From positions 124,001 through 188,000 of the forward strand of contig NZ_JAGPXE010000005.1 in NCBI RefSeq assembly GCF_018070075.1: 64,000 nucleotides of DNA, in the 5' to 3' direction. This DNA is from Saccharopolyspora endophytica. GTDB taxonomy: Bacteria > Actinomycetota > Actinomycetes > Mycobacteriales > Pseudonocardiaceae. The position numbers and the translations under genes were made by a program. Within the stretch, counting starts at the first letter, position 1, and every line of letters begins with the position of its first letter. The notes beneath the pieces are model-generated. The model saw only the letters and a program-made list of their open reading frames with translations. It was not told where the DNA came from and ran no database searches. Of the stretch, positions 1 through 64,000 are shown piece by piece.

Positions 1-673
1 GCTTGGCACCGGGCGCGGTGGTGCCCGCACCGGTCCGGCCGGTCGGCGCACCGGTGCTCGGCGCGGCGACCGTGGGACCCCAGCTGATCGTCACCTGCGG
101 TGTACCGCCCGGTGCCCTGGACCCGCCCGAGGCCGGGGCGTCCACGACGACCTGCGGCGGCGGGGCGAACGAGGCCAGCGACGTCGTGTTGGCCTGCGTC
201 GACGCCTCGTAGGTGCGCATCACGTCGAACGCGCGCTGCTCGGCGGCGTGCTGCCGGGCCTCCTGGACCTCGTAGTCGGTCTGCCCGCCGAACAGGTGCG
301 TGAGCGCGGTCGCCGCGGTTCCCGGGTCTTCGCTGGTCGCCTGCACCGGCGGTGGCATGTCCCTGCGGGCCTTGCTGATGAACTCCGCCTGCTGCTCGGC
401 CCGCTCGCGCATGACCGTGCTCGCCTGCTGCGCCAGCACCGCCCACTCGCCCAGCGGGCGAAGACCGGCGTTGGCGTTGTCGGCCGCCGAGCCCTGCCAG
501 CCGCTCTTCGCGGCGGCGACCGCGGCGGCCAGACCGCCGTCGATCTCGCCCAGCGCGCGGGTCAGCTCGGTCCAGCGGCGCACGCTGTCGGTCGAGCCGT
601 GCGCACCCGGACCCTCGTTGATCTGCGCGTACAGCTCGGCGTGCTGGTAGCCCTGCCATCGGTGGTCACCCAT
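1..673 (-). CDS. PPE/WXG100-like ESX secretion substrate, C-terminus cut by window edge
   Basis: ATG at 673, reading leftward and still open at base 1, so only the first ~224 residues are visible. The N-terminal ~150 residues are predicted helical with a WQGSAADNA stretch (a WXG-type turn) and a hydrophilic second helix, as in PPE/WXG100 type VII secretion substrates. After about residue 165 it becomes Ala/Pro/Thr-rich and low in complexity. It starts 7 nt after the stop of the small gene upstream, so the two are probably co-transcribed like PE-PPE pairs. No specific partner or effector domain is visible before the edge. The family call rests on pattern and context, not on an alignment. Confidence 0.65.
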   Translation of the reverse strand, partial: MGDHRWQGYQHAELYAQINEGPGAHGSTDSVRRWTELTRALGEIDGGLAAAVAAAKSGWQGSAADNANAGLRPLGEWAVLAQQASTVMRERAEQQAEFISKARRDMPPPVQATSEDPGTAATALTHLFGGQTDYEVQEARQHAAEQRAFDVMRTYEASTQANTTSLASFAPPPQVVVDAPASGGSRAPGGTPQVTISWGPTVAAPSTGAPTGRTGAGTTAPGAK

Positions 674-679
674 CGCGGA

Positions 680-1030
680 TCAGCAACCCCCGCCCAGACC
701 GGCCGCGCTGTCGTGGTCGATCTGCTCGTACTCGCGGCCGGCCTGCTGCAACGACTCGGCGGCGGCCTGCAGCTGGTCGCGGTACCCGCACAGCGCGGTC
801 AACGCGTCCTCACCACCGCCGACCGATCGCTCGTTGAACAGCTCGGCCGCGTCCGTGCTGACCGGGTCACCGGCCCACGGACGGATGCGGAGCTCGGTGA
901 TGGCGTGCTCGATCTGCAGCCCGACGGCGTCCAGGGACTCCTGCAGCGAGTTGACCAGACGCGGGATCGCGGTGGGCTCGACCTGCATCGAACCACCGGA
1001 ACCCGCGCCGTACGGCTCGGTTAACGGCAC
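680..1030 (-). CDS. small PE-like/ESX-associated helical protein
   Basis: A 116-residue helical, acidic protein with a Gly-rich tail (GLGGGC). The GTG at 1030 is preferred because GGGAGGGGG lies just upstream. An in-frame ATG at 988 would give 102 residues starting MQVEPTAIP. Size, helical character and position directly before a PPE-like gene suggest the PE-like partner of an ESX-type secreted pair. In actinobacteria these small proteins often sit beside DUF3558 lipoproteins, as here. No catalytic motif is seen. No ESX core genes (EccB-E) lie in the window, so secretion would need a system encoded elsewhere. Confidence 0.6.
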   Translation of the reverse strand: MPLTEPYGAGSGGSMQVEPTAIPRLVNSLQESLDAVGLQIEHAITELRIRPWAGDPVSTDAAELFNERSVGGGEDALTALCGYRDQLQAAAESLQQAGREYEQIDHDSAAGLGGGC

Positions 1031-1123
1031 GTCGCCCCCTCCCACAGGTGAAACGTCCGCCGGACACTGTATCCGCGATCTGTAACGCTGTGGAGTCCTC
1101 CATACGCGGGGGGTGGTGCCGGA

Positions 1124-1804
1124 TCAGGGAGTCGACTCGGACGGCAGCTCCGTCGGGGCCTCCGAGCTGGAGGTTCCCGAGGCGGGCGGGTGGGCGAGTG
1201 TGCGCACCGCCTCCTCGGCGACCCGCTGAGCGCCGGAGCACAGCTGGTCCACCGGCGGCGGTGGCTGCCCGCCGTCGTCGCGGTAGAGGACGTCGAGGTG
1301 CTGGCCCTCGGCGACGTCGACCGCCACGTTGCACGACAGGTCGAGCCCCGGGGTCTTGATCACCAGCGCGGGGAAGCCCTGCACGAGGATCGGCGTGGCT
1401 TCGACCTGCGCTGTGTCGTCGGTCCACACCCGCATGCCCTCGGTGGTGATCAGCGCCAGGCGGGCGCCGACCTTGGCCGTGGTGTTGCGGTAGCTGCAGG
1501 TGGCGGCGTTGCCGAAGCCGGCGTCGGAGTCCGGCTGCGGTTCGCGGTCGAAGCCGAGCTGGTTGCGCTGGTCGGCGGTGAGCAGCTCGCACGGGTCGAC
1601 GCCGTCCAGGCCGAGGTCGAACGGCCTCGGCGGAAGCGACGGAGGTGCGCTGGTGACCGGTGCCGGTGGTGGCGGTGGGGGCGGTGCGGTGCCGGCCGTG
1701 GGGGCGGACTGCCAGATGCCGCAACCGGTGAGGGTGAGCGCGCCGAGGCCGAGCAACGCGCTGAGACGTCGCACCCCGGTGAACCGCGAGCTGTGCATGG
1801 GCAT
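1124..1804 (-). CDS. DUF3558 family lipoprotein
   Basis: A 226-residue secreted lipoprotein. The start MPMHSSRFTG precedes a hydrophobic signal segment and a lipobox LTLTGC with the lipidated Cys at about residue 28. A second ATG at 1798 is possible. A Pro-rich spacer follows, then the conserved domain beginning DPCELLTADQRNQLGF, where the opening 'DPC.LLT..q...lG' pattern is typical of DUF3558. A later Cys pair (NAATCSYRN and LDLSCN) could form a disulfide. The tail is Ser/Thr/Pro-rich. The function of DUF3558 is unknown, but family members often neighbour ESX substrates, as here. Confidence 0.8.
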   Translation of the reverse strand: MPMHSSRFTGVRRLSALLGLGALTLTGCGIWQSAPTAGTAPPPPPPPAPVTSAPPSLPPRPFDLGLDGVDPCELLTADQRNQLGFDREPQPDSDAGFGNAATCSYRNTTAKVGARLALITTEGMRVWTDDTAQVEATPILVQGFPALVIKTPGLDLSCNVAVDVAEGQHLDVLYRDDGGQPPPPVDQLCSGAQRVAEEAVRTLAHPPASGTSSSEAPTELPSESTP

Positions 1805-1842
1805 CACCGTAACGAAACGTGCTCGCAGGTGACGGTAGGTCG

Positions 1843-2214
1843 TCACCTTCGTCGCCACATGAACCAGATGATCGCCACGGTCGGCAACAGCAGCATCAGC
1901 CCGATCGGCCTCGCGACCACCACGAGCGCGAGCAGCAGCGCCACCGCGCCGACCGCCAGTGCGACGTTGCCCACCGAGGGCGCGGGGCGTGTCGTGGCGG
2001 GCGCCAGCTCGCCGAACGGGCGGGGCCCGGGCAGGTCGTCGAAGAGCCCGTCGAGCTCCGAGCCGAACCGCGCTCCCGCCGCGAGCTTGCTGCGCTCGTC
2101 GTACTCGGCGAGCTCCAGGCGCCCGGCGGAGAAGTGCTCGCCGAGCAGCCGGATGGCCCGCTCGCGCTCGGGGTCACCGATGCGCAGGTCTTTTCCCCGC
2201 CGGCCGCTGTCCAC
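1843..2214 (-). CDS. DUF1707 (SHOCT-like) membrane protein
   Basis: A 123-residue protein. The N-terminal DUF1707 region contains LRIGDPERERAIRLLGEHF and GRLELAEYDERSKLA, which are the hallmark motifs. Two hydrophobic segments follow (about residues 80-97 and 99-116), then a basic RRR end, so it is a small inner-membrane protein. The GTG at 2214 is chosen over the ATG at 2223 because that ATG overlaps a TAGGAT box lying 7 nt before the GTG, which fits a leaderless transcript. Other DUF1707 proteins are linked to envelope or sigma-factor regulation; nothing specific can be said here. It ends 38 nt before the DUF3558 gene and may be co-transcribed with it. Confidence 0.8.
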   Translation of the reverse strand: MDSGRRGKDLRIGDPERERAIRLLGEHFSAGRLELAEYDERSKLAAGARFGSELDGLFDDLPGPRPFGELAPATTRPAPSVGNVALAVGAVALLLALVVVARPIGLMLLLPTVAIIWFMWRRR

Positions 2215-2259
2215 GCGGCCCATCCTACGGATGCGGCATCCCCCGAACGAAGTGCTTTC

Positions 2260-2293
2260 CCGGTCCGGTGCGCGCGATCACGCACCGGACCGG
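2260..2293 (-). terminator. hairpin terminator of the symporter gene
   Basis: Perfect 13-bp arms CCGGTCCGGTGCG (2260-2272) and CGCACCGGACCGG (2281-2293) around an 8-nt loop, starting 5 nt past the symporter stop on the minus strand. There is no T-run, which is usual for high-GC actinobacterial terminators. Confidence 0.75.
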
Positions 2294-2298
2294 TCCGC

Positions 2299-3630
2299 TC
2301 AGGCCGTGGCCGGTTCCCGGTCGCCGATCAGCGGGGGCGTGCTGGGGGCGTCCAGCACCTCGTCGTCGAGGACGTTCTCGCTGCGGGCCACGATCACCGG
2401 GACGGCGATCTGGCCGGCGACGTTGGTGGCGGTGCGCATCATGTCCATGATCGGGTCGACCGCGTAGGCGATGGCGATGCCGGTGGCCACGACTTCGGGC
2501 GGGAAGCCCAGCGCGCCGACGGTCAGCGTCAGCATCGTGAACCAGCCGGTCACGCCCGCGGTGGCGATCGAGCCGAACACCGCGACCGCGATGATCGTCA
2601 GGTACTGCACCCAGCCCAGCTGGATGCCGAAGAGGTTGGCGATGAACAGCGAACCGATCGCCGGGTAGATCGCCGCGCAGCCGTCCATCTTGGTGGTGCT
2701 GGCCAGCGGGACCGCGAAGCTCGCGTAGGAGGGCGGAACGCCCAGGTTCTCCGCGGCCTGGCGGGTCATCGGCAGGCTCGCGCCGGAGGACCGGGAGGCG
2801 AAGGCGAACTGCAGGACCGTCCACGACTTGGCGAAGAAGCGGGCCGGGCTGACCTTGGCCACCAGGGCCAGCAGCAGCGGGTACACGGCGAACAGCACCA
2901 GCAGGCAGGCCGCGTAGGTGGAGCCGATGAGCTTGACCAGGGGCAGGAAGAACTCGTTGCCGTAGGTGGCCACGGCGTTGCCGATCAGGCCGAGGGTGCC
3001 CAGCGGGGCCAGCCGGATGATCCAGCCCAGCACGCGCTGGATGACCTCGAAGGCCGCCTTGTTGAAGTTCACGAACGGCGCGGCCTTGTCACCGAGGCTG
3101 TAGGTGGCCGCGCCGATGATCAGCGACACGAACACGACCTGCAGGGTCTCGCCCTCGGCGAAGGCGCTGATCAGGTTGTCCGGCACCAGGCCGTTGAGCA
3201 GGTCCAGCCAGGAGCCCTGCGTCTTCTCACCGATCGCCTGCAGCTTCTCCGGGTCGGGCTCGATGACCAGGCCGCGGCCGGGCTGGAACAGCCGGCCGAT
3301 CACCAGACCGATCACCACGGCGATCAGCGAGGTGATGGCGAACCACAGCGCGGTCTTGCCGCCCAGGCGGGCCGCGGTCCGGCCGCCGCCGAGCGAGCGG
3401 AGGCTGTTGATGCCCACCACGATCGCCGTGAAGATCAGCGGCAGCACGGTGAAGCTGAGCAGCTTGGTGAACGTGCTGCCGATGGTGTCCAGGGTGGTGA
3501 TCAGCCACTGGGCGTCGGTCTGCTTGGCGACCCAGCCGAGCAGGGCACCGAGCACCAGCGAGGCGAGCACTGCGACGGCGAACAACTTGGGGTTGAAGCG
3601 CAGGCGGGACCGCCCGGCGGTGTCGGACAC
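2299..3630 (-). CDS. dicarboxylate/amino acid:cation symporter (DAACS family)
   Basis: A 443-residue polytopic membrane protein of the DctA/GltP/glutamate-transporter fold. Visible hallmarks are eight or so hydrophobic segments, a Ser-rich re-entrant loop ASRSSGASLPMT, and the substrate-binding stretch STTKMDGCAAIYPAI with the conserved MDG. It would carry C4-dicarboxylates, glutamate or aspartate into the cell with Na+ or H+. The C-terminus is a short cytoplasmic tail. GTG start with GGAG upstream. It is a single-gene unit between a strong hairpin downstream and a 505-nt intergenic region upstream. The substrate cannot be decided from sequence. Confidence 0.9.
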   Translation of the reverse strand: MSDTAGRSRLRFNPKLFAVAVLASLVLGALLGWVAKQTDAQWLITTLDTIGSTFTKLLSFTVLPLIFTAIVVGINSLRSLGGGRTAARLGGKTALWFAITSLIAVVIGLVIGRLFQPGRGLVIEPDPEKLQAIGEKTQGSWLDLLNGLVPDNLISAFAEGETLQVVFVSLIIGAATYSLGDKAAPFVNFNKAAFEVIQRVLGWIIRLAPLGTLGLIGNAVATYGNEFFLPLVKLIGSTYAACLLVLFAVYPLLLALVAKVSPARFFAKSWTVLQFAFASRSSGASLPMTRQAAENLGVPPSYASFAVPLASTTKMDGCAAIYPAIGSLFIANLFGIQLGWVQYLTIIAVAVFGSIATAGVTGWFTMLTLTVGALGFPPEVVATGIAIAYAVDPIMDMMRTATNVAGQIAVPVIVARSENVLDDEVLDAPSTPPLIGDREPATA

Positions 3631-3925
3631 AGGGATCTCCTGAGGTCGTGAGGGGTTTGATGCGCAAGAGGGCGCGGGTCAGCGCCGGAGCGCGGCGGAG
3701 CGCCGCGCGGGGGAGCGGCCGAGCGAGGGCTTCAGCTCAGGCCGGAGGAGATCAACGACAGACGCAGCTGGCCTGCCGTCGAAGATCGACGTGCAGGCGC
3801 GAGGTCAACAGCCACGGTCGCAGGACAGACATAGCGACCTTAATTAACCACCCGATCGAGCGATTAAGTCCCGAAGGTGGGCGAAATGTGCCCACGTTCA
3901 CCCCGATGGCGGCACCGGGTACCCC

Positions 3926-4042
3926 GATCACCGCCGTGGTCACGACCCCGATTAGCGCCGTAATCAGGCGTCCGAATACGGCCGTACTCCCGGAACAACC
4001 CTGAATACCGCCGTAATCGGGGGTCTGATTACCGCCGTATTC
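3926..4042. repeat. five 16-bp palindrome-like repeats at ~24-nt period
   Basis: In the 505-nt gap 3631-4135, variants of GATTACCGCCGTAATC start at 3926, 3950, 3974, 4003 and 4027 (spacing 24, 24, 29, 24). Each copy keeps the flanks GAT/GAA and ATC/TTC around a GCCG core, so single copies are near-palindromic and neighbours can pair with each other. The rest of the gap holds an AT-richer stretch with TTAATTAA at 3840-3847 and no credible gene. It lies upstream of the symporter and beyond the 3' end of maf. Function is unknown; REP-like DNA or an operator array are both possible. Confidence 0.75.
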
Positions 4043-4135
4043 GGGTCACCCCGGGCATGAGGCGACCGGGGGTCAGAGGCCGGGACCGGGGGTCACCGGG
4101 GGATCTGGGGTTTGGGTTCCGGTTGGGGCCGGTGG

Positions 4136-4759
4136 TCAGGCGGGGGTGGTCCAGAGGTGGGTGATGGTGAGGCCGAGGTCGGCGAGGAGCTTGCGGGTGA
4201 GGGGGAGGCTGATGCCGAGCACGCTGGAGGGGTCTCCGTCGACGCCCTCGATGAACCAGCCGCCGAAGCCCTCCAGGGTGAAACCGCCTGCGACGTTGAG
4301 CGGTTCGCCGGTGGCGATGTAGGCGTTGATCTCGTCCTCGGTGGGGGTCCCGAAGTGCACCGTCGTGCCCAGGTGGCCGGAGGTGCGGTCGGTGATCTTC
4401 CCGTCGCGCACCCGGATGATCGCGTGCCCGGTCAGGAGCTCGGCGCTGCTGCCGGAGTTCTGGGCCCAGCGCTTGGCGGCGACCTCCGGCGTGCCCGGCT
4501 TGCCGACGATCTCGCCATCGGCCAGCAGCAGCATCGAGTCGCACCCGACGATCACCGCGTCGGGCTCCGCGCACTCGGCGGCGACCGCCTCGGCCTTGGC
4601 CCGCGCCAGGGCGGTGACCAGCTCGGCCGGAGCCGGATCGGTCAGCGACGCGGCCACCGCGTCCTCGTCGACGCCCGAGACCTGCACGAGCGGTTCGATC
4701 CCGGCGGAGCGGAGCACGGAGAGGCGGGAGGGCGAGGCGGAAGCGAGAACGAAGCGCAC
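4136..4759 (-). CDS. maf: Maf-like nucleotide pyrophosphatase
   Basis: A 207-residue protein starting at GTG 4759 (VRFVLASASPSRLSVLRSAG). The opening S-A-S-P-x-R motif is the Maf signature. Further conserved parts are VIVGCDSMLLL with the catalytic Asp, KPGTPEVAAKRW, and EGFGGWFIEGVDGDPSSVLG near the end. Maf proteins hydrolyse non-canonical or excess NTPs to NMP and PPi and have been linked to septum control. It is divergent from birA with 70 nt between the starts. M. tuberculosis has accD5-accE5 between its maf (Rv3282) and birA (Rv3279c); that pair is absent here. A TAGCAT box 7 nt before the GTG suggests a leaderless mRNA. Confidence 0.92.
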   Translation of the reverse strand: MRFVLASASPSRLSVLRSAGIEPLVQVSGVDEDAVAASLTDPAPAELVTALARAKAEAVAAECAEPDAVIVGCDSMLLLADGEIVGKPGTPEVAAKRWAQNSGSSAELLTGHAIIRVRDGKITDRTSGHLGTTVHFGTPTEDEINAYIATGEPLNVAGGFTLEGFGGWFIEGVDGDPSSVLGISLPLTRKLLADLGLTITHLWTTPA

Positions 4760-4766
4760 GCGCCCG

Positions 4767-4823
4767 ATGCTAGTGCGTGCTCCCACGCCGCCGGACGTGG
4801 TGGGAAGCGGAGCCGCATAGGCT
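4767..4823. promoter_or_regulatory. divergent leaderless promoters for maf and birA
   Basis: On the minus strand TAGCAT (4767-4772) lies 7 nt before the maf GTG. On the plus strand TAGGCT (4818-4823) lies 6 nt before the birA GTG. Transcription would begin at or next to each start codon, and neither gene has a Shine-Dalgarno sequence. The -35 regions are not obvious. Confidence 0.55.
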
Positions 4824-4829
4824 GAGCGG

Positions 4830-5657
4830 GTGAGTGCTGAAGTTCTGCTCGATGGGGACCGGCTGCGCCGACGGCTGGTCGACGGAGGACCGTATTCCGC
4901 GCTGGACGTGGTGGCCGTGACCGGCTCCACGAACTCGGACCTGGCCGCCGCCGCGGCTCGCGGCGCCGCCGACCGGACGGTGCTGATCGCCGAGGAGCAG
5001 AACGCCGGACGCGGGCGGTTGCAGCGGCAGTGGATCTCGCCGCGCGGCGCCGGGCTGTTCGTGAGCGTGCTGCTGCGTCCCGGGGTTCCGCCGTCGGCGG
5101 TGGGGTGGATGCCGCTGATCGCCGGTGTCGCCCTCGCCGAGACCGTCGAGCGGACCACCGGTGTTCCCGCGGGCCTGAAGTGGCCCAACGACCTCCTGCT
5201 CGGCTCGGACGAGGACTGGCGCAAGGGCGCCGGGATCCTCTCCGAGGCGGTCGCCGGTCCGGACGGGATCGCGCTGGTCCTGGGCATGGGGGTCAACGTC
5301 CGCCAGCAGCGCGACGAGCTGCCCACCGGCGCGGGCGGCCTGCCCGCCACCTCGCTCGCCGCCGAGGGCGCCGACGTGGACCGCGAGGACTTCGCGGCGG
5401 ACCTGCTCGGCGCGCTCGCCGAGGTCGAGGGGCTGTGGCGCGACGCCGGTGGCGACGTGGTGTCCACCGGGCTGCTCGCCCGCTACCGCGACCGGTGCCG
5501 GACCCTCGGGCAGCGCGTGCGGGTCGACCTGGGGGACGGCGACCTCCACGGCGAGGCCGTCGACGTCGACGACACCGGCAGGCTCGTGGTGCGCACCGAG
5601 ACCGGTCGGACCACGGCCGTCTCCGCGGGTGACGTGGTGCACGTCCGCAGGAGCTGA
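4830..5657 (+). CDS. birA: biotin--[acetyl-CoA-carboxylase] ligase
   Basis: A 275-residue monofunctional (class I) biotin protein ligase without an N-terminal DNA-binding domain. GRGRLQRQW (about residues 60-68) is the biotinyl-AMP loop, LKWPNDLL (about 116-123) the biotin/ATP motif, and GMGVNV the following strand. The C-terminal ~50 residues form the small SH3-like domain. It activates biotin with ATP and attaches it to the carrier domain of acyl-CoA carboxylases. The GTG at 4830 follows TAGGCT by 6 nt. It sits next to the PH-domain gene, as Rv3279c and Rv3278c do in mycobacteria. Confidence 0.95.
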   Translation: MSAEVLLDGDRLRRRLVDGGPYSALDVVAVTGSTNSDLAAAAARGAADRTVLIAEEQNAGRGRLQRQWISPRGAGLFVSVLLRPGVPPSAVGWMPLIAGVALAETVERTTGVPAGLKWPNDLLLGSDEDWRKGAGILSEAVAGPDGIALVLGMGVNVRQQRDELPTGAGGLPATSLAAEGADVDREDFAADLLGALAEVEGLWRDAGGDVVSTGLLARYRDRCRTLGQRVRVDLGDGDLHGEAVDVDDTGRLVVRTETGRTTAVSAGDVVHVRRS

Positions 5658-5730
5658 GAGCGTTCTCCACGCCCGGGCGCGGCCGGTAACGTGATTCGCA
5701 GACCGGCTTCAGGGCTGAGGAAGGGGAACC

Positions 5731-6237
5731 GTGGCCTACCCGGACGGCCTGCTCCACGACGACGAGAACGTCGTCGTGCACAAGCATCCGCACTGGAAGA
5801 TGCTGCTCGGCCCGGTGCTCGTGCTGTTCGTGGTGGTCGGTGGCGCCTCCTACCTGGCGGCGCTGGTGGCGACCACCCCGTGGCGGCTGCCGGTGTGGAT
5901 CGCGCTCGGCGTGGTGGGCCTGGTGCTGATCGTCTGGTTCACGCTCGCCCCGCTGGCCCGCTGGCGGACCACGCACTTCGTGATCACCACGCACCGGCTG
6001 ATGGTCCGCGAGGGCGTGTTCACCAGGTCCGGGATCGACATCCCGATGTGGCGGATCAACTCGGTGCGCTTCCGGCGCGGTCTGGTGGACCGCGTCTTCG
6101 GCTGCGGCACGCTGGTGGTCGAGTCGGCGTCGGACGAGCCGCTGGAATTCGATGACATCCCGCAGGTCGAGCAGGTGCAGACGCTGCTCTACCGCGAGGT
6201 TGGCGATGGTGCTGAACATCGGGCGCAGGAGGGCTGA
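5731..6237 (+). CDS. PH domain-containing membrane protein (bacterial PH2 type)
   Basis: A 168-residue protein with two membrane helices (about residues 32-52 and 55-74) followed by a bacterial PH domain. That domain contains TTHFVITTHRLMVREGVF, MWRINSVRF and FGCGTLVVESASDEP, a pattern typical of YdbS/YdbT-like proteins. It corresponds in position to Rv3278c next to birA. The role of these proteins is not established; a membrane stress or scaffold function has been proposed for some. GTG start with GGAAGGGG upstream. It ends 1 nt before the HMG-CoA lyase ATG, so the two genes are probably co-transcribed. Confidence 0.88.
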   Translation: MAYPDGLLHDDENVVVHKHPHWKMLLGPVLVLFVVVGGASYLAALVATTPWRLPVWIALGVVGLVLIVWFTLAPLARWRTTHFVITTHRLMVREGVFTRSGIDIPMWRINSVRFRRGLVDRVFGCGTLVVESASDEPLEFDDIPQVEQVQTLLYREVGDGAEHRAQEG

Positions 6238-6238
6238 G

Positions 6239-7189
6239 ATGGGACCACGTGAGCTGGGCTTGCCGATGCGGGTCGCCTCACCGGAGCCGGCGGGACTGCC
6301 CGCCGAGGTGACGATCTGGGAGGTCGGCGCGCGCGACGGCCTGCAGAACGAGAAGGAGACCGTCCCGCTCGAGGTGAAGCTGGAGTTCCTGCGGCGGATG
6401 GCCGACGCAGGCCTGGCCGTCCTGGAGGCGACCAGCTTCGTGCACCCGAAGTGGGTTCCGCAGCTGGCCGACGCCGCCGAGCTGATCGACGGGCTCGACC
6501 AGGTCCCCGGCGTGCGGTACCCGGTGCTGGTGCCCAACGAGCGCGGTCTGGATCGCGCGCTCGACGCGAAGGTCCGCGACATCGCGATCTTCGCCGCCGC
6601 GTCGGAGACGTTCGCGCAGCGCAACCTCAACAGCGGGCTCGACGAGCAGTTCGCCATGTTCGAGCCGGTGGTGGGGCGCGCGGTCGGCGAGGGGATCGCC
6701 GTGCGCGGCTACCTGTCGATGTGCTTCGGCGACCCGTGGGAAGGCCCGGTCCCGGTCGAGCAGGTCGTGGCGACGGGCAAGCGGCTGCTGGAGATGGGCT
6801 GCCACCAGCTCTCGCTCGGCGACACCATCGGCGTGGCCACGCCCGGCCACGTGGAGGCCCTGCTCCGCGCGTTCGTCGCGGCCGGGGTCGGGGTCGACGG
6901 GATCGCCGTGCACTTCCACGACACCTACGGCCAGGCGCTGGCCAACACCGCCACCGCGCTGCGCCACGGCGTGTCCACTGTGGACTCGTCGGCGGGTGGC
7001 CTCGGCGGCTGCCCCTACGCCAAGTCCGCGACCGGCAACCTCGCCACCGAGGACCTGATCTGGATGCTCGACGGCCTCGGCATCCAGCACGGGGTCGACC
7101 TCGGCAAGCTCGTCGACACCAGCGTCTGGATGGCCGAGCAGCTGGGCCGTCCGAGCCCCTCGCGGGTGGTCAAGGCACTGAGCTCGTGA
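6239..7189 (+). CDS. hydroxymethylglutaryl-CoA lyase
   Basis: A 316-residue TIM-barrel lyase of the HMGL-like family, cleaving 3-hydroxy-3-methylglutaryl-CoA to acetyl-CoA and acetoacetate in leucine and ketone-body metabolism. IWEVGARDGLQNEK near the N-terminus carries the metal-binding RDGLQ motif, and the signature GGLGGCPYAKSATGN holds the catalytic-loop Cys at about residue 258. HFHDTYGQALAN supplies metal-binding His residues. The ATG at 6239 has GGAGGG just upstream. Its stop overlaps the GTG of cbiZ, so the two are translationally coupled. It is an addition relative to the mycobacterial gene order. Confidence 0.93.
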   Translation: MGPRELGLPMRVASPEPAGLPAEVTIWEVGARDGLQNEKETVPLEVKLEFLRRMADAGLAVLEATSFVHPKWVPQLADAAELIDGLDQVPGVRYPVLVPNERGLDRALDAKVRDIAIFAAASETFAQRNLNSGLDEQFAMFEPVVGRAVGEGIAVRGYLSMCFGDPWEGPVPVEQVVATGKRLLEMGCHQLSLGDTIGVATPGHVEALLRAFVAAGVGVDGIAVHFHDTYGQALANTATALRHGVSTVDSSAGGLGGCPYAKSATGNLATEDLIWMLDGLGIQHGVDLGKLVDTSVWMAEQLGRPSPSRVVKALSS

Positions 7190-7827
7190 CCGCGCCGAAC
7201 CCGGTCCTGCACGCCGTGCAGGACCGGCCGGTGCTGGTCTGGCGCTGCCCCCGACAGTGGCTGGCGATCTCCTCCGCTCCCCGCGGCGGCGGCATCGGCC
7301 TGCGCGACTGGGTGTTCAACGCGACCGTCGTGACCGACTACGACCACCCCGACCCGTCGGCGCACGCCGGTGAGATGGCGGCCGGACTCGGCCTGACCGG
7401 CGAGGGGATCGGCCTGCTCACCGCGGTCGACGTGCGGCACGAGGTCACCGCCACCGACGGCGGCGTCCGGGCCGGCGTGACCACCGGCGCCAACGCGCCC
7501 GTCTGGGCCGCCGCACCCGCCGACGAGCGGGCCTGGGCACCGGGCACGATCAACGCGGTCTGCTGGTCACCGGTGCGCCTGAGCGAAGCCGCGCTGGTGA
7601 ACGCCGTCGCGACCGTCGCGGAGGCCAAAACCCAAGCCCTGCTGGAATCCGGAGTCGCGGGCACCGGAACGGTCACCGACGCCACGGCGATCCTCTGCCC
7701 GGCCGACGGCGACCCCGAGCCCTACGGCGGCCCCCGCTCCCGCGTCGGAGCGGCCCTGGCCCGCGCGGTCCACGCAGCGGTCACGGCGGGGCTGCGCGTC
7801 GAGAACGCGCGCCACGAACCGTCCTGA
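7186..7827 (+). CDS. cbiZ: adenosylcobinamide amidohydrolase (CbiZ)
   Basis: A 213-residue CbiZ-family protein. Recognisable stretches are GTINAVCW, a LVNAVATVAEAKTQAL helix, and SGVAGTGTVTDATAILCP near the C-terminus. CbiZ removes the aminopropanol arm of adenosylcobinamide to give adenosylcobyric acid, letting scavenged cobinamides or pseudo-B12 enter B12 remodelling. The start GTG (7186) overlaps the HMG-CoA lyase stop in GTGA. No other cobalamin gene lies in the window, so its coupling to HMG-CoA lyase is unexplained. It converges on the MaoC gene with a 2-nt gap. Confidence 0.88.
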   Translation: MTAPNPVLHAVQDRPVLVWRCPRQWLAISSAPRGGGIGLRDWVFNATVVTDYDHPDPSAHAGEMAAGLGLTGEGIGLLTAVDVRHEVTATDGGVRAGVTTGANAPVWAAAPADERAWAPGTINAVCWSPVRLSEAALVNAVATVAEAKTQALLESGVAGTGTVTDATAILCPADGDPEPYGGPRSRVGAALARAVHAAVTAGLRVENARHEPS

Positions 7828-7829
7828 GG

Positions 7830-8279
7830 TCAGTCCTGCTCGCGGGTCCCGAACATCCCGACGAAGCTGAAGCGCAGCACCCGGTCACCACCGCGATCGG
7901 CCGTGCCGGTGATCTCCACCAGACCCAGGTTCGGCTTGCTGCGCGAACGGCGCTGGCCGGTGACCTCCATGCCGAACCGGAGCACGTCACCCGGGAACAC
8001 CGGGGCCAGCCAGGTCAGCTCGTTGCCGCCGGGCGACCCCTGCGAGGTCGAATCGGCCAGCACGTGATCGACGTAGGCGCGCATCCACAGCGACGCGGTG
8101 AACCAGCCCGAAGCGCACAAGCCGCCCAGCACCGAGTTGCGGCCCGCCTCCTCGTCGAGGTGGAACGGCTGCGGGTCGAAGCGGGCGTTGAACTCCAGCA
8201 TCTCCTCGCGGTCGATCTCGGTCTTGCCCAGATCGAACGTCCGCCCCGGCGTCAGGTCCTCGTACGCGATGGTGGCCAT
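7830..8279 (-). CDS. MaoC-like hotdog-fold dehydratase
   Basis: A 149-residue protein beginning MATIAYEDLTPGRTFDLGKT. The hydratase-2 style region is FNARFDPQPFHLDEEAG (the D-x-x-x-x-H pattern of MaoC hydratases), and WLAPVFPGDVLRF is the usual 'P..pGD.l' strand. It probably hydrates or dehydrates an enoyl-/3-hydroxyacyl-CoA in fatty-acid or branched-chain metabolism; the exact substrate is open. It ends 2 nt from the convergent cbiZ. The region upstream (8280-8472) contains no gene. Confidence 0.85.
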   Translation of the reverse strand: MATIAYEDLTPGRTFDLGKTEIDREEMLEFNARFDPQPFHLDEEAGRNSVLGGLCASGWFTASLWMRAYVDHVLADSTSQGSPGGNELTWLAPVFPGDVLRFGMEVTGQRRSRSKPNLGLVEITGTADRGGDRVLRFSFVGMFGTREQD

Positions 8280-8472
8280 GACGCCATCTTCGCAGCTGAC
8301 AAGCGCGGACGGCGTTGAGAGGGTCCTCACAAGCACCCCCCCGCGACCGGCGATTTCGGTGGCGATCAGCACCGGAGGTGGTGAAAAGCGGCCTCGCGCG
8401 TGGAACCATCGAAACGTCCGCGCGTCCCACCACCAGGGGCGTCGACGCACGCGGCAGGGGAGGGCAGCGGCA

Positions 8473-8916
8473 GTGCCGACCGACCACAGGTCTCAAGTGG
8501 AAGAGTTGATGGCCGACTACCGGCGGAGTCGGGAGCGGCTGGCCGACACCCGGCGCGACCTCGCCGCCGTCACCGCCACCGCGAGCAGCGAGGACGGCCG
8601 GGTGCGGGTCGTCGTCGGCCCGCAAGGCGCGCTGCGCGAACTGGAGATCGCCGACGACGCGACGCAGCGGATGCGTCCGGCGCAGCTCGCGGCCACGATC
8701 GTCCGGCTCAGCACCGAGGCCGCTCGCGCCGCCGCCGAACGCGCCGCGTCCGTGCTCTCCGACGTGCTGCCCGCAGGCACCGACCCGGAACTGCTGCTCG
8801 GGCCGCCCCCGGAACCGGTGTCGCGCAACGATTCGCGGCGGATCGACGATGATGCCGACGACGAGGACTTCTCGGACACCAGCTGGCTGCAGCAGGGCCC
8901 GACGGGACGGACGTGA
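8473..8916 (+). CDS. YbaB/EbfC-like protein heading an ESX toxin operon
   Basis: A 147-residue protein starting at GTG 8473. It has an N-terminal helix (SQVEELMADYRRSRERLADTR) and a short sheet GRVRVVVGPQGALRELEI, followed by a long Ala-rich helix, which is the YbaB/EbfC arrangement. The acidic tail (DDDADDEDFSD) is not part of that fold. In actinobacteria such YbaB-like proteins commonly stand first in operons encoding WXG100 proteins and large secreted toxins, where they may act in export rather than as nucleoid proteins. Its stop overlaps the next start (GTGA). Confidence 0.75.
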   Translation: MPTDHRSQVEELMADYRRSRERLADTRRDLAAVTATASSEDGRVRVVVGPQGALRELEIADDATQRMRPAQLAATIVRLSTEAARAAAERAASVLSDVLPAGTDPELLLGPPPEPVSRNDSRRIDDDADDEDFSDTSWLQQGPTGRT

Positions 8917-9239
8917 CCATGGGCGGTTTCCGCACCGACACCGAGCGGTTGGCGCAACGGGCAGGTGAGTTCGAGGACCTGGCCGGTCAGGCCCAACGCA
9001 TCGTCGACACCGTGCGGCAGGCCGTGGAATCCGCGGGCGCCTGCTGGGGCGACGACGAGTTCGGCGAGCGCTTCGCCGCAGCCCACGCACCCCGCTCCGG
9101 CGCCGCCCTGGCCGCTGCGGGCGAGTTACCCGGCGAACTGCGCGCGCTCGGCCAGAAGTTCGCCGACACCGCCCGGACCACGCGCCGAACCGACGCCGAC
9201 AACGCCGACGAACTCCGCCGGCTCACCGGAGAGGGGTGA
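8913..9239 (+). CDS. WXG100-like ESX protein
   Basis: A 108-residue helical hairpin protein. The turn region reads SAGACWGDDEFGERFAAAH, where CWGDDEFG replaces a classical W-x-G. The two flanking helices are of typical WXG100 length. The start is GTG 8913, overlapping the previous stop, or ATG 8919. It is coupled at its end to the TNT toxin gene (GTGA overlap). It is likely a secretion partner or targeting subunit for the large toxin that follows. Confidence 0.75.
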   Translation: MTMGGFRTDTERLAQRAGEFEDLAGQAQRIVDTVRQAVESAGACWGDDEFGERFAAAHAPRSGAALAAAGELPGELRALGQKFADTARTTRRTDADNADELRRLTGEG

Positions 9240-11239
9240 ACGGCGTGGGCATCGAACTCCCGCCGGAACTCCGCGACGTCGCCGCCCGCGCCGGAGCCCG
9301 CTGGCCGGCCGCCGACGAAGACCTCATGCGCGACTCCGCCACCGCCTGGCGCGAAGCCGCGACGTCCCTCGACGCGCTCACCCGCGACGCCGACACCGTC
9401 GCGCAAGGCGCCCTGAACTCCTTCGACGGCGAAGCCGCCCAGGCCGCGGGCCGGGAGTGGAACGGCTTCATCGCCGACGACGGACCGCTTCCCGCCACCG
9501 CGAAGCAGTGCCGGGCCAACGCTGATCGACTCGACCACGCGGCCGAGCAGATCAGCACCGCCAAGGTCGAGCTCGTGCGCGAACTCGTCTCGCTCGCCAA
9601 GCAGACCGACGCCGCCGAACAAGCCGCCGCGACCGGAAACCCGCAGGCCCTGGCCGGTCTCGACACCGCGCTCAGCGGCGCGGCCGCCAACGTCGCCCGC
9701 GTCCACGAGACGCTGTCCACCGCGCTCGACTCCGGCGTCCCGGCAGCGGCGGAGCAGACCTCCGGTGCTCTGGCGGACGTCGGCGCGGCAGCAGGCCATA
9801 CGCTGGAACCGGAATCCGCAGTGGACGATGCGGAACCCGGTGATGTCGGTGCTGTGATCGAAGAAGCGGAACGTGGCGTGGCGGAAACAGTCGGTGGTGC
9901 CCATGACACCGTCCGCGAAGCGGTTCCGGAAGGTGGGTTCGGCGCTCCCGCCGCTCCGCCCGCGCCGGGCTGGCAGCCCGGGATGGCGGAAGCCGGAACC
10001 GGACCGATCCCGGTGATCGGCTCCGGCGGTCACGCCGGGTGGCGTCCCGACGACGCGCCCAACACCGCACCCCAGGCCTCGCACGCGGCCTGGGCGTCCC
10101 CGCCCGGCCAGCAGCCGCAGGCACCGGCACCGGGATTCACGCCCCAGCCCCCGCCGCTGCAGCAGCAGGGCGGTTACGCCGTCGCCGGAGGACCCGCCGC
10201 CCCGCCGCCCCAGCAGGGCGTGGCCGCCGTGCGCCCACCGCAACCACCCCCGGTCCACCGGGCACCGATGGCCTTCGGGCAGGCCGGACCCGCACCGCAG
10301 CCGCCGGGCGGCCAGCCCCAGCACGTCCAGCACCAGCCCGCCTCACACCAGCAGGTCCAGCGCGGAGCACTGCGCCCGCTGCCGCCGCAAGCCCAGCCGC
10401 CGCAGTCCCCGGCCGCCCCGGAACCGCAGCAACGACCGCTGCGCCACGGCCCCCGCAACGCCGACGTGGTCGCCTTCGTGCTGCACCAGTTCCCGATCGG
10501 CTACATGCCGGTCGCCGCCGACCAGGCCAGCCGCCAGCTGCCGGTGCACGACGCGCCCGAGAACCGCGAAGGGCTGAACTTCCCGCCGCAGGACCACCCC
10601 CGCTCCGACCTGGTCGACGACACCGACGCCCTGCGCCGCGCCCAGAACACCGCGCTCTACGAAGAAGCCCGCCGCAACCGCGCCGAACCCCCGGAACCCG
10701 CCGAACCCCCGGAGGAACTGCTCGCCACCCACGAACCGCTCGGCGAGCTCAGCGAACTCGACTGGGAACGCCGCTACGAGATCCGCGACGGCGAGCACAC
10801 CCGGCACCGCTGGCCGCGAGCCGACGAGTTCCCGGAAGGCGGGTTCGAACCCGGTGAGGCCGTCGTGCTGGAACCGGACGCGGTCATCGACCTGTTCGGC
10901 ACCGGCGACGGACGGCTCTTCTGCGCCGCCGCAACGCCTTTCGCGCACCGCTCGCTGCCCCCAGCCCACGCCGAGCGGGACTACCGGCGCTACCGGCTGC
11001 TCCGGCCGCTCCCCGTCTGGCGGTCGGTGGCCGCGCCGTGGTTCGAGCAGCCCGGCCGCGGAGTCTGCTACCGCACCACCTACCCGGCCGCCGACCTCGT
11101 CGGACTCGGATACCTGGTGGAACTGACCAAGTCACGGGAGCTGTCGGAGGCCTCCACGCTGCGCCTGGTGCTCACCGGCACCACCGACGGCGAACCGCCC
11201 CCGGACCAGCACGATCGGCAACAGGAGAGCCCGCGATGA
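9236..11239 (+). CDS. ESX-type secreted toxin with C-terminal TNT (NAD+ glycohydrolase) domain
   Basis: A 667-residue polymorphic toxin. Residues ~1-190 are helical with a WXG-like region (AGREWNGFIADDGPLP), residues ~230-420 are a Pro/Gln/Ala-rich linker, and the last ~140 residues match the tuberculosis necrotizing toxin family: GRLFCAAATPFAHRSLPP, a YRRYRLLRPLPVW strand, and APWFEQPGRGVCY. TNT of CpnT hydrolyses NAD+/NADP+. The Gln expected after the G-x-G turn (recalled as Q822 in CpnT) reads Cys here, so activity may be altered. The gene is translationally coupled to the WXG100-like gene before it and the candidate immunity gene after it. Confidence 0.85.
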   Translation: MNGVGIELPPELRDVAARAGARWPAADEDLMRDSATAWREAATSLDALTRDADTVAQGALNSFDGEAAQAAGREWNGFIADDGPLPATAKQCRANADRLDHAAEQISTAKVELVRELVSLAKQTDAAEQAAATGNPQALAGLDTALSGAAANVARVHETLSTALDSGVPAAAEQTSGALADVGAAAGHTLEPESAVDDAEPGDVGAVIEEAERGVAETVGGAHDTVREAVPEGGFGAPAAPPAPGWQPGMAEAGTGPIPVIGSGGHAGWRPDDAPNTAPQASHAAWASPPGQQPQAPAPGFTPQPPPLQQQGGYAVAGGPAAPPPQQGVAAVRPPQPPPVHRAPMAFGQAGPAPQPPGGQPQHVQHQPASHQQVQRGALRPLPPQAQPPQSPAAPEPQQRPLRHGPRNADVVAFVLHQFPIGYMPVAADQASRQLPVHDAPENREGLNFPPQDHPRSDLVDDTDALRRAQNTALYEEARRNRAEPPEPAEPPEELLATHEPLGELSELDWERRYEIRDGEHTRHRWPRADEFPEGGFEPGEAVVLEPDAVIDLFGTGDGRLFCAAATPFAHRSLPPAHAERDYRRYRLLRPLPVWRSVAAPWFEQPGRGVCYRTTYPAADLVGLGYLVELTKSRELSEASTLRLVLTGTTDGEPPPDQHDRQQESPR

Positions 11240-11538
11240 ACAGCGAATCGGTACTCGGCTGGCTGATCGCGATGGGAGTCCCGGAAGAACTGGTCTCCAT
11301 CGGCGCCGAAGCCGACGACGCCTGGTGCCTGCTGCGCACGGAGTCCGAGAACGGCCCCGGCTGGGAGGTCTTCTGGCGCGAGCAGGGCAATCGCTACGAC
11401 TGGGCCAGCTTCAGCAACGAGCAGGTCGCCTGCTTCTACCTGTTCGGGCGGCTCACCTGGACTCAGGCCCTGCGCGGTGTGGTCGGGCCGGTCGACGTCA
11501 CCAACACTCCTCCGCAGGGGACTCCTGTTGTTCGGTGA
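11236..11538 (+). CDS. candidate immunity protein for the TNT toxin
   Basis: A 100-residue acidic, Trp-rich protein (ATG 11236, overlapping the toxin stop in ATGA). It begins MNSESVLGWLIAMGVPEELV and contains WEVFWREQGNRYDWASF and ACFYLFGRLTWTQALRG. No known domain is recognised. Its position, size and coupling to a toxin gene are those of an immunity protein; it is shorter than the roughly 175-residue IFT of M. tuberculosis and shows no evident similarity to it. The assignment is by context only. Confidence 0.6.
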   Translation: MNSESVLGWLIAMGVPEELVSIGAEADDAWCLLRTESENGPGWEVFWREQGNRYDWASFSNEQVACFYLFGRLTWTQALRGVVGPVDVTNTPPQGTPVVR

Positions 11539-11566
11539 ACTGATCCGTGGTCCCTTTCGCCGGGTG

Positions 11567-11746
11567 AGTGGCGGAACCTGAGTGTTCGGCCGGTTTACTG
11601 CAACTACTCAGTGGTCTTGTTGCTTTGCGGTGCCAGAAGCGGAACCTGAGCGGCTCTCTGGCTCCGGGATCCGAGACTTGTGTATGTCCAATACACGGCG
11701 CTACGGCTGTCCTCCCCAGAGAGCCGCTCAGAACCCGCGGCGGTGC
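11567..11746. repeat. inverted-repeat/REP-like element upstream of the DUF2339 gene
   Basis: The 357-nt gap 11539-11895 contains no credible gene. It has perfect 16-bp inverted arms CTGAGCGGCTCTCTGG (11646-11661) and CCAGAGAGCCGCTCAG (11716-11731). GCGGAACCTGAG-type motifs occur at ~11571 and 11639. CTCAGAACCCGCGGCGGTGC (11727-11746) recurs perfectly in inverse orientation at 13709-13728, beyond the DUF2339 gene. Confidence 0.7.
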
Positions 11747-11895
11747 CGGTTGCTTTGTGGGGGTAGTGAGAAAGCACCTTCGGTGCTTGCCTGACGGGTG
11801 TTGGCATCCGGGTATCCGGTAACCGGGTATGTGGCCTTTGGCATCTGAGTAGTGCTACGGATGTTCGGGTGGCTTGTTGGCTGGAGCATGTCGGC

Positions 11896-13665
11896 ATGTC
11901 GCAACCGCACCAGGGGGACACCCTTCAGCTGGTCGCGGGTGAGCTCGCCGCGATCGGGCAGCGCTTGTCGTACCTGGGCAGCGTGCTGCAGACCGAAGCG
12001 GCCACCCGGCCCCAGGAAGTTCCCGCGCAACCGGCCGCGCCGCAGCAGCCGCCCGCGGAACCGCTCCCCTCCCACCCGACGCGGGCCGTGGCCGAGCCTC
12101 GACGCCGGATCAGGCCGAACCTCGAACCCAGCCGCGTGCTGGCCTGGGTCGGCGGCGGCGTCACCCTGCTCGGCGTGGTGTTCCTGCTGGTCCTGGCCGT
12201 CCAGCAGGACTGGCTGGGCCCGGCCGCGCGAGTCTCCGGGGGAGCCGCGCTGGCCGCGCTGCTGATCGCCGCCGGTGGGTGGGTGTACCGCAAGGCCGCC
12301 GAGCAGCGCATCGCCTCGATCGCGCTGGCCACCACCGGTTTCGCGGCCCTGTTCCTCGACGTCGTCGCCGCGACCGCGCTCTACGGCTACCTCCCGGCAC
12401 CCGCCGGCCTGGGCACCGGTCTGCTCGTCGCGATCGGCGGACTCGTCCTCGCCGACCGCTGGCAGGCGCAGCCGCTGGCGATCGGCGTCGTGCTCGGCTC
12501 CGCGATCTGCGCACCGATGATCACCCAGGGCGCCGACGCGCTGCTGATCGGCTTCGTCGTGCTGCTGCAGGTCGCCGCCGCCCCCGTCCAGGTGCGACGC
12601 GGCTGGGGCGGGCTCGCGCTCGCCGCCGGCATCCCCACCGTGCTCGCCGCGCTGGTCGGCGCGTTCTGGGGACTGGCCTTCCCGAACCCCGTGCTGGTGC
12701 CCGCGATCCTGGTCGCCGCCGTGCTGGGCGTCGTCATCGCCGCCGTGACGGCCGGGTTCCGGCCCGCCGCCGAACGCACCGCCATCGGCCTGCTCGTCGC
12801 CGCACCGACCCCGTCGTTCCTCGCCGGTCCGATGCTGCTGGAACGCGCCGAGGCCACCGCGACCGGCGCGGGCATGGCGCTGCTGCTGGCCGCGATCTGG
12901 GCCGTCGGCCGCTACCTGCCCGCCTTCGCCGCCTGGCTGCCCGGCCGCTTCCTGGCCGCCGTCGGCGCTGTGGCCGTCGTGGCCACCGGGCAGGCGACGA
13001 TCACGGCTCTGGACGCGTCGAGCTGGGCCACCGGCCTGCTGTGCGAGGCGCTGCTGCTGACCGCCGCCGGACACCTGCTGCGGCGCGGCGGAATCCTGCT
13101 CGGCGCCGCCTGCTACGCGGTGTTCGGGTTCTTCCTGGCCCTGGCCAACGAGGTGCCGATCAGCGCGCTGCTGCTCTCCGACGACGAGGGCACCGGCGTG
13201 GCCGGTCTCCTCGCCGGCCTGCTGATCGCAGCGGTGGCCGTCGCGCTGCCCACCGCCGGGGTGCGGATCGGGAAGGTCGCGAGCCTGCCGGCCTCGCTGC
13301 CGCTGTGGGCCTCGGCCGCGCTGGCGCTGCTGTACGGCACCGCGAGCGCCACGATGGCCGCGTGCCTGCTGGTCAGCGAGTCGCGCGGAGCGTTCCTGAC
13401 CGGCCACATCCTGATCACCCTGTGCTGGGTGGTGCTCGCGATCGCCCTGCTGCTGCGCGGGGTTTCGGTGCGGCACCTGCGCATCGGCGGCCTCGTGCTC
13501 ACGGCCGTGTCGCTGGCGAAGCTGCTGCTGTTCGACCTGGCCACGCTCGACGGCTTCGCCCGCGTCATCGCGTTCCTGTGCGCAGGGCTCATCCTGCTCA
13601 CCGCAGGAGTCGGCTACGCCAGACTCCTCACCCGCCAAGCAGAACCATCGGCTCAGGGCTGGTGA
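11896..13665 (+). CDS. DUF2339 polytopic membrane protein
   Basis: A 589-residue protein (ATG 11896). A hydrophilic N-terminal region with a short coiled-coil (LVAGELAAIGQRLSYLG) and a Pro-rich stretch is followed from residue ~75 by about 14 hydrophobic helices. The first reads WVGGGVTLLGVVFLLVLAVQ, which resembles the start of DUF2339 proteins. No catalytic motif is seen and the function of the family is unknown. Related short repeats flank the gene on both sides (11567-11746 and 13709-13818), which may mark a transferred segment. It converges on hisN. Confidence 0.75.
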   Translation: MSQPHQGDTLQLVAGELAAIGQRLSYLGSVLQTEAATRPQEVPAQPAAPQQPPAEPLPSHPTRAVAEPRRRIRPNLEPSRVLAWVGGGVTLLGVVFLLVLAVQQDWLGPAARVSGGAALAALLIAAGGWVYRKAAEQRIASIALATTGFAALFLDVVAATALYGYLPAPAGLGTGLLVAIGGLVLADRWQAQPLAIGVVLGSAICAPMITQGADALLIGFVVLLQVAAAPVQVRRGWGGLALAAGIPTVLAALVGAFWGLAFPNPVLVPAILVAAVLGVVIAAVTAGFRPAAERTAIGLLVAAPTPSFLAGPMLLERAEATATGAGMALLLAAIWAVGRYLPAFAAWLPGRFLAAVGAVAVVATGQATITALDASSWATGLLCEALLLTAAGHLLRRGGILLGAACYAVFGFFLALANEVPISALLLSDDEGTGVAGLLAGLLIAAVAVALPTAGVRIGKVASLPASLPLWASAALALLYGTASATMAACLLVSESRGAFLTGHILITLCWVVLAIALLLRGVSVRHLRIGGLVLTAVSLAKLLLFDLATLDGFARVIAFLCAGLILLTAGVGYARLLTRQAEPSAQGW

Positions 13666-13708
13666 GGAATGCGGCGGTATCCGCTGTTTCAGGTGTGGGA
13701 CTCAGCTC

Positions 13709-13818
13709 GCACCGCCGCGGGTTCTGAGGTGGTTCTCCTGTGAGGACGTGTCGGCGTGGTGCATTGGCATGCATGGGTCGGCGCGCCCGGAGCAGGAGGG
13801 CCGCCTCAGGTTCCGCTA
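13709..13818. repeat. inverse copies of the REP-like motif downstream of DUF2339
   Basis: GCACCGCCGCGGGTTCTGAG at 13709-13728 is the exact reverse complement of 11727-11746. CTCAGGTTCCGC at about 13807-13818 is the reverse complement of the GCGGAACCTGAG motif. It lies between the convergent DUF2339 and hisN genes. Confidence 0.65.
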
Positions 13819-13848
13819 CCGCCGAGCAAGGTGATTCCCCAACAGTTC

Positions 13849-14622
13849 TCAGCGCTCCAGCAGGTGCAGGGCCTTGTCGTGGAGGTGCCCGTTGGTGGAC
13901 AGGGCGTTGCCGCCGTCGTAGCGGGCGGCGCCGGAGAGGTCGGTGAACCTGCCGCCGGCCTCCTCCACCAGGATCTGCGCCGCCGCCACGTCCCACGGGT
14001 TGACGATCGGTTCCGCGGCGATGTCGATGACGCCCTCGGCGACCAGGCAGTGGTGCCAGAAGTCGCCGAACGCCCGGTTCTCCCAGCAGGCGTCGATCAA
14101 CCGCAGGTAGGACTCCCGCGAGTGGTGCTCCACCCAGGTGCCCAGGTGCGTCGTGGACACGTAGGCGTCGGCGGTGTCGCGCACCCCGGACACCGAGATC
14201 CGCTCGGGCTCGCCCTGACCGGTCCGGCACCAGGCGCCTTCGCCTTCTGCGGCCCACCAGCGCTTGCCCAGGGCCGGGGCGCTGATCATGCCGACCACCG
14301 GGCGCTGGTTGTCGACCAGCGCGATCAGGGTGGCCCAGGCGGGCACGCCGCGCAGGAAGTTCTTGGTGCCGTCGATCGGGTCCAGCACCCAGGCGCGGCC
14401 GTCGCCGGTCGTGCCGCCGCGCTCCTCACCGGCGACGACGTCACCGGGACGGTGCTCGGCGAGCACCTCGCGCACGGCGTCCTCGACGGCCAGGTCGGCG
14501 TCGGTCACCGGGGTGCGGTCGGGTTTGCGGTCGACGCCGAGATCGCGGGCGCGGAAGCGCGCCGTGGTGATCGAGTCGGCAACATCGGCCAGCTGCTGGG
14601 CGAGATCGAGATCGCTGGTCAC
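13849..14622 (-). CDS. hisN: histidinol-phosphatase of the inositol monophosphatase family
   Basis: A 257-residue metal-dependent phosphatase. EERGG and WVLDPIDGTKNF are the IMPase metal-binding signatures, and NPWDVAAAQILVEEAGG is the C-terminal WD.A motif. FGDFWHHCLVAEGVIDIA is typical of the actinobacterial HisN group, which dephosphorylates histidinol phosphate; inositol monophosphatase activity is the alternative. The start GTG at 14622 lies 8 nt after a TAGGGT box (14631-14636), suggesting a leaderless mRNA. It is divergent from the response regulator gene. Confidence 0.88.
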   Translation of the reverse strand: MTSDLDLAQQLADVADSITTARFRARDLGVDRKPDRTPVTDADLAVEDAVREVLAEHRPGDVVAGEERGGTTGDGRAWVLDPIDGTKNFLRGVPAWATLIALVDNQRPVVGMISAPALGKRWWAAEGEGAWCRTGQGEPERISVSGVRDTADAYVSTTHLGTWVEHHSRESYLRLIDACWENRAFGDFWHHCLVAEGVIDIAAEPIVNPWDVAAAQILVEEAGGRFTDLSGAARYDGGNALSTNGHLHDKALHLLER

Positions 14623-14747
14623 GTCCCCAGACCCTAGTCCGTCGCCCCCGGTGACCTGGCGAGGGCGGTGATCCGCGGAGTCTTCCGGTTCCGCCGAGCC
14701 GCACCGCTGGGCGAAGAACCTTCCGCGCAGGCTCTAGTCTGGGACGC

Positions 14748-15422
14748 GTGAGCGTGGTGTTGCTGGCAGAAGATGATCCGGCCATCGCGGTGCCGCTGTC
14801 CCGGGCGCTGCAACGCGAGGGCTACGCGGTGAAGGTGATCGCCGACGGTCCGTCGACGCTGCACACCGCCGCCGAAGGTGGCGTCGACCTGCTGGTCCTC
14901 GACCTGGGACTGCCGGACATGGACGGCCTGGAGGTGTGCCGCAGACTGCGCGCGCAGGGCCGCGGGCTCCCCGTCCTGATGCTCACCGCGCGCACCGACG
15001 AGGTCGACTTCGTCGTCGGCCTGGACGCCGGTGCCGACGACTACGTGGCCAAGCCGTTCCGCCTCGCCGAGCTGATGGCCCGCATCCGCGCGCTGCTGCG
15101 CCGGGGCGCGCCGGAAACGCTGGAGGCCTCCGGGGTGCGCCTGGACCTGACCGCCCGCCGGGTCCTGGTCAACGAGCACGAGGTGCAGCTGGCGAACAAG
15201 GAGTACGAGCTGCTGCGGGTGCTGATGCAGCACGCGGGCCAGGTCGTGACCCGCGAGGAGATCCTCGAGGAGGTCTGGCCGGAGTCCGACCGCAAGGGCA
15301 GCAAGACCCTCGACATGCACATCTCGTGGCTGCGCCGGAAGCTCAGCGACAGCAACGGCAGGCTGGACGAGACCCGCATCGCCACCGTGCGCGGCGTCGG
15401 CTTCCGCTTCAACTCGGACTAG
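14748..15422 (+). CDS. OmpR/PhoB-family response regulator
   Basis: A 224-residue regulator. The receiver domain has EDD at residues 8-10, the phospho-acceptor Asp at about 52 (LLVLDLGLPDMDG) and a conserved Lys in AKPF. The C-terminal winged helix contains VVTREEILEEVWP and a RRKLSD recognition helix region. GTG 14748 lies 7 nt after TAGTCT (14735-14740), so it looks leaderless. It is followed 6 nt later by its histidine kinase. The stimulus is unknown; the pair resembles actinobacterial systems with no envelope-specific signature. Confidence 0.93.
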   Translation: MSVVLLAEDDPAIAVPLSRALQREGYAVKVIADGPSTLHTAAEGGVDLLVLDLGLPDMDGLEVCRRLRAQGRGLPVLMLTARTDEVDFVVGLDAGADDYVAKPFRLAELMARIRALLRRGAPETLEASGVRLDLTARRVLVNEHEVQLANKEYELLRVLMQHAGQVVTREEILEEVWPESDRKGSKTLDMHISWLRRKLSDSNGRLDETRIATVRGVGFRFNSD

Positions 15423-15428
15423 TCGCAG

Positions 15429-16703
15429 ATGCGCCGCCGGATCTTGCAGGCCACCTTGCTGGCGGTGGCCGTCACCACCGTTGTGCTGGGGCTCCCGCTG
15501 GGCTTCAGCGCGCTCAAGCTCGTCCAGGACCTCACCGGCGCCGACCTGTCGACGCGGGCGCAGCAGATCGCGACGCTGCTCGACGAGCAGGTCGCCAACC
15601 AGCGCCCGATCGACCTCAACGCCGTGCGGCTGGCGGTCCCGGAGGGCGCTCGCCTGGTGGTGCGGACCCAGGCGCACGACTACGTCTACGGGCCCGACCC
15701 CGGTGAGGACCCGCTGGTCCAGAGCGTGCCGATGGTGCAGAGCGGCACGGTGACCATCGCCGCGCCCAGCGCTCCGGTGCGCACCCAGCAGCTCCAGGTC
15801 GCCGGGCTGGTGCTGATGCTCGTGGTCCTGTCCGCGGGCACCGGCATGATCGTCGCCTCGGTGACGGCGCGACGGCTCGCCGATCCGCTCCGCCACGTCG
15901 CGTCGCGGGCCGCGCGGCTCGGCGCGGGTGACTTCCGGCCCGATCCGCAGCGGCACGAGGTGCCCGAGCTCGACCGGGTCGCCGACGCGCTGGACGCTTC
16001 CGGCGCGGCGCTGTCCCAGCTGGTGCAGCGGGAGCGCGAGCTCGTCGGGGACGTCTCGCACCAGCTGCGCAGCCGGCTGACCGCGCTGCACCTGAGGCTG
16101 GAGGCGCTGGCAGCGGTCGACGACGCCGACGTCTCCGAGGAGGCGGGCGCCGCGCTGGAGCAGGCCGAGCGGCTCTCCGCGGTGCTCGACGACCTGCTGG
16201 CGGCGGCGACCGCCGCGCGCGCCCGCGACGCCGAACCGCTCGACGTGACCAGCCTGCTCAACCAGGTCGCCGACGAGTGGCGCGAACCGCTGCGCAACCA
16301 GGGCCGCACCTTGCGGCTCAAGATCGGTGACGAGCTGCTGGCGCGCGCCACCCCGGCGCGGCTGCGGGAAGCGATCGGGGTGCTGCTGGACAACGCGCTG
16401 CGGCACGGAGAAGGCCCGGTCACGCTCACCGCCAGGCACGGTGGTGGCACGGTGCTCATCGAGGTCTCCGACGCTGGATCGGGCGTGCCGGACGAGCTGG
16501 TGCCGCACGTCTTCGAGCGCGGCTTCTCCGGGCACGGCTCCACCGGGGTCGGGTTGGCGCTGGCCAGGGCGCTGGTGGAGGCCGACGGCGGTCGTCTGGA
16601 GCTCAGCCAGGCGCGTCCGGCGATGTTCGAGGTGTTCCTCCGGGTCGCGCGCGCCGACGACGTGCTGGGCCTGCTGTGGAAGCCGGAACCCACCCCGCGC
16701 TGA
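15429..16703 (+). CDS. sensor histidine kinase
   Basis: A 424-residue kinase. Two membrane helices (about residues 5-27 and 119-143) bracket a ~90-residue extracytoplasmic sensor. HAMP follows, then DHp with VSHQLRSRLTALHLRLEAL, where His is the phosphorylation site. The HATPase part has DNALRHG (N box), DAGSGVPDE (G1) and GSTGVGLALARAL (G2). It phosphorylates the regulator encoded just upstream. It ends 2 nt from the convergent gtrA gene. Confidence 0.93.
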   Translation: MRRRILQATLLAVAVTTVVLGLPLGFSALKLVQDLTGADLSTRAQQIATLLDEQVANQRPIDLNAVRLAVPEGARLVVRTQAHDYVYGPDPGEDPLVQSVPMVQSGTVTIAAPSAPVRTQQLQVAGLVLMLVVLSAGTGMIVASVTARRLADPLRHVASRAARLGAGDFRPDPQRHEVPELDRVADALDASGAALSQLVQRERELVGDVSHQLRSRLTALHLRLEALAAVDDADVSEEAGAALEQAERLSAVLDDLLAAATAARARDAEPLDVTSLLNQVADEWREPLRNQGRTLRLKIGDELLARATPARLREAIGVLLDNALRHGEGPVTLTARHGGGTVLIEVSDAGSGVPDELVPHVFERGFSGHGSTGVGLALARALVEADGGRLELSQARPAMFEVFLRVARADDVLGLLWKPEPTPR

Positions 16704-16705
16704 GC

Positions 16706-17230
16706 TCAGCGGGCCAGCGCCGGGTCGTTCTCCGGGGTGTCCTCTTCGTGGTCGGTGGGGAAGACCCACTTGCGGAAGGCCCACCAGCGGAACGCCATCC
16801 CCAGCAGCAGCCCGACGATCTGCCCGGAGGTGAAGTCGGCGATCTCCTCGATCAGCCTGCTGGTGTAGGGCGTCTGCAGGTGCAGCACGTAGCGGGAGAC
16901 CCACAGCGGCGCGGAGTACAGGCCGACGCCGATGCCGCTGATGATGAAGTACAGCGTCGCCTCGTGGTGCCTGCGATGACCGCCGCGCGTGCGGAACGAC
17001 CAGTCGCGGTTGAGCACGTAGGACACCAGCGTCGCCACCAGCACCGCGATGACCTTCGAGGTCACGGGTTTCGGCGAGAGGATCGTCAGCTTCAGCGCGT
17101 AGAAGATGCCCGTGTCGATGAAGAAGGTGATCGCGCCGACGACCCCGAACTTGAGCAGCTCGCGGTACCGCAACGCGAAAGCCCGGTACGGCTGCGGGAC
17201 CCGCGCGAGTACCGAATCTGCAACGGACAC
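16706..17230 (-). CDS. GtrA-family membrane protein
   Basis: A 174-residue protein with four hydrophobic helices. The first is FGVVGAITFFIDTGIFYAL, whose 'K/F-G.vG' entry is typical of GtrA, and SYVLNRDWSF carries the conserved N-R-x-W-x-F motif. GtrA-like proteins are thought to flip or help transfer polyprenyl-linked sugars. Next to purK this is the Rv3277 position of mycobacteria. GTG 17230 follows TAGACT (17237-17242) by 6 nt on the minus strand, so the mRNA is probably leaderless. Confidence 0.9.
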   Translation of the reverse strand: MSVADSVLARVPQPYRAFALRYRELLKFGVVGAITFFIDTGIFYALKLTILSPKPVTSKVIAVLVATLVSYVLNRDWSFRTRGGHRRHHEATLYFIISGIGVGLYSAPLWVSRYVLHLQTPYTSRLIEEIADFTSGQIVGLLLGMAFRWWAFRKWVFPTDHEEDTPENDPALAR

Positions 17231-17298
17231 CCCCCAAGTCTACGGAGGGGCCGCGCGTCCCTGGGCCAGGACCGGAGTTCGCCACCTCACTTCCGGCC

Positions 17299-17344
17299 GC
17301 TCGTCCCGGCCCCGATCGGATCGCCGATCGAGGCCGGGACGAGC
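17299..17344 (-). terminator. long hairpin terminator of the ECF fusion gene
   Basis: Outer arms GCTCGTCCCGGCC (17299-17311) and GGCCGGGACGAGC (17332-17344), and inner arms CGATCGG (17313-17319) and CCGATCG (17324-17330), separated by a single mismatch and a 4-nt loop. It lies 10 nt past the stop of the sigma fusion gene on the minus strand. Confidence 0.85.
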
Positions 17345-17354
17345 GCTGAGCAGG

Positions 17355-19871
17355 TCAGGAACCGGACGTGGTGGTGCTCGACGTCGTGGTGCTCGACGTG
17401 GTCGGGCGCGACGTGGTGGACGACGGCGGCGGTGCGGTCGTCGTCGACGGCGGCGTGGACGACGAGCTCGGAGTCGGGCTCGGCGTCGTCGTGGTCGTCG
17501 TCGGCGGCGGTGCTGTTGTCGTCGTGGGCGGGACCGCGGTCGGCGACGGCTGCGGCGGCGGGAGCGGGCGCTCGTGCGACGGCGGGCGGCAGTGCCCGTG
17601 CCCGTGCTCCCACGGCCGGTCGTGCCCGTTGCCGTGCCCGTGGCCGGGCGGTCGCGGCGGCTCGCCGGTGTGGCCCGGCGGCCACCACGGCGGGCAGTCC
17701 GGCCGGGTGCTGGTCGTCGTCGACGTGGTCGTGCCGGTGCTGGTCGGCGGCGGGGTCGGTTCCGGCGGCTTCGGCGGCCACCAGGGCGACCACAGGTGCA
17801 GCGCCACGGCCTGCCGGTCGGTCGCCTCGCCCAGCGTCGCGGTGATCGGAACCCAGACGTCGTGCCGGTGACGTCCTTCGACGGCCACCGCGTCCGGGTC
17901 GTGCACCGGCCACCACGGGTGGCCCGGGTGATCGCGGTCGCTGGAGACCCACAGCTCCCGGTAGAAGCCCTCGCGCGGCGCTAGATCGTCTTCGGCGCAG
18001 GTGACGATTCGACCGACGGCGGTGCAGCCGGTCGGCACGACCTCGGCTTCGGCGCCCTCGGGCAGCTCGGCCACCACTTCCGCGCGACCGGTGCTGGTGC
18101 CGGTGTTGCGGACCCCGATCGCGACCCGGCTGATGTCCATCCACGGCTGGTCCCACGCCCAGGCGTGGAGATCGACCCGGTCCACGGGCTTCGGCGGTGC
18201 GGGCGGTGCGGGCGGTGGGGGTTGCGGCGCGGGCTGCACGATCACCGGAACCGCGGGCAGCCGCAGGTCGATCTGGCCACCGGCGCTGATGGACACGGTG
18301 ATCTCGCCGCCGGTCGCCGACTCGTCGGCCCGCACCAGGTAGTCGAAGACCATCGACTCGCCGGGCCGCAGCCCCCGGTCGGTGGTGCAGGTGACGGTGC
18401 CGCTCGAACCGTTGCAGCGCACGGCCGGAGCACCGGCCGCCTGGGTCCGCACCGAGGCGCTCTGCGGGGACGTGCTCGCGGGCGTGGTCGACGCGGCTTG
18501 GGGCGCGGTGCTCGCCGGGCCGGACACGGCCGCCGGGAGCTGCGCGGTCACGCCCGGAGGCAGCGCCATCGTCGAGGTGAGCGGCACCGAGGGACCGGTT
18601 CCGCTGTTGGTCACCCGGATCGGCACCGACACGGGCGCACCCCCGGCGACCAGCTGCAACGGCTGCGAGGGGCCGGTCGCGTTGAGCGAAGGCGTCACGG
18701 CCGGAGGAGGCGGCGGGGCGAGCGCCGGTGCGGGTGCGGGAGCGGCGGGCGGCGCCGCGGGAGGAGCCGCCGGAGCGGGAGCCGCAGGCGGTGCGGCCGG
18801 GGGCGCCGCAGGTGGCGCGGGAGCCGGTGCCGGCGCGGGCGGTTCCGCGGCGGGCGGAGCCGCAGGTGCCTGCGCGACCGGGATGGACTGGTCGGCGCCG
18901 GAGGTCATGGCGACCGCGATCGCGGCGGCCAGCACGGCGGACGCGACACCGGCGGTCACCGCCTGGCGGGGCCCCGAGCTGGCCGCGTCCCCGGCGGCCG
19001 CACCGGCACCACCGGCGGCGCCACCGGTGACGAGCGCCCCGGCAGCGGTGCCGCCGGAGGACGCCGCGGCGAGGTAGCCGGTGGCGGTGACGCCCAGGAC
19101 CAGCGGCGCGATGATGACCCGCAGCGCGCCGTTGACGTCGGCGAGCTCGGCCGCCAGCGCCCGGCACCGGTCGCAGGTGTCGAGATGGGTTTCGACCTGC
19201 GCGGTCTCGCGCTTGGACAGGCCACCCCGGGTCCACGCGCCCAGCTTGTCGACGGCGGCCCGGCACTGCTCCACACCGGAGCCGGTGGCTTCCAGCTGAC
19301 CGAGGTGAACTTGCAGGTACGCCTGCCGGAGCCCTTCCCTGGCGCGGTAGGCCAGCGCGGACACGCCGTTGGGCGTCAGCCCGAGCAGCGGGGCGACCTC
19401 GGCGGGCGACTGCCCTTCGATCTCGACGTGCCAGAGCACGGTCTGCCAGCGCTCCGGCAGCCGGGAGAACGCCTGCGCGGCGAGGGTGCGCTCCAACCCG
19501 TCGACGGCGGTGTCGGTGAACGGCACGCTGACGTCGGCCCCGGAGACCTCGGCGACGTCGTCGGCCAGCTGCACCTTGCGCTCGCGCCGGGTCCGGTCGT
19601 AGGCGCAGTGCCGCAGCGCGGTCAGCAGGTAGGCGCGGAAGGCCGTGGTGGGACCGCGTCCCTCGCGCAGCGTGTCGAGGACCTTGGCGAACGCCTCGGA
19701 GACGAGGTCGTCGGCCTCGGCCGCGGACTTGGCGACCTGGCGGGCCATGTTGTAGGCCGCCGCCACGTGCCGCTCGTAGAGCTCGCCGTAGGCCTGCGAC
19801 GAACCGCCGCGCACCTCTTCCAGGAGCTCACCGTCGCTGGGGCTCTCGACTTCTGCCGGAACAGTCGCCAC
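17355..19871 (-). CDS. ECF sigma factor fused to anti-sigma zinc finger, membrane and surface domains
   Basis: 838 residues from GTG 19871 (GGGAGGAAGG upstream). Sigma-2 spans about residues 25-98 (YGELYERHVAAAYNMARQ, DDLVSEAFAKVLDTL) and sigma-4 about 134-190 (LPERWQTVLWHVEIEG and a GLTPNGVSALAYRAREGL helix). A zf-HC2 zinc-binding motif H229-x3-C233-x2-C236 follows, then hydrophobic segments at ~250-270 and ~303-323. Beyond these lies a long Ala/Pro hinge, DUF11-like beta modules (IRVTNSGTGPSVPL, GVRNTGTSTGRAEV) and a His/Gly- then Thr/Pro/Ser-rich tail outside the cell. This resembles ECF groups with C-terminal transmembrane extensions (ECF52/53-like). The regulator probably controls itself in cis, and the signal is unknown. 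Confidence 0.85.
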   Translation of the reverse strand: MATVPAEVESPSDGELLEEVRGGSSQAYGELYERHVAAAYNMARQVAKSAAEADDLVSEAFAKVLDTLREGRGPTTAFRAYLLTALRHCAYDRTRRERKVQLADDVAEVSGADVSVPFTDTAVDGLERTLAAQAFSRLPERWQTVLWHVEIEGQSPAEVAPLLGLTPNGVSALAYRAREGLRQAYLQVHLGQLEATGSGVEQCRAAVDKLGAWTRGGLSKRETAQVETHLDTCDRCRALAAELADVNGALRVIIAPLVLGVTATGYLAAASSGGTAAGALVTGGAAGGAGAAAGDAASSGPRQAVTAGVASAVLAAAIAVAMTSGADQSIPVAQAPAAPPAAEPPAPAPAPAPPAAPPAAPPAAPAPAAPPAAPPAAPAPAPALAPPPPPAVTPSLNATGPSQPLQLVAGGAPVSVPIRVTNSGTGPSVPLTSTMALPPGVTAQLPAAVSGPASTAPQAASTTPASTSPQSASVRTQAAGAPAVRCNGSSGTVTCTTDRGLRPGESMVFDYLVRADESATGGEITVSISAGGQIDLRLPAVPVIVQPAPQPPPPAPPAPPKPVDRVDLHAWAWDQPWMDISRVAIGVRNTGTSTGRAEVVAELPEGAEAEVVPTGCTAVGRIVTCAEDDLAPREGFYRELWVSSDRDHPGHPWWPVHDPDAVAVEGRHRHDVWVPITATLGEATDRQAVALHLWSPWWPPKPPEPTPPPTSTGTTTSTTTSTRPDCPPWWPPGHTGEPPRPPGHGHGNGHDRPWEHGHGHCRPPSHERPLPPPQPSPTAVPPTTTTAPPPTTTTTTPSPTPSSSSTPPSTTTAPPPSSTTSRPTTSSTTTSSTTTSGS

Positions 19872-20067
19872 GCCGCACCTTCCTCCCCGCAGGGGGCATG
19901 TCCTCGTCAGTCCTACCTGGGAGCTCGGTTGGCGAAAACCACCTGATGTGGAATTCGCCGAACATTGTGATCCGAATCGTATGGGCAAAGCCAGCGAGTC
20001 CACCGTCATGGGCGACCGTCTGCTTCGTCCCGCTCACGAGTAGGCCCAATGGGGAGGGACGTTGAGC

Positions 20068-20871
20068 ATGCGGGACTGGCCACTGAGGTGTGACGCGTCG
20101 GCAGTGCGGACGCTGGAGCGAGCGGTGCGCTCGCGCTGGCGGACGGCGAGCCTAGCAGCGGGGTGGCCGTTTCCCAGCGATTGGGAGGTTTCGGCCGTCG
20201 AGGCCGTGTGCGCGGCCGTCGTCGCGGGCGACGACCTGTCCGATCCGCTGGCCGAACTGGGCGCGTCGCGCGCGGAATCCGGTGTCGGACTGTCCGGAAC
20301 GCTGCAGGACCTCGCCGCCCTGCACGCCGTGGCCGGCGGGGACTCCGACGGGCTGGTCTCGGCCGACCCGGACGCGGTGCCCGCATCGCTGATCCGGATC
20401 ACGGCGCTGGGCTGGGCGGACGCGGTCAGCGGCATGGCGGTCGGCCGCGAGGTCGAGGACCCGCTGACCGGGCTCAACACCGCCGCCTACCTGCGCACCC
20501 GGCTGCACGAGGTCTACCGGGAGGCGAGCTCGCGGGACTCCACCGCCGACGAGGACTACGCGCTGATCACCGTGATGCTGGGCGTGTCCACCGACGGCTA
20601 CCCGCGGATGGTCGCGATGGTGCTCATCGCCGACGTGCTGCGCGCGGTCTTCGACGCGGGCGAGACCACGGCGCTGCTGCGCGCGGCCACGGCGGCGATC
20701 CTCGCCCCGCGCACGCCGCAGCTGCGCAGCCGCTGCCAGCAGGCGCAATGGATGATCGAGAACCGGTTGGCCGCGGACCCGGCGCTGCGCGACTGCGGCC
20801 AGATCCGGTTCCAGGAGGAGACGCTGCCGGGCGATCACGCGGAGGTGTGCCGGTTGCTCGCCGCGTTGTGA
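20068..20871 (+). CDS. cytoplasmic protein with a degenerate GGDEF-like start
   Basis: A 267-residue protein (ATG 20068 with GGGGAGGG upstream; an in-frame TTG lies at 20062). The middle contains VEDPLTGLNTAAYLRTRLHEVYRE, which resembles the DPLTGLxNR entry of diguanylate cyclases. The region that follows has no GGDEF signature and no metal-binding Asp pair, so cyclase activity is not expected. The rest is helical and has no recognised domain. It is divergent from the ECF fusion gene across a 196-nt gap and may share its regulation. It precedes purK by 71 nt. Confidence 0.65.
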   Translation: MRDWPLRCDASAVRTLERAVRSRWRTASLAAGWPFPSDWEVSAVEAVCAAVVAGDDLSDPLAELGASRAESGVGLSGTLQDLAALHAVAGGDSDGLVSADPDAVPASLIRITALGWADAVSGMAVGREVEDPLTGLNTAAYLRTRLHEVYREASSRDSTADEDYALITVMLGVSTDGYPRMVAMVLIADVLRAVFDAGETTALLRAATAAILAPRTPQLRSRCQQAQWMIENRLAADPALRDCGQIRFQEETLPGDHAEVCRLLAAL

Positions 20872-20942
20872 CCGCTGTGAACCAGGTCGCGCTAGTCCGT
20901 CCCGGTGCAGGTGTGAGGGGTGCGCCGCCTTAGGCTGGGCGG

Positions 20943-22127
20943 GTGGACCAGCGCACCGGAACCCCAGTTGTCGGCATGATCGGCGGTGGCCAGCTCGCCC
21001 GGATGGCGCACCAGGCGGCGATTCCGCTCGGGCAGTCGCTGAAGGTGCTGGCGAACTCGGCGGACGAGTCCGCTGCGCTGGTGGCCTCGAACGTCGAGTT
21101 CGGCCACCACACCGACCTGGAGGCGCTGAAGACCTTCGCCCAGGGCTGCGACGTGGTCACCTTCGACCACGAGCACGTTCCCGGCGATCACCTCCGCGCG
21201 CTGGAGGCCGCCGGCGTGTCGGTGCAGCCGCGCCCCGACGCGCTGCTGCACGCCCAGGACAAGCTGGTGATGCGTCGCAAGCTCGCCGAGCTGGGCCTGC
21301 CGGTGCCGCCGTTCGCCGAGATCACCTCGGTCGACGACGTGCTGAAGTTCGGGGCCGAGCACGGCTTCCCGTGCGTGCTCAAGACCGCTCGCGGCGGCTA
21401 CGACGGTCGCGGCGTGTGGATGCTCGACTCCGCGGAGGACGCCGAGCGCACCGTCTCCGAGCTGCTCGACGGCGGCGCACCGCTGCTGGCCGAGCAGCGG
21501 GTGCCGCTGCGCCGCGAACTGGCCGCGCTGGTCGCGCGCTCGCCGTTCGGTCAGGGCGCGGTGTGGCCGCTGGTGGAGACCGTGCAGGAGGACGGCATCT
21601 GCGTGCAGGTGCTGGCCCCGGCCCCGGAGGCCTCGCCGGAGCTCATCGAGCGGGCCCAGGACATCGCCCTCAACGTCGCCGAGTCGCTGGGCGTCACCGG
21701 CGTGCTCGCGGTGGAGCTGTTCGAGACCGCCGACGGGCTGGTGATCAACGAGCTGGCGATGCGCCCGCACAACTCCGGGCACTGGACCATCGAGGGCTCC
21801 CGCACCTCCCAGTTCGAGCAGCACCTGCGTTCGGTCCTCGACTACCCGCTGGGCAGCACCGAGCAGACCGCGCCCGCCGTGGTGATGGCGAACCTGCTGG
21901 GCGCCGAGGTCGAGCCGGCGATGAGCGTCGACGAGCGGCTGCACCACCTGTTCGCCCGCTACCCGCACGCCAAGGTGCACCTCTACGGCAAGAGCGAGCG
22001 CCCCGGCCGCAAGCTGGGCCACATCACCGTTCTCGGCGACGACATGGCCGAGGTCCGCGAGCAGGCACGGTTGGCGGCGCACTGGCTCTCCGCGGGCGAG
22101 TGGCTCGACGGCCACGAAATCCACTGA
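20943..22127 (+). CDS. purK: N5-carboxyaminoimidazole ribonucleotide synthase (ATP-grasp)
   Basis: A 394-residue ATP-grasp enzyme that converts AIR, bicarbonate and ATP to N5-CAIR in purine synthesis. It opens with [11 protein letters not shown], then [32 protein letters not shown] (ATP loop), [29 protein letters not shown] (metal-binding Glu/Asn and substrate site). GTG 20943 lies 6 nt after TAGGCT (20931-20936), the same box and spacing as birA, suggesting a leaderless mRNA. purE follows after 34 nt. Confidence 0.96.
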
Positions 22128-22161
22128 CGTCCAGCAGCTTTCGACATTCCAGGAGGTCCGC

Positions 22162-22680
22162 GTGAGTGAGCAGCCGCTCGTTGGCGTGATCATGGGCAGC
22201 GACTCCGACTGGCCGGTGATGCAGGCGGCTGGTGAGGCGCTCGCCGAGTTCGACGTCCCCTTCGAGGTCGGCGTCTACTCCGCGCACCGCACGCCGCAGC
22301 GGATGCTCGACTACGCGCGCGAGGCCGCCGACCGCGGCATCCGCGTGATCATCGCCGGCGCGGGCGGCGCCGCGCACCTGCCGGGCATGGTCGCCTCGGC
22401 CACGGTGCTGCCGGTGATCGGCGTCCCGGTGCCCCTGAAGCACCTCGACGGCATGGACTCCCTGCTCTCCATCGTGCAGATGCCCGCGGGAGTCCCGGTC
22501 GCCGCGGTCTCGGTCGGCGGAGCCCGCAACGCGGGCCTCCTCGCGGTCCGCACCCTCGCCACCGACTCCGGAGACCTGGGCACCCGCCTCCGCCACCAGA
22601 TGGCCGACTTCCAGGCGAACCTCGAAACCCTGGTCCACGAAAAGCACACAGCCCTCCAGTCCAAGGCCAACCAGTCCTGA
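22162..22680 (+). CDS. purE: 5-(carboxyamino)imidazole ribonucleotide mutase
   Basis: A 172-residue class I PurE that converts N5-CAIR to [15 protein letters not shown] and [11 protein letters not shown] are substrate-binding motifs, and [14 protein letters not shown] and [18 protein letters not shown] are the conserved core. GTG start with AGGAGG upstream, 34 nt after purK. The pair occurs together with the neighbouring gtrA in mycobacteria (Rv3275c-Rv3277). Repeats in the following intergenic region may end transcription. Confidence 0.96.
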
Positions 22681-22790
22681 CCCGCGCCCGAGCGCGACCA
22701 CCCACCGAACCAAACCCCCGGAGCACCCCGGCATTCAGCCACCGGATGACGGCAGTTCCACGCGTCCGGCTGGGCCCCAGCCGAGTTCCC

Positions 22791-22942
22791 GATTTCAGTG
22801 GAAGTCCTCTGCCGGATCTCAGTGGAAATCGGAACCCGGGTTTCCACTGAAATCCGGGATGCCAGGTGACCGCGGCGCCTCTGGACGGTCCCGGGTTGTC
22901 CGGATTGCGGCGGTATTCCGGTCCTTGTTCACGGCGGTTTTC
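22791..22942. repeat. two clusters of 16-bp palindrome-like repeats at exact 24-nt period
   Basis: In the 324-nt gap between the convergent purE and thioesterase genes, GATTTCAGTGGAAGTC (22791), GATCTCAGTGGAAATC (22815) and GGTTTCCACTGAAATC (22839, centre inverted) repeat every 24 nt. Copies two and three form a near-perfect 17-bp hairpin arm pair that could act as a bidirectional terminator. A second cluster, GATTGCGGCGGTATTC (22903) and GTTCACGGCGGTTTTC (22927), again 24 nt apart, is the reverse complement type of the 3926-4042 repeats. No gene is seen in this gap. Confidence 0.75.
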
Positions 22943-23004
22943 CGGATTCGGATCGTGGTCGGGTTGCGCCGGTGGTGTGAGGGGCCGCTTGCCGTGGGCC
23001 GGGG

Positions 23005-23787
23005 TCAGCCGAGTTGGTTGACCATGACTGCTTCTTGGGCCGTGCCGATGGGGCCCTCGGTGTCGTAGAGGCGGGCGTGGGCTGTGCCGATCCCGGTGAG
23101 CTGGACGTCTCGTCGCATCTCCATGCCGAGCCACTCGCCGCGCATCTCGCGGTGCAGGTAGAGCGAGACGTCGGTGTTGATCCAGGGGCCGAACAGCTCG
23201 CCGACCGGGCTGGCGGCGCTGATCGCGTCGGCGAGGATCGCCACGTGCGACAGCGGGCTGAGGGGTTCACCCGGCAGCAGCGGAAGCGGCATCCGCATCC
23301 ACGCGCGGCTGACGCCGGTCGCCGACTGGTCGGCTATCCACCGCACCTGCATCACGTCGTGCACTCCCCAGCGCAGTCCCAGCTCGGGTGGGAGCAGCGT
23401 GCGGTCCTCCAGGCCGTCGGGGCCGTCGAACGGCACCGCGGATTCGGGGGCGGGTCCGTCGAGGTCGGAGCGTCGCAGCAGGTGGGCGGTGGCGTTGGTG
23501 TGCAGCCGGCCGTCGATGTGCAGCCCGGCCTGCACCACCTGGAGCCGCTTGCCGGTGCGCAGCGGATGCACCTCGATCGACAGCGGGACGCGCGGCACCG
23601 GGCGCATCAGGTCCACGGTGAGCCGGGCGACGAACAGGTCCGGGTCGTCCTTGGCCGCCTCGACGGCGCGGGCGATCAGGCCGGCGACCGGGCCGCCCCC
23701 GGTCAGCTCGCCCCAGGGGTTCCCGGACGCCTCGTTCGGCACGAAGAGCTCGCCCTCGGTGCGGAAGAGTGACCGCGCAGCACGCAT
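23005..23787 (-). CDS. acyl-CoA thioesterase family protein (double hotdog)
   Basis: A 260-residue protein of the TesB-like/4HBT_3 type with two hotdog repeats. The N-terminal repeat contains NPWGELTGGGPVAGLIARAVE and LTVDLMRPVPRVPL (the 'R.vp..p' strand). The C-terminal repeat includes FGPWINTDVSLYLHREMRGEW and ARLYDTEGPIGTAQEAVMV. It probably hydrolyses acyl-CoA thioesters; chain preference is unknown. It follows LCP and the TIGR03089 gene on the minus strand but has its own promoter-like TAACAT 6 nt before the ATG, inside a TTACC...GGTAA dyad. Confidence 0.85.
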   Translation of the reverse strand: MRAARSLFRTEGELFVPNEASGNPWGELTGGGPVAGLIARAVEAAKDDPDLFVARLTVDLMRPVPRVPLSIEVHPLRTGKRLQVVQAGLHIDGRLHTNATAHLLRRSDLDGPAPESAVPFDGPDGLEDRTLLPPELGLRWGVHDVMQVRWIADQSATGVSRAWMRMPLPLLPGEPLSPLSHVAILADAISAASPVGELFGPWINTDVSLYLHREMRGEWLGMEMRRDVQLTGIGTAHARLYDTEGPIGTAQEAVMVNQLG

Positions 23788-23793
23788 CCCTCG

Positions 23794-23815
23794 ATGTTAC
23801 CCACGAGTAGGTAAC
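23794..23815 (-). promoter_or_regulatory. leaderless promoter overlapped by an 18-bp dyad (thioesterase gene)
   Basis: On the minus strand TAACAT (23794-23799) precedes the ATG by 6 nt. It overlaps GTTACCCACGAGTAGGTAAC (23796-23815), which fits the TTACCNACNNGTNGGTAA-like operators bound by many TetR-family repressors. Repressor binding here would block the -10 box. The regulator is not in the window. Confidence 0.55.
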
Positions 23816-23842
23816 TGATGCGGGCGTGGTGTGAGGGGCCTC

Positions 23843-24556
23843 TCAGAGCCCGAGCTCGACGGTCGTGCGCTCGTCGGCGCGTCGCTTGTCGAGCTTGGCT
23901 AGGTCCGGGTTGGTGCAGTGCACGAGCGCGGCCTCCGCGGCGAGCACCGCGAGCAGCCCGTCCACGACGCCGTCGGGCAACGTCCAGTCCACGGTGGACA
24001 GGACCCGGTCGCTGCGGCCGATCCCCAGCTCGCCCGCGCGGCGCTTCGCCAGCTCCAGCACCTCGTCCACCGACTTGCCCAGCAGCGCGGGCGAATCCCC
24101 GGCGACGGGCGTGATCGGGCTGAAGTCGTCACCGTGCACGCGGATGTCCGAGACGTAGTCGACGGCGTCGGTGGGCAGGCCGCGCACCGGCGCCCCCATC
24201 GGGTCCAGGCCGACGGCGGCCACCACGTGCGCGCCGTCGCCGCGCGCGAGGTCGGCGGCCGGGACGAACGCGACCTCGGTGCCCGCGGGCTCGTCGGTCA
24301 CGTGCGCACCCGCCCACCAGGCGCCCAGCAGCACGCCGACGGTCTGCCAGTGCGCGGGCAGCGACACCGAGACCGGCGTCTCCGGCTCCAGGTCGATCTC
24401 GTCCACCAGCCAGTTCGCCGTCTTGGCCGCCCAGTTCGCGGTGGTGGCTCGGGAGAGCTCGATGCGAGCGCCGGTGGCGTCGTCGTAGTGCGTGATCAGC
24501 GGTTTGGGTGCGCCGCTCGCCAGCAGCGGGCCGAGAAGTGCCTGGGTGACGCTCAT
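23843..24556 (-). CDS. TIGR03089 family protein
   Basis: A 237-residue actinobacterial protein of unknown function, recognisable by its start (SVTQALLGPLL...PLITHYDDATGARIELS) and the WAAKTANWLVDE stretch. It resembles the N-terminal part of AMP-binding enzymes but lacks the ATP-binding P-loop and catalytic Lys domain. In mycobacteria the homologue (Rv3268) is adjacent to the LCP gene Rv3267, as here. The ATG at 24556 lies 6 nt after TAGGCT (24563-24568, minus strand), so it has its own leaderless promoter even though it follows LCP by only 17 nt. Confidence 0.85.
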   Translation of the reverse strand: MSVTQALLGPLLASGAPKPLITHYDDATGARIELSRATTANWAAKTANWLVDEIDLEPETPVSVSLPAHWQTVGVLLGAWWAGAHVTDEPAGTEVAFVPAADLARGDGAHVVAAVGLDPMGAPVRGLPTDAVDYVSDIRVHGDDFSPITPVAGDSPALLGKSVDEVLELAKRRAGELGIGRSDRVLSTVDWTLPDGVVDGLLAVLAAEAALVHCTNPDLAKLDKRRADERTTVELGL

Positions 24557-24573
24557 GCGCGCAGCCTAACCGG

Positions 24574-25770
24574 CTAGTTCACGCAGGGAACGTCGCCGTC
24601 GGAGGTGATCGGTCGTTGCCGGGCGGTCCCGTCCAGGCGCAGGCCCGGTTTCGGGGCCAGGCCGGGCGCGTTGGCGGACAGGCCGGTGAAGAACTGCTGC
24701 ACGGCCGCGCGGTCGATGGAGACGATGCTCTGGCCCCGCTCATCGCGCGCGCCCGCGCTGAGCACCGGCATCGTCACGAAGTTGACCCGCCCCGCGGCGA
24801 TCTGCTGCATCTGCTGCACGAAACCCAGCGCGTCCCAGTCCTCGTCGAGCTCGACCGTGCGCTGGGTGGCCGCGGTCAGGTCGTTGACCATCGCTGGATC
24901 GGTGAGCGTGCCGGTCGAGAGCACCTTGTTCGCCAACGCCGCCATGAACACCTGCTGGCGCACGATGCGGTCCAGGTCGCCGCGCGGCAGGCCGTGCCGC
25001 TGGCGGACGAACGACAGCGCGTCGCCGCCGGTGACGGTGTGCCGCCCGGCGCTGAAGTCGGCCCCGGAGTCCTTGTCGCTGGTCGCGTGGTTGAGGCACA
25101 CCTCGACACCGCCGACGGCGTCGGTGAGCTCGAAGAACCCGAGCAGGTTGATCTCGGCGTAGTGGTCGATGCGCATGCCGGTGAGCGTCTGCACGGTCTG
25201 CACCAGCGCGCGCTGCCCAGCGACCTTCGAGCGGTGCTCGACCTCGACGGCGGGCAGGTTCTGGCCCTCCAGCTCCTCGGCGGCGGCCTTCTTGGTGAGC
25301 CCGTACACCGAGTTGATCTTGTCGGGGCTGCCGGAGGGCGTCTCGGTGTAGGTGTCGCGCGGGATGGACACCGCGGTCGGAGCGGCCCCGCTGTGCGGGA
25401 CGCGGATGAGCACCAGGCTGTCGGTGTTGAGCCCGCCGGTGGCCTCGGTCCGCAACTGCTTGAGGACCTTCAGCGGCAGCGGATTGCCCTGCGCGTCCGT
25501 GCGGCTGTCGCTGCCGACCAGCAGCACATCGGTGGCCCCGTCGTCGGGCGGAGGAGCGTGCGGCACCTCGGCGAGCACCTTCGCCGAGCTGACCTCGCTG
25601 AGCCGGTCGATGACGAACCAGCCGACGGCGCTGAGCCCCAGCACGACGACCGACGCGAATGCCACCACGCTGCGTCCCGCGATCCGCGCCGCTGAGCGGG
25701 ACCGGCCGGACGAAACGACTTCGGGGCCGTCCGGCTCGGGGAGCTCATGCCCCTGATCCGGTTCGTCCAC
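24574..25770 (-). CDS. LCP (LytR-CpsA-Psr) family cell-wall glycopolymer ligase
   Basis: A 398-residue protein with a cytoplasmic N-terminus, one membrane helix (about residues 32-52) and an extracytoplasmic LCP domain. The domain has VLLVGSDSRTDAQGNPLPLK, LNTDSLVLIRVP, VSIPRDTYTETP (the Arg/Asp diphosphate-binding loop) and FVRQRHGLPRGDLDRIVRQQ. LCP enzymes transfer lipid-linked polymers to peptidoglycan; in mycobacteria and corynebacteria this includes arabinogalactan. GTG start with GGGGGAGGG. It lacks the LytR_C domain carried by the second LCP gene at 27213. It corresponds in place to Rv3267. Confidence 0.92.
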   Translation of the reverse strand: MDEPDQGHELPEPDGPEVVSSGRSRSAARIAGRSVVAFASVVVLGLSAVGWFVIDRLSEVSSAKVLAEVPHAPPPDDGATDVLLVGSDSRTDAQGNPLPLKVLKQLRTEATGGLNTDSLVLIRVPHSGAAPTAVSIPRDTYTETPSGSPDKINSVYGLTKKAAAEELEGQNLPAVEVEHRSKVAGQRALVQTVQTLTGMRIDHYAEINLLGFFELTDAVGGVEVCLNHATSDKDSGADFSAGRHTVTGGDALSFVRQRHGLPRGDLDRIVRQQVFMAALANKVLSTGTLTDPAMVNDLTAATQRTVELDEDWDALGFVQQMQQIAAGRVNFVTMPVLSAGARDERGQSIVSIDRAAVQQFFTGLSANAPGLAPKPGLRLDGTARQRPITSDGDVPCVN

Positions 25771-25842
25771 CGAGCCCTCCCCCTGGGTTTGTGTAGATGA
25801 TTCACAGTAAACCGCGGAGGATCATGCTCAAAAGCCGGAGGA

Positions 25843-26098
25843 GGGGAACCTTTCGATCACGTCGCGAGGGGAACGTCTGGGTTGCGAGGAAGGGAACTTT
25901 CCGCTCACTCCGCGTGGGGAAGCCCTCGGTCGGGAGGAAGGGAACTTTCCGCTCACTTGATGAAGGGGCCCAGGGGCACGAGGAAGGGGACCTTTCTCTC
26001 ACCTCGTGAGGGGAGCTTTTCGGTCAGGAGTAGGGGAACTTTCCGCTCACTTCGCGAGAGGAGGCCCTGAGGCGCGAGGAGGGGAACTTTTCGCTCAC
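25843..26098. repeat. array of seven GGGGAACTTTCCGCTCAC-type repeats
   Basis: Between LCP and the DUF4232 gene, copies start at about 25843, 25892, 25940, 25986, 26010 (degenerate), 26033 and 26081, giving spacings of 49, 48, 46, 24, 23 and 48 nt, i.e. multiples of ~24. Linker DNA between copies is also loosely repeated (CGCGAGG...GCCCT...CGAGGA). The open frames crossing it on both strands are a by-product of the 48-nt (16-codon) period and lack starts and codon bias. There are no identical direct repeats with unique spacers, so it is not a CRISPR. Confidence 0.8.
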
Positions 26099-26124
26099 GT
26101 CGCGAAGGGAGCCCTGGACGCGGC

Positions 26125-26153
26125 GAAGCCCGCGCCGGTGCGGCGCGGGCTTC
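26125..26153 (-). terminator. terminator of the DUF4232 gene
   Basis: Perfect 12-bp arms GAAGCCCGCGCC (26125-26136) and GGCGCGGGCTTC (26142-26153) with a 5-nt loop, 18 nt past the DUF4232 stop on the minus strand. Confidence 0.8.
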
Positions 26154-26171
26154 GGGCTGGAGTTGCGCGGG

Positions 26172-26780
26172 TCAGAACAGGACGCCCTGGGCCGAGGGCT
26201 GGAGGGTGCCGACCTGCAGGCTCTTCAGCGGGATCTCGGTGACCGGCTCGTTGTTCAGGCCGTTGACCGGGGCGTTGACCGAGCCGCTCATGTCCGCGGG
26301 GCTGGCGACGAAACCGCTGGTGACGTAGGTGTTCGAGTCGCCCTTGTCGCCCAGTTCGGCGTGGACGCCGGCGAAAGCGGTCCGGCCCGGCTCGAGGGTG
26401 ATGTCCTGCGGTCCGCCCGGGATCTCGACGTTCTCGCTGGGAACCTCCTCGATCGGCTCGTTCGCCATGTTGGTGGGGGTCAGGTTCACCCAGCCGCCGA
26501 GCGCGCAGGCCTTGTCCGAGGTGTTGGTCATGGTCAGCAGGTACTGGTTCGGGTTGGGCTGGGCCTGCAGCTTGATCTGGAAGTCCGTCGCCGAGCACTG
26601 GGACGCGGAGACGTCATCGCCCTGCGGGGTGCCGACGCCGGCGGCGTTGACGGCCTGCGGACCGGAGTGGGACAACCCGGCCGGCGAGTTCGTCGCGGCC
26701 TGGCCGCTGCACCCGGCGATCAGCAGGGTTCCGCCGAGAAGGGCGGTCGCGGCACCGACGGTGCGAATTCGCTTCAGCAT
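26172..26780 (-). CDS. DUF4232 lipoprotein
   Basis: A 202-residue secreted lipoprotein. The signal segment AATALLGGTLLIAGC has a lipobox LIAGC (Cys ~24). The domain contains ASQCSATDFQIKLQ, NQYLLTMTNTSDKACALGGWVNLT (the 'l.l.N.s...C.l.G.p.v' core of DUF4232) and LEPGRTAFAGVHAELG. The two Cys flanking the core probably form a disulfide. Such proteins are abundant, functionally uncharacterised surface lipoproteins of actinobacteria. It is a single-gene unit between the repeat array and a 432-nt gap. Confidence 0.85.
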   Translation of the reverse strand: MLKRIRTVGAATALLGGTLLIAGCSGQAATNSPAGLSHSGPQAVNAAGVGTPQGDDVSASQCSATDFQIKLQAQPNPNQYLLTMTNTSDKACALGGWVNLTPTNMANEPIEEVPSENVEIPGGPQDITLEPGRTAFAGVHAELGDKGDSNTYVTSGFVASPADMSGSVNAPVNGLNNEPVTEIPLKSLQVGTLQPSAQGVLF

Positions 26781-27122
26781 GATTGGGTCCTTCCCCCAGG
26801 GTGCTACCGGGCTTTTCTCACCCGCTTTTGCTTCGTAAGACGTGCCGCCCCCGTCTCGGTTGCTTCGCGCTGAAAAAGAGTGTGAGCGAGTCTCTGACCT
26901 GCTGGTTCGTTGACCGCGGGGAAGATCGGGTCAATTGCTCGCGCGGCTTCCGGGGGAATCACCTAGGGGTTGTCCCCCATATTTCAAGCGCGATTCCGGA
27001 TCAGCGTGCACGAGGCGCGAAATGACGTGAGCGGGATCAATTGCGATTCAGGCCCTGGCCCGGCGCAGGGCCGGCCGCACGAGGGAAGCGCGGTCGGGTG
27101 GATCCAGCCCCTCACAGCACAA

Positions 27123-27209
27123 GCGTGGGAGCTTTCCTGTCATCTGCTGGTGACAGGAAAGCTCCCACGCTGCTGGGCGGTTTCGGCGGTGACAGGGAAG
27201 TTCCCACGC
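27123..27209 (-). terminator. long hairpin and extra repeat copy downstream of the second LCP gene
   Basis: GCGTGGGAGCTTTCCTGTCA (27123-27142) and its exact reverse complement at 27151-27170 form a 20-bp perfect stem with an 8-nt loop. A third variant (TGACAGGGAAGTTCCCACGC) follows at 27190-27209, 3 nt from the LCP stop. The cores (GTGACAGGAAAGCTCCC) belong to the same dispersed family as the 25843-26098 array. The rest of the 26781-27212 gap contains no gene that I can support. Confidence 0.7.
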
Positions 27210-27212
27210 ACC

Positions 27213-28958
27213 TCAGTCGATGCAGGGGACCCCGTCCGCGGTGATGGGGCTGTTCCCGGTGTCTGCCTGCGTGCGCAGCGGTGCGGCCTTGTTCAGGCCG
27301 TCGAGGCGGAGGGTGGGGGCGCCGGTGAAGTTCGACTTGCCGGGGCCCTTGTAGTCCTTGCCGATGTAGACCTCGACGCTGCCCGCGGTCAGGTTGGGGC
27401 TGACCTCGGTGGGCAGGCCGCCGAGGGACTCGGCGACCATCTTGCCGACGTCCTGCTCGCCGTTGGCGTAGTAGACGACCGAGGAGCTGCGGGTCTCGGA
27501 GTTGGAGCTGCTGCCTTCCTGGAATCCCTGACTGGTCAGCTCCTCCAGCACGTTGGCGGCCAGCCCGCTGATCCCGGAGGCGTTGTAGACGCTGGTGGTG
27601 ATCTTGGTCGGGGACTTCAGGGTCGCCAGCTTCTGCGCGCGCTGCTGCGGGGGCAGGAGCAGGTCGGCCGCGAACTGCTTGCTCTCGGCGATGTTGAGCG
27701 TGACGTCCTCCTGGCCGGACTCGCCGACCAGGTGCACCGGAGCGCTGTAGAACTGCACGTTGCCGCTGGCGATGCCCTGCATCTGCTCGGCGAAGCCGAG
27801 GATGTCGCTCGCCAGGGCCGGGTCGAGGGTGACCGACTTGTTGATCGCGTCGATCAGCGCGCTGAGCTTCGCCGGGTTGGCCAGGGTGCCGGAGGACAGG
27901 ATCCGGTGGGCGAGCGCGGACATGAACACCTGCTGGCGCTTGCCGCGGGAGAGCTCGTTGAGCAGGCCGTGGCGCTGCCGGACGAAGGCGAGCGCGTCGG
28001 CGCCCTGGATCGTCTGCACGCCCTTCTTGAAGTTGGCGCCGGAGTAGCTGTCCTTGGTGGCGTCGTTGAGGCAGACCTCGACGCCGCCGACGGCCTTGGT
28101 GATCTCGTAGAACCCGAGCAGGTTGACCTCGGCGTAGTGGTCGATGCTGACGCCGGTGAGCTTCTCTATGGTCTCCAGCAGCGCCTGCTTGCCGGCCAGC
28201 CGCGACTTCTCGTCGAGCTCCTTGGGGTCGGTGACCCCTTCGTCCTGCAGCTTGGCGCGTTCGGCGTCCTTGCCGCGGTTCATGGTCTCGGTGAGCTTGT
28301 GCTTGTCCTCGCCGGTGCCGCTGTTGACCATGGTGTCCCGGGGGAAGGACATGGCGCTGGCGCTGTGACCGCCGTTGGGGATGCGCACCAGGATCATGGC
28401 GTCGGTGAGGTCGCCGCCCTCCTGCGTGGTGTGCAGCTCCTGCAGGATCTGCTTGGGCAGCGGGTTGCCCTGCGCGTCGGTGCGGCTGTCGTTGCCGATC
28501 AGCAGGATGTCGGTGGCGCCGTCGGGGGCGCTGAACCCGTTGCCGATGACGTCGGCGGTGCCGGTGCCGCCCGCTCCCGGCCGGAACATCGCCCAGGCGA
28601 AGCCGGTGATGCACAGGACGATCACCGACAGCAGGGCGGTGAGGGTGCGGGCGCCGTTGCGGGTGGTCTTGCGCTGCCAGAAGCCGCCTCGGCTCCAGAC
28701 ATCGTCGGGATGAAGGTCGGCGTCACCGGTTCGAGCGGATTGCCTCGCCGCAGCCTTACTCTGAGCAGTCGCTGCGCTGCTCCTCGCAGCACCCGCGGAG
28801 CCGGTCTTCGCAGCGCCTGCCGCACCGGTGCGACGAGCACCCTGCGGTCGGCCGGCAGGAGCGCCGGAGCGGGCCGGTCCGCCTCCGGGGCCACGTGGCG
28901 GAACACCTCTTCCGGGCCGCCCATCAGGGCTCCCGGGCCGCCTCGGCCGGTCGTCCAC
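27213..28958 (-). CDS. LCP family glycopolymer ligase with LytR_C domain
   Basis: 581 residues from GTG 28958 (AGGAGG upstream). A long basic, Gly/Pro/Ala-rich cytoplasmic tail (~95 residues) precedes one membrane helix (LTALLSVIVLCITGFAWAMF). The LCP domain follows (ILLIGNDSRTDAQGNPLPKQ, MSFPRDTMVNSG, AFVRQRHGLLNELSRGKRQQ), then a C-terminal LytR_C domain around TTSVYNASGISGLAANVLEE. It is paralogous to the LCP protein at 24574, and it is divergent from rmlB, so the rhamnose supply and the ligase share a control region. It probably attaches rhamnose-linked glycans to peptidoglycan. Confidence 0.92.
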   Translation of the reverse strand: MDDRPRRPGSPDGRPGRGVPPRGPGGGPARSGAPAGRPQGARRTGAAGAAKTGSAGAARSSAATAQSKAAARQSARTGDADLHPDDVWSRGGFWQRKTTRNGARTLTALLSVIVLCITGFAWAMFRPGAGGTGTADVIGNGFSAPDGATDILLIGNDSRTDAQGNPLPKQILQELHTTQEGGDLTDAMILVRIPNGGHSASAMSFPRDTMVNSGTGEDKHKLTETMNRGKDAERAKLQDEGVTDPKELDEKSRLAGKQALLETIEKLTGVSIDHYAEVNLLGFYEITKAVGGVEVCLNDATKDSYSGANFKKGVQTIQGADALAFVRQRHGLLNELSRGKRQQVFMSALAHRILSSGTLANPAKLSALIDAINKSVTLDPALASDILGFAEQMQGIASGNVQFYSAPVHLVGESGQEDVTLNIAESKQFAADLLLPPQQRAQKLATLKSPTKITTSVYNASGISGLAANVLEELTSQGFQEGSSSNSETRSSSVVYYANGEQDVGKMVAESLGGLPTEVSPNLTAGSVEVYIGKDYKGPGKSNFTGAPTLRLDGLNKAAPLRTQADTGNSPITADGVPCID

Positions 28959-29215
28959 GCGATTCCTCCTTGGGGGCTGCGGGGGCGAGCGTTACACCTA
29001 CACGAGTGATATTGCCCGACTTCTCGAAGAAGGCTAACGGTGATCCACTCGAACCATGACGGGTCCCTCGAGATCTGGTGATCTCACTCATAAGGGTGAA
29101 CCCCGTCCGTGACGGTACGTAACTTGGGAGTCGATGGGGTCGAGCATCGGCGCATGTCAGACTGCCCATCGCGGGCCGTGCGCCTACTGCCCGCGCAGGA
29201 CGAGGAAGAGGCGGA

Positions 29216-30202
29216 ATGCGGATTCTGGTCACCGGTGGGGCCGGCTTCATCGGCTCGCACTACGTCAGGCAGCTGCTCAGCGGGGCTTATCCGGCCTTCA
29301 GCGGTGCCGAAGTGATCGTGCTGGACAAGCTGACCTACGCGGGCAACGAGGCGAACCTGGCAGAGGTGGCCGATGATCCTCGGCTGCGGTTCGTGCGCGG
29401 CGACATCTGCGACCGCGACCTGCTCGGCGAGGTCATGACCAGCGTCGACGTGGTGGTGCACTTCGCCGCGGAGACCCACGTGGACCGCTCCATCACCGGC
29501 TCCGACGCCTTCGTGGTGACCAACGTGGTGGGGACCAACGCGCTGCTGCAGGCCGCGCTGGAGGCCGGTGTGGGCAAGTTCGTCCACGTCTCCACCGACG
29601 AGGTCTACGGCTCGATCGAGACCGGTTCGTGGCCAGAAGATCATCTACTCGAGCCCAATTCTCCTTATTCGGCGGCCAAAGCGGGCTCCGACCTGCTGGC
29701 GCGCGCCTACCACCGCACGCATGGTCTGCCGGTGTGCATCACGCGGTGCTCGAACAACTACGGCCCGTACCAGTTCCCGGAGAAGGTGCTGCCGCTGTTC
29801 ATCACGAACCTGATGGACGGGCGCAAGGTTCCCCTCTACGGCGACGGCATGAACGTGCGCGACTGGCTGCACGTCGGCGATCACTGCCGAGGCATCCAGC
29901 TCGTCGCCGAGTCCGGGACGCCGGGCGAGATCTACAACATCGGCGGCGGCACCGAGCTGACCAACCGGGAGCTGACCGAACGGCTGCTCGCCGAGTTCGG
30001 GCTGGACTTCTCGATGGTCGAACCCGTCGAGGACCGCAAGGGCCACGATCGCCGCTACTCGGTCGACCACGCCAAGATCGCCGAGCTCGGCTACGCCCCG
30101 CAGATCGACTTCGAGACAGGGCTGCGCGACACCATCGCCTGGTACCGGGAGAACCGGTCGTGGTGGGAACCGCTGAAGGAGCGCGCGGCGGTGGCCCGAT
30201 GA
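29216..30202 (+). CDS. rmlB: dTDP-glucose 4,6-dehydratase
   Basis: A 328-residue short-chain dehydrogenase of the extended type. GGAGFIGS (residues 7-14) binds NAD+, HFAAETHVDRSI and STDEVYG are RmlB-specific active-site stretches, and YSAAKAGSD holds the catalytic Tyr and Lys. NYGPYQFPEKVLP and VRDWLHVGDH complete the signature. It makes dTDP-4-keto-6-deoxyglucose, an intermediate of dTDP-L-rhamnose synthesis. The ATG at 29216 has GAGGAAGAGG upstream. Its end overlaps the start of rmlD (ATGA). rmlA and rmlC are not in the window. Confidence 0.96.
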   Translation: MRILVTGGAGFIGSHYVRQLLSGAYPAFSGAEVIVLDKLTYAGNEANLAEVADDPRLRFVRGDICDRDLLGEVMTSVDVVVHFAAETHVDRSITGSDAFVVTNVVGTNALLQAALEAGVGKFVHVSTDEVYGSIETGSWPEDHLLEPNSPYSAAKAGSDLLARAYHRTHGLPVCITRCSNNYGPYQFPEKVLPLFITNLMDGRKVPLYGDGMNVRDWLHVGDHCRGIQLVAESGTPGEIYNIGGGTELTNRELTERLLAEFGLDFSMVEPVEDRKGHDRRYSVDHAKIAELGYAPQIDFETGLRDTIAWYRENRSWWEPLKERAAVAR

Positions 30203-31119
30203 CCCGGCTGGCGGTGCTCGTCCCGGGCGGCAAGGGTCAGGTCGGCTCCGAGCTGTCGGCCGTCCTCGACGCCCGGCGCGAGAACCTGGTGCACGCACCG
30301 GGATCGGCCGAGCTCGACATCACCGACCCCGAATCCGCGCGCGACGCCGTCGCCTCGTTCGCCCAGGCCGCCCGCGACGCCGAACTTCGCCCGGTCGTGA
30401 TCAACACCGCCGCCTACACCGCGGTGGACGCGGCCGAGTCCGATCCCGAAGGGGCGCAACGGGTCAACGTCGCCGGGCCTGCCGCGCTGGCGGAGGCGTG
30501 CCGGGACGGCGGACTGCCGCTGCTGCACGTGTCCACCGACTACGTCTTCCCCGGCGACGCCGACCGCCCCTACGAGCCGGGCGACGAGACCGGGCCGCGC
30601 ACCGTCTACGGCCGCACCAAGCTCGAAGGCGAGCGGGCGGTGCTGGAATCCGGTGCGAGCGCGTGGATCGTGCGCACCGCCTGGGTCTACGGCGCGCACG
30701 GCGGCAACTTCGTCAAGACCATGGCCAGGCTGGCGGCCCAGCGCGAGGAACTGTCCGTCGTGGACGACCAGATCGGCTCGCCCACCTGGGCGGCGGACCT
30801 CGCTCGCGGCCTGCTGGAACTCGCCGAACCCGTCGCCGCGGGCACCGGACCGCAGCAGCGGGTGCTGCACTGCACCAACACCGGGTCCACGAGCTGGTTC
30901 GAGTTCGCCCGCGCCATCTTCACCGAACTGGGCCTCGATCCGAACCGGGTGAACCCCTGCGGCAGCGCCGACTACCCGACCAGAACCCCGCGCCCGGCCT
31001 ACTCGGTGCTGTCCGAGAACGCCTGGAAGGACGCGGGTCTGACACCGCTGCGGCCTTGGCGGGACGCGCTGAAGGAGGCCTTCACCACCAGCGGGGAAGC
31101 GTTCCGCCACCGCGGATGA
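30199..31119 (+). CDS. rmlD: dTDP-4-dehydrorhamnose reductase
   Basis: A 306-residue enzyme performing the last step to dTDP-L-rhamnose. The nucleotide loop GGKGQVGSEL, NTAAYTAVDAAE, STDYVFPGD and the catalytic YGRTKLEGE (Tyr and Lys) are all present, as is QIGSPTWAADLA near the C-terminus. It is translationally coupled to rmlB. In mycobacteria rmlD is followed directly by wbbL (Rv3266c-Rv3265c). Here 11.7 kb of glycosyltransferase and biosynthetic genes lies between them. Its TGA stop sits within a copy of the dispersed GGAAGGTTCCC motif. Confidence 0.95.
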   Translation: MTRLAVLVPGGKGQVGSELSAVLDARRENLVHAPGSAELDITDPESARDAVASFAQAARDAELRPVVINTAAYTAVDAAESDPEGAQRVNVAGPAALAEACRDGGLPLLHVSTDYVFPGDADRPYEPGDETGPRTVYGRTKLEGERAVLESGASAWIVRTAWVYGAHGGNFVKTMARLAAQREELSVVDDQIGSPTWAADLARGLLELAEPVAAGTGPQQRVLHCTNTGSTSWFEFARAIFTELGLDPNRVNPCGSADYPTRTPRPAYSVLSENAWKDAGLTPLRPWRDALKEAFTTSGEAFRHRG

Positions 31120-31131
31120 GCGGAAGGTTCC

Positions 31132-32166
31132 CTACGCCGCGGCGCGCAGGTAGGCGGCATGGGTCCGGCTCGCGCAGTGCTCCCAGCTGAAGCTCTTCGC
31201 GTGCGCGCGACCGGCTTCGGCATCCGGGGGAGCGGCCAGCGCGCGGCGCAACGCCTCGCGCAGCGCGGCCGGGTCCTCGGCCGGTGCGAAGACCGCGTGC
31301 GCACCGGCGACCTCGCGCAGCGCGGGAAGGTCCGAGCACACCACGGGCACGCCGCACGCCAGCGCCTCCAGCACCGGCAACCCGAAGCCCTCGTCGCGCG
31401 ACGGCAGCACCAGCGCGCTCGCCCCGGCCACCAGGCCGCGCAACTCCTCGTCGGAGAGATAGCCGGTGCGGATCACCCCGTCGACCTCGCCCGCCGCCCC
31501 CGGGCCCGCGATGACCAGCGGCGGGAGGTCCGGAGCGAGCGCCGGCCGCAGCACGTCGAGGCCCTTGCGCGGGCCCTCCGCGCCGACGAACAGCAGGTAC
31601 TCGGGAGGAATCCGATCACCTGAGGCCGGTGCCGCCGAGAACCACTCGGGATCGACCCCCAAGGGCGTGACCGCGAGCTTCTCCGGCGAGACGTCCAGGC
31701 GCTCCGCGACCCGGCCGGCCATCGCCGCCGTCGGCGTGCACACCACGCGGGCCCGCTGCGCCGAAAGCCGCACCAGCGCGGGCAGATCCTCGTCGGCCAG
31801 CGAAGGGTCGTCCAGGAACGCCAGGTCGTGCACCGTCACCACACCCGCCGCGCGCACCGACGGGGGCAGCACGAAGTTCGTCCCGTGCACCACGTCGACG
31901 GCCCCGGACAGCAGCTCCACCGGTGGGAAACGCCCACCCCGCCACAACATCCGCAGCGCACGAGCCGGAATCGGCGGCCCCACCACGTGCGTTCCGGCCG
32001 GCGCCTCGGTGCGCAACCGGCGCCACCCCCGGGTGCTGAAGCCGATCAACCGGACGTCCACATCGGACGCCAGCGCCGCCACCAGCGACGCCGTGTAGCG
32101 GCCGATGCCGGTGCGCGGCCCCAGCAGCGGTGTGGCGTCCAGCAGAACCCGCAGGTCAGCGGCCAC
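31132..32166 (-). CDS. GT4-family glycosyltransferase
   Basis: A 344-residue GT-B enzyme (GTG 32166, overlapping the upstream gene by 11 nt). The N-terminal acceptor domain starts LRVLLDATPLLGPRTGIGRY, and the donor domain has LLFVGAEGPRKGLDVL and SRDEGFGLPVLEALACGVPV with the E-x7-E motif of retaining GT4 enzymes. It closely resembles the two rightward GT4 proteins at 40382 and 41626 in plan. Donor is probably a nucleotide sugar such as GDP-mannose, which cannot be fixed from sequence. It is the last gene of the leftward island operon and converges on rmlD. Confidence 0.88.
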   Translation of the reverse strand: MAADLRVLLDATPLLGPRTGIGRYTASLVAALASDVDVRLIGFSTRGWRRLRTEAPAGTHVVGPPIPARALRMLWRGGRFPPVELLSGAVDVVHGTNFVLPPSVRAAGVVTVHDLAFLDDPSLADEDLPALVRLSAQRARVVCTPTAAMAGRVAERLDVSPEKLAVTPLGVDPEWFSAAPASGDRIPPEYLLFVGAEGPRKGLDVLRPALAPDLPPLVIAGPGAAGEVDGVIRTGYLSDEELRGLVAGASALVLPSRDEGFGLPVLEALACGVPVVCSDLPALREVAGAHAVFAPAEDPAALREALRRALAAPPDAEAGRAHAKSFSWEHCASRTHAAYLRAAA

Positions 32167-34672
32167 GGAGCCGTTCCCCGGCGATGCGCCGCAACCGGCC
32201 GGTCGCGCGCTTGGCGACCTCGGCGGGACCACCGGCGTCGAGGTACTCCCGCAGCAGCGACAGATCCCGGCGCACCGTCTCCACCCGTCCCGGCTGCGCG
32301 GTGCGCACCAGCGGCGCGGCAGCGGTGAGCCGGTCGGCGGCCGGACGCGGATCGCGGCAGAACGACGTCAGCGGCGAGAGCACCGCCTCCCAGGTGAAGC
32401 GCTCCCGCACCGGCTCGATCCGGCGACGGCACTCGGCGGCGAACTCCGCGTCGTAGAGGACCTTCTCCAGCGCGTCGGCGAGCGCCTCGGGCTCCTCGGC
32501 GGGCACCACGACGCCGATGCCCTCGCTGCGCACCAGGTCCGCGAACGAATCACCGTCGGTGGTGATCACCGGCAGCCCCGACCACAGGTAGTCCAGCACC
32601 CTCGTGCGGAACGCGAAGGTCGTCTCCACGTGCTCGAAGTGCGTGGTGACACCGCAATCGGCGTCCAGCAGGAAGTTCTGCCGCTCCTGGTAGGGAACCC
32701 AGGTCTCGTTGAAGAACACGAACTTGTCGGTCAGGCCGAGCCGCTGCGACAGCGCCCGGGTCTGCCCGGCCATGCCCATCTCCGGAACGTCCGGGTTCGG
32801 GTGCTTCATGCCCAGGAAGAACAACCGCACGTCGCTCCGCCGCTGCGCCAGCAGGTCGATCGCGCGCAGCAGGGTCAGCGGGTCGAACCAGCTGTAGACG
32901 CCACCCGCCCACAGCACGACCTTGTCGTCGGCCGAGATGCCCGGCCTGGTGCCCTTGATCGCGGGCGCGGTGCGACGCGGAGCCACCGACGGCAACCCGA
33001 ACGGAACCACCGACAGCAGCGACCGCACGGTCGGGTCGTTGTCGTAGAGCCCCGGCGTCAACCGGCCCAGCGAGGCCAGATGCCCGAGCCAGAAGTGCCG
33101 CTGGCGCTCCGAGGCGCACAGGAAGAAGTCGCCGCGCTCCAGTTGGGTGTTGAGCACCTTGGTGACACCGGCGAGGTCCTTCGCGCGGCGCTCGTCGTCG
33201 GAATCGCGGCCCTGCTCCAGCAGTTCCAGGTGCATCGGGTCGTAGACGTCGCAGACCACGATCTTGGTGGAGTCCACGCGCTTGAGCGCGGGCACCATCT
33301 CCAGGACGTGCCCCTGCAGCACCACGATGTCGGCCCACTCGACGTGCTCGCCCAGCTCGCGCGGCTTGGCGGCCAGCACCTCGAACTCCGACTCCGGCGG
33401 ATCCACCCGGGCGTTGACGCTGACCAGCCGGACCCGGTGCTCGGCGGCCAGCACCTCGGACATGTGCCAGGCGCGGATCGCCGGACCGGCCATCCGCTCG
33501 GTGACCGCGTCGCCGGTGATCACCACGATCTTGCGCGGCCGGCCGAACACCTCGTCCAGCTCGAACGCCTCCACCAGCGCCTCGTGCGCGGCCAGGTAGC
33601 GGGGGAGCGGGTAGGCGGGCTCCATCGCCTTGCGCATCAGCGGCAGCAGGTCGGCGTCGGTGCGCACCCGCGCCCGCTGCTCCTGCTCGCGGGAGAGCTT
33701 CAGCGACGGAAGCAGCTCCACGAACTGGTCGATGGCCAGCATCCCCGCCAGCGCGGAGCGGTCGATCGGCACCGGGGAGTCGTCCTCGGTCTCGCCGCGG
33801 CGCGTGATCTCCAGCTGCGTCGGGTCGATCTCGCCGCGCGCCGTGGCCCGCCGCACCGCCAGCGCCATCGCCGCCGGCAGCGCCTTGGCGAGGGTCTCGT
33901 CGGAGACGTTCTTGTACAGCGCGGCCAGCGCGTTGCGCTCCAGCAGGTAGTGCTCGCGGGCGGAGGACACCTCGGCCATCGACGCGTGGTGGCGGTGGAA
34001 GGTCAGCGACCTCGGCTCGTAGCGGACCCGCCAGCCGCGCAGGTTCAGCCGCCAGCCCAGGTCCACGTCCTCGTAGAACATGAAGAAGCGCTCGTCGAAA
34101 CCGTCCAGCGCCGCGAACAGCTCGGCCCGCACGAACAGCGCCGAGCCGGTGCCGAACAGCACGTCGCGGGGCGCGTCGTGCGAACCGTCGTCGAGCTCAC
34201 CGGCGTGCCGCTTGTAGCCCATGCCGAACCAGGTGAGGCCTCCGTCGACGAAGTCGACGCGCTCGCCGTCCCAGTCCAGGACCTTGCCGGCCACCGCGCC
34301 CACGGTCGGCTCCGCCCGCAGCACCTCCACGGCCGCCCGCGCCCAGCTGCGGTCCGGTCGGGCGTCGTTGTTGAGGAACGCCAGCACCTGCCCGGTCGCC
34401 TCGCGCGCGGCCAGGTTGCAGCCACCGGCGAAACCGGTGTTGCTCGCCGACTCGATCAACCGCACCTCGGGCACGGCCTCGCGGATGCGCTGCGCGGAGC
34501 CGTCACCGGAGGCGTTGTCGACGCACAGCACCTCCAGCTTGTCGGCCGGGTAGTCCAGCTCGTCGCGCACCGCGCGCAGGCAGGTGATGGTGTCGTCCGC
34601 GCCGCGGTAGTTCACGACGATCACGGAGACGACGGGAAGGTTCGCTTCGACCACGCCCCAAGCCTGCACCAT
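32156..34672 (-). CDS. two-domain glycosyltransferase (GT2 fused to GT4)
   Basis: 838 residues from ATG 34672; a GTG at 34654 is an alternative. The N-terminal ~290 residues are a GT2 (GT-A) enzyme with VVSVIVVNYRGADDT, VDNASGDGSAQ, AFLNNDARPDRSW (metal-binding Asp region) and DERFFMFYEDVDLGWR. The WbbL-like EDVDLG motif suggests a rhamnosyltransferase-like fold. A helical bridge follows, and then a GT4-type GT-B half (VVLWAGGVYSWFDPLTLL, VLDYLWSGLPVITTDGDS). Such fusions add two consecutive sugars in O-antigen-like pathways. It is the fifth gene of the leftward operon. Donor and acceptor are unknown. Confidence 0.88.
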   Translation of the reverse strand: MVQAWGVVEANLPVVSVIVVNYRGADDTITCLRAVRDELDYPADKLEVLCVDNASGDGSAQRIREAVPEVRLIESASNTGFAGGCNLAAREATGQVLAFLNNDARPDRSWARAAVEVLRAEPTVGAVAGKVLDWDGERVDFVDGGLTWFGMGYKRHAGELDDGSHDAPRDVLFGTGSALFVRAELFAALDGFDERFFMFYEDVDLGWRLNLRGWRVRYEPRSLTFHRHHASMAEVSSAREHYLLERNALAALYKNVSDETLAKALPAAMALAVRRATARGEIDPTQLEITRRGETEDDSPVPIDRSALAGMLAIDQFVELLPSLKLSREQEQRARVRTDADLLPLMRKAMEPAYPLPRYLAAHEALVEAFELDEVFGRPRKIVVITGDAVTERMAGPAIRAWHMSEVLAAEHRVRLVSVNARVDPPESEFEVLAAKPRELGEHVEWADIVVLQGHVLEMVPALKRVDSTKIVVCDVYDPMHLELLEQGRDSDDERRAKDLAGVTKVLNTQLERGDFFLCASERQRHFWLGHLASLGRLTPGLYDNDPTVRSLLSVVPFGLPSVAPRRTAPAIKGTRPGISADDKVVLWAGGVYSWFDPLTLLRAIDLLAQRRSDVRLFFLGMKHPNPDVPEMGMAGQTRALSQRLGLTDKFVFFNETWVPYQERQNFLLDADCGVTTHFEHVETTFAFRTRVLDYLWSGLPVITTDGDSFADLVRSEGIGVVVPAEEPEALADALEKVLYDAEFAAECRRRIEPVRERFTWEAVLSPLTSFCRDPRPAADRLTAAAPLVRTAQPGRVETVRRDLSLLREYLDAGGPAEVAKRATGRLRRIAGERLRGR

Positions 34673-34748
34673 CGCGAGTCCGGGCCGCCCAGGTGTTCGG
34701 TCAATTCGGTCGCCATGACCTGCCTCGGCGGCCGTTCGCGCCTCGCCG

Positions 34749-34820
34749 AGGGGCGGTTCTGGTCCGAACTGTCCGGGCATATCGGACATCGATCAACGGT
34801 TCGGGCCAAGAACCGCCCCT
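34749..34820. repeat. nested inverted repeats between the fusion GT and FAD genes
   Basis: Outer arms AGGGGCGGTTCTGGTCCGAAC (34749-34769, shown with a one-base gap) pair with 34799-34820. Inside lies TGTCCG (34770-34775) with CGGACA (34783-34788). It sits directly after the FAD gene stop and 77 nt before the glycosyltransferase start on the minus strand. It could attenuate or terminate transcription within the operon, or be a binding site. Confidence 0.6.
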
Positions 34821-34824
34821 GCCC

Positions 34825-36027
34825 TCACCTCGGTCCCCGGCTGAGCAGCTCCCGGAGCCTCGGGGTGTACAGCGCCGTGATGTCGGCGGCGCCGGCGAAG
34901 GCGTCGAAGTAGATCGACGTCAGCTCCTCGTCCTGCTGGATCGCGCGCAGCAGCGCCAGCCGCTGCTCGTTCGGCGGCGTCATCCGCGCCACCGACAGCG
35001 TCGCCGCGTACCCCGGGGCCAAGGTGCTGTCGCGCTCGGCCGCGAACCCCCGCAACGCCGCGTCCAGCCTCGTCGGCGAATCGAGGAATCCGCTGATGTG
35101 CCTGGCCAGCGACTCGGCCTGGGTGAACGCGTCGCTGATCCCGCGTGCGGTGATCGAGTCCTTGTGGTGACCGGCATCGCCCACCAGCACCCACCCCGGA
35201 CCGGCCGCCTCGCGGAAGAAGTTCTGCTGATCACCCGACCCCCGCAACCGCTCCACCTGCTCCCCGCCCTGCAAGCGCTCGCGCAGCTCAGGTGCGGTCT
35301 CCCGGACGCGGTCGAGGTGGGCTCGCTGCGCGTCGGCGCGCACCGAGCGGAACCGCGACTGCGGGAAGTAGGTCAGCACCAGCGTCGCGTGCCCGTGCGT
35401 GGGCGTGGCCGCCACCCAACTGCCCGGCGACTCGTAGATCTCCAGATCCGCGGGCACACCCGTCCAGTACGAGTAGTAGGCGCAGGTCAACCGCTCGTCC
35501 CAGGTCGTGAACCCCGCATTGGCGTGCGCGGCCACCGACGAGCGCATCCCGTCCGCGCCGATCACCAGCGACGCGCGCTCGGTGAACTCCACGCCCCGGT
35601 GCTCACCGCGCACCCCCACCACCCGGCCGCTGTCGTCCCGCAGCAACCCGGTGACCCGGCACTTCTCCCGCAACTCCGCGCCCGCCGCCACGGCCGACCG
35701 CGCCAGCAGCTCGTCCAGCACGAAGCGGCGCGGCGCGTACCCCGCGCGCTGGCCGGCCACGCCCCGCCCGCACCCGGCCAGCCGTGCGTCGGCGACCTGG
35801 TAGCGGGCGTGCCGCAGCGGCGGACAGCCGGTGGCGCGCAACTCGTCCAACAACCCCCACCGCGCCAGCGCGGCCACGCCCGGCTGGTGGATGACGTGGG
35901 TGGACACGGTGTCCGAGGGGAACGTCCCGCGCTCCAGCAGCAGCACCCGGTGACCCGCGCGGGCCAACAGCATTGCGGTGGGCGAACCCGCGCAGCGGGC
36001 ACCCACGACGATCGCGTCGAACATCAT
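34825..36027 (-). CDS. FAD-dependent monooxygenase/oxidoreductase
   Basis: A 400-residue flavoprotein of the UbiH/geranylgeranyl-reductase-like superfamily. IVVGARCAGSPTAMLLARAG is the ADP-binding Rossmann loop with an unusual ARCAGS instead of GxGPAG. LVIGADGMRSSVA is the DG motif and VLVGDAGHHKDSITARGISD the FAD ribityl-binding GD motif. The tryptophan halogenase W-x-W-x-I-P motif is absent, so hydroxylation or dehydrogenation is more likely than halogenation. It lies 4 nt after the adenylation gene stop, so it probably tailors the product of that enzyme or of the KS-ACP protein. Confidence 0.85.
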   Translation of the reverse strand: MMFDAIVVGARCAGSPTAMLLARAGHRVLLLERGTFPSDTVSTHVIHQPGVAALARWGLLDELRATGCPPLRHARYQVADARLAGCGRGVAGQRAGYAPRRFVLDELLARSAVAAGAELREKCRVTGLLRDDSGRVVGVRGEHRGVEFTERASLVIGADGMRSSVAAHANAGFTTWDERLTCAYYSYWTGVPADLEIYESPGSWVAATPTHGHATLVLTYFPQSRFRSVRADAQRAHLDRVRETAPELRERLQGGEQVERLRGSGDQQNFFREAAGPGWVLVGDAGHHKDSITARGISDAFTQAESLARHISGFLDSPTRLDAALRGFAAERDSTLAPGYAATLSVARMTPPNEQRLALLRAIQQDEELTSIYFDAFAGAADITALYTPRLRELLSRGPR

Positions 36028-36031
36028 CGCC

Positions 36032-37474
36032 TCACAGCTCTAGTTCGGAACGCAGCGCCCGGCGGTCGAGCTTGCCGTTGGCGTTGAGCGGAAGTCGGTC
36101 CAGCACCGTGATCCGGCGCGGCAGCATGTACGACGGCAGCCGGTCCCGCAGACCCGCCTGCAGCGCGTCGGGAACGCAGTCGCCCCCGACGGCCGCCGCC
36201 AACTCCGGTTCGCCCTCGGTCGGCACCGCCAGCACGATCGCGTCCCTCACCCCCGGCAGCGCGCGCAACGCGGCCTCGATCTCGCCGAGCTCGATGCGAT
36301 GCCCGCGCACCTTCACCTGCTGATCGGTGCGCCCCAGGTGCAGCAGCACACCGTCGGCGACCGTCACCAGATCCCCGGTCCGGTACCAGCCGCCCGGCGC
36401 GAAACGTCCCGCGTCGTCGGCGGGATCGAGGTAACCCGCGAACCGCTGAGGCCCGCGCACGCACAGCTCGCCGCGCGCCGCCGGCCTGCCGGTGGGATCC
36501 AGCACCCGGAACTCCAGCGAGGGGAAGCACTCGCCGATCGGAGCGACCCCGTTCGGCGTGCTCGGCCACTCCGACACCTCGCGCGGCAACCGGTGCCCGG
36601 TGCAGGCGATCGTCAGCTCCGTCGGCCCGTAGAGCACCTCGACATCGCTGTTCGGCGCCGCGCGCTTCCAGCTCCGCAGCGCCTCCATCGGCACGGCCTC
36701 ACCGCCGAAGATGCTGCACCGCAACGTCGGCATCGCCCCCGGACGCAGCGTGCCCAGCCGTTCCGCGAAGGTGATCAGCGACGGCACCGAGAACCAGTGC
36801 GTCAACCGCAGCGCGTTGACCGCGCGCACCGGTGACAGCAACGCTCCCGCGCGCGGCACCACCAGCGTCCCGCCCTGGCCGAGGGTGACGAACATGTCGT
36901 GCACCGAACCGTCGAAGGTCAGCTCGAAGTTCCCCGAAACCCGGCTGCCCGGCCCGATCCCGTACCGCGCGGCGACCTCCGTCAGGTACGCGTCGAGGTT
37001 GCCGTGCGAGATCGGAACCGCCTTCGGCGTCCCCGTCGACCCCGACGTGCAGATGACGTAGGCGATGTCGTCGGGACCGATGGGCACCTCCCGCGCCCGC
37101 CCGAAGGGCTCGTCCGTCCCGGCGCGCAGCACGGGAACATTCCACTCACCCCGAGCCCCGGACTCCTCGGTGAGCAGCAGCTCGACACCGGTCTGGGCCA
37201 CCAGTTCGCGGATGCGCTCCGGCGGGTGCTGCGGGTTCAAGGGCACCACCGTCGCACCGGCGCGCAGCACCGCCAGGTAGCCGGCGCAGGCGAGCACCGA
37301 GCGGTTCGCCAGCAACCCGACCCGCTGCGGGGCACCGGCGCCGTGCAGGCGCGCCGCCAGCCGCTCGACCATTTCGCGCAGCTCCGCGTACGTCAGGCTC
37401 GCCCCGTCGACCTCCAGCGCCGCCTCGTCGGGGAACTGGGCGGCGGCGCGCTCGAACCACGTGAGGACGTTCAT
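36032..37474 (-). CDS. stand-alone NRPS-type adenylation enzyme
   Basis: A 480-residue AMP-binding enzyme with all core motifs: CTSGSTGTPK (A3, ~142-151), FELTFDGSVHDMF (A4), LYGPTELTI (A5), GELCVRG (A6), YRTGDL (A7), GRTDQQVKVRGHRIELGEIE (A8) and LPLNANGKLDRR with the catalytic Lys ~468 (A10). The A4 FD points to an amino-acid-type substrate; the pocket residues I can place (D, G, H) match no code I know. It has no carrier domain of its own. Its ATG overlaps the stop of the KS-ACP gene (ATGA, with GGAGG before), suggesting it loads that ACP in trans. Confidence 0.9.
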   Translation of the reverse strand: MNVLTWFERAAAQFPDEAALEVDGASLTYAELREMVERLAARLHGAGAPQRVGLLANRSVLACAGYLAVLRAGATVVPLNPQHPPERIRELVAQTGVELLLTEESGARGEWNVPVLRAGTDEPFGRAREVPIGPDDIAYVICTSGSTGTPKAVPISHGNLDAYLTEVAARYGIGPGSRVSGNFELTFDGSVHDMFVTLGQGGTLVVPRAGALLSPVRAVNALRLTHWFSVPSLITFAERLGTLRPGAMPTLRCSIFGGEAVPMEALRSWKRAAPNSDVEVLYGPTELTIACTGHRLPREVSEWPSTPNGVAPIGECFPSLEFRVLDPTGRPAARGELCVRGPQRFAGYLDPADDAGRFAPGGWYRTGDLVTVADGVLLHLGRTDQQVKVRGHRIELGEIEAALRALPGVRDAIVLAVPTEGEPELAAAVGGDCVPDALQAGLRDRLPSYMLPRRITVLDRLPLNANGKLDRRALRSELEL

Positions 37475-39348
37475 CGCCGAACCTCCGTCAGATCTCTCGC
37501 CCAGCGGCACAGGTCCCGCACGGTGCGCAGCGCCGCCAGCTCCTCCGGATCGACCTCGCGCCCGGTGCGCTGCTGCACCTCCACCAGCAGTTGCAGCTTC
37601 GCCAGCGAATCGATGCCGATGTCGGCCAGCGCGGAATCCTGGTCGAACGCGGTGCGCGCGTGCTTGCCCAGCAACCACTCCGCGGGATCATCACCGGCCG
37701 GCTCGTCGCCCGGCCAGAAGCGGCGCGTCTGCCATGGGTACGTCGGCAGCGGCACGTGACGTCCAGGCCCGAACAGCCCGTCCCGGTCCACCGATTCGGA
37801 ACCGAGGAACCGGTCCAGCTCCGGCGTGCTGTCGGTCGTCAGCGACTCGACGAGCTCCCGGTGCGTCGCACCGATCGCCACCGCGCGGTGCTCGAAGCGG
37901 GTGCGGCGCAACGCCGCGCTGCGGCAGATGTCGCGCACCGGGAACTCCGCGCCCGAACCCGACAGGTGCTCGACGTAGGCGCGGGTCAGATCCGCCAGCG
38001 CCTCCGGAGTGCGCGCGGACAGCACCAGCGGCCAGCACGTCCCGTCGTCCGGCGTGCGCGGCTCGTGCTCGGCGCTGCGCAGCACCACGTGCGCGTTGAG
38101 CGCCGACGACCCCTGCGCGGACACCCCCGCGATCGCGCGCGAGGGGATGTCGGTGAGCACCTGCGGGATCGACAGGCCCGACCAATCCACGTCGGTGCGC
38201 GGAAGCCCGGCGTGCAGGCTCGCGGGCACCTCGCCGTTCTCCAGGCACAACGCGGCCTTGATCAGCCCGACCAGACCGCCTGCGGCTTCGGCGTGCCCGA
38301 GGTTGGACTTCGCCGAGCCGACCAGCAGCGGCCGGTCCGGTGATCGGGAGGTTCCCATGAACCGGCCCAGCGCGGTCAGCTCCAGCGGATCCAGCAGCGG
38401 GGAACCGGACCCGTGCGCCTCCACGAAGTCCACCTCCGAAGGATCCACGCGCGCGTCCCGGTAGGCCCAGCGCAGCACGTCCAGCTGCCCGTCCAGCGAC
38501 GGGTTGAGCACCGAGTCGCTGCTGCGACCGTCGTTGCCCACCGCGCTGCCGGCGATCACCGCGCGCACCCGATCCCCGTCGGCCAGCGCCGCTTCCCACG
38601 GCTTGAGCACCACCACCGCGATCGCGTCGGAAGGCGCGTGACCGTCGGCGTCGGCGCTGCCGAACCGGCTGCGACCGTCCGCCGACATGGCCCCGGCGTG
38701 CGACATCATCACGGCCTCGTCGGGCCGCAGCGGCAGGTTCACCCCCGCGACCACCGCCGCCGGGATCTCCCCGGACCGCAGGCTCTGCACCGCCTGGTGC
38801 ACCGCTGTCAACGCCGACGAGCACGCGGTGTCGACCACGACGCTCGGACCGCGCAGGTCGAAGAAGTGGGACAGCCTCGCCGGCAGCAGTGAGCGAACGT
38901 TTCCCAGCTGCGTCGCCGTGGCGGAGGAAAGGCCCTGCTGGAGGGCGGATTCGAGGAAATCGGCCCGGGAGTTGCCCACGAACACGCCGGTTCGGGATCC
39001 GCGCAACCGCTCCGGGACGATTCCGGCGTCCTCGAACGCCTCCCACGCGCACATCAGCAGCAGCCGCTGCTGAGGATCGAGCGCGGTGGCCTCGGCCGCG
39101 GACATGCCGAAGAAGTCGGCGTCGAAATCGGCTATTCCGTCGACGAACCCGGCCCGGCAACCGGCGAGACCGCCGGGCCCGGACGAACGCAGGGCCGCCG
39201 CGTCGTAGCGGTCAGCGGGGGTGCGCGCGGTCGCGTCGACGCCGCCGCGCAAAAGCTCCCACAGCCCGTCGGGATCGGTCGCCCCGGGAAGCCGGCAGGA
39301 CATCCCCACGATGGCGATCGAACGCTGGTGAACTCCAGTCGTAGTCAT
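37471..39348 (-). CDS. AT-less polyketide synthase module: KS, remnant AT linkers, ACP
   Basis: 625 residues. The KS domain (about 8-425) has an intact Cys-His-His triad: C176 in DTACSSAL, H312 in EAHGSGS (usually EAHGTGT) and H352 in NLGHAEAAGG. A KS-AT linker follows (LVLSARTPEALADLTRAYVE ... RRTRFEHRAV, ~440-490). The post-AT linker motif HVPLPTYPWQTRRFW (~531-545) comes only ~40 residues later, so the ~300-residue acyltransferase is missing. An ACP ends the protein with phosphopantetheine Ser ~581 in IGIDSL. Extender units must come in trans, or the ACP is charged by the coupled adenylation enzyme. Confidence 0.9.
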   Translation of the reverse strand: MTTTGVHQRSIAIVGMSCRLPGATDPDGLWELLRGGVDATARTPADRYDAAALRSSGPGGLAGCRAGFVDGIADFDADFFGMSAAEATALDPQQRLLLMCAWEAFEDAGIVPERLRGSRTGVFVGNSRADFLESALQQGLSSATATQLGNVRSLLPARLSHFFDLRGPSVVVDTACSSALTAVHQAVQSLRSGEIPAAVVAGVNLPLRPDEAVMMSHAGAMSADGRSRFGSADADGHAPSDAIAVVVLKPWEAALADGDRVRAVIAGSAVGNDGRSSDSVLNPSLDGQLDVLRWAYRDARVDPSEVDFVEAHGSGSPLLDPLELTALGRFMGTSRSPDRPLLVGSAKSNLGHAEAAGGLVGLIKAALCLENGEVPASLHAGLPRTDVDWSGLSIPQVLTDIPSRAIAGVSAQGSSALNAHVVLRSAEHEPRTPDDGTCWPLVLSARTPEALADLTRAYVEHLSGSGAEFPVRDICRSAALRRTRFEHRAVAIGATHRELVESLTTDSTPELDRFLGSESVDRDGLFGPGRHVPLPTYPWQTRRFWPGDEPAGDDPAEWLLGKHARTAFDQDSALADIGIDSLAKLQLLVEVQQRTGREVDPEELAALRTVRDLCRWARDLTEVRR

Positions 39349-39404
39349 GCCCCCGAAGTGTGTGCAGGCCGCTTACAACCGCCTTGCACAGCACTGACGT
39401 CCGC

Positions 39405-40325
39405 TCACCGGCCCGCCCAGGCCTCCCACACCTCGCGGCGGGAAACCCGCGCCATCCGGCCGATCCGGCGACGGGCGCGCAGCGTCGCGGGCAGCAGCGA
39501 GGAGACCTTCACCAACACCCGCAGCCGCAGACCGGCCCGCAGGTTCGGCGGGCGATGGGGCAGATCGCGCCACGGCAGGAGCAGCGTGAGGGCCGCGAAC
39601 CTCGCCACTTCGCGGACCGCGACCCCTGCGGGCGCGCAGCGCAGCAGGGTGAGCAGGCGGTTCCCCTCGTTCCAGCGGTGGAACAGCGCCGAACCGGGCC
39701 GGGTGCTGGCCCCGTGCAGGTGCGTGGCGGTCGCCTCCGTGCCCACCACGTCGAAACCCGCCAGCCGCAGCCGCCACGCGGTGTCGGTGTCCTCGTAGTA
39801 GCAGAAGAAGTCGGCCGGAACCCCTCCCGCCTCGCGCAGCACGTCGGTGCGCAGCAACGCCGCCCCGCCGCAGAACCCGAAGACCGCGCCGGTCCCGGTG
39901 GCGTCCGCGCCGTGCCCGTCAGCGGTCAGCCGCACCCCCGTCGACTGCACACCGCCGTCCGGCGTCCGCAGCACGGACGTGGCCGCCGCGGCCGTCGGGG
40001 TGGCAGAAAGGTTCCCCTCCACCACCTCCAGCCAGTCCGCGGACGGGGCGGCGTCGTCGTTGAGCCAGGCGACGAAGGGCGTGTCCACCTCGGGCAGCGC
40101 GGCGGCCAGGCCGCCCGCGTAGCCGACGTTGCGGGGCAGCCGCAGCACCTCGATCTCGGGACGGGCGGCGAGCAGTTCGGCCGTGCCGTCGTCGGAGGCG
40201 TTGTCCACCACCAGCGTCCGGTGCGGACGCGACTGCGCGTCCAGCGCTTCCAGGCAGGCGTCGATGTGGGCCCGGCCGCGCCACGTGATCACGATGACCG
40301 TGGTGCGCACCCCGTCTGATGTCAC
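39405..40325 (-). CDS. GT2-family glycosyltransferase
   Basis: A 306-residue GT-A enzyme, first gene of the leftward island operon. TTVIVITWRGRAHIDACLEA, VVDNASDDGTAELLA, FVAWLNDDAAPSADW (metal-binding Asp region) and FFCYYEDTDTAWRLRLAG (catalytic ED motif) mark the rhamnosyl-/WbbL-like GT2 group. The C-terminal ~90 residues are basic and amphipathic, probably membrane-associated. Residues EGNLSAT are encoded by a copy of the dispersed GAAAGGTTCCCCTCC motif (~40001-40020). It is divergent from the GT4 gene at 40382, 56 nt away. Confidence 0.88.
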   Translation of the reverse strand: MTSDGVRTTVIVITWRGRAHIDACLEALDAQSRPHRTLVVDNASDDGTAELLAARPEIEVLRLPRNVGYAGGLAAALPEVDTPFVAWLNDDAAPSADWLEVVEGNLSATPTAAAATSVLRTPDGGVQSTGVRLTADGHGADATGTGAVFGFCGGAALLRTDVLREAGGVPADFFCYYEDTDTAWRLRLAGFDVVGTEATATHLHGASTRPGSALFHRWNEGNRLLTLLRCAPAGVAVREVARFAALTLLLPWRDLPHRPPNLRAGLRLRVLVKVSSLLPATLRARRRIGRMARVSRREVWEAWAGR

Positions 40326-40381
40326 CGGGGAAACCTAGCGTCACGCATCGGCGGGTTTCCAGCGCGTGCGAAGCTGAGCGC

Positions 40382-41473
40382 GTGCCCGAGCTGGTTGCCA
40401 TCGCCGAGCAGCTGCTGGCCCCGGTCCCCGGCGGCACCGGCCGCTACACCCGGGAACTGCTGCGCGCCCTCGCCACCACCGCACCCGACGGCTGGACGGT
40501 GAGCAGCGCGATCAGCCGCAGCGGCGATCCCGAGGAGGCCCGCGTCCCCGGCGTCGCGGGACCCCGCGTGCTGCCGCTGCCGCGACGCGCGCTGATCGCC
40601 GCGTGGGAACGCGGCGTGCCGCTGTGGCCCGGCGGCGACACCGTCCACGCGATGACACCGCTCGCCCCGCCCCGCCGACGCGGGCGCGGCCTGGTCGTCA
40701 CCGTGCACGACACCGTCCCCTGGACCCACCCGGACACCCTCACCCCGCGCGGAGTCGCCTGGCACCGGCGCACGATCACCCGAGCCGCCGGTCACGCGGA
40801 CGCCCTGGTGGTGCCCACCCGCGCCGTCGCCGAAGACCTGGCCGGTCGAGTTCCGCTCACCTCCGAACCCCGGGTGGTCCCGGAGGGCGTGACCCCCGCG
40901 CTGCTGGCCGAACCCGCGCCCGCCACCCGACTCGACCTCCCGCCGGAGTACCTGCTGGCCATCGGCACCATCGAGCCGCGCAAGGGCTACCAGCACCTCA
41001 TCCGCGCCCTCGCCGAACCGAACGCTCCCGACATCCCGCTGCTGATCGTCGGCCGCCCCGGCTGGGGAGACCTCGACCTGCCGGCGCTCGCGGCCGAGAC
41101 CGGGTACCGCCGCCTGCGCGTGCTCACCGACGTCACCGACGGCGAGCTCTCCGCGCTGCTGCGCGGCGCCACGGCCCTGGTCGCGCCGAGCCTCGCCGAG
41201 GGCTTCGGCCTGCCGCTGATCGAAGCGATGGCGCTCGGCCTCCCCGTCGTCCACTCCGACGCCCCAGCCCTGTCGGAGGTCGCCGGCGGCGCGGGAGCGG
41301 AAGTCCCCCGAGCCGACCCGCCCGCGATGGCGGCCGCGTTGCGCCGCATCGCCGACGACCCGCAGCGCAGAACCGACCTCGCCGCCGCAGGACGCCGCAG
41401 GGCGGCGGAGTTCACCTGGGAACGAGCGGCCCTCGACATCTGGGAACTGCACCGCGACCTCGTCGGTGGCTGA
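40382..41473 (+). CDS. GT4-family glycosyltransferase
   Basis: A 363-residue GT-B enzyme starting at GTG 40382 (VPELVAIAEQLLAPVPGGTG). The donor domain has LLAIGTIEPRKGYQHLIRAL and SLAEGFGLPLIEAMALGLPV (E-x7-E). Overall plan and motifs match the other two GT4 proteins of the island, suggesting duplication and specialisation. Its TGA stop is embedded in the repeat GTGGCTGAAAGGTTCCCC. The 152-nt gap to the next GT4 holds two copies of that repeat. Confidence 0.87.
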   Translation: MPELVAIAEQLLAPVPGGTGRYTRELLRALATTAPDGWTVSSAISRSGDPEEARVPGVAGPRVLPLPRRALIAAWERGVPLWPGGDTVHAMTPLAPPRRRGRGLVVTVHDTVPWTHPDTLTPRGVAWHRRTITRAAGHADALVVPTRAVAEDLAGRVPLTSEPRVVPEGVTPALLAEPAPATRLDLPPEYLLAIGTIEPRKGYQHLIRALAEPNAPDIPLLIVGRPGWGDLDLPALAAETGYRRLRVLTDVTDGELSALLRGATALVAPSLAEGFGLPLIEAMALGLPVVHSDAPALSEVAGGAGAEVPRADPPAMAAALRRIADDPQRRTDLAAAGRRRAAEFTWERAALDIWELHRDLVGG

Positions 41474-41547
41474 AAGGTTCCCCTCCTCCCACCCGGACCG
41501 ACGATCAGGTTGCGAGCCGGCGAACGGTGACCGAAAGGTTCCCTTGC
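41466..41547. repeat. two copies of the GAAAGGTTCCC dispersed motif
   Basis: GTGGCTGAAAGGTTCCCCTC begins at 41466 (including the GT4 stop codon) and GTGACCGAAAGGTTCCCTTG at 41527. The first differs by one base from the copy at 40000 inside the GT2 gene. Other family members are at 31116, 27123-27209 and 25843-26098. Confidence 0.7.
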
Positions 41548-41625
41548 TCACAGCGGCCGCCTCTCGCTCCCACGTTTTTCACGTACTGGGCACGAAGCCG
41601 TGAACCTTCGCCGTACTCTTTCCTG

Positions 41626-42774
41626 GTGCACAGAGGTGAACCGCACATTCTGATCGACGCCACCGCGGTCCCCGCGGACCGAGGCGGCGTCGGGCGGTAC
41701 GTCGATTCCCTGCTCGCCGCCCTGGATTCGGACGGCGCGCGGGTCACCGTGGTGTGCCAGCCGCGCGACGCCGCTCTCTACGCGACTCTCGCGCCGAACT
41801 CGCGGATCGTCCCGGCCGCCGAGGCGGTCGCGACCCGCACGGCGCGGTTGACGTGGGAGCAGACAACGCTGCCGGTGCTGGTCAACAGGCTCGGCGTCGA
41901 CGTGCTGCACTCGCCGCACTACACGACGCCGCTGGCCAACCCCGCCGCGTCGGTGGTGACCCTGCACGACGCCACGTTCTTCACCAACCGCCGCGTGCAC
42001 TCGCCGGTCAAGGCCCGCTTCTTCCGGGCGTGGACGCGGGCCGCGCTGCGCCGCGCCGAGATCTGCGTGGTGCCCAGCCAGGCCACCGCCGCCGAGCTCG
42101 CGCGCACCGTCGGAGCGGACCGCAACCGCATGGCGGTCAGCTACCACGGCGTCGACCCGGACCGGTTCCACCCGCCGACGCCCGAGGAGATCGAGGTCGT
42201 CCGCGACCGCCTGAACCTCTTCGACCAGCCCTACGTCGCGTTCCTCGGTGCCCTCGAACCGCGCAAGAACGTCCCCGCGCTCATCCGGGCCTTCACCCAG
42301 GCCTGCCGGGGACGCCGCGACGAGGCCCCCGCGCTGGTGCTCGCCGGGCAGCCCGGCTGGGACACCAAGGTCGAGCGAGCGCTGGAATCGGTGCCGCACC
42401 GGATCCGGGTGATCAGGGCCGGGTACCTGCCGTTCCGCGAGCTCGCCGGATTCCTCGGCGGTGCGCGGCTGGTGGCCTACCCGAGCCTCGGCGAGGGCTT
42501 CGGACTGCCGGTCCTGGAAGCGATGGCCTGCGGTGCACCGGTGCTGACCACCCGCAGGCTGAGCCTGCCGGAGGTGGGCGGTGACGCCGTCGCCTACTGC
42601 GGCGTCCGGCCCACCGACATCGCCGCCGGCCTGCGCGAACTCCTCGACGACCCGGCTCGCCGCTCAGCCCTGGCCGCCGCCGCGCAGCTGCGGGCCAAGG
42701 AGTTCACCTGGGGCGCCTGCGCGACCCAGCACCGCGAGGCCTACGCCCGCGCCCACCACGCCAGCACCCGCTGA
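41626..42774 (+). CDS. GT4-family glycosyltransferase
   Basis: A 382-residue GT-B enzyme from GTG 41626 (VHRGEPHILIDATAVPADRG). TLPVLVNRLGVDVLHSPHYT and LHDATFF lie in the acceptor half; FLGALEPRKNVPALIRAF and YPSLGEGFGLPVLEAMACGA (E-x7-E) in the donor half. This resembles mannosyltransferases of the WbaZ kind, but the sugar is not determined. TACTCT (41614-41619) lies 6 nt before the GTG, suggesting a leaderless start. It is followed 36 nt later by wbbL. Confidence 0.88.
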   Translation: MHRGEPHILIDATAVPADRGGVGRYVDSLLAALDSDGARVTVVCQPRDAALYATLAPNSRIVPAAEAVATRTARLTWEQTTLPVLVNRLGVDVLHSPHYTTPLANPAASVVTLHDATFFTNRRVHSPVKARFFRAWTRAALRRAEICVVPSQATAAELARTVGADRNRMAVSYHGVDPDRFHPPTPEEIEVVRDRLNLFDQPYVAFLGALEPRKNVPALIRAFTQACRGRRDEAPALVLAGQPGWDTKVERALESVPHRIRVIRAGYLPFRELAGFLGGARLVAYPSLGEGFGLPVLEAMACGAPVLTTRRLSLPEVGGDAVAYCGVRPTDIAAGLRELLDDPARRSALAAAAQLRAKEFTWGACATQHREAYARAHHASTR

Positions 42775-42810
42775 CCCGGCGGCGACCGCGTTGCAGCAGA
42801 ATGTGACGGC

Positions 42811-43671
42811 GTGACCAACGCGCGCACCTACGGCGACGAACTCGCCGTCGTCACCGTGACCTACTCGCCCGGCGAAACGTTGCAGCGCTTCATCGACACG
42901 CTGGACAAGGCCACCGAGCGCCCGGTCCGCGTGATCCTCGCCGACAACGGTTCGCAGGACGGCGCGCCGCAGCAGGCCGCGCAGCAGCACGCGAACGTCG
43001 AATTCGTGCCGACCGGCGGCAACCTCGGGTACGGCGGGGGAGCCAACCGCGGCGTCGCCGCGCTCGGTCCGGAGTACGGCTGGGTGGTCATCGCCAACCC
43101 CGACCTGGAGTGGGGCGCGGGGTCCCTCGACGAGCTGATCGCGGCGGCCGGGCGCTGGCCGCGCGGTGGTGCTTTCGGCCCGCTGATCACCGAGCCCACC
43201 GGCGAGGTCTACCCGTCGGCCCGGCTGCTGCCGTCGATCGGCCGCGGCGTCGGGCACGCGCTGTTCGTCAAGATCTGGCCCGGCAACCCGTGGTCGCGCG
43301 CCTACCGCCAGTCGGATTCCGGCAGCGGTGAGCGCACCGCCGGGTGGCTGTCGGGATCGTGCCTGCTGATGCGGCGCGAGGCGTTCGACTCCATCGACGG
43401 GTTCGACCCGCGCTACTTCATGTACTTCGAGGACGTCGACCTCGGAGACCGGCTGGGCAAGGCCGGCTGGCTCAACGTCTACGTGCCGGACGCCGAGATC
43501 ATGCACATCGGCGGTGCCTCGACCTCGCAGGTGTCCAAGCGGATGCTCACCGAGCACCACCGCTCCGCCTACCGCTACCTCGCCGACCGGTACCAGGGCC
43601 TGAAGTGGGCGCCGCTGCGCCTCGCGCTGAAGCTCGGCCTGACCGCGCGCGCCAAGATCCAGGCGCGCTGA
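42811..43671 (+). CDS. wbbL: rhamnosyltransferase WbbL (decaprenyl-PP-GlcNAc L-rhamnosyltransferase)
   Basis: A 286-residue GT2 enzyme very close in motif order to mycobacterial WbbL (Rv3265c): VTYSPGETLQRFIDTLDKAT, RVILADNGSQDG, VVIANPDLEWGAGS, TAGWLSGSCLLMRREAFDSI and YFMYFEDVDLGDRLGKAGWL. It transfers rhamnose from dTDP-rhamnose to lipid-linked GlcNAc-1-PP, forming the linker between arabinogalactan and peptidoglycan at the membrane. RmlB/RmlD encoded upstream would supply the donor. It sits in the conserved position before the mannose-1-P guanylyltransferase gene. It converges on the small gene at 43676 with a 4-nt gap. Confidence 0.93.
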   Translation: MTNARTYGDELAVVTVTYSPGETLQRFIDTLDKATERPVRVILADNGSQDGAPQQAAQQHANVEFVPTGGNLGYGGGANRGVAALGPEYGWVVIANPDLEWGAGSLDELIAAAGRWPRGGAFGPLITEPTGEVYPSARLLPSIGRGVGHALFVKIWPGNPWSRAYRQSDSGSGERTAGWLSGSCLLMRREAFDSIDGFDPRYFMYFEDVDLGDRLGKAGWLNVYVPDAEIMHIGGASTSQVSKRMLTEHHRSAYRYLADRYQGLKWAPLRLALKLGLTARAKIQAR

Positions 43672-43675
43672 TCGC

Positions 43676-44044
43676 CTAGTACTGCTGCGGGTACTGCTGG
43701 GTGGGCTGCGACCCGAGCGGTCCGAACTCGTTCGGGCCGCGCTGCGACTGGTACGGGTTGGGCGGCATGCCGTGCTGCTGCGGCTGCCCGTAGTCCTCGG
43801 TCGGCCACCCGGTGTGCGGGTCGGCGGTCGGGAACTGCGGCGGCTGCTGCGCCTGCATCTGCTGACCTGCGGCGGGCAGCATGTTCGTGTCGGTGTCCGC
43901 GCCCGCGCTGTTGACGATGTCGCGCGGGATCCGCACGGTGTTCGCCGCGTCCATCGGTGACGTGGCGTTGTCCGGTGTGACGACGAACGCGCCGCGTGCC
44001 CGCGCGCGAGCAAGTGCTTCGTCGGCTCGGAGGCGCGGGTCCAT
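43676..44044 (-). CDS. small hypothetical protein with Gln/Pro-rich C-terminus
   Basis: A 122-residue protein. The N-terminus MDPRLRADEALARARARGAF is basic and helical, followed by VTPDNATSPMDAANTVRIP (a conserved-looking segment). The second half is Gln/Pro/Gly/Tyr-rich and probably disordered. No family is recognised. It is oppositely oriented between wbbL and the guanylyltransferase gene and shares a 184-nt divergent gap with the latter. That gap holds a small ACCTGG/CCAGGT hairpin around an A6 stretch (44084-44102). Confidence 0.6.
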   Translation of the reverse strand: MDPRLRADEALARARARGAFVVTPDNATSPMDAANTVRIPRDIVNSAGADTDTNMLPAAGQQMQAQQPPQFPTADPHTGWPTEDYGQPQQHGMPPNPYQSQRGPNEFGPLGSQPTQQYPQQY

Positions 44045-44228
44045 GTGGATGCCCTCTCAGTCGTTCGCAGTCGGTGGTGCCGAACCTGGCAAAAAACCAG
44101 GTGTGGCGTTGAACCGGGCACGGCCATCGGGCACGGGCCCAGTGTCATTATGCCGTTGCCACTGCCAGAGTATTCCCCCCAATGGGTTTTCGTCATTGAT
44201 CTAGGTCAGGTAGAGGAGGACGACGCCG

Positions 44229-45329
44229 ATGTCCGCGGATGCGCAGACCCCGGCCGAGCCGCGCCCGAAGGCGGAAGCGGTCGTGCTGGTGGGCGGTCGG
44301 GGGGTCCGGCTCCGGCCTTTGACCCTGTCCGCACCGAAGCCGATGTTGCCGACCGCCGGGGTGCCGTTCCTGCGCCACCTGCTGTCCCGGATCCGCGCGA
44401 TCGGCATCGAGCACGTGGTCCTCGGCACCTCCTACAAGGCGGAGGTCTTCGAGGAGCACTTCGGTGACGGATCCGACCTCGGCCTGCACATCGAGTACGT
44501 GGTGGAGTCCGAACCGCTGGACACCGCGGGAGCGATCCGCAACGTCGCCGACCGGCTCACCGCCGACGACGTGCTGGTGTTCAACGGCGACATCCTCTCC
44601 GGCGTCGACCTCGCCGAGCTCCTCGACACCCACCGCGACACGGCGGCCGACGTCACCCTGCACCTGGTGAAGGTCGACGATCCGCGCCGCTTCGGCTGCG
44701 TGCCCACCAACGCGGACGGGCGGGTCACCGACTTCCTGGAGAAGACCGAGAACCCGCCGGTCGATCAGATCAACGCGGGTTGCTACGTCTTCCGAAGAGA
44801 GGTGATCGAGAGCATCCCCACCGGCAGACCGGTGTCGGTCGAGCGAGAGACCTTCCCCGAACTGCTCGCCTCCGGAGCCCGCGTGCAGGGCTACGTCGAC
44901 GCCTCGTACTGGCTGGACATGGGAACCCCTGCAGCGTTCGTGCGCGGCAGCGCGGACCTCGTCCTGGGCAATGCCCCGTCCGACGCGCTGCCCGGCCCGA
45001 CCGGGCAGGCGCTGGTGCTCGACGGTGCGAAGGTCGCCGAGGACGCGGTCGTCGACGCGGGCAGCACCGTGGGGGAGAACTGCGAGATCGGTTCCCATGC
45101 CCACGTCAGCGCCTCGGTGCTCTTCGAGGGCGTGGCGGTCGAGGACGGCGCGGTCGTGGAGCGCTGCGTGGTGGGAGCCGGTGCGCGGGTCGGTGCGGGG
45201 GCCGTGCTGCGCGACGTGGTGATCGGTGACGGCGCGACGGTCGGTGCCGACTGCGAGCTGCTGGCCGGGATCCGGATCTGGCCCGGCGTCGAGCTTCCGC
45301 CGAACGGAGTACGGTTCTCGGCGGATTGA
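44229..45329 (+). CDS. NDP-sugar synthase, probable mannose-1-phosphate guanylyltransferase
   Basis: A 366-residue nucleotidyltransferase. VVLVGGRGVRLRPLTLSAPK is the nucleotide-binding signature (G-G-x-G-x-R-L-x-P-L-T), FNGDILSGVDL the metal-binding Asp region, and WLDMGTPAAFVRG the sugar site. The C-terminal ~100 residues form a hexapeptide-repeat left-handed helix (AVVDAGSTVGENCEIG). By position after wbbL it matches Rv3264c, which makes GDP-mannose. Glucose-1-phosphate thymidylyl- or uridylyltransferase activity is less likely. GAGGAGG precedes the ATG. Its stop overlaps a possible TTG start of the next gene. Confidence 0.9.
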   Translation: MSADAQTPAEPRPKAEAVVLVGGRGVRLRPLTLSAPKPMLPTAGVPFLRHLLSRIRAIGIEHVVLGTSYKAEVFEEHFGDGSDLGLHIEYVVESEPLDTAGAIRNVADRLTADDVLVFNGDILSGVDLAELLDTHRDTAADVTLHLVKVDDPRRFGCVPTNADGRVTDFLEKTENPPVDQINAGCYVFRREVIESIPTGRPVSVERETFPELLASGARVQGYVDASYWLDMGTPAAFVRGSADLVLGNAPSDALPGPTGQALVLDGAKVAEDAVVDAGSTVGENCEIGSHAHVSASVLFEGVAVEDGAVVERCVVGAGARVGAGAVLRDVVIGDGATVGADCELLAGIRIWPGVELPPNGVRFSAD

Positions 45330-45334
45330 GCGCT

Positions 45335-46243
45335 ATGAACGAACCCCTCACCCGTGACTGGCACCACGACTACCCGCTGGACCTGGTCCGCGTCCTGTCG
45401 CCGCTGCGGCGCGGCAGCGGCGACCCGACGACCCGCGTCGAGCCGGGCGAGCTGTGGTGGGCCAGCACCACCGCCGACGGCCCCGCGACGCTGCGCCTGC
45501 GTCGTGCGAGCGGGGGAACCGTTCGCGCATCCGCGTGGGGCCCGGGAGCCGAAGCGCTGCTGGCGGGAGTCCCCGACCTGCTGGGCGCCTCCGACGACGA
45601 CAGCGGGTTCGCCCCCGCCCACGACGTCGTGACGCGAGGGGTGCGGGCGGCGTCGGGCATGCGGCTGTGCTCGTCGGGCCGCGTGTGGGACGTTCTCGTC
45701 GCCGCGATCCTGGAGCAGAAGGTCACCAACCGGGAGGCGTGGCGCTCGTGGCGCGAGCTGTGCCGCCGCTTCGGCCACCCCGCACCCGGGCCGGTGGAGA
45801 AGCTGTGGACGGCTCCCGATCCGCGGCAGGTCCGCGAGATCCGGGACTGGGAGTGGCATCGCGCGGGCATCGACGGAGCCCGTCGCCGCACCCTGCTCGC
45901 GGCGGCCTCGTCGGCGCGCAGCCTGGAGAAGGCCGTGGTCCTCCGCGGTGAGGCCGGCCGGGACCTCCTGCAGAAGATCCCCGGCATCGGCCCGTGGACG
46001 GCGGCCGAGGTCGCGCAGCGCGCCTGGGGCGACCCCGACGCGGTCAGCGTCGGCGACTTCCACCTGCCCACGATCGTCGGCACCGCCCTGGTCGGCCGGC
46101 CCCTCGACGACGAGGGGATGCTCCGCGCGCTCAGCCCCTACGAAGGCCACCGCCACCGAGCGGTCCGCTACCTCGCCGCGGCAGGCGTCCACCGCCCCCG
46201 CTACGCCCCGCGCTTCCCCGTGCGCGACTATCGGGCGTTCTGA
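45335..46243 (+). CDS. HhH-GPD base-excision DNA glycosylase (AlkA-like)
   Basis: A 302-residue DNA glycosylase. LVAAILEQKVTNREAWRSW is the start of the HhH-GPD fold, LLQKIPGIGPWTAAEVAQRA the helix-hairpin-helix, and DAVSVGDFHLPTIVG carries the catalytic Asp. No FeS-cluster cysteines are present, so it is more like AlkA/3-methyladenine glycosylase than Nth/MutY. It would remove alkylated bases. The ATG at 45335 is chosen; a TTG at 45326 would overlap the previous stop. The segment SGGTVRASAW coincides with a variant of the dispersed GGGGAACC motif. Confidence 0.88.
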   Translation: MNEPLTRDWHHDYPLDLVRVLSPLRRGSGDPTTRVEPGELWWASTTADGPATLRLRRASGGTVRASAWGPGAEALLAGVPDLLGASDDDSGFAPAHDVVTRGVRAASGMRLCSSGRVWDVLVAAILEQKVTNREAWRSWRELCRRFGHPAPGPVEKLWTAPDPRQVREIRDWEWHRAGIDGARRRTLLAAASSARSLEKAVVLRGEAGRDLLQKIPGIGPWTAAEVAQRAWGDPDAVSVGDFHLPTIVGTALVGRPLDDEGMLRALSPYEGHRHRAVRYLAAAGVHRPRYAPRFPVRDYRAF

Positions 46244-46349
46244 GCTCACCCCACCTTTCCTCGGCGCGACCTCTCATCCTTTGACCACGGAGAGTGACCG
46301 ACCCCGCTTGCGTGGCGAACATCCCGGTGGGTGGATTGCTGCGCGAATC

Positions 46350-46381
46350 GCATTGCAATGCAATGCGTCGTGTTCTACTCT
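46350..46381 (+). promoter_or_regulatory. promoter with palindromic operator for the toxin-antitoxin pair
   Basis: The 12-bp palindrome GCATTGCAATGC (46350-46361), extended by a further AATGC, overlaps a -35-like TTGCAA (46353-46358). A TACTCT -10 follows at 46376-46381 after a 17-nt spacer, just before the toxin GTG. This is the expected place for autorepression by the antitoxin. Confidence 0.6.
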
Positions 46382-46385
46382 GGTC

Positions 46386-46637
46386 GTGCGTGAGATTTGT
46401 TGGACCGAACGGTCTGAGGCCCACATCGCTCGACATTGCGTCCACCCGGGCGAGGTCGAGGACGTGATCGGCAGCAGGCCGCAATGGGTAGTGCGAGGCC
46501 CAGGCGGTGCGACCATGCTTTTCGGGCGCACGCAGTCCGGCTGTCACCTGATGGTCGTCCTTGCGGACGGAGCGGACGGGCGTTGGTACGTCGTGACCGC
46601 CCGCGAAATGACGCTCAGAGAACGCCTTCCGGCGTAA
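46386..46637 (+). CDS. BrnT-like toxin
   Basis: An 83-residue protein (GTG 46386). ICWTERSEAHIARHCVHPGEVEDVI resembles the BrnT opening 'W...K..H..kHgV...E..ev', and TMLFGRTQSGCHLMVVL with WYVVTAREMTLRERL matches the RelE-fold ending 'vv.aR.at..Er..Y' without the final Tyr. BrnT-type toxins are RNases. It is followed 15 nt later by a BrnA/CopG-like antitoxin, in the toxin-first order typical of BrnTA. It is small, shifted slightly in composition from its neighbours, and probably mobile. Confidence 0.75.
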   Translation: MREICWTERSEAHIARHCVHPGEVEDVIGSRPQWVVRGPGGATMLFGRTQSGCHLMVVLADGADGRWYVVTAREMTLRERLPA

Positions 46638-46652
46638 GAGAAGGTGAGTGAC

Positions 46653-46946
46653 ATGACGAAGCTGGACAAGCTCGCCGAGTACTACGGAAGCCATGACATG
46701 GCGGAGGTCATGGAGTCGGGGCACTGGGAGGACGAGCCCGCAGAGCCCGACCCGATGATCACCACGTCGTTGCGCCTGCCGAAATCACTGCTGGACCAGG
46801 TTCGCGAACGAGCCGCTGCCGAGGACGTGAAGACGACGGCGTGGATCAGGGCGCTGATCGAGTCCGCGCTGGTGCGCTCCGAGCCGAACGGCGTCGAAGC
46901 GCGACTGCGGCGCCTGGAAGCCGCCGTCTTCAACGAATCGGCCTGA
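46653..46946 (+). CDS. BrnA/CopG-like antitoxin
   Basis: A 97-residue acidic protein (ATG 46653, GAAGG upstream; a GTG at 46644 is also in frame). The N-terminal half (MAEVMESGHWEDEPAEPDPM) has the acidic linker that binds BrnT-type toxins. The middle has MITTSLRLPKSLLDQVRERA followed by a second helix TTAWIRALIESAL, a ribbon-helix-helix with the usual 'sLRLP..ll' strand. It should neutralise the toxin encoded before it and bind the GCATTGCAATGC palindrome upstream. It converges on the NUDIX gene, 5 nt away. Confidence 0.8.
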   Translation: MTKLDKLAEYYGSHDMAEVMESGHWEDEPAEPDPMITTSLRLPKSLLDQVRERAAAEDVKTTAWIRALIESALVRSEPNGVEARLRRLEAAVFNESA

Positions 46947-46951
46947 GCCGC

Positions 46952-47482
46952 TCATGCCCTCGCCGCGGTGAGCAGCGGGCCGAGGTCGGTGTTCTCCGGC
47001 GGGGTCGTCAGGGGCCACCAGCGCAGGTCGAGGGATTCCTCGCTGCGGGTGGGCTCGGCGCCGGCCGGGGCGCGGACGACGTAGCGGACGTCGAAGTGGC
47101 GGGTCGGCTTGCCGAGCGAGCAGGTGATCGGGTGGACGTCGAGGTGCACCGGCTCCGGATCGACCACCAGACCGGTCATCCCGGACTCCTCGGTGGCCTC
47201 GCGCAGCGCCGCACCGGCGAGCGTGTCGTCCTCCGGTTCGCAGTGCCCGCCCAGCTGCAGCCACCGGCCCACGCGGGGGTGCAGGGTGAGCAGCACGTTG
47301 TCGCCCGCGGAGTCCAGCAGCACCGCCGAGGCCGTGACGTGCCCGGGTTCGCAGGCGCGCAGGCAGGCGTCCTCGCGGGCGTCGAGCAGCGTGAGGAACG
47401 CCTGGCGCAGGGCTTCTTGCTGCGGGTCGGCCGGGCGCCAATCGCGCAGCACCCGCGTCGCGTCCGCGTGCGGTCCGCTCAC
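46952..47482 (-). CDS. NUDIX hydrolase
   Basis: A 176-residue protein from GTG 47482, overlapping the fbiB stop (GTGA). The Nudix box reads [23 protein letters not shown] (catalytic REATEESG), preceded by [16 protein letters not shown]. It hydrolyses nucleoside diphosphate derivatives; the substrate is unknown. Coupling to fbiB may only be operonic, since such NUDIX genes follow fbiAB in several actinobacteria. Confidence 0.9.
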
Positions 47483-48828
47483 AGCTCCACCAATCCGTCG
47501 TCGAGGTCGCGCGGCGGTCGCGGGCCCTCGGCCGGGGTCGCCGGGTGGCCGACCGCGACGGCGCCGAGGGGCTCCCAGTTCTCCGGCAGGTCCAGGGCCT
47601 TGCGGACCACGTCGGCGCAGAACATCGTCGAGGAGACCCAGCACGAGCCGAGCTCCTCGGCGGCGAGCGACACCAGGAGTCCCTGCACCGCGGCACCGCC
47701 CGCGACGGTGAACATCTGCCGCTCGGCGTCCGAGCGAGCCTCGTCCGGGTAGGTGTGGGCGCCGTCGCGGACCAGGAACGGCAGCACCACTTCCGGCGCC
47801 GCGTAGAGCAGGTTCCCGCGGTTGACCCGGCGCTGGGCCGCCTGCTCGGACAACCCGTCGCCGCGCAGGTCCTCCAGCCACGCGGTGCGCATCGCGTCGA
47901 GCAGCTTGACCCGCAGCGGCCGGTCGCGCAGCCACACGAAGTGCACCGGGCGCGTGTGGTGCGGAGCGGGAGCGGTCAGCGCCGCGCCGACCGCGCGCCG
48001 CAGCGATTCCTCCGCCACCGGGGTGTCGGCGAACTCGCGCACCGAGCGGCGCACCAGCACGGCTTCCCGCCGTCCCCGCGCGATGGCCTCGGCCGTTCCC
48101 AGGTGGAACAGGTCCTCCTCGACCGGCCGGGCGAGGTCTCGCGCCGTCGAACCGTCGTCCGCAGTGGTCAGCCCGCGCACCACGGCGACCGGGATGCCGC
48201 CGAGCTTGCCCTTGACCAGGTCCGCCGCACCGGCGATCTCGTCGGCGATCGCGACCTCGGTGACGGCCAGCTCGTTGCCCTGCGCGTCCGTGCTGCCCGC
48301 GTAGCGGTGCAGCACGGCCAGACCGGCGGAGCCGATGGCCGCATCGGTCTGCCCGACCCGCCAGGCCCGGCCCATCGTGTCGGTCACCACCACGGCGACC
48401 TGCACGCCCAGCCGCGCGGCGATGCCGTCGCGCAACCGGCGCGCGGAGGCGTCCGGGTCTTCCGGGAGCAGCGCGATCTGGTCCTGCGCGACGTTCGAGG
48501 CGTCGACACCGGACGCGGCCTGCACGATGCCGAGCTTGTTCTGCGTGATCAGCGTCCGACCCTTGCGGGCCAGCACCGACGTGGACTCCGACAGCACCAG
48601 CTCGCGCCGCAGCGCGTCGCGCTGCTCGGGGTCCTCGGGCGCGGTGATCATCCGGCCCTCGACCTTCGACACGATCTTGCTGGTGACGACGAGGACGTCA
48701 CCGCCGCTCAACCAGGGAGCGGCCGCCGAGATCGACGCCGCCAGGTCGTCCCCCTCGACGAACTCCGGCAACCCCGTCACCGCGAACAGCTGCAGGCCCC
48801 CGGTCGCCGCGTGATCCCTGGGTGTCAT
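47479..48828 (-). CDS. fbiB: bifunctional coenzyme F420 ligase/FMN reductase FbiB
   Basis: A 449-residue two-domain enzyme. Residues ~10-245 are the CofE F420-0:gamma-glutamyl ligase ([54 protein letters not shown]). Residues ~255-449 are a nitroreductase-type FMN domain ([27 protein letters not shown]). It adds the glutamate tail and reduces dehydro-F420-0. The ATG overlaps the fbiA stop (ATGA). The arrangement matches mycobacterial Rv3261-Rv3262. Confidence 0.95.
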
Positions 48829-49814
48829 GCCTTCTCCGAAGCGAGGTCGAACGCCGCCCGCGCCATCGCGGCGGTGGCGTCCACATCGGACATCAGCAGC
48901 GGCACCGAGCGCACCTTCACACCGGGCACGTCGGCGGTGTCGTCGCTGTGCACCAGCCAGCCGTCCAGGATTCCCTCCGCGTCGCCGCGCGCGCCGTAGT
49001 GGCGGCCGACGGCCTCCGCCGAGGTCTCCACGCCGATCGCGCTCAAGCACGCGTCGGCCATCCCGCGCAGCGGCTTGCCGCCGATGATCGGCGACAGGCC
49101 CACCACGGCGGCCTTCGTCTCGCGCAGCGCGGTGCGGAAACCGGGCACCGCCAGCAGCGTTCCGATGCTCACCACCGGGTTCGACGGGGCCAGCAGCACC
49201 ACGTCGGCCTGCGCGATCGCGTCCAGCACCTCGGGGGTCGGCTTGGCCTCGTCGGCGCCGACCGGCACGATCGCGTGCGCCTCCGGCTCGGAGCGGTAGC
49301 GCACCCACCACTCCTGGAAGTGCACCGCCCGGCTCTCACCGGTGTCCGGGTCGTCGATCGCCACGTGCGTCTCGACCCTGTCGTCGGTGACCGGCAGCAG
49401 CCGGACCCCCGGCCGCCAGCGGTCGCACAGCGCCTCGGTCACCGCCGACAGCGAGTAGCCCGCGCGCAGCATCCGGGAGCGCACGAGGTGGGTGGCGATG
49501 TCGCGGTCGCCGAGGCCGAACCAGGTCGGCTCCGCGCCGTAGGCCGCGAGCTCCTCCTTGACCGACCAGGTCTCGTCGACCCGGCCCCAGCCCTTGGCGG
49601 TGTCGATGCCGTCGGCGAGCGTGTACATGCAGGTGTCGAGGTCGGGGCAGACCCGCAACCCGTGCATCCACACGTCGTCGCCCACGTTGACCACCGCGGT
49701 GATCTCGTGTTCGGAACTCTCGGCCTCGCCGATGGCGGGCAGCCCGAGCGCCGCCTTGACTCCGAGCAGGAAACGGGCGCCACCGACGCCGCCGACCAGA
49801 ACTACGACCTTCAC
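48825..49814 (-). CDS. fbiA: phosphoenolpyruvate/2-phospholactate transferase FbiA
   Basis: A 329-residue CofD/FbiA protein. [20 protein letters not shown] opens the Rossmann-like fold, [20 protein letters not shown] and [15 protein letters not shown] are the family motifs, and [16 protein letters not shown] binds the phosphate. It transfers the phospho-carboxylate from the activated guanylyl donor to Fo, making (dehydro-)F420-0. It is first in the fbiA-fbiB-NUDIX operon, with 66 nt to the M50 protease gene. Confidence 0.95.
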
Positions 49815-49880
49815 ACCACCGATCCTCGCACGCCCCTCCCCGGCGAGGTCTGCGAACCCGGACGCTCCCGGTCAGTGGAC

Positions 49881-50654
49881 TCAGAGGCCGCCGAAGATGC
49901 TCCGGAAGAAGGTCTGCCCCAGCGAGGTCATCGCGGAGTCCCCGCCGACCAGGTCGAACACGAAGTAGGCGAGCTCGAAGAACCAGCTGCCCACCAGCGG
50001 AACACCGATCAGCAGCAGGAACAGCACCAGCGGAGCCCACGGCCGGGCCTTCTCGCCGAACCGCCGCGCCGGCGCCGACAGCCACGGCTCGATCGCGCCG
50101 TACCCGTCGAGGCCGGGAACCGGCAGGATGTTGAGCACGAAGGCGATCACCTGCAGGAAGGCCAAGTAGGACAGTCCGGCCGTCAGCCCGATCGGCATCG
50201 GGACGAGGGCGATGATCGTCGTCAGGATCAGACCCAGCGCGAGGTTCGTCAGTGGTCCCGCCAGCGAGACCATCGACTCGATCCGGCGGCCCCGCAGGGC
50301 GCCGTGGTTGATCCACACCGCGCCGCCGGGGAGCGGGATGCCGCCGATGGCCACGAAGATCAACGGCAGGATGATGCTCAGCACTGGATCGGTGTAGCGG
50401 CGCGGGTCCAGCGTCAGGTAGCCCTTCGAGCGCACCGACCAGTCACCACCGCGGTAGGCGGTGGCCGCGTGCCCGAACTCGTGCAGGCACAGCGACACCG
50501 CCCAGCCGCCCAGCACCAGCAGGATGACGCCACTGGTCAGAGCGGTGGTGTTGGTGAACGTCGTCAGAACACCGCCGAGCGCGGTGACGGCGACGATGCC
50601 GAGGAACAGCGGGCTGACCCGCGCGACGGAGGTAGTCACGGTCCAAGTCTCCAC
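49881..50654 (-). CDS. M50 site-2-type membrane metalloprotease
   Basis: A 257-residue intramembrane zinc protease with ~6 helices. HEFGH (residues 58-62) carries the zinc-binding residues, and LNILPVPGLDGYGAIE supplies the third ligand (Asp in the NPxPxLDG-like motif). There is no PDZ domain, as in the short actinobacterial Rip-like group. It may release membrane-tethered regulators. GTG 50654 is used; a GTG at 50639 is also possible. It is divergent from whiB2 across a 486-nt gap. Confidence 0.9.
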   Translation of the reverse strand: METWTVTTSVARVSPLFLGIVAVTALGGVLTTFTNTTALTSGVILLVLGGWAVSLCLHEFGHAATAYRGGDWSVRSKGYLTLDPRRYTDPVLSIILPLIFVAIGGIPLPGGAVWINHGALRGRRIESMVSLAGPLTNLALGLILTTIIALVPMPIGLTAGLSYLAFLQVIAFVLNILPVPGLDGYGAIEPWLSAPARRFGEKARPWAPLVLFLLLIGVPLVGSWFFELAYFVFDLVGGDSAMTSLGQTFFRSIFGGL

Positions 50655-50790
50655 GACTCGCCGTGCGCGTGTTGATCGGATTCGGACAGCGGTGATCGAT
50701 CAGGGGTGGTATTAATGATCTTGGCGCAGCGCGATGCGCCGTACGGACCACTGGCCCTGTGCTGAACGCGCGGGTCTGGTTGGGGCGGCC

Positions 50791-50868
50791 GGACCTGGGG
50801 ATCCGCAGATCCGGATGTCCCCCTACGGATGGTCCCGGCTTGACCGCAAGGAGCTACACGGGTGTAAT
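50791..50868 (+). promoter_or_regulatory. whiB2 promoter with upstream dyad and a long leader
   Basis: In the 486-nt gap 50655-51140, TTGACC (50840-50845) and TGTAAT (50863-50868) are separated by exactly 17 nt, giving a strong SigA-like promoter. It implies a leader of ~265 nt before whiB2. A 30-bp imperfect dyad (GGAC...GGATC...GATCC...GTCC, 50791-50820) lies 19 nt upstream of the -35 box and may bind a developmental regulator. No gene is seen in the leader. Confidence 0.65.
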
Positions 50869-51140
50869 CACAGCAGTGTCATTCGCTGTTGAAACCGATC
50901 GCCTCGCTGCGGCGCGGTGCTCGTTTCGGCGGTCGGCCGGGAGCGGGAGAACCCGGCTGGACACGAGGTCGATCGGCACGTCGCCGGCAGTGAGAGGGCG
51001 GCGGTGTGAGCGGTCGGCGACGGCATCGCCGTCGATGCGTTCTGGTCCCGGCATCGGGACCGGAAACCTGCGAGCAGGAGTGCGTCCTGTTCCGGTCCTG
51101 GGGAGGACCGGCGGGATAACGGGGAGAAATCGGGGGAGTC

Positions 51141-51464
51141 ATGTGGGAATCAGGAGATAGCCGTCTCGCGGAGCGCGGGGACGCCACCGCCACCGCAACG
51201 GTCGCGGAGTTCGACGCGCTGGCCGAGCTCTTCGAGATGGAAGAAGAGCAGGAGTGGCAGGAGCGCGCGCTGTGCGCGCAAACCGATCCAGAAGCGTTCT
51301 TCCCGGAGAAGGGCGGATCCACTCGCGAGGCCAAGCGCATCTGCGCCGGCTGCGAGGTCCGCTCCGAGTGCCTGGAATACGCGCTGCAGCACGACGAGCG
51401 CTTCGGCATCTGGGGCGGTCTGTCGGAACGCGAGCGCCGCAAGCTCAAGCGCCGCGCGGTCTGA
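51141..51464 (+). CDS. whiB2: WhiB-family FeS transcriptional regulator (WhiB2/WhmD type)
   Basis: A 107-residue protein with four FeS-cluster cysteines C45, C68, C71 and C77, then GIWGG (89-93) and a basic C-terminus (ERRKLKRR) that binds DNA. The acidic N-terminal extension and the GIWGGLSERERRKLKRR ending are typical of WhiB2/WhmD/WhiB, needed for septation or sporulation. Position between fbiA and the Rv3259-like gene is that of Rv3260c. AGAAATCGGGGGAG precedes the ATG. A ~265-nt leader is predicted. Confidence 0.93.
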   Translation: MWESGDSRLAERGDATATATVAEFDALAELFEMEEEQEWQERALCAQTDPEAFFPEKGGSTREAKRICAGCEVRSECLEYALQHDERFGIWGGLSERERRKLKRRAV

Positions 51465-51636
51465 CCGGCTGTTTCCGCGCTCGACCCGCAGCGGTGCGAG
51501 CCGCGAAGGTCGTCGTCGCGTCCGTCGCGTTCGCTCCGCAACGGCACGAGAGGTCGTCACACCCAGCCCGCTGGACGTTCCGCGTGCATTACCGTTCGGG
51601 CCGTAGTGGTTCGGACGAGCGGGAGGACCAGCGCGG

Positions 51637-53664
51637 GTGGACGAGCCGTCGAAGTCGCGGTTGCAGGGCCTGAAGTCGTTGCGCCGCTTCGTCTTTGAGC
51701 GAAGCGAGCCGGCCGAGCAGCCGACGCCGTCACCACGCGAGTCCGCGGACGCCGAGGCCACCGGGGAAACCCCGGAGCCGGACCGCCGCTCACCGCGCGA
51801 GCGGGCGCTGTCGGCGCTGCGCTCGCCCGGCACCGCGATGACCGCCGTTCTCGTCGTTTTCGCGCTCGTCAACGCGCTGATCGCGGACCGGTTCGGCGGA
51901 ACGCTGTCCGGCGGCCGGTTGTTGCCGACCGCTGATCTGGCCACCACCTGGAGCGACTACCTCAGCGCGTGGCACGCCGTCGGCGGTGGCACCGGTTCAC
52001 CCGCGTCGCCCTCGCTGGTCGTCCTGGCGCTGCTGGGCTCCGTCCTAGGTGGACCGTCGGTCGTGGTCGCCGCGCTGATGCTCTTCGGCGTGCCGCTCGC
52101 CGGGCTGAGCGCCTACCTCGCCACCCGCGCGGTCGACGCCTCCCCGCTGCGCCGCGCCCTGGTCGCCGGTGCCTACGCGCTCCTGCCGGCCGCCGCGATC
52201 TCGGCCGGGCAGGGACGACTCGACGTCGTCGTCGCGCACGTGCTGGTTCCGCCGCTGCTGGCCGGGATCGCCGCGGTCATCCGCCGCTCCGACGGCCAGT
52301 GGCTCGGCACCGCCTGCCTCACCGCGTTCGGCCTCGCCGTCCTCGGCGCCTTCGCGCCCGCGGTGCACCTGTCGCTGATCGTGCTGGCGCTGCTCGCGCA
52401 CGTGCTCGTCCCCGGCAACGGCCTGCGCGGACGCCGCCGCGCCGCCGGGCTCGTCGCGCTCGTGCTGCTGTCGGTGGCCTGCCTGCTGCCGTGGCCGGTG
52501 CTGATGCTCAGCCACCCCGAGGTCCTGGTGCACGGGCTCGGCGCCCGCCTCGTCGAGCAGCCCGCGTCGGTGCTGCTGGCCACGCTCAGCCCGGACGGCT
52601 CGGCGGTGGGCGCGCTCGGGGTGCTGCTGGTGCTGGCCGCGATCCTGGCGCTGGCGATCTGCTGGGACGCCCGGATGCTGGCCGGTGCCGGAGTCGCCCT
52701 GCTCGGCTGGCTGGCGGCCGTCGTCATCGGCACGGTGTCCACCGAACCGCTCACCGGAGGCGTCGCGAGCCCCGGCTGGACGGGCGGCCCGCTGGTGCTG
52801 GTCGCCGCCGGGTGCGCCGGGATCGTGCTGTTCGCGACGATGCCCGCGCTGAACTGGAAGATCACCGCGCCTGTGCTGGCCGTGGGGCTGCTCGCGCTGG
52901 GCGGTGCCTCGGCGATCGGCATCGCTTCGGGCCCGCTGCGGGTCCACCAGGACGCTCCCGCGACCGGCACCCGGTTGGTGCTGGAGCCGGGACCACAACC
53001 CGCCCGGCTGATCACCGGCAGCGGTCCTCGCTTCGGCGACGACGACCTCGCCCCGGCGGGCACCGCCGCCGACTGGCTGCGCCAGGTCGACGAGGACCTG
53101 CGCAGCGACGACAGCGCGCGGGTCCGCCGAGCGCTGGCCGCGGTCGCCGCCCGCGGTGCCGACCACGTGATCGTCCCGGCGAACTCGCGACTGCCCGAAC
53201 TCGCCTACGACATGGTCGTCGACGACGGCCGCCTCACCGGCCCGGGCCGCGAGCTGCGGCTGCTGCTGCCCGCGACGCCGGTGAAGCTCGTCGGCCCCGA
53301 CCTGTCCAGGCAGGCCCAGACCGAACCCGGCCCGGCCCCGGAAGCGCGCCCGCTGCCGGTGGACGCCGAGCTGCCGTCGTTCACCGTGCGGATCTCCGAG
53401 GGCGGGACCGGGCGCGCGCTGGTGCTCGGCGCCGAGAACGAGCCCGGCTGGTACGCCACGGTCAACGGCGAGCGCGTCCCGCTGGCCACCGCGTGGGGCC
53501 ACCAGGTCGCCGTGCCGCTGCCGCAGCAGGCCGCCGAGGTCCAGGTCGGCTACACCGAGCTCCCGCGCACCACGCTGCTGGTGGTGCAGGCGGCGGTGGT
53601 GCTGTTCACGGTGATCGCGGCGATCCCCGGGCGGCGCCGCAAGGGCGTCACTGCCCCTCGATGA
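51637..53664 (+). CDS. large polytopic membrane protein with extracytoplasmic C-terminal domain
   Basis: 675 residues from GTG 51637 (GGGAGG upstream). After a hydrophilic ~65-residue N-terminus there are ~10-12 hydrophobic helices to residue ~440. A ~190-residue soluble domain follows (WLRQVDEDLRSDD, ADHVIVPANSRLPELAYDMV, ENEPGWYATVNGERVPLATA) and one last helix. It resembles the membrane and C-terminal halves of the large GT2-type proteins next to whiB genes in other actinobacteria, but without a visible GT domain. The 'GWYATVNG..vp' strand recalls domains of polysaccharide export or glycosyltransferase proteins. Function unknown. It overlaps the convergent Rv3259-like gene by 17 nt. Confidence 0.65.
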   Translation: MDEPSKSRLQGLKSLRRFVFERSEPAEQPTPSPRESADAEATGETPEPDRRSPRERALSALRSPGTAMTAVLVVFALVNALIADRFGGTLSGGRLLPTADLATTWSDYLSAWHAVGGGTGSPASPSLVVLALLGSVLGGPSVVVAALMLFGVPLAGLSAYLATRAVDASPLRRALVAGAYALLPAAAISAGQGRLDVVVAHVLVPPLLAGIAAVIRRSDGQWLGTACLTAFGLAVLGAFAPAVHLSLIVLALLAHVLVPGNGLRGRRRAAGLVALVLLSVACLLPWPVLMLSHPEVLVHGLGARLVEQPASVLLATLSPDGSAVGALGVLLVLAAILALAICWDARMLAGAGVALLGWLAAVVIGTVSTEPLTGGVASPGWTGGPLVLVAAGCAGIVLFATMPALNWKITAPVLAVGLLALGGASAIGIASGPLRVHQDAPATGTRLVLEPGPQPARLITGSGPRFGDDDLAPAGTAADWLRQVDEDLRSDDSARVRRALAAVAARGADHVIVPANSRLPELAYDMVVDDGRLTGPGRELRLLLPATPVKLVGPDLSRQAQTEPGPAPEARPLPVDAELPSFTVRISEGGTGRALVLGAENEPGWYATVNGERVPLATAWGHQVAVPLPQQAAEVQVGYTELPRTTLLVVQAAVVLFTVIAAIPGRRRKGVTAPR

Positions 53665-54118
53665 CGTCCGGGTCCAGGCCCAGGTAGGTCGCGACCTGCT
53701 CGACGAGGACGTCGTGCAGCAGGTCGGCCATGTCCGTGCCGTCGCGAGCGCGGGCCTCCAGCGGTCTGCGGTAGAGCACGATGCGGGCGCGCGTGGGCAG
53801 GCCGCGCTTGTCCACGCCTGCCGGGACGAGCCTGGCGAGCGGGACGTTGGCGTCGACGACCACGTCGTCGTCCCAGGTCACCTTCTCCGGAGCGGTGGTG
53901 CTGATCTCCGGTACCTCGTCGACGGCCACATCGAGCTGGGTCAGTTCGGCGTGCCAGCGCTGCTCGATGGGTTCCAGCGCTTCCAGCACCAGCGCGTCGA
54001 AGCGCTGCGAACGGCTGCGCGAGACCGGGACCGAGGAGGGGTACAGCGGTCCGCGCAGGCCACGGCCGCGCCGATCCCGCCGGTAGCGGGTTCGACGCCG
54101 AGATCCACGTGCGGTCAC
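53648..54118 (-). CDS. metallopeptidase-family protein without HExxH (Rv3259-like)
   Basis: 156 residues from GTG 54118. LEALEPIEQRWHAELTQLDVAVDEVP and LARLVPAGVDKRGLPTRARIVLYRRPLE match the Rv3259/zincin-like family. The helix that carries HExxH in relatives reads LLHDVLVEQVATYLGL here, so the zinc-binding Glu and second His are missing, as I recall for the mycobacterial homologue. It is probably not an active protease. It is conserved beside whiB2 and DUF3499. The start could be one codon earlier (GTG 54121). Confidence 0.8.
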   Translation of the reverse strand: MTARGSRRRTRYRRDRRGRGLRGPLYPSSVPVSRSRSQRFDALVLEALEPIEQRWHAELTQLDVAVDEVPEISTTAPEKVTWDDDVVVDANVPLARLVPAGVDKRGLPTRARIVLYRRPLEARARDGTDMADLLHDVLVEQVATYLGLDPDVIEGQ

Positions 54119-54317
54119 CACGGGCTGAGGGTACGCCCTCGGCAACCCGGGCCGGGACAACCGGCACGGGGATTTCCGGTGGTGATCGCGACCGGCTGTT
54201 CGCCGAAAGCAGACACCCCATCAACTCGGCGGGGGGCAGGGTGGAAACTGGTGTTCGGCGTGGCTCGTGAAAGAGATTCCGCGTGCCTGCGCCGCGAGGT
54301 GGACAGGAGGCGCTATC

Positions 54318-54686
54318 GTGCGTGGCGTGCGGAGCGTGAGGCGGTGCTCGCGGACCGGGTGTGTCAACCCGGCCGTCGCCACGCTCACTTATGCCTATGC
54401 GGACTCGACCGCGGTCGTCGGACCGCTGGCCACCTATGCCGAGCCGCACAGCTACGACCTGTGCGAGGCGCACGCGCTGCGGCTCACCGTTCCCAACGGC
54501 TGGGAGGTCGTCCGGCACGAAGGCGAGTTCGCGCCACCGACCCCGTCGGATGACGACCTGACCGCGCTGGCCGAGGCCGTGCGCGAAGCGGGCAGACCGG
54601 ACAGGCCGGTGGAACCGCAGGTCAGCGCCCCGGGAGGTGGCCGCCGCGCGCACCTGCGGGCGCTGCCCGACCCGGTGGACGAGTGA
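54318..54686 (+). CDS. DUF3499 family protein
   Basis: 122 residues from GTG 54318 (GGAGG 7 nt upstream). It opens VRSVRRCSRTGCVNPAVATLTYAYADSTAVVGPL and later has CEAHALRLTVPNGWEVVRHEG. The CSRTGC and YDLCEAH cysteines could bind zinc. This actinobacterial family (Rv3258c position) has no known function. The C-terminal ~45 residues are variable and polar. It precedes the phosphomannomutase by 104 nt. Confidence 0.88.
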   Translation: MRGVRSVRRCSRTGCVNPAVATLTYAYADSTAVVGPLATYAEPHSYDLCEAHALRLTVPNGWEVVRHEGEFAPPTPSDDDLTALAEAVREAGRPDRPVEPQVSAPGGGRRAHLRALPDPVDE

Positions 54687-54747
54687 ACAGATCGTGACGA
54701 ACAGCTCTGGTCAAACCGGATGCTGCCAACGACGTGCCGATCGCCGG

Positions 54748-54771
54748 TAGGCTGCCAACCACGTTGGTTGG
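54748..54771 (+). promoter_or_regulatory. promoter and dyad before phosphomannomutase
   Basis: TAGGCT (54748-54753) is a -10-like box. CCAACC-acgtt-GGTTGG (54755-54771) is a dyad placed at the predicted transcription start, a typical repressor position. GGGGAGGG lies ahead of the GTG at 54791. CTGCCAAC also occurs 30 nt upstream. Confidence 0.45.
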
Positions 54772-54790
54772 GAACCGGGGAGGGTGCAGC

Positions 54791-56140
54791 GTGCGGGACC
54801 TGTCGGGGATCGTCAAGGCTTACGACATCCGCGGAGTGGTCGGCGAAGGCATCGATGCCGACGTCGTGCGGGAGATCGGAGCGGCGTTCACCAGACTGGT
54901 CGGCGGACCGGCCGTGGTGATCGGCCATGACATGCGGGACTCCTCGCCCGGCTTGGCGCAGGCGTTCGCCGAAGGCGTCACCGGCCAGGGCGTCGACGTC
55001 ATCAACATCGGGCTGGCCAGCACCGACATGCTCTACTTCGCCTCCGGCAAGCTGGAGCTGCCGGGCGCGATGTTCACCGCCAGCCACAACCCGGCCCAGT
55101 ACAACGGCATCAAGCTCTGCCGCGCGGGCGCGGCGCCCGTCGGCCAGGACAGCGGCCTGTCCGAGATCCGCGAACTGGTCGGTCACGGCGTGCCGGAGTT
55201 CCTCGGCGCCAAGGGTTCGACCAGCGAGCGCGACATGGTCGCCGAGTACTCGGCCTACCTGCTCGACCTGGTGAAGCTGCGCGACATCCGCCCGCTCAAG
55301 ATCGTCGTCGACGCCGGCAACGGCATGGGTGGGCACACCGTGCCCACCGTGTTCGCCGACCTGCCGGTCGAACTCGTGCCGATGTACTTCGAGCTCGACG
55401 GCTCCTTCCCGAACCACGAGGCCAACCCGCTGGACCCGGCCAACATCGTCGACCTGCAGGCCAAGGTCCGCGAGGTCGGAGCGGACGCGGGCCTGGCCTT
55501 CGACGGCGACGCCGACCGCTGCTTCGTGGTCGACGAGCGCGCCGAGCCGGTCACCCCGAGCGCCATCACCGCGCTGGTCGCCGCCCGCGAGCTGGCCAAG
55601 GAACCCGGCGGGACGATCATCCACAACCTGATCACCTCCAAGGTCGTGCCGGAGATCGTCTCCGAGCTCGGCGGCAAGCCCGTGCGCACCCGCGTCGGCC
55701 ACTCGTTCATCAAGCAGACGATGGCCGAGACCGGGGCCATCTTCGGCGGCGAGCACTCCGCGCACTACTACTTCCGCGACTTCTGGCGCGCCGACTCCGG
55801 GATGCTGGCCGCGCTGCACGTGCTGGCCGCCCTCGGAGGCCAGGACGCGCCGCTGTCGGAGCTCATGGCCGACTACTCCCGCTACGAGGCCAGCGGTGAG
55901 ATCAACTCCACGGTCGATGACCAGCAGGCCCGCATGCGCGCCGTCGCCGACACCTTCGGTGACCGGAATGGCGCTTCTGTCGACGAGCTCGACGGGCTTA
56001 CCGTGGAGCTGTCGGACGGATCGTGGTTCAACCTGCGCCCGTCCAACACCGAACCGCTGCTCCGGCTCAACGTCGAGGCGAGGGACACTGAGGCCATGAC
56101 CGCGCTGCGCGACGAGGTGCTCGCGGTCATCCGCGGATGA
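54791..56140 (+). CDS. manB: phosphomannomutase/phosphoglucomutase
   Basis: 449 residues from GTG 54791. The active-site loop MFTASHNPAQYNGIK carries the phosphoserine (~98), AFDGDADRCFVVDE binds Mg2+, GEHSAHYYFRDF is the sugar-specificity loop, and RPSNTEPLLRLNVEA binds the phosphate. It interconverts mannose-6-P and mannose-1-P for GDP-mannose and lipoglycan synthesis (the Rv3257c position). It works with ManA and the guanylyltransferase at 44229. Confidence 0.95.
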   Translation: MRDLSGIVKAYDIRGVVGEGIDADVVREIGAAFTRLVGGPAVVIGHDMRDSSPGLAQAFAEGVTGQGVDVINIGLASTDMLYFASGKLELPGAMFTASHNPAQYNGIKLCRAGAAPVGQDSGLSEIRELVGHGVPEFLGAKGSTSERDMVAEYSAYLLDLVKLRDIRPLKIVVDAGNGMGGHTVPTVFADLPVELVPMYFELDGSFPNHEANPLDPANIVDLQAKVREVGADAGLAFDGDADRCFVVDERAEPVTPSAITALVAARELAKEPGGTIIHNLITSKVVPEIVSELGGKPVRTRVGHSFIKQTMAETGAIFGGEHSAHYYFRDFWRADSGMLAALHVLAALGGQDAPLSELMADYSRYEASGEINSTVDDQQARMRAVADTFGDRNGASVDELDGLTVELSDGSWFNLRPSNTEPLLRLNVEARDTEAMTALRDEVLAVIRG

Positions 56141-56198
56141 ACCGACGTCGACACTGATGAGCGACACTCGCCGAAGCGCGCGAGTTGGGGAGGAAAAC

Positions 56199-56414
56199 GT
56201 GGCCGTTGACCTGGAAGCGCAATTGCTGGAGATCCTGGCCTGCCCGTGCGAGCAGCACGGCGCGCTGCGGCCCGGCTTGGCCGACGACGCGCAGGCCGAT
56301 TACCTGACCTGCGCTTCCTGCGGCCGCGGTTTCCCGGTGCGGGACGGCATTCCGGTGCTGTTGCTGGAAGAGGCCGTCGGGGGCGGGTCTCCCGGCGGCG
56401 CCGGGGAGGGGTGA
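56199..56414 (+). CDS. Trm112-family zinc protein
   Basis: A 71-residue protein from GTG 56199 (GGGGAGGA upstream; an ATG at 56157 would add 14 residues). LEILACPCEQHG and YLTCASCGRGFPVRDGIPVLL give C15, C17, C38 and C41 for zinc binding. The ending 'r.GiPvlL' is the Trm112/YcaR signature. Such proteins can activate methyltransferases, and a partner is not visible here. It lies between phosphomannomutase and the SIS gene, 7 nt before the latter. Confidence 0.9.
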   Translation: MAVDLEAQLLEILACPCEQHGALRPGLADDAQADYLTCASCGRGFPVRDGIPVLLLEEAVGGGSPGGAGEG

Positions 56415-56421
56415 AGCGCCG

Positions 56422-57501
56422 GTGCTGGACGACAGTCTCCTCGACGACCCGGCCAGGCTGGCCGACGTCGATTCCGGCGGCCTGCTGAGGCTGGCCGCGC
56501 TCTCCGGCGCGCAGGTGCGCGCCACCGCCGAAACCGCGGCCGAAGCCGGCCTCGACGACCTGGCCGACGGCCGCCCGCGCGCGGTCGTGCTGCTGACCAG
56601 GCCCGGTGTGTCCACGAGCGTGGCGAACCTGCTGGTCGCGCTCACCGGCGCCCGCTGCCCGGTCCCGGTGGTGATCTCCGACGAGCTGCCGTCCTGGGTG
56701 GGGCCGCTGGACGTCGTGTTCGCCCACACCGACGACGTCGGTGACGTCGCGCTCGCCGAATCCGTGGCCACCGCCTGCCGCCGCACCGCCAGCGTCGTGC
56801 TCGCGGTGCCCTCCGAAGGTCCTGTCGCCGCCGCGGGCGCGGGCCGCGCGAAGATCCTGGTGCCGCGCGTGCCGGTGCCGCCCGCGCTCGCCTTCGCCTA
56901 CGTCTTCGCCGCCGGGATCAGCACCTTCCGCGCCCTGGACCTGCTGGACTTCGACACCGACGAGCTCGCCGAAGAGCTCGACCGGGAAGCCGAGCGCGCC
57001 CACCCCGGACACGAGTCGCTGAGCAACCCGGCCAAGTCGCTGGCGCTGCGGATGGCCGACCGCACCCCGCTGCTGTGGGGTCTGGGTCCCGTCGCCGCCG
57101 CCGTGGCCGGTCACGGTGCGTTCGCGCTCGGCGCGCACGCGGGCGTTCCCGCCCACGTCGCCGAGTACCCGCACGCGGTCGTGCAGCGCGCGCTGCACCG
57201 CGCCGCCGCGTCCGCCGGCTCCGAGGCCGACATCTTCGCCGACCCCGAGGACGAGCCGGGGGCGCAGCTGAGGGCCTTGCTGATCAGCACGCGCCACAAC
57301 GACCAGGGGGAGGTGTTCGAACGGTCCGCTGCGCGGGACCTGCCCGGTGCCGACGTGGTCGTACCGGGGGACACGGTGCGCGCCGACCCGCTGCTGCGCG
57401 CGGCGGTCCTGGCCGCCCGGTTCGACCTGGCCGCCGTGTACCTGGGCCTGGCCGCGGGCACCCTCAACGGCCCGGGCTGGCCGGCCCTGGCCATGAGCTG
57501 A
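56422..57501 (+). CDS. SIS-domain sugar-phosphate isomerase-like protein
   Basis: 359 residues from GTG 56422. A split SIS-type fold is visible: LLTRPGVSTSVANLLVALTG, CPVPVVISDELPSWVGPLDV, and LWGLGPVAAAVAGHGAFALG in the second half. It matches Rv3256c in place, where a phosphoglucose/mannose isomerase-like function is predicted. Catalytic residues of bifunctional PGI/PMI (E and H near the end) are not clear, so a binding or regulatory role is possible. It is in an operon with phosphomannomutase and manA. Confidence 0.82.
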   Translation: MLDDSLLDDPARLADVDSGGLLRLAALSGAQVRATAETAAEAGLDDLADGRPRAVVLLTRPGVSTSVANLLVALTGARCPVPVVISDELPSWVGPLDVVFAHTDDVGDVALAESVATACRRTASVVLAVPSEGPVAAAGAGRAKILVPRVPVPPALAFAYVFAAGISTFRALDLLDFDTDELAEELDREAERAHPGHESLSNPAKSLALRMADRTPLLWGLGPVAAAVAGHGAFALGAHAGVPAHVAEYPHAVVQRALHRAAASAGSEADIFADPEDEPGAQLRALLISTRHNDQGEVFERSAARDLPGADVVVPGDTVRADPLLRAAVLAARFDLAAVYLGLAAGTLNGPGWPALAMS

Positions 57502-57607
57502 GGCGAGCCGCACCGAGAACCCGGGATCTCCCCGATGCCGCACGCCCGCCCGGCGAGGTGTGCTTGGCCGGACGAGCAAGCGCGAGAACGAGGAAGCGAG
57601 AACGACT

Positions 57608-58885
57608 GTGGAGCTACTGCGAAACGCGGTGCGCCCCTACGCCTGGGGCTCGCGCACCGCTATTGCGGATCTGCTCGGTCGGCCCGTCCCCACCCCGCAC
57701 CCGGAAGCAGAGCTGTGGATGGGCGCTCACCCCGGTGACCCGTCCCGGGTGCTGCGACCCGACGGGGACGAGGTGTCGCTGCTGTCGCTGCTGGACTCCG
57801 AACCCGCGCACCACCTGGGCGACGAGTGCGTGCGCCGCTGGGGCGGCCGACTGCCGTTCCTGATGAAGGTCCTCGCCGCCGACGAGCCGCTGAGCCTGCA
57901 AGCCCACCCCTCCGCCGAGCAGGCCGCCGAGGGCTTCTCCCGGGAGGAGCGGGCCGGGATCGCGCGCAACGCGCCCAACCGCAACTACCCGGACCCGACG
58001 GCCAAGCCCGAGCTGATCTGCGCGCTCACCGAGTTCCACGCGCTCGCCGGGTTCCGCGAGGCCCAGCGCACCGTGCGGCTGCTCGACGCGCTCGACGTGC
58101 CCAGCCTGCGCGCGCACCGCGAGCTGCTGGCCGCGCAACCGGACGCCAGCGGTCTGCGCGCGCTGTTCACGACCTGGATCACGCTGCCCGAGCACTACCT
58201 GCGCGACGTGCTGCCGGAGCTGCTGGACGCCTGCATCGCGCACGTCAGGGAGCGCGGCGAGTTCGCCCTGGAGTGCCGCACGGTGCTGGAGCTGGGGGAG
58301 GCCTACCCGCACGACGCGGGAGTGCTGGCGAGCCTGCTGCTGAACCGGATCGTGCTGCAGCCGGGCGAGGCGATCTTCCTGCCCGCCGGCAACCTGCACG
58401 CCTACCTGCACGGCACCGGCATCGAGATCCTCGCCAACTCCGACAACATCCTGCGCTGCGGCCTGACGCCCAAGCACGTGGACGTGCCGGAACTGCTGAA
58501 GGTGCTGGACTTCTCGTGCGGTGACATGCGGGTCCTCAAGGGCGAGTCGCTGGACGCCAACCTCACCGCCTACCGCACCCCGGCTGACGAGTTCGAGCTG
58601 TCCCGGTTGGACTGGACACCGGCCGAGTCCGGCACCGTCCACCTGGACTCGCCCGGTCCGCAGATACTGCTGTGCACCAAGGGGAGCGTTCGCCTGACCA
58701 GCGGTCATCCGGGCAACGGTTCATTGCCGCGCGAACTGGTCCTGCACCGCGGCCACTCCGTGTGGCTCGCCGCCAGCGACCCGGCGGTGGAAGTCCGCCC
58801 GGCCGAACTGGATCCGGACGGGCAGGCCCAGATCTTCCGAGCCGCGGCCGGGTCCTTCTCGAGAGCCATCTCGCACAACGGTTAG
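57608..58885 (+). CDS. manA: mannose-6-phosphate isomerase, class I
   Basis: 425 residues from GTG 57608. RPYAWGSRTAIADLLGR opens the family, SLQAHPSAEQA provides two zinc ligands, DPTAKPELICALTEFHALAGF the Glu ligand, and GEAIFLPAGNLHAYLHGTG the last His. It interconverts fructose-6-P and mannose-6-P as the entry step of GDP-mannose synthesis. It follows the SIS gene by 106 nt, which holds no separate gene. Confidence 0.95.
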   Translation: MELLRNAVRPYAWGSRTAIADLLGRPVPTPHPEAELWMGAHPGDPSRVLRPDGDEVSLLSLLDSEPAHHLGDECVRRWGGRLPFLMKVLAADEPLSLQAHPSAEQAAEGFSREERAGIARNAPNRNYPDPTAKPELICALTEFHALAGFREAQRTVRLLDALDVPSLRAHRELLAAQPDASGLRALFTTWITLPEHYLRDVLPELLDACIAHVRERGEFALECRTVLELGEAYPHDAGVLASLLLNRIVLQPGEAIFLPAGNLHAYLHGTGIEILANSDNILRCGLTPKHVDVPELLKVLDFSCGDMRVLKGESLDANLTAYRTPADEFELSRLDWTPAESGTVHLDSPGPQILLCTKGSVRLTSGHPGNGSLPRELVLHRGHSVWLAASDPAVEVRPAELDPDGQAQIFRAAAGSFSRAISHNG

Positions 58886-58961
58886 GTTCACTCCGCCCCT
58901 GATCGAGCCGGACACCCGGTAGATTCCTCCCGACATCGCAGCCGGATCGCAGGAGGAGAAC

Positions 58962-59885
58962 GTGTCAGCAGGGGGCGGGACCAAGGCCATCCTCGCCGCA
59001 TTGGCCGCCAACGCGGGAATCGCGGTGGCCAAGTTCGGTGGATTCCTGTTCACCGGTTCGTCGTCGATGCTGGCGGAGTCGGTGCACTCTCTCGCCGACA
59101 CCTCGAACCAGGGGCTGCTGCTGCTCGGTCAGAAGACCTCGCAGCGCAAGGCCTCCGAGGAGCACCCGTTCGGCTACGGCCGGGACCGGTACTTCTACTC
59201 GTTCGTCGTGGCGCTGATGCTGTTCACCCTGGGTTCGGTGTTCGCGCTCTACGAGGGCATCCACAAGATCCAGCACCCGGAGCCGCTGGAGTCGGCGTGG
59301 GTGGCGGTGCTCATCCTGGTGATCGCGATCGGCCTGGAGACCTACAGCTTCCTGACCGCCATCAAGGAATCGCGCGCGATCAAGGGCGAGCTGACCTGGT
59401 GGCAGTTCATCCGCCAGTCCAAGACCCCCGAGCTCCCGGTGGTGCTGCTGGAGGACCTCGGCGCGCTCGTCGGCCTGGTGCTGGCGCTCGGCGGTGTCGG
59501 GCTGACGGTGCTGACCGGCAACGCGGTCTTCGACGGCATCGGCACCGCGTGCATCGGCGTGCTGCTCGGCGTGATCGCGGTGGTGCTGATCGTGGAGACC
59601 AAGAGCCTGCTCATCGGCGAGGGCGCCAGGCGCGAGGTGCTCGACGAGATCGTCGGCCAGGTGGAGTCCGAGCGCGTGGAGCGCGTCATCCACATCCGCA
59701 CCCAGTACCTCGGACCCGATGAGCTGCTGATCGCCGCGAAGATCTGCTTCACCGAGTCACTCTCGGTTGCGGAAGTCGCCGCCGAGATCGATGGTGCTGA
59801 AAAGCGGATCCGGGCGAACGTTCCGGCGGCTCGTCTGATCTACCTGGAACCGGACCTCGACCGTGGCCGAACGATCACGGCCTGA
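58962..59885 (+). CDS. cation diffusion facilitator (SLC30A9-like)
   Basis: A 307-residue membrane protein with six helices and a cytoplasmic ferredoxin-like C-terminal domain. LAESVHSLADTSNQGLLLLG holds the first metal-site motif (HxxxD form). The second site reads VVLLEDLGALVGL instead of HxxxD, which is the pattern of the SLC30A9/ZnT9-like group. It probably exports Zn2+ or another divalent metal. GTG start with AGGAGGAG. A TAGATT box lies at ~58920. Confidence 0.88.
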   Translation: MSAGGGTKAILAALAANAGIAVAKFGGFLFTGSSSMLAESVHSLADTSNQGLLLLGQKTSQRKASEEHPFGYGRDRYFYSFVVALMLFTLGSVFALYEGIHKIQHPEPLESAWVAVLILVIAIGLETYSFLTAIKESRAIKGELTWWQFIRQSKTPELPVVLLEDLGALVGLVLALGGVGLTVLTGNAVFDGIGTACIGVLLGVIAVVLIVETKSLLIGEGARREVLDEIVGQVESERVERVIHIRTQYLGPDELLIAAKICFTESLSVAEVAAEIDGAEKRIRANVPAARLIYLEPDLDRGRTITA

Positions 59886-59886
59886 C

Positions 59887-59903
59887 ACAAGACACCGTCT
59901 TGT
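59887..59903 (+). terminator. small hairpin after the CDF gene
   Basis: ACAAGAC (59887-59893), 3-nt loop, GTCTTGT (59897-59903), 2 nt past the CDF stop. The stem is only 7 bp and there is no T-run, so it is a weak terminator at best; TTGTCA within it could also be a -35 element for the permease. Confidence 0.4.
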
Positions 59904-60021
59904 CATCACAACGGGTTAACGAAAACTATGGCGAACACTAGTCGACCGTTACCTGGAGCGACACGAGCGGGTTAGGGTGCGTTCCACCCCGCGACACTTG
60001 GGACTTGATGAGGAGGCGACA

Positions 60022-61533
60022 GTGCCAGGCACTGGGCTGTGGCGAACCAAGTCGGTAGAGCAATCCATTCTCGACACCGACGAGCCGGACACAAAACTAC
60101 GCAAAAATCTGGGCACCTGGGACCTGATCGTCTTCGGCGTATCGGTCGTGATCGGTGCCGGCATCTTCACGCTCGCGGCACGCACGGCGGGTGACGTCTC
60201 CGGACCTTCGGTGTCGCTGGCCTTCGTGCTCTCCGCGATCGCCTGCGGGCTCGCCGCGCTGTGCTACGCCGAGTTCGCCTCGACGGTGCCGGTCGCCGGT
60301 AGTGCTTACACCTACTCCTACGCGACCTTCGGCGAGTTCATCGCCTGGATCATCGGCTGGGACCTGATCCTGGAGTTCGCGGTCGCCGCGGCGGCCGTCT
60401 CCAAGGGCTGGTCGGTGTACCTCGAAGAGGTCCTGAAGCTGATCGGGCTCAGCGTGCCCACCTCGCTGCCGCTCGGGCCGCTCCAGTTCGACTGGGGCGC
60501 ACTGCTGCTGGTCGTGGTGCTGTCCACGCTGCTGGCGGTCGGCACGAAGCTGTCCGCGCGGGTGTCGCTGGTCATCACCATCATCAAGGTGGCCGTCGTG
60601 CTGCTGGTGATCGTGGTCGGCCTCGCCTACATCAACGCCGACAACTACACGCCTTTCATCCCGCCGGCCGAACAGGCCACTGAGGACAGCCCGGCGATCG
60701 AGCAGTCCCTGCTGTCGCTGATGCTCGGCGGTCAGACCAGCACCTACGGCATGTTCGGCCTGCTGGCCGGTGCCTCGCTGGTGTTCTTCGCGTTCATCGG
60801 TTTCGACATCGTCGCGACCACCGCGGAGGAGACCAAGAACCCCCAGAAGAACGCCCCGCGCGGCATCCTGGGCAGCCTCGCGATCGTCACGGTCCTCTAC
60901 GTCGCGGTCGCGCTGGTCGTCACCGGCATGGTGCCCTACACCGACCTGGCGACCACCGAGGACGGCACCCGGGCCACCCTGGCCACCGCGTTCGCGCAGC
61001 ACGGCGTGACCTGGGCGGCGGCGATCATCTCCGTCGGCGCGCTGGCCGGTCTGACCACTGTGGTCATGGTGCTGCTGCTGGGCCAGACCCGCGTGCTGTT
61101 CGCGATGTCCCGCGACGGCCTGATGCCCAAGGGCCTGGCCAAGACCTCCACCGCCGGAACCCCGATGCGCGCGACCGTCCTGGTCGGCGTCGTGGTCGTC
61201 CTGGCGGCGGCCTTCTTCCCGGCGGACAAGCTGGAGGAGATGGTCAACGTCGGCACGCTGTTCGCGTTCATCCTGGTCTCGCTGGGTGTGATCGTGCTTC
61301 GGCGGACCCGTCCGGACCTGCCGCGCGGCTTCCGCGCCCCGCTGGTGCCGTTCGTGCCGATCCTGGCGATCCTGGCCTGCCTGTGGCTGATGCTGAACCT
61401 GACCGCGCTGACCTGGGTCCGGTTCCTGGTGTGGATGATCGCCGGTGTGGTGATCTACTTCCTCTACGGCCGGTCGCACTCGCGCCTGGGCAAGGAGGGC
61501 GACGTCGCCAACGGCGGCTCCGTCACCAGCTAG
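60022..61533 (+). CDS. APC-family amino acid permease
   Basis: 503 residues from GTG 60022 (GAGGAGG upstream), 12 helices. WDLIVFGVSVVIGAGIFTLA is the 'G-x-G-I-F' substrate loop, AEFASTVPVAGSAYTYSY the second conserved loop, and FFAFIGFDIVATTAEETKNP the sixth-helix motif of the CAT group. It imports cationic or other amino acids by proton symport. It corresponds in place to Rv3253c, near the manA group. Confidence 0.92.
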   Translation: MPGTGLWRTKSVEQSILDTDEPDTKLRKNLGTWDLIVFGVSVVIGAGIFTLAARTAGDVSGPSVSLAFVLSAIACGLAALCYAEFASTVPVAGSAYTYSYATFGEFIAWIIGWDLILEFAVAAAAVSKGWSVYLEEVLKLIGLSVPTSLPLGPLQFDWGALLLVVVLSTLLAVGTKLSARVSLVITIIKVAVVLLVIVVGLAYINADNYTPFIPPAEQATEDSPAIEQSLLSLMLGGQTSTYGMFGLLAGASLVFFAFIGFDIVATTAEETKNPQKNAPRGILGSLAIVTVLYVAVALVVTGMVPYTDLATTEDGTRATLATAFAQHGVTWAAAIISVGALAGLTTVVMVLLLGQTRVLFAMSRDGLMPKGLAKTSTAGTPMRATVLVGVVVVLAAAFFPADKLEEMVNVGTLFAFILVSLGVIVLRRTRPDLPRGFRAPLVPFVPILAILACLWLMLNLTALTWVRFLVWMIAGVVIYFLYGRSHSRLGKEGDVANGGSVTS

Positions 61534-61548
61534 CCCGAGCAACACCCG

Positions 61549-61582
61549 ACAGCGGCGCCCTTCTCCGGGAGGGCGCCGCTGT
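61549..61582 (+). terminator. terminator of the permease gene
   Basis: Perfect 13-bp arms ACAGCGGCGCCCT (61549-61561) and AGGGCGCCGCTGT (61570-61582), 8-nt loop, 15 nt after the stop, followed by TGCGTT. Confidence 0.85.
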
Positions 61583-61716
61583 TGCGTTCAGGGCTCGTCG
61601 TCCTCCGCGGCAGCGGGCGGAGTTGGTCCGAAGTGACCGGGCGAGACGGCCGTCAACCAGGGACGGTTCCGACCAACCGCCCGGGGACGTCGAAGCCGTG
61701 GCCACCGATGAAGAAG

Positions 61717-61747
61717 AGGGGGCCACGCCTTCGCGGCGCGGCCCCCT
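61717..61747 (-). terminator. terminator of the membrane hydrolase gene
   Basis: AGGGGGCC-a-CGCC (61717-61729) pairs with GGCG-c-GGCCCCCT (61735-61747) around a 5-nt loop with one mismatch. It lies 9 nt past the stop of the minus-strand gene and faces the permease terminator. Confidence 0.8.
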
Positions 61748-61756
61748 GCGGTGGTG

Positions 61757-63991
61757 TCAGCTGTCGGAGCGGAGGGAGGCGCCGCGCTCCCAAGGGGCGA
61801 TGCGGCCCCGGGGCTCGGTGATCTCCGGGAGGGTCGAGGGCTCCGAGCGGGCCTCGGAGCCCTGCTGCGCGGGCAGCTCCGGGGCGTCCTCGACGGGCTC
61901 CGGGGCCGGTTCCTCGTGCGCCTGCTGCTCCGGGACCTCGGTCTCCGACCCGCCCTTGCGGAACGGGATGACCGGCCTGGAGCGCTTGGTCCTGGCGGCC
62001 TCCGCCGTCTCACCCGGCGTGCGCCGGGGCAGGTCCTCGACCGAATCGGTGATCGACCCGCCGTCGTCGCCCTGCGGCGACAGCGACGCGCCGAAGGAGT
62101 GCGGATCCGGCGCGGACGGGATCTGCGGAGCCTCCGGCGTCGACAGCGGTAGCGCCGCACCGCGCACCGGACGCTCCAGGCCCGCCGCCATCGCCACGGC
62201 GCGATCCCACTCCGGATCGCCGCTGTAGTCGGAATGCCCCAGCACACCGGGAACCCAGCGGCGGCACGAGAACGGCCCCCGCTGCGGGTCCGGCAACCAG
62301 TGATCGCCACCGAGCACCAGCGCACCGGTCGGTCCGCGCGTCGCCGCAGGCAGGGGACCCTCGGTGCCGTCGCCGCGAAGACCGACGCCGATCAGCATCC
62401 CGTTGTAGACCTGCCGGTTCCAGGTGGTCACGGCCCCGCCCAGCGGATCGGTGCCGCGGCACAGCGACCGCCACCGGTCGCCCATCGACCCCGCCAGGTC
62501 CCGCAGCGCCGAATGCGGCACCACGCCCGGGAAGGCGCGCGGATAGGCCCACTGCAACTGCGAACCGGCCGTCACCAGACCGACCCGCTCGCGGTCCTGC
62601 TCCGGCAGCTTCTCCAGCAGCCGCGCGGCCGCGACCGCGGCGAGCAGGCTGCCCTGGCTGTGCCCGACCAGCACCACGCGCGTGTTCGGGTCGGACAGGT
62701 GCTCGGCGGCCCGGTCGGCCAGCTCGGGGATCACCTTCAGCGCGTAGCACGGCGGCACCACCGGGTGCGCCTCGCGCGGCCAGAACAGCGCCAGGTCGCC
62801 CAGCACGCCCAGCACCCGCGCGGTGTCCCGCTTCGTCGCCGCCAGGAACACCGTGCGCAGCAACCCGACCGCCAGACCCGCCAGCGTCACCACGCCGATC
62901 GCGCTCAACCAGCCGACGCTGGGCATCCCGGCGAACCGGGCCGCCAGGCTCGCGGCGGTGCTGACCGTCAAGACCCCGGCGATCACCAGGAACAGCTGGT
63001 GGGAGTACCGGCGCTGCAGATCGGCGAACTTCCAGGCGCTCGCGGCCTTGCGCTGGTCCTCCTTGCGACCCGCGTGCAGCAGCGCCACCTCGTCCGGGAT
63101 GGGGTCGCCGTCCTCGCTGCGCCGGAACCGGCGGACCACCAGCCACGGCAGCGCCAGCAGCAGCGACGCGGCCAGCAGCACCACGGCGCTGCCCCAGAAG
63201 AACGTCACGTCGTCGAACGCGGCGGGCAGCAGCAGCGGAGCGGCGCCCGGTGCCCGCGGCACGCTCAGCGTCTCCCGGACGCTGAGCGCCAGGCCCGCGC
63301 CGAACCCGTTGCCGAGCATCGTCGCCAGCATCAGCACCGGCGCGGTCATCCAGCCGCCCGCCCACGGCCGCAGCTGCTTCGGCGAGGACTTCCACTCGGG
63401 CCGCGCCAGCAGCGACGCCGGGACCAGCAGCACGGCGACCGCCACGCAGGTCAGCACCAGCAGCGCGGTGATCGCGTCGATCGTCGAACCCGAACCGGGC
63501 AGCGGGCCCCTCAGCTCACCCGGGAGCAGCGCCACGGAAGCGACCAGCACACCGCCGACCGACATCAGCACCTGCCGCGCCCGCCGCCCGAGCAGCGTCC
63601 GGAAGACCTTGCTCGTCTCCCGCATCCCGGCCGGATCGTCCAGCCCGGCGGTGCCGACGACGGACAGGACCAGCAGCGAGGCAGCGACCAGCCAGCGCGG
63701 ATCGAAGCTCGGAGCCAGCGGCCCGCCCAGCGCCACGAGGGCCACAGTGGACAGAGCCGCCGTCACGTGCAGCGCCCGCAGGGCCGGGGTGTCCGGATCG
63801 GACACGACGTTCTCGCCCGGCAGCATCGGCGCCAGCGCGGAGTGCTGCGGGCTGTCCTTCTTGGGCGCGGACACCCGCCAGGACACAGTGGACAGCCGGT
63901 GCATGAGCAGCACCGCCAGCGCCACCGGCAGCAGCAGCGCGGTCGAGCGCAGCACGTCGACACCGCGCAGCGCGTCCGGGATGAAGCTCAT
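61757..63991 (-). CDS. membrane protein with alpha/beta-hydrolase domain, possibly 5'-incomplete
   Basis: At least 744 residues; the ATG at 63991 is the first visible start, but the frame is open to the window edge. About ten hydrophobic helices occupy residues 15-400. A hydrolase domain follows with the nucleophile elbow VVLVGHSQGSLLAAVAAARL (Ser in GHSQGS) and YPRAFPGVVPHSALRDLAG. The tail (~620-744) is acidic, Pro/Ser/Glu-rich and probably disordered. The catalytic Asp and His cannot be assigned with certainty. A membrane-anchored esterase or lipase acting on envelope lipids is a reasonable guess. Its terminator lies just downstream. Confidence 0.78.
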   Translation of the reverse strand: MSFIPDALRGVDVLRSTALLLPVALAVLLMHRLSTVSWRVSAPKKDSPQHSALAPMLPGENVVSDPDTPALRALHVTAALSTVALVALGGPLAPSFDPRWLVAASLLVLSVVGTAGLDDPAGMRETSKVFRTLLGRRARQVLMSVGGVLVASVALLPGELRGPLPGSGSTIDAITALLVLTCVAVAVLLVPASLLARPEWKSSPKQLRPWAGGWMTAPVLMLATMLGNGFGAGLALSVRETLSVPRAPGAAPLLLPAAFDDVTFFWGSAVVLLAASLLLALPWLVVRRFRRSEDGDPIPDEVALLHAGRKEDQRKAASAWKFADLQRRYSHQLFLVIAGVLTVSTAASLAARFAGMPSVGWLSAIGVVTLAGLAVGLLRTVFLAATKRDTARVLGVLGDLALFWPREAHPVVPPCYALKVIPELADRAAEHLSDPNTRVVLVGHSQGSLLAAVAAARLLEKLPEQDRERVGLVTAGSQLQWAYPRAFPGVVPHSALRDLAGSMGDRWRSLCRGTDPLGGAVTTWNRQVYNGMLIGVGLRGDGTEGPLPAATRGPTGALVLGGDHWLPDPQRGPFSCRRWVPGVLGHSDYSGDPEWDRAVAMAAGLERPVRGAALPLSTPEAPQIPSAPDPHSFGASLSPQGDDGGSITDSVEDLPRRTPGETAEAARTKRSRPVIPFRKGGSETEVPEQQAHEEPAPEPVEDAPELPAQQGSEARSEPSTLPEITEPRGRIAPWERGASLRSDS

Positions 63992-64000
63992 GCACTGCGC

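Follow-up and report, generated by a model that had tools for sequence, protein, structure and literature searches.

The prodigiosin MBC and pyrrole pathways (PigI/PigA/PigH; Bmp1-4) bring together a stand-alone adenylation (A) enzyme, a carrier, a flavoenzyme and a KS with ACP. In trans-AT PKSs, KS and ACP occur without AT and the AT-flanking linkers are retained. Kinase, roadblock, DUF742 and GTPase genes that lie side by side constitute a conservon, also named actinobacterial G-protein system (AGPS). VinM and IdnL7, from macrolactam pathways, are stand-alone A enzymes that operate with an ACP-type carrier. IdnL7 is described as using Gly, L-Ala and L-Ser, with a pocket shaped by C217, A285 and T318 (PMC11253843), and VinM as forming an amide on an aminoacyl-ACP without accepting holo-ACP (PMC11284099). 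Concerning conservons, two papers report that the GAF protein CvnF8 of S. coelicolor binds and stimulates the kinase CvnA8, that cvn8 represses an adjacent lanthipeptide cluster, and that conservon GAF proteins act on kinases and are suggested to be sensors (PMC13343842, PMC8510531). The first adds that GAF accessories occur with kinases lacking a NIT domain and that conservon NIT domains, although this is still to be tested, may sense ligands besides nitrate (PMC13343842).

The window analysed here, a stretch of 64,000 nucleotides from Saccharopolyspora endophytica, carries a trio of neighbouring genes. The first encodes a KS-ACP protein without AT (37471..39348, minus strand, 625 aa). Pfam analysis of its product identified the KS N- and C-terminal domains, KAsynt_C_assoc, CurL-like_PKS_C (aa 441-503) and PP-binding (aa 568-616), with no AT family at E 0.001; the profile search suggested by an earlier, sequence-only reading of this DNA thus recovered KS, ACP and AMP-binding (the last in the A enzyme) and no AT at this threshold. 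Together with the alignment, these results delimit a KS (aa ~9-379, catalytic residues Cys176, His312 and His352), a KS-AT linker (aa ~392-503), a post-AT linker (aa ~526-547) and an ACP (aa ~555-620, Ser581). The junction corresponding to the AT site of a cis-AT module (37714..37836, minus strand, aa ~505-545, placed by alignment and domain ends) holds the post-AT linker only (PLPTYPWQTRRFW, aa 533-545, also given as YPWQTRRFW) and is shorter in the alignment than in Streptomyces orthologues. No AT therefore lies between KS and ACP, as it would in a cis-AT type I PKS module. A degenerate AT was considered and rejected on length, since an AT needs ~300 residues (319 positions in the Pfam AT model) and the interval from the KS-AT linker to the ACP offers only ~50, which leaves it no room; the predicted structure of the protein, with a mean pLDDT of 43.6, is unusable for this question. 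The description of the protein in the sequence-only reading, namely an intact Cys-His-His KS followed by both AT-flanking linkers, no AT and then the ACP, is consequently correct, and its concern that an AT fold might persist in degenerate form is answered.

Alignment of 31 of the 32 complete trios (L031 was omitted) revealed that the active sites are kept. Cys176 and His312 are each present in 31/31 orthologues and His352 in 30/31, the sole exception being a Tyr in L165, so that the Cys-His-His set of a functional KS is retained. The phosphopantetheine Ser581, within DSL, is found in 30/31, with a gap in L108. Orthologue lengths range from 624 to 693 aa in 30/31, too short for an AT, and the 31st (L108) is broken. 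In L108, from genome G012, the KS is split over two frames. The S. aridisoli KS-ACP protein is 95% identical to that of the window.

The second gene encodes the stand-alone A enzyme (36032..37474, minus strand, 480 aa), characterised by Pfam, by profile and structure-relative comparisons and by alignment. Its open frame extends over 36032-37678, and the ATG at 37474 lies inside the KS-ACP stop codon, giving the ATGA overlap; besides AMP-binding and AMP-binding_C, Pfam detected no carrier domain, so the overlap and the lack of a carrier were both rightly noted in the earlier reading. The positions equivalent to Asp235 and Lys517 are each conserved in 31/31 orthologues and, with the A-motifs, match NRPS-type amino-acid adenylation, and the score against TIGR01733 is 316.2 bits, just below the cut-off of 317.4. 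Over the A4-A5 specificity region, the closest solved structures are VinM (8K4R, 86 bits), IdnL7 (6AKD, 81 bits) and 4OXI, which we take to be AlmE; over the whole profile, apart from the two-domain LgrA, the best chains are 8XJZ, 8K4R and 6AKD, and the enzyme additionally matches DltA. These relationships support an amino-acid-activating enzyme of a type that serves ACP-type carriers, and with VinM and IdnL7 as nearest solved relatives the proposal that it could supply the ACP with an amino acid is upheld as far as the kind of enzyme goes.

The third gene, encoding an FAD enzyme (34825..36027, minus strand, 400 aa), begins 4 nt downstream of the A gene, as had been reported for this DNA; the product carries FAD_binding_3 (Pfam), with a fold of the halogenase/PHBH kind. 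Flavin-dependent halogenases are marked by the motifs WxWxIP and FxPxxSxG. Unlike Bmp2, Mpy16, PltA and ChlB4, the trio enzyme lacks both of these motifs in six orthologues, where WVAATP or variants and HHKDSITARG occupy the corresponding places (placed by eye), and a halogenase identity was rejected. The trio further differs from the prodigiosin MBC and pyrrole pathways in consisting of three genes only and in having this halogenase/PHBH fold, without halogenase motifs, in place of an acyl-CoA dehydrogenase.

To what extent the three genes form a unit is apparent from their distribution. Orthologues of the KS-ACP protein occur in 34 genomes (24 from Streptomyces and 10 from Pseudonocardiaceae), and the genome-neighbourhood survey proposed earlier showed KS-ACP, A and FAD genes complete and in this order in 32 of them; in G840 and G1055, KS and A are followed by the contig end. 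The -4 overlap between the KS-ACP and A genes recurs in 27 of the 30 loci besides the window (with start codons picked by script), and 12 comparisons between five genomes from the clade of the window gave dN/dS values of 0.14 to 0.32. The trio is thus a real unit: its genes travel together with their active sites kept, and within the window's clade purifying selection acts on them.

The KS-ACP protein was detected at E 1e-140 in 15/297 Pseudonocardiaceae genomes, ten of them with the trio, in 2/394 genomes of a class sample (the window's own genome and G470) and in 24/392 Streptomyces genomes, a few orthologues possibly having been missed because the large searches scored the best 3-4 candidates in PKS-rich genomes. 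The other five Pseudonocardiaceae (G005, G006, G078, G113 and G247) have only a ~50% identical KS, with no FAD match beside it; the A match beside this KS is likewise absent in G005, G006, G113 and G247, and G078 has a 34% identical A enzyme. The trio is also present on a linear Streptomyces plasmid. It is best read as a horizontally mobile three-gene biosynthetic cassette. No description of the trio, its product or its cluster was found in open-access full text, which leaves most subscription papers outside its coverage; as far as that literature goes, the statement that no described pathway has this trio stands. As a peptide-polyketide cassette, the trio is very small, looks complete and is widely spread; no described product was found for it, and its chemistry should be testable with three proteins.

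The explanation that we favour, tentatively and at somewhat less than an even chance, is that the trio constitutes a mobile, minimal, AT-less hybrid peptide-polyketide assembly line. Conservation and selection of the genes are observed; every chemical step given below is one that we infer. First, the A enzyme, with its invariant Asp235 and Lys517 positions, would activate an L-alpha-amino acid and charge with it, in trans, the ACP of the KS-ACP protein. Secondly, the aminoacyl group would move from the ACP to the KS cysteine, and malonyl would be loaded onto the freed ACP by a housekeeping malonyl transacylase, putatively the one stand-alone AT in the window's own genome, which lies near a KS match. 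Thirdly, condensation by the KS would form a gamma-amino-beta-keto thioester, and the FAD enzyme could oxidise the carrier-bound intermediate. Finally, the product's own amine would attack the thioester, releasing a tetramic-acid-like or related small ring; release by ring closure would make a thioesterase unnecessary. Several points speak against this assembly line. A single carrier for both amino acid and malonyl is awkward, there is no known product, and the KS might not condense at all. The malonyl transferase, thioesterase and PPTase are all missing from the three genes, and other enzyme genes near some Pseudonocardiaceae trios could participate (an alpha/beta hydrolase at L107, with a P450 further off). 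Moreover, since VinM forms an amide on an aminoacyl-ACP and refuses holo-ACP (PMC11284099), the loading step of the trio could differ from the one proposed.

The surroundings of the trio in Streptomyces offer another view of its role. In 22 Streptomyces genomes and on one plasmid, a divergent GAF gene is followed by KS-ACP, A and FAD and then by kinase, roadblock, DUF742 and small-GTPase genes, so that a GAF protein and conservon proteins flank the trio, a likeness to cvn8 of S. coelicolor. GAF, roadblock and DUF742 genes were found at 23/23 loci, the kinase at 22/23 (not detected at L165, weak at L156) and the GTPase at 20/23, the fetched stretch ending before it at L147, L162 and L163. The kinase carries a NIT sensor domain (Pfam on the L030 and L189 kinases; the L195 kinase was also run). 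Compared with the conservons of PMC13343842, these loci differ in joining a NIT kinase to a GAF neighbour (of which the GAF domain only is shown here) and in their embedded biosynthetic trio. Adjacent kinase, roadblock, DUF742 and GTPase genes were found at the Streptomyces loci only: unlike in cvn8, no conservon lies next to the window's trio, and, at E 1e-8 over the stretch covered by the search, neither a GAF nor a conservon match was detected beside the ten Pseudonocardiaceae trios, namely the window's own and those of nine loci. The flanks upstream of the GAF gene are mostly unrelated: of 276 locus pairs, 7 have alignments longer than 800 nt, and one of these 7 is the same genome fetched twice; downstream, 0/66 pairs align over 800 nt among the 12 loci with more than 300 nt, a weak comparison as the pieces are mostly short. 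The GAF gene was found in 26/392 Streptomyces genomes, that is, all 24 trio genomes, G845, where the KS is cut by the contig end, and G990, where GAF and NIT conservon are present and an acyl-CoA-dehydrogenase-like gene replaces the trio.

The Streptomyces trio is probably regulated by the conservon island that surrounds it, and its position there offers a concrete candidate for something that conservons detect or regulate. Since the trio lies inside a G-protein-type sensor module, its product may be a small signal molecule and not a sugar decoration. Such a signal could be sensed by the Streptomyces conservon, or its synthesis switched by it, with synthase, GAF sensor and NIT-kinase/GTPase relay inherited as one unit and Saccharopolyspora holding the synthase only, which in five of its species is linked to a glycan operon. 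We regard this as possible, if on the unlikely side: the constant order of GAF gene, trio and conservon between mostly unrelated upstream flanks, the occurrence of the GAF gene in every Streptomyces trio genome and the reported action of conservon GAF proteins on kinases are in its favour, but the sensor pair can exist without the trio, as in G990, and the ten Pseudonocardiaceae trios stand without GAF or conservon match. Conservons also regulate adjacent clusters, as cvn8 does with its lanthipeptide cluster, so that the link may be one of regulation alone. The more specific proposal of a portable signal-and-receptor unit, in which the trio, as a three-enzyme AT-less synthase, would make from an amino acid the small ligand of the co-travelling Streptomyces conservon (GAF protein and/or NIT-domain kinase), and in which one Saccharopolyspora clade would have taken the synthase alone into a cell-surface operon, is unlikely in our estimate. 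To our knowledge, a conservon with a built-in ligand synthase would, if true, be the first.

A different route through the same proteins can be weighed from the A-enzyme pocket. Read by motif, the window's enzyme has D G H S I G L I A K as its specificity residues. Among the orthologues, DGHSVGLISK occurs most often (11/31); this code has H, S, L and I in common with 4OXI, with which the window's own code also shares A. Matched by motif, the equivalents of IdnL7 C217 and A285 are G in 31/31 and G in 31/31, that of T318 is S or A in 26/31 (T in 4, Y in 1), and a neighbouring IdnL7 Phe is replaced by His in 27 and Tyr in 4. The C/A/T residues of the VinM/IdnL7 type have thus given way to G/G/mostly S or A, and such a pocket should be roomier than that of IdnL7. 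The trio also departs from VinM and IdnL7 in having its carrier fused to the KS and in lacking VinN, VinL and VinK partners in the cassette. A VinM-like A enzyme that would couple its amino acid, as an amide, to an amine that the ACP already bears, the KS then only moving or holding the acyl chain, is in our view improbable: VinM and IdnL7 are indeed the top solved relatives of the A4-A5 region, but the pocket residues differ from theirs and the cassette lacks a second A enzyme to place the first amino acid on the ACP.

In the window, the trio is bordered by genes of a glycosyltransferase (GT) operon, identified by Pfam and locus comparison: a GT2 gene on one side of the insertion site (39405..40325, minus strand) and, on the other, a fused GT2-GT4 gene (32156..34789, minus strand) followed by a GT4 gene (31132..32232, minus strand). 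The trio lies on the same strand, 56 nt from 39405 and 35 nt from the first possible start at 34789, a spacing that makes co-transcription likely. The fused GT2-GT4 gene is present in 21/22 Saccharopolyspora genomes, and the trio sits between it and the GT2 gene in five (G000, G001, G007, G009 and G016); no trio genes were found at the GT locus of the 16 others among the 21 with the locus. At these trio-free loci, the distance between the BLAST matches of the two GT genes is 22-329 nt in 14 genomes, 782 nt in G005 and 2380 nt in G020. In a tree of four operon proteins, the five trio genomes and the trio-free G011 form one clade (100/100). Saccharopolyspora G002, G012, G014 and G020, as well as G288, carry the trio away from the GT operon. 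Relatives of the window's GT-operon proteins were absent from the 28 other trio loci (those of G002, G012, G014, G020 and G288 and 23 from Streptomyces) at E 1e-6 over the 12.7-21.9 kb fetched, and Pfam found no GT among 10 proteins flanking the Pseudonocardiaceae trios at L106, L107 and L142. Judged from gene content, the cassette is an insertion into an older GT operon, which exists without the trio: the operon is genus-wide and trio-free in 16/21, and elsewhere the trio occurs without relatives of its GT genes. In Saccharopolyspora, the trio probably only shares the transcription of a cell-surface glycan operon.

Glycan decoration, which the sequence-only reading had put forward with an aminoacyl or hydroxyacyl group, is very improbable. 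In the form considered here, the product of the GT operon would receive an aminoacyl or ketoacyl group from the trio, as cell-surface polymers do with DltA (D-Ala) or AlmE (Gly). This reading has the tight same-strand spacing and the A-enzyme matches to 4OXI and DltA on its side, but the trio-free GT loci and the trio loci and flanks that lack GTs speak against it, it finds no membrane O-acyltransferase in the cassette, and it leaves the FAD enzyme and KS unexplained. A few unrelated window proteins have matches in five of the 28 trio loci. The flank of L107 includes an alpha/beta hydrolase and a P450, and that of L142 an AfsR-like regulator with a BTAD domain.

The origin of the KS was approached with a tree built by a quick method from 187 sequences (202 minus 12 short rows and 3 duplicates), in which AT presence was scored by a GHSxGE-like motif. 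All 13 trio KSs group together (100), and their sister is an AT-less, KS-only group (99). The smallest starred fork enclosing both (96) adds L020, which has an AT, and L036 and L040, AT-less and on long branches; wider forks consist mostly of AT-bearing KSs and are weakly resolved. With trio KSs and their AT-less sister in one clade, the loss of the AT is, on this tree, older than the trio, and a cis-AT ancestor of the trio KS is likely, though not proved. The earlier claim that an AT was lost from a cis-AT module is consistent with the tree; the loss itself predates the trio, and its cis-AT starting point keeps the status of likely. The trio KS was not placed with the AT-less modular KSs of L060 and L091, taken here for trans-AT, and the trio differs further from trans-AT PKSs as a single module in a cassette without an AT gene. 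A trans-AT origin is accordingly not favoured by the tree, in a set with few trans-AT references and with two long-branched AT-less proteins near the trio.

The sister loci contain starter and oxidative genes that differ from those of the trio. The sister locus of G005 encodes a KASIII and a flavoenzyme (Pfam) and a small ACP (by eye), that of G078 an A enzyme, a PhyH and a P450, and that of G113 a KASIII and a PrnB-like protein. A further relative occurs on another Streptomyces plasmid, the second with such a gene, where its neighbours are a carrier protein, a flavoenzyme and a PrnB-like protein.

The glycosyltransferase encoded at 32156-34789 of the window is a GT2-GT4 fusion of 877 amino acids, and its gene is kept in 21 of the 22 Saccharopolyspora. 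The junction between the GT2 and GT2-GT4 genes of the glycan operon may be a repeated insertion site. About 0.8 kb lies there in genome G005 (locus L188); in G020 (L184), the two matches are separated by 2.4 kb of other DNA and the trio of KS-ACP, A enzyme and FAD enzyme genes is found elsewhere in the genome.

The pair of GAF and NIT-kinase conservon genes that flanks the trio in Streptomyces also occurs in genome G990 (L195, 7567-15722), with an acyl-CoA-dehydrogenase-like gene (8966-10723) at the trio position. From this locus, it looks as if the metabolic cargo between the pair were exchangeable.

Besides the trio, AT-less KS-only relatives form a further small cluster with their neighbours at loci L190 (plasmid NZ_CP109179.1, 9567-15052) and L143, where a PrnB-like protein adjoins the KS; the plasmid also carries a flavoenzyme and a carrier protein nearby. 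Another KS-only relative, in genome G078 (L145), is bracketed by two inverted copies of one gene (1472-2251 and 16033-16812), which appears transposase-like by eye.

Among individual trio loci, the KS-ACP gene of G012 (L108, 8462-10371) is split into two reading frames, reflecting a frameshift or a sequencing error. In G288 (L142), a large AfsR-like regulator gene (6218-9256) with BTAD, NB-ARC and TPR ends immediately beside the trio and is read away from it.
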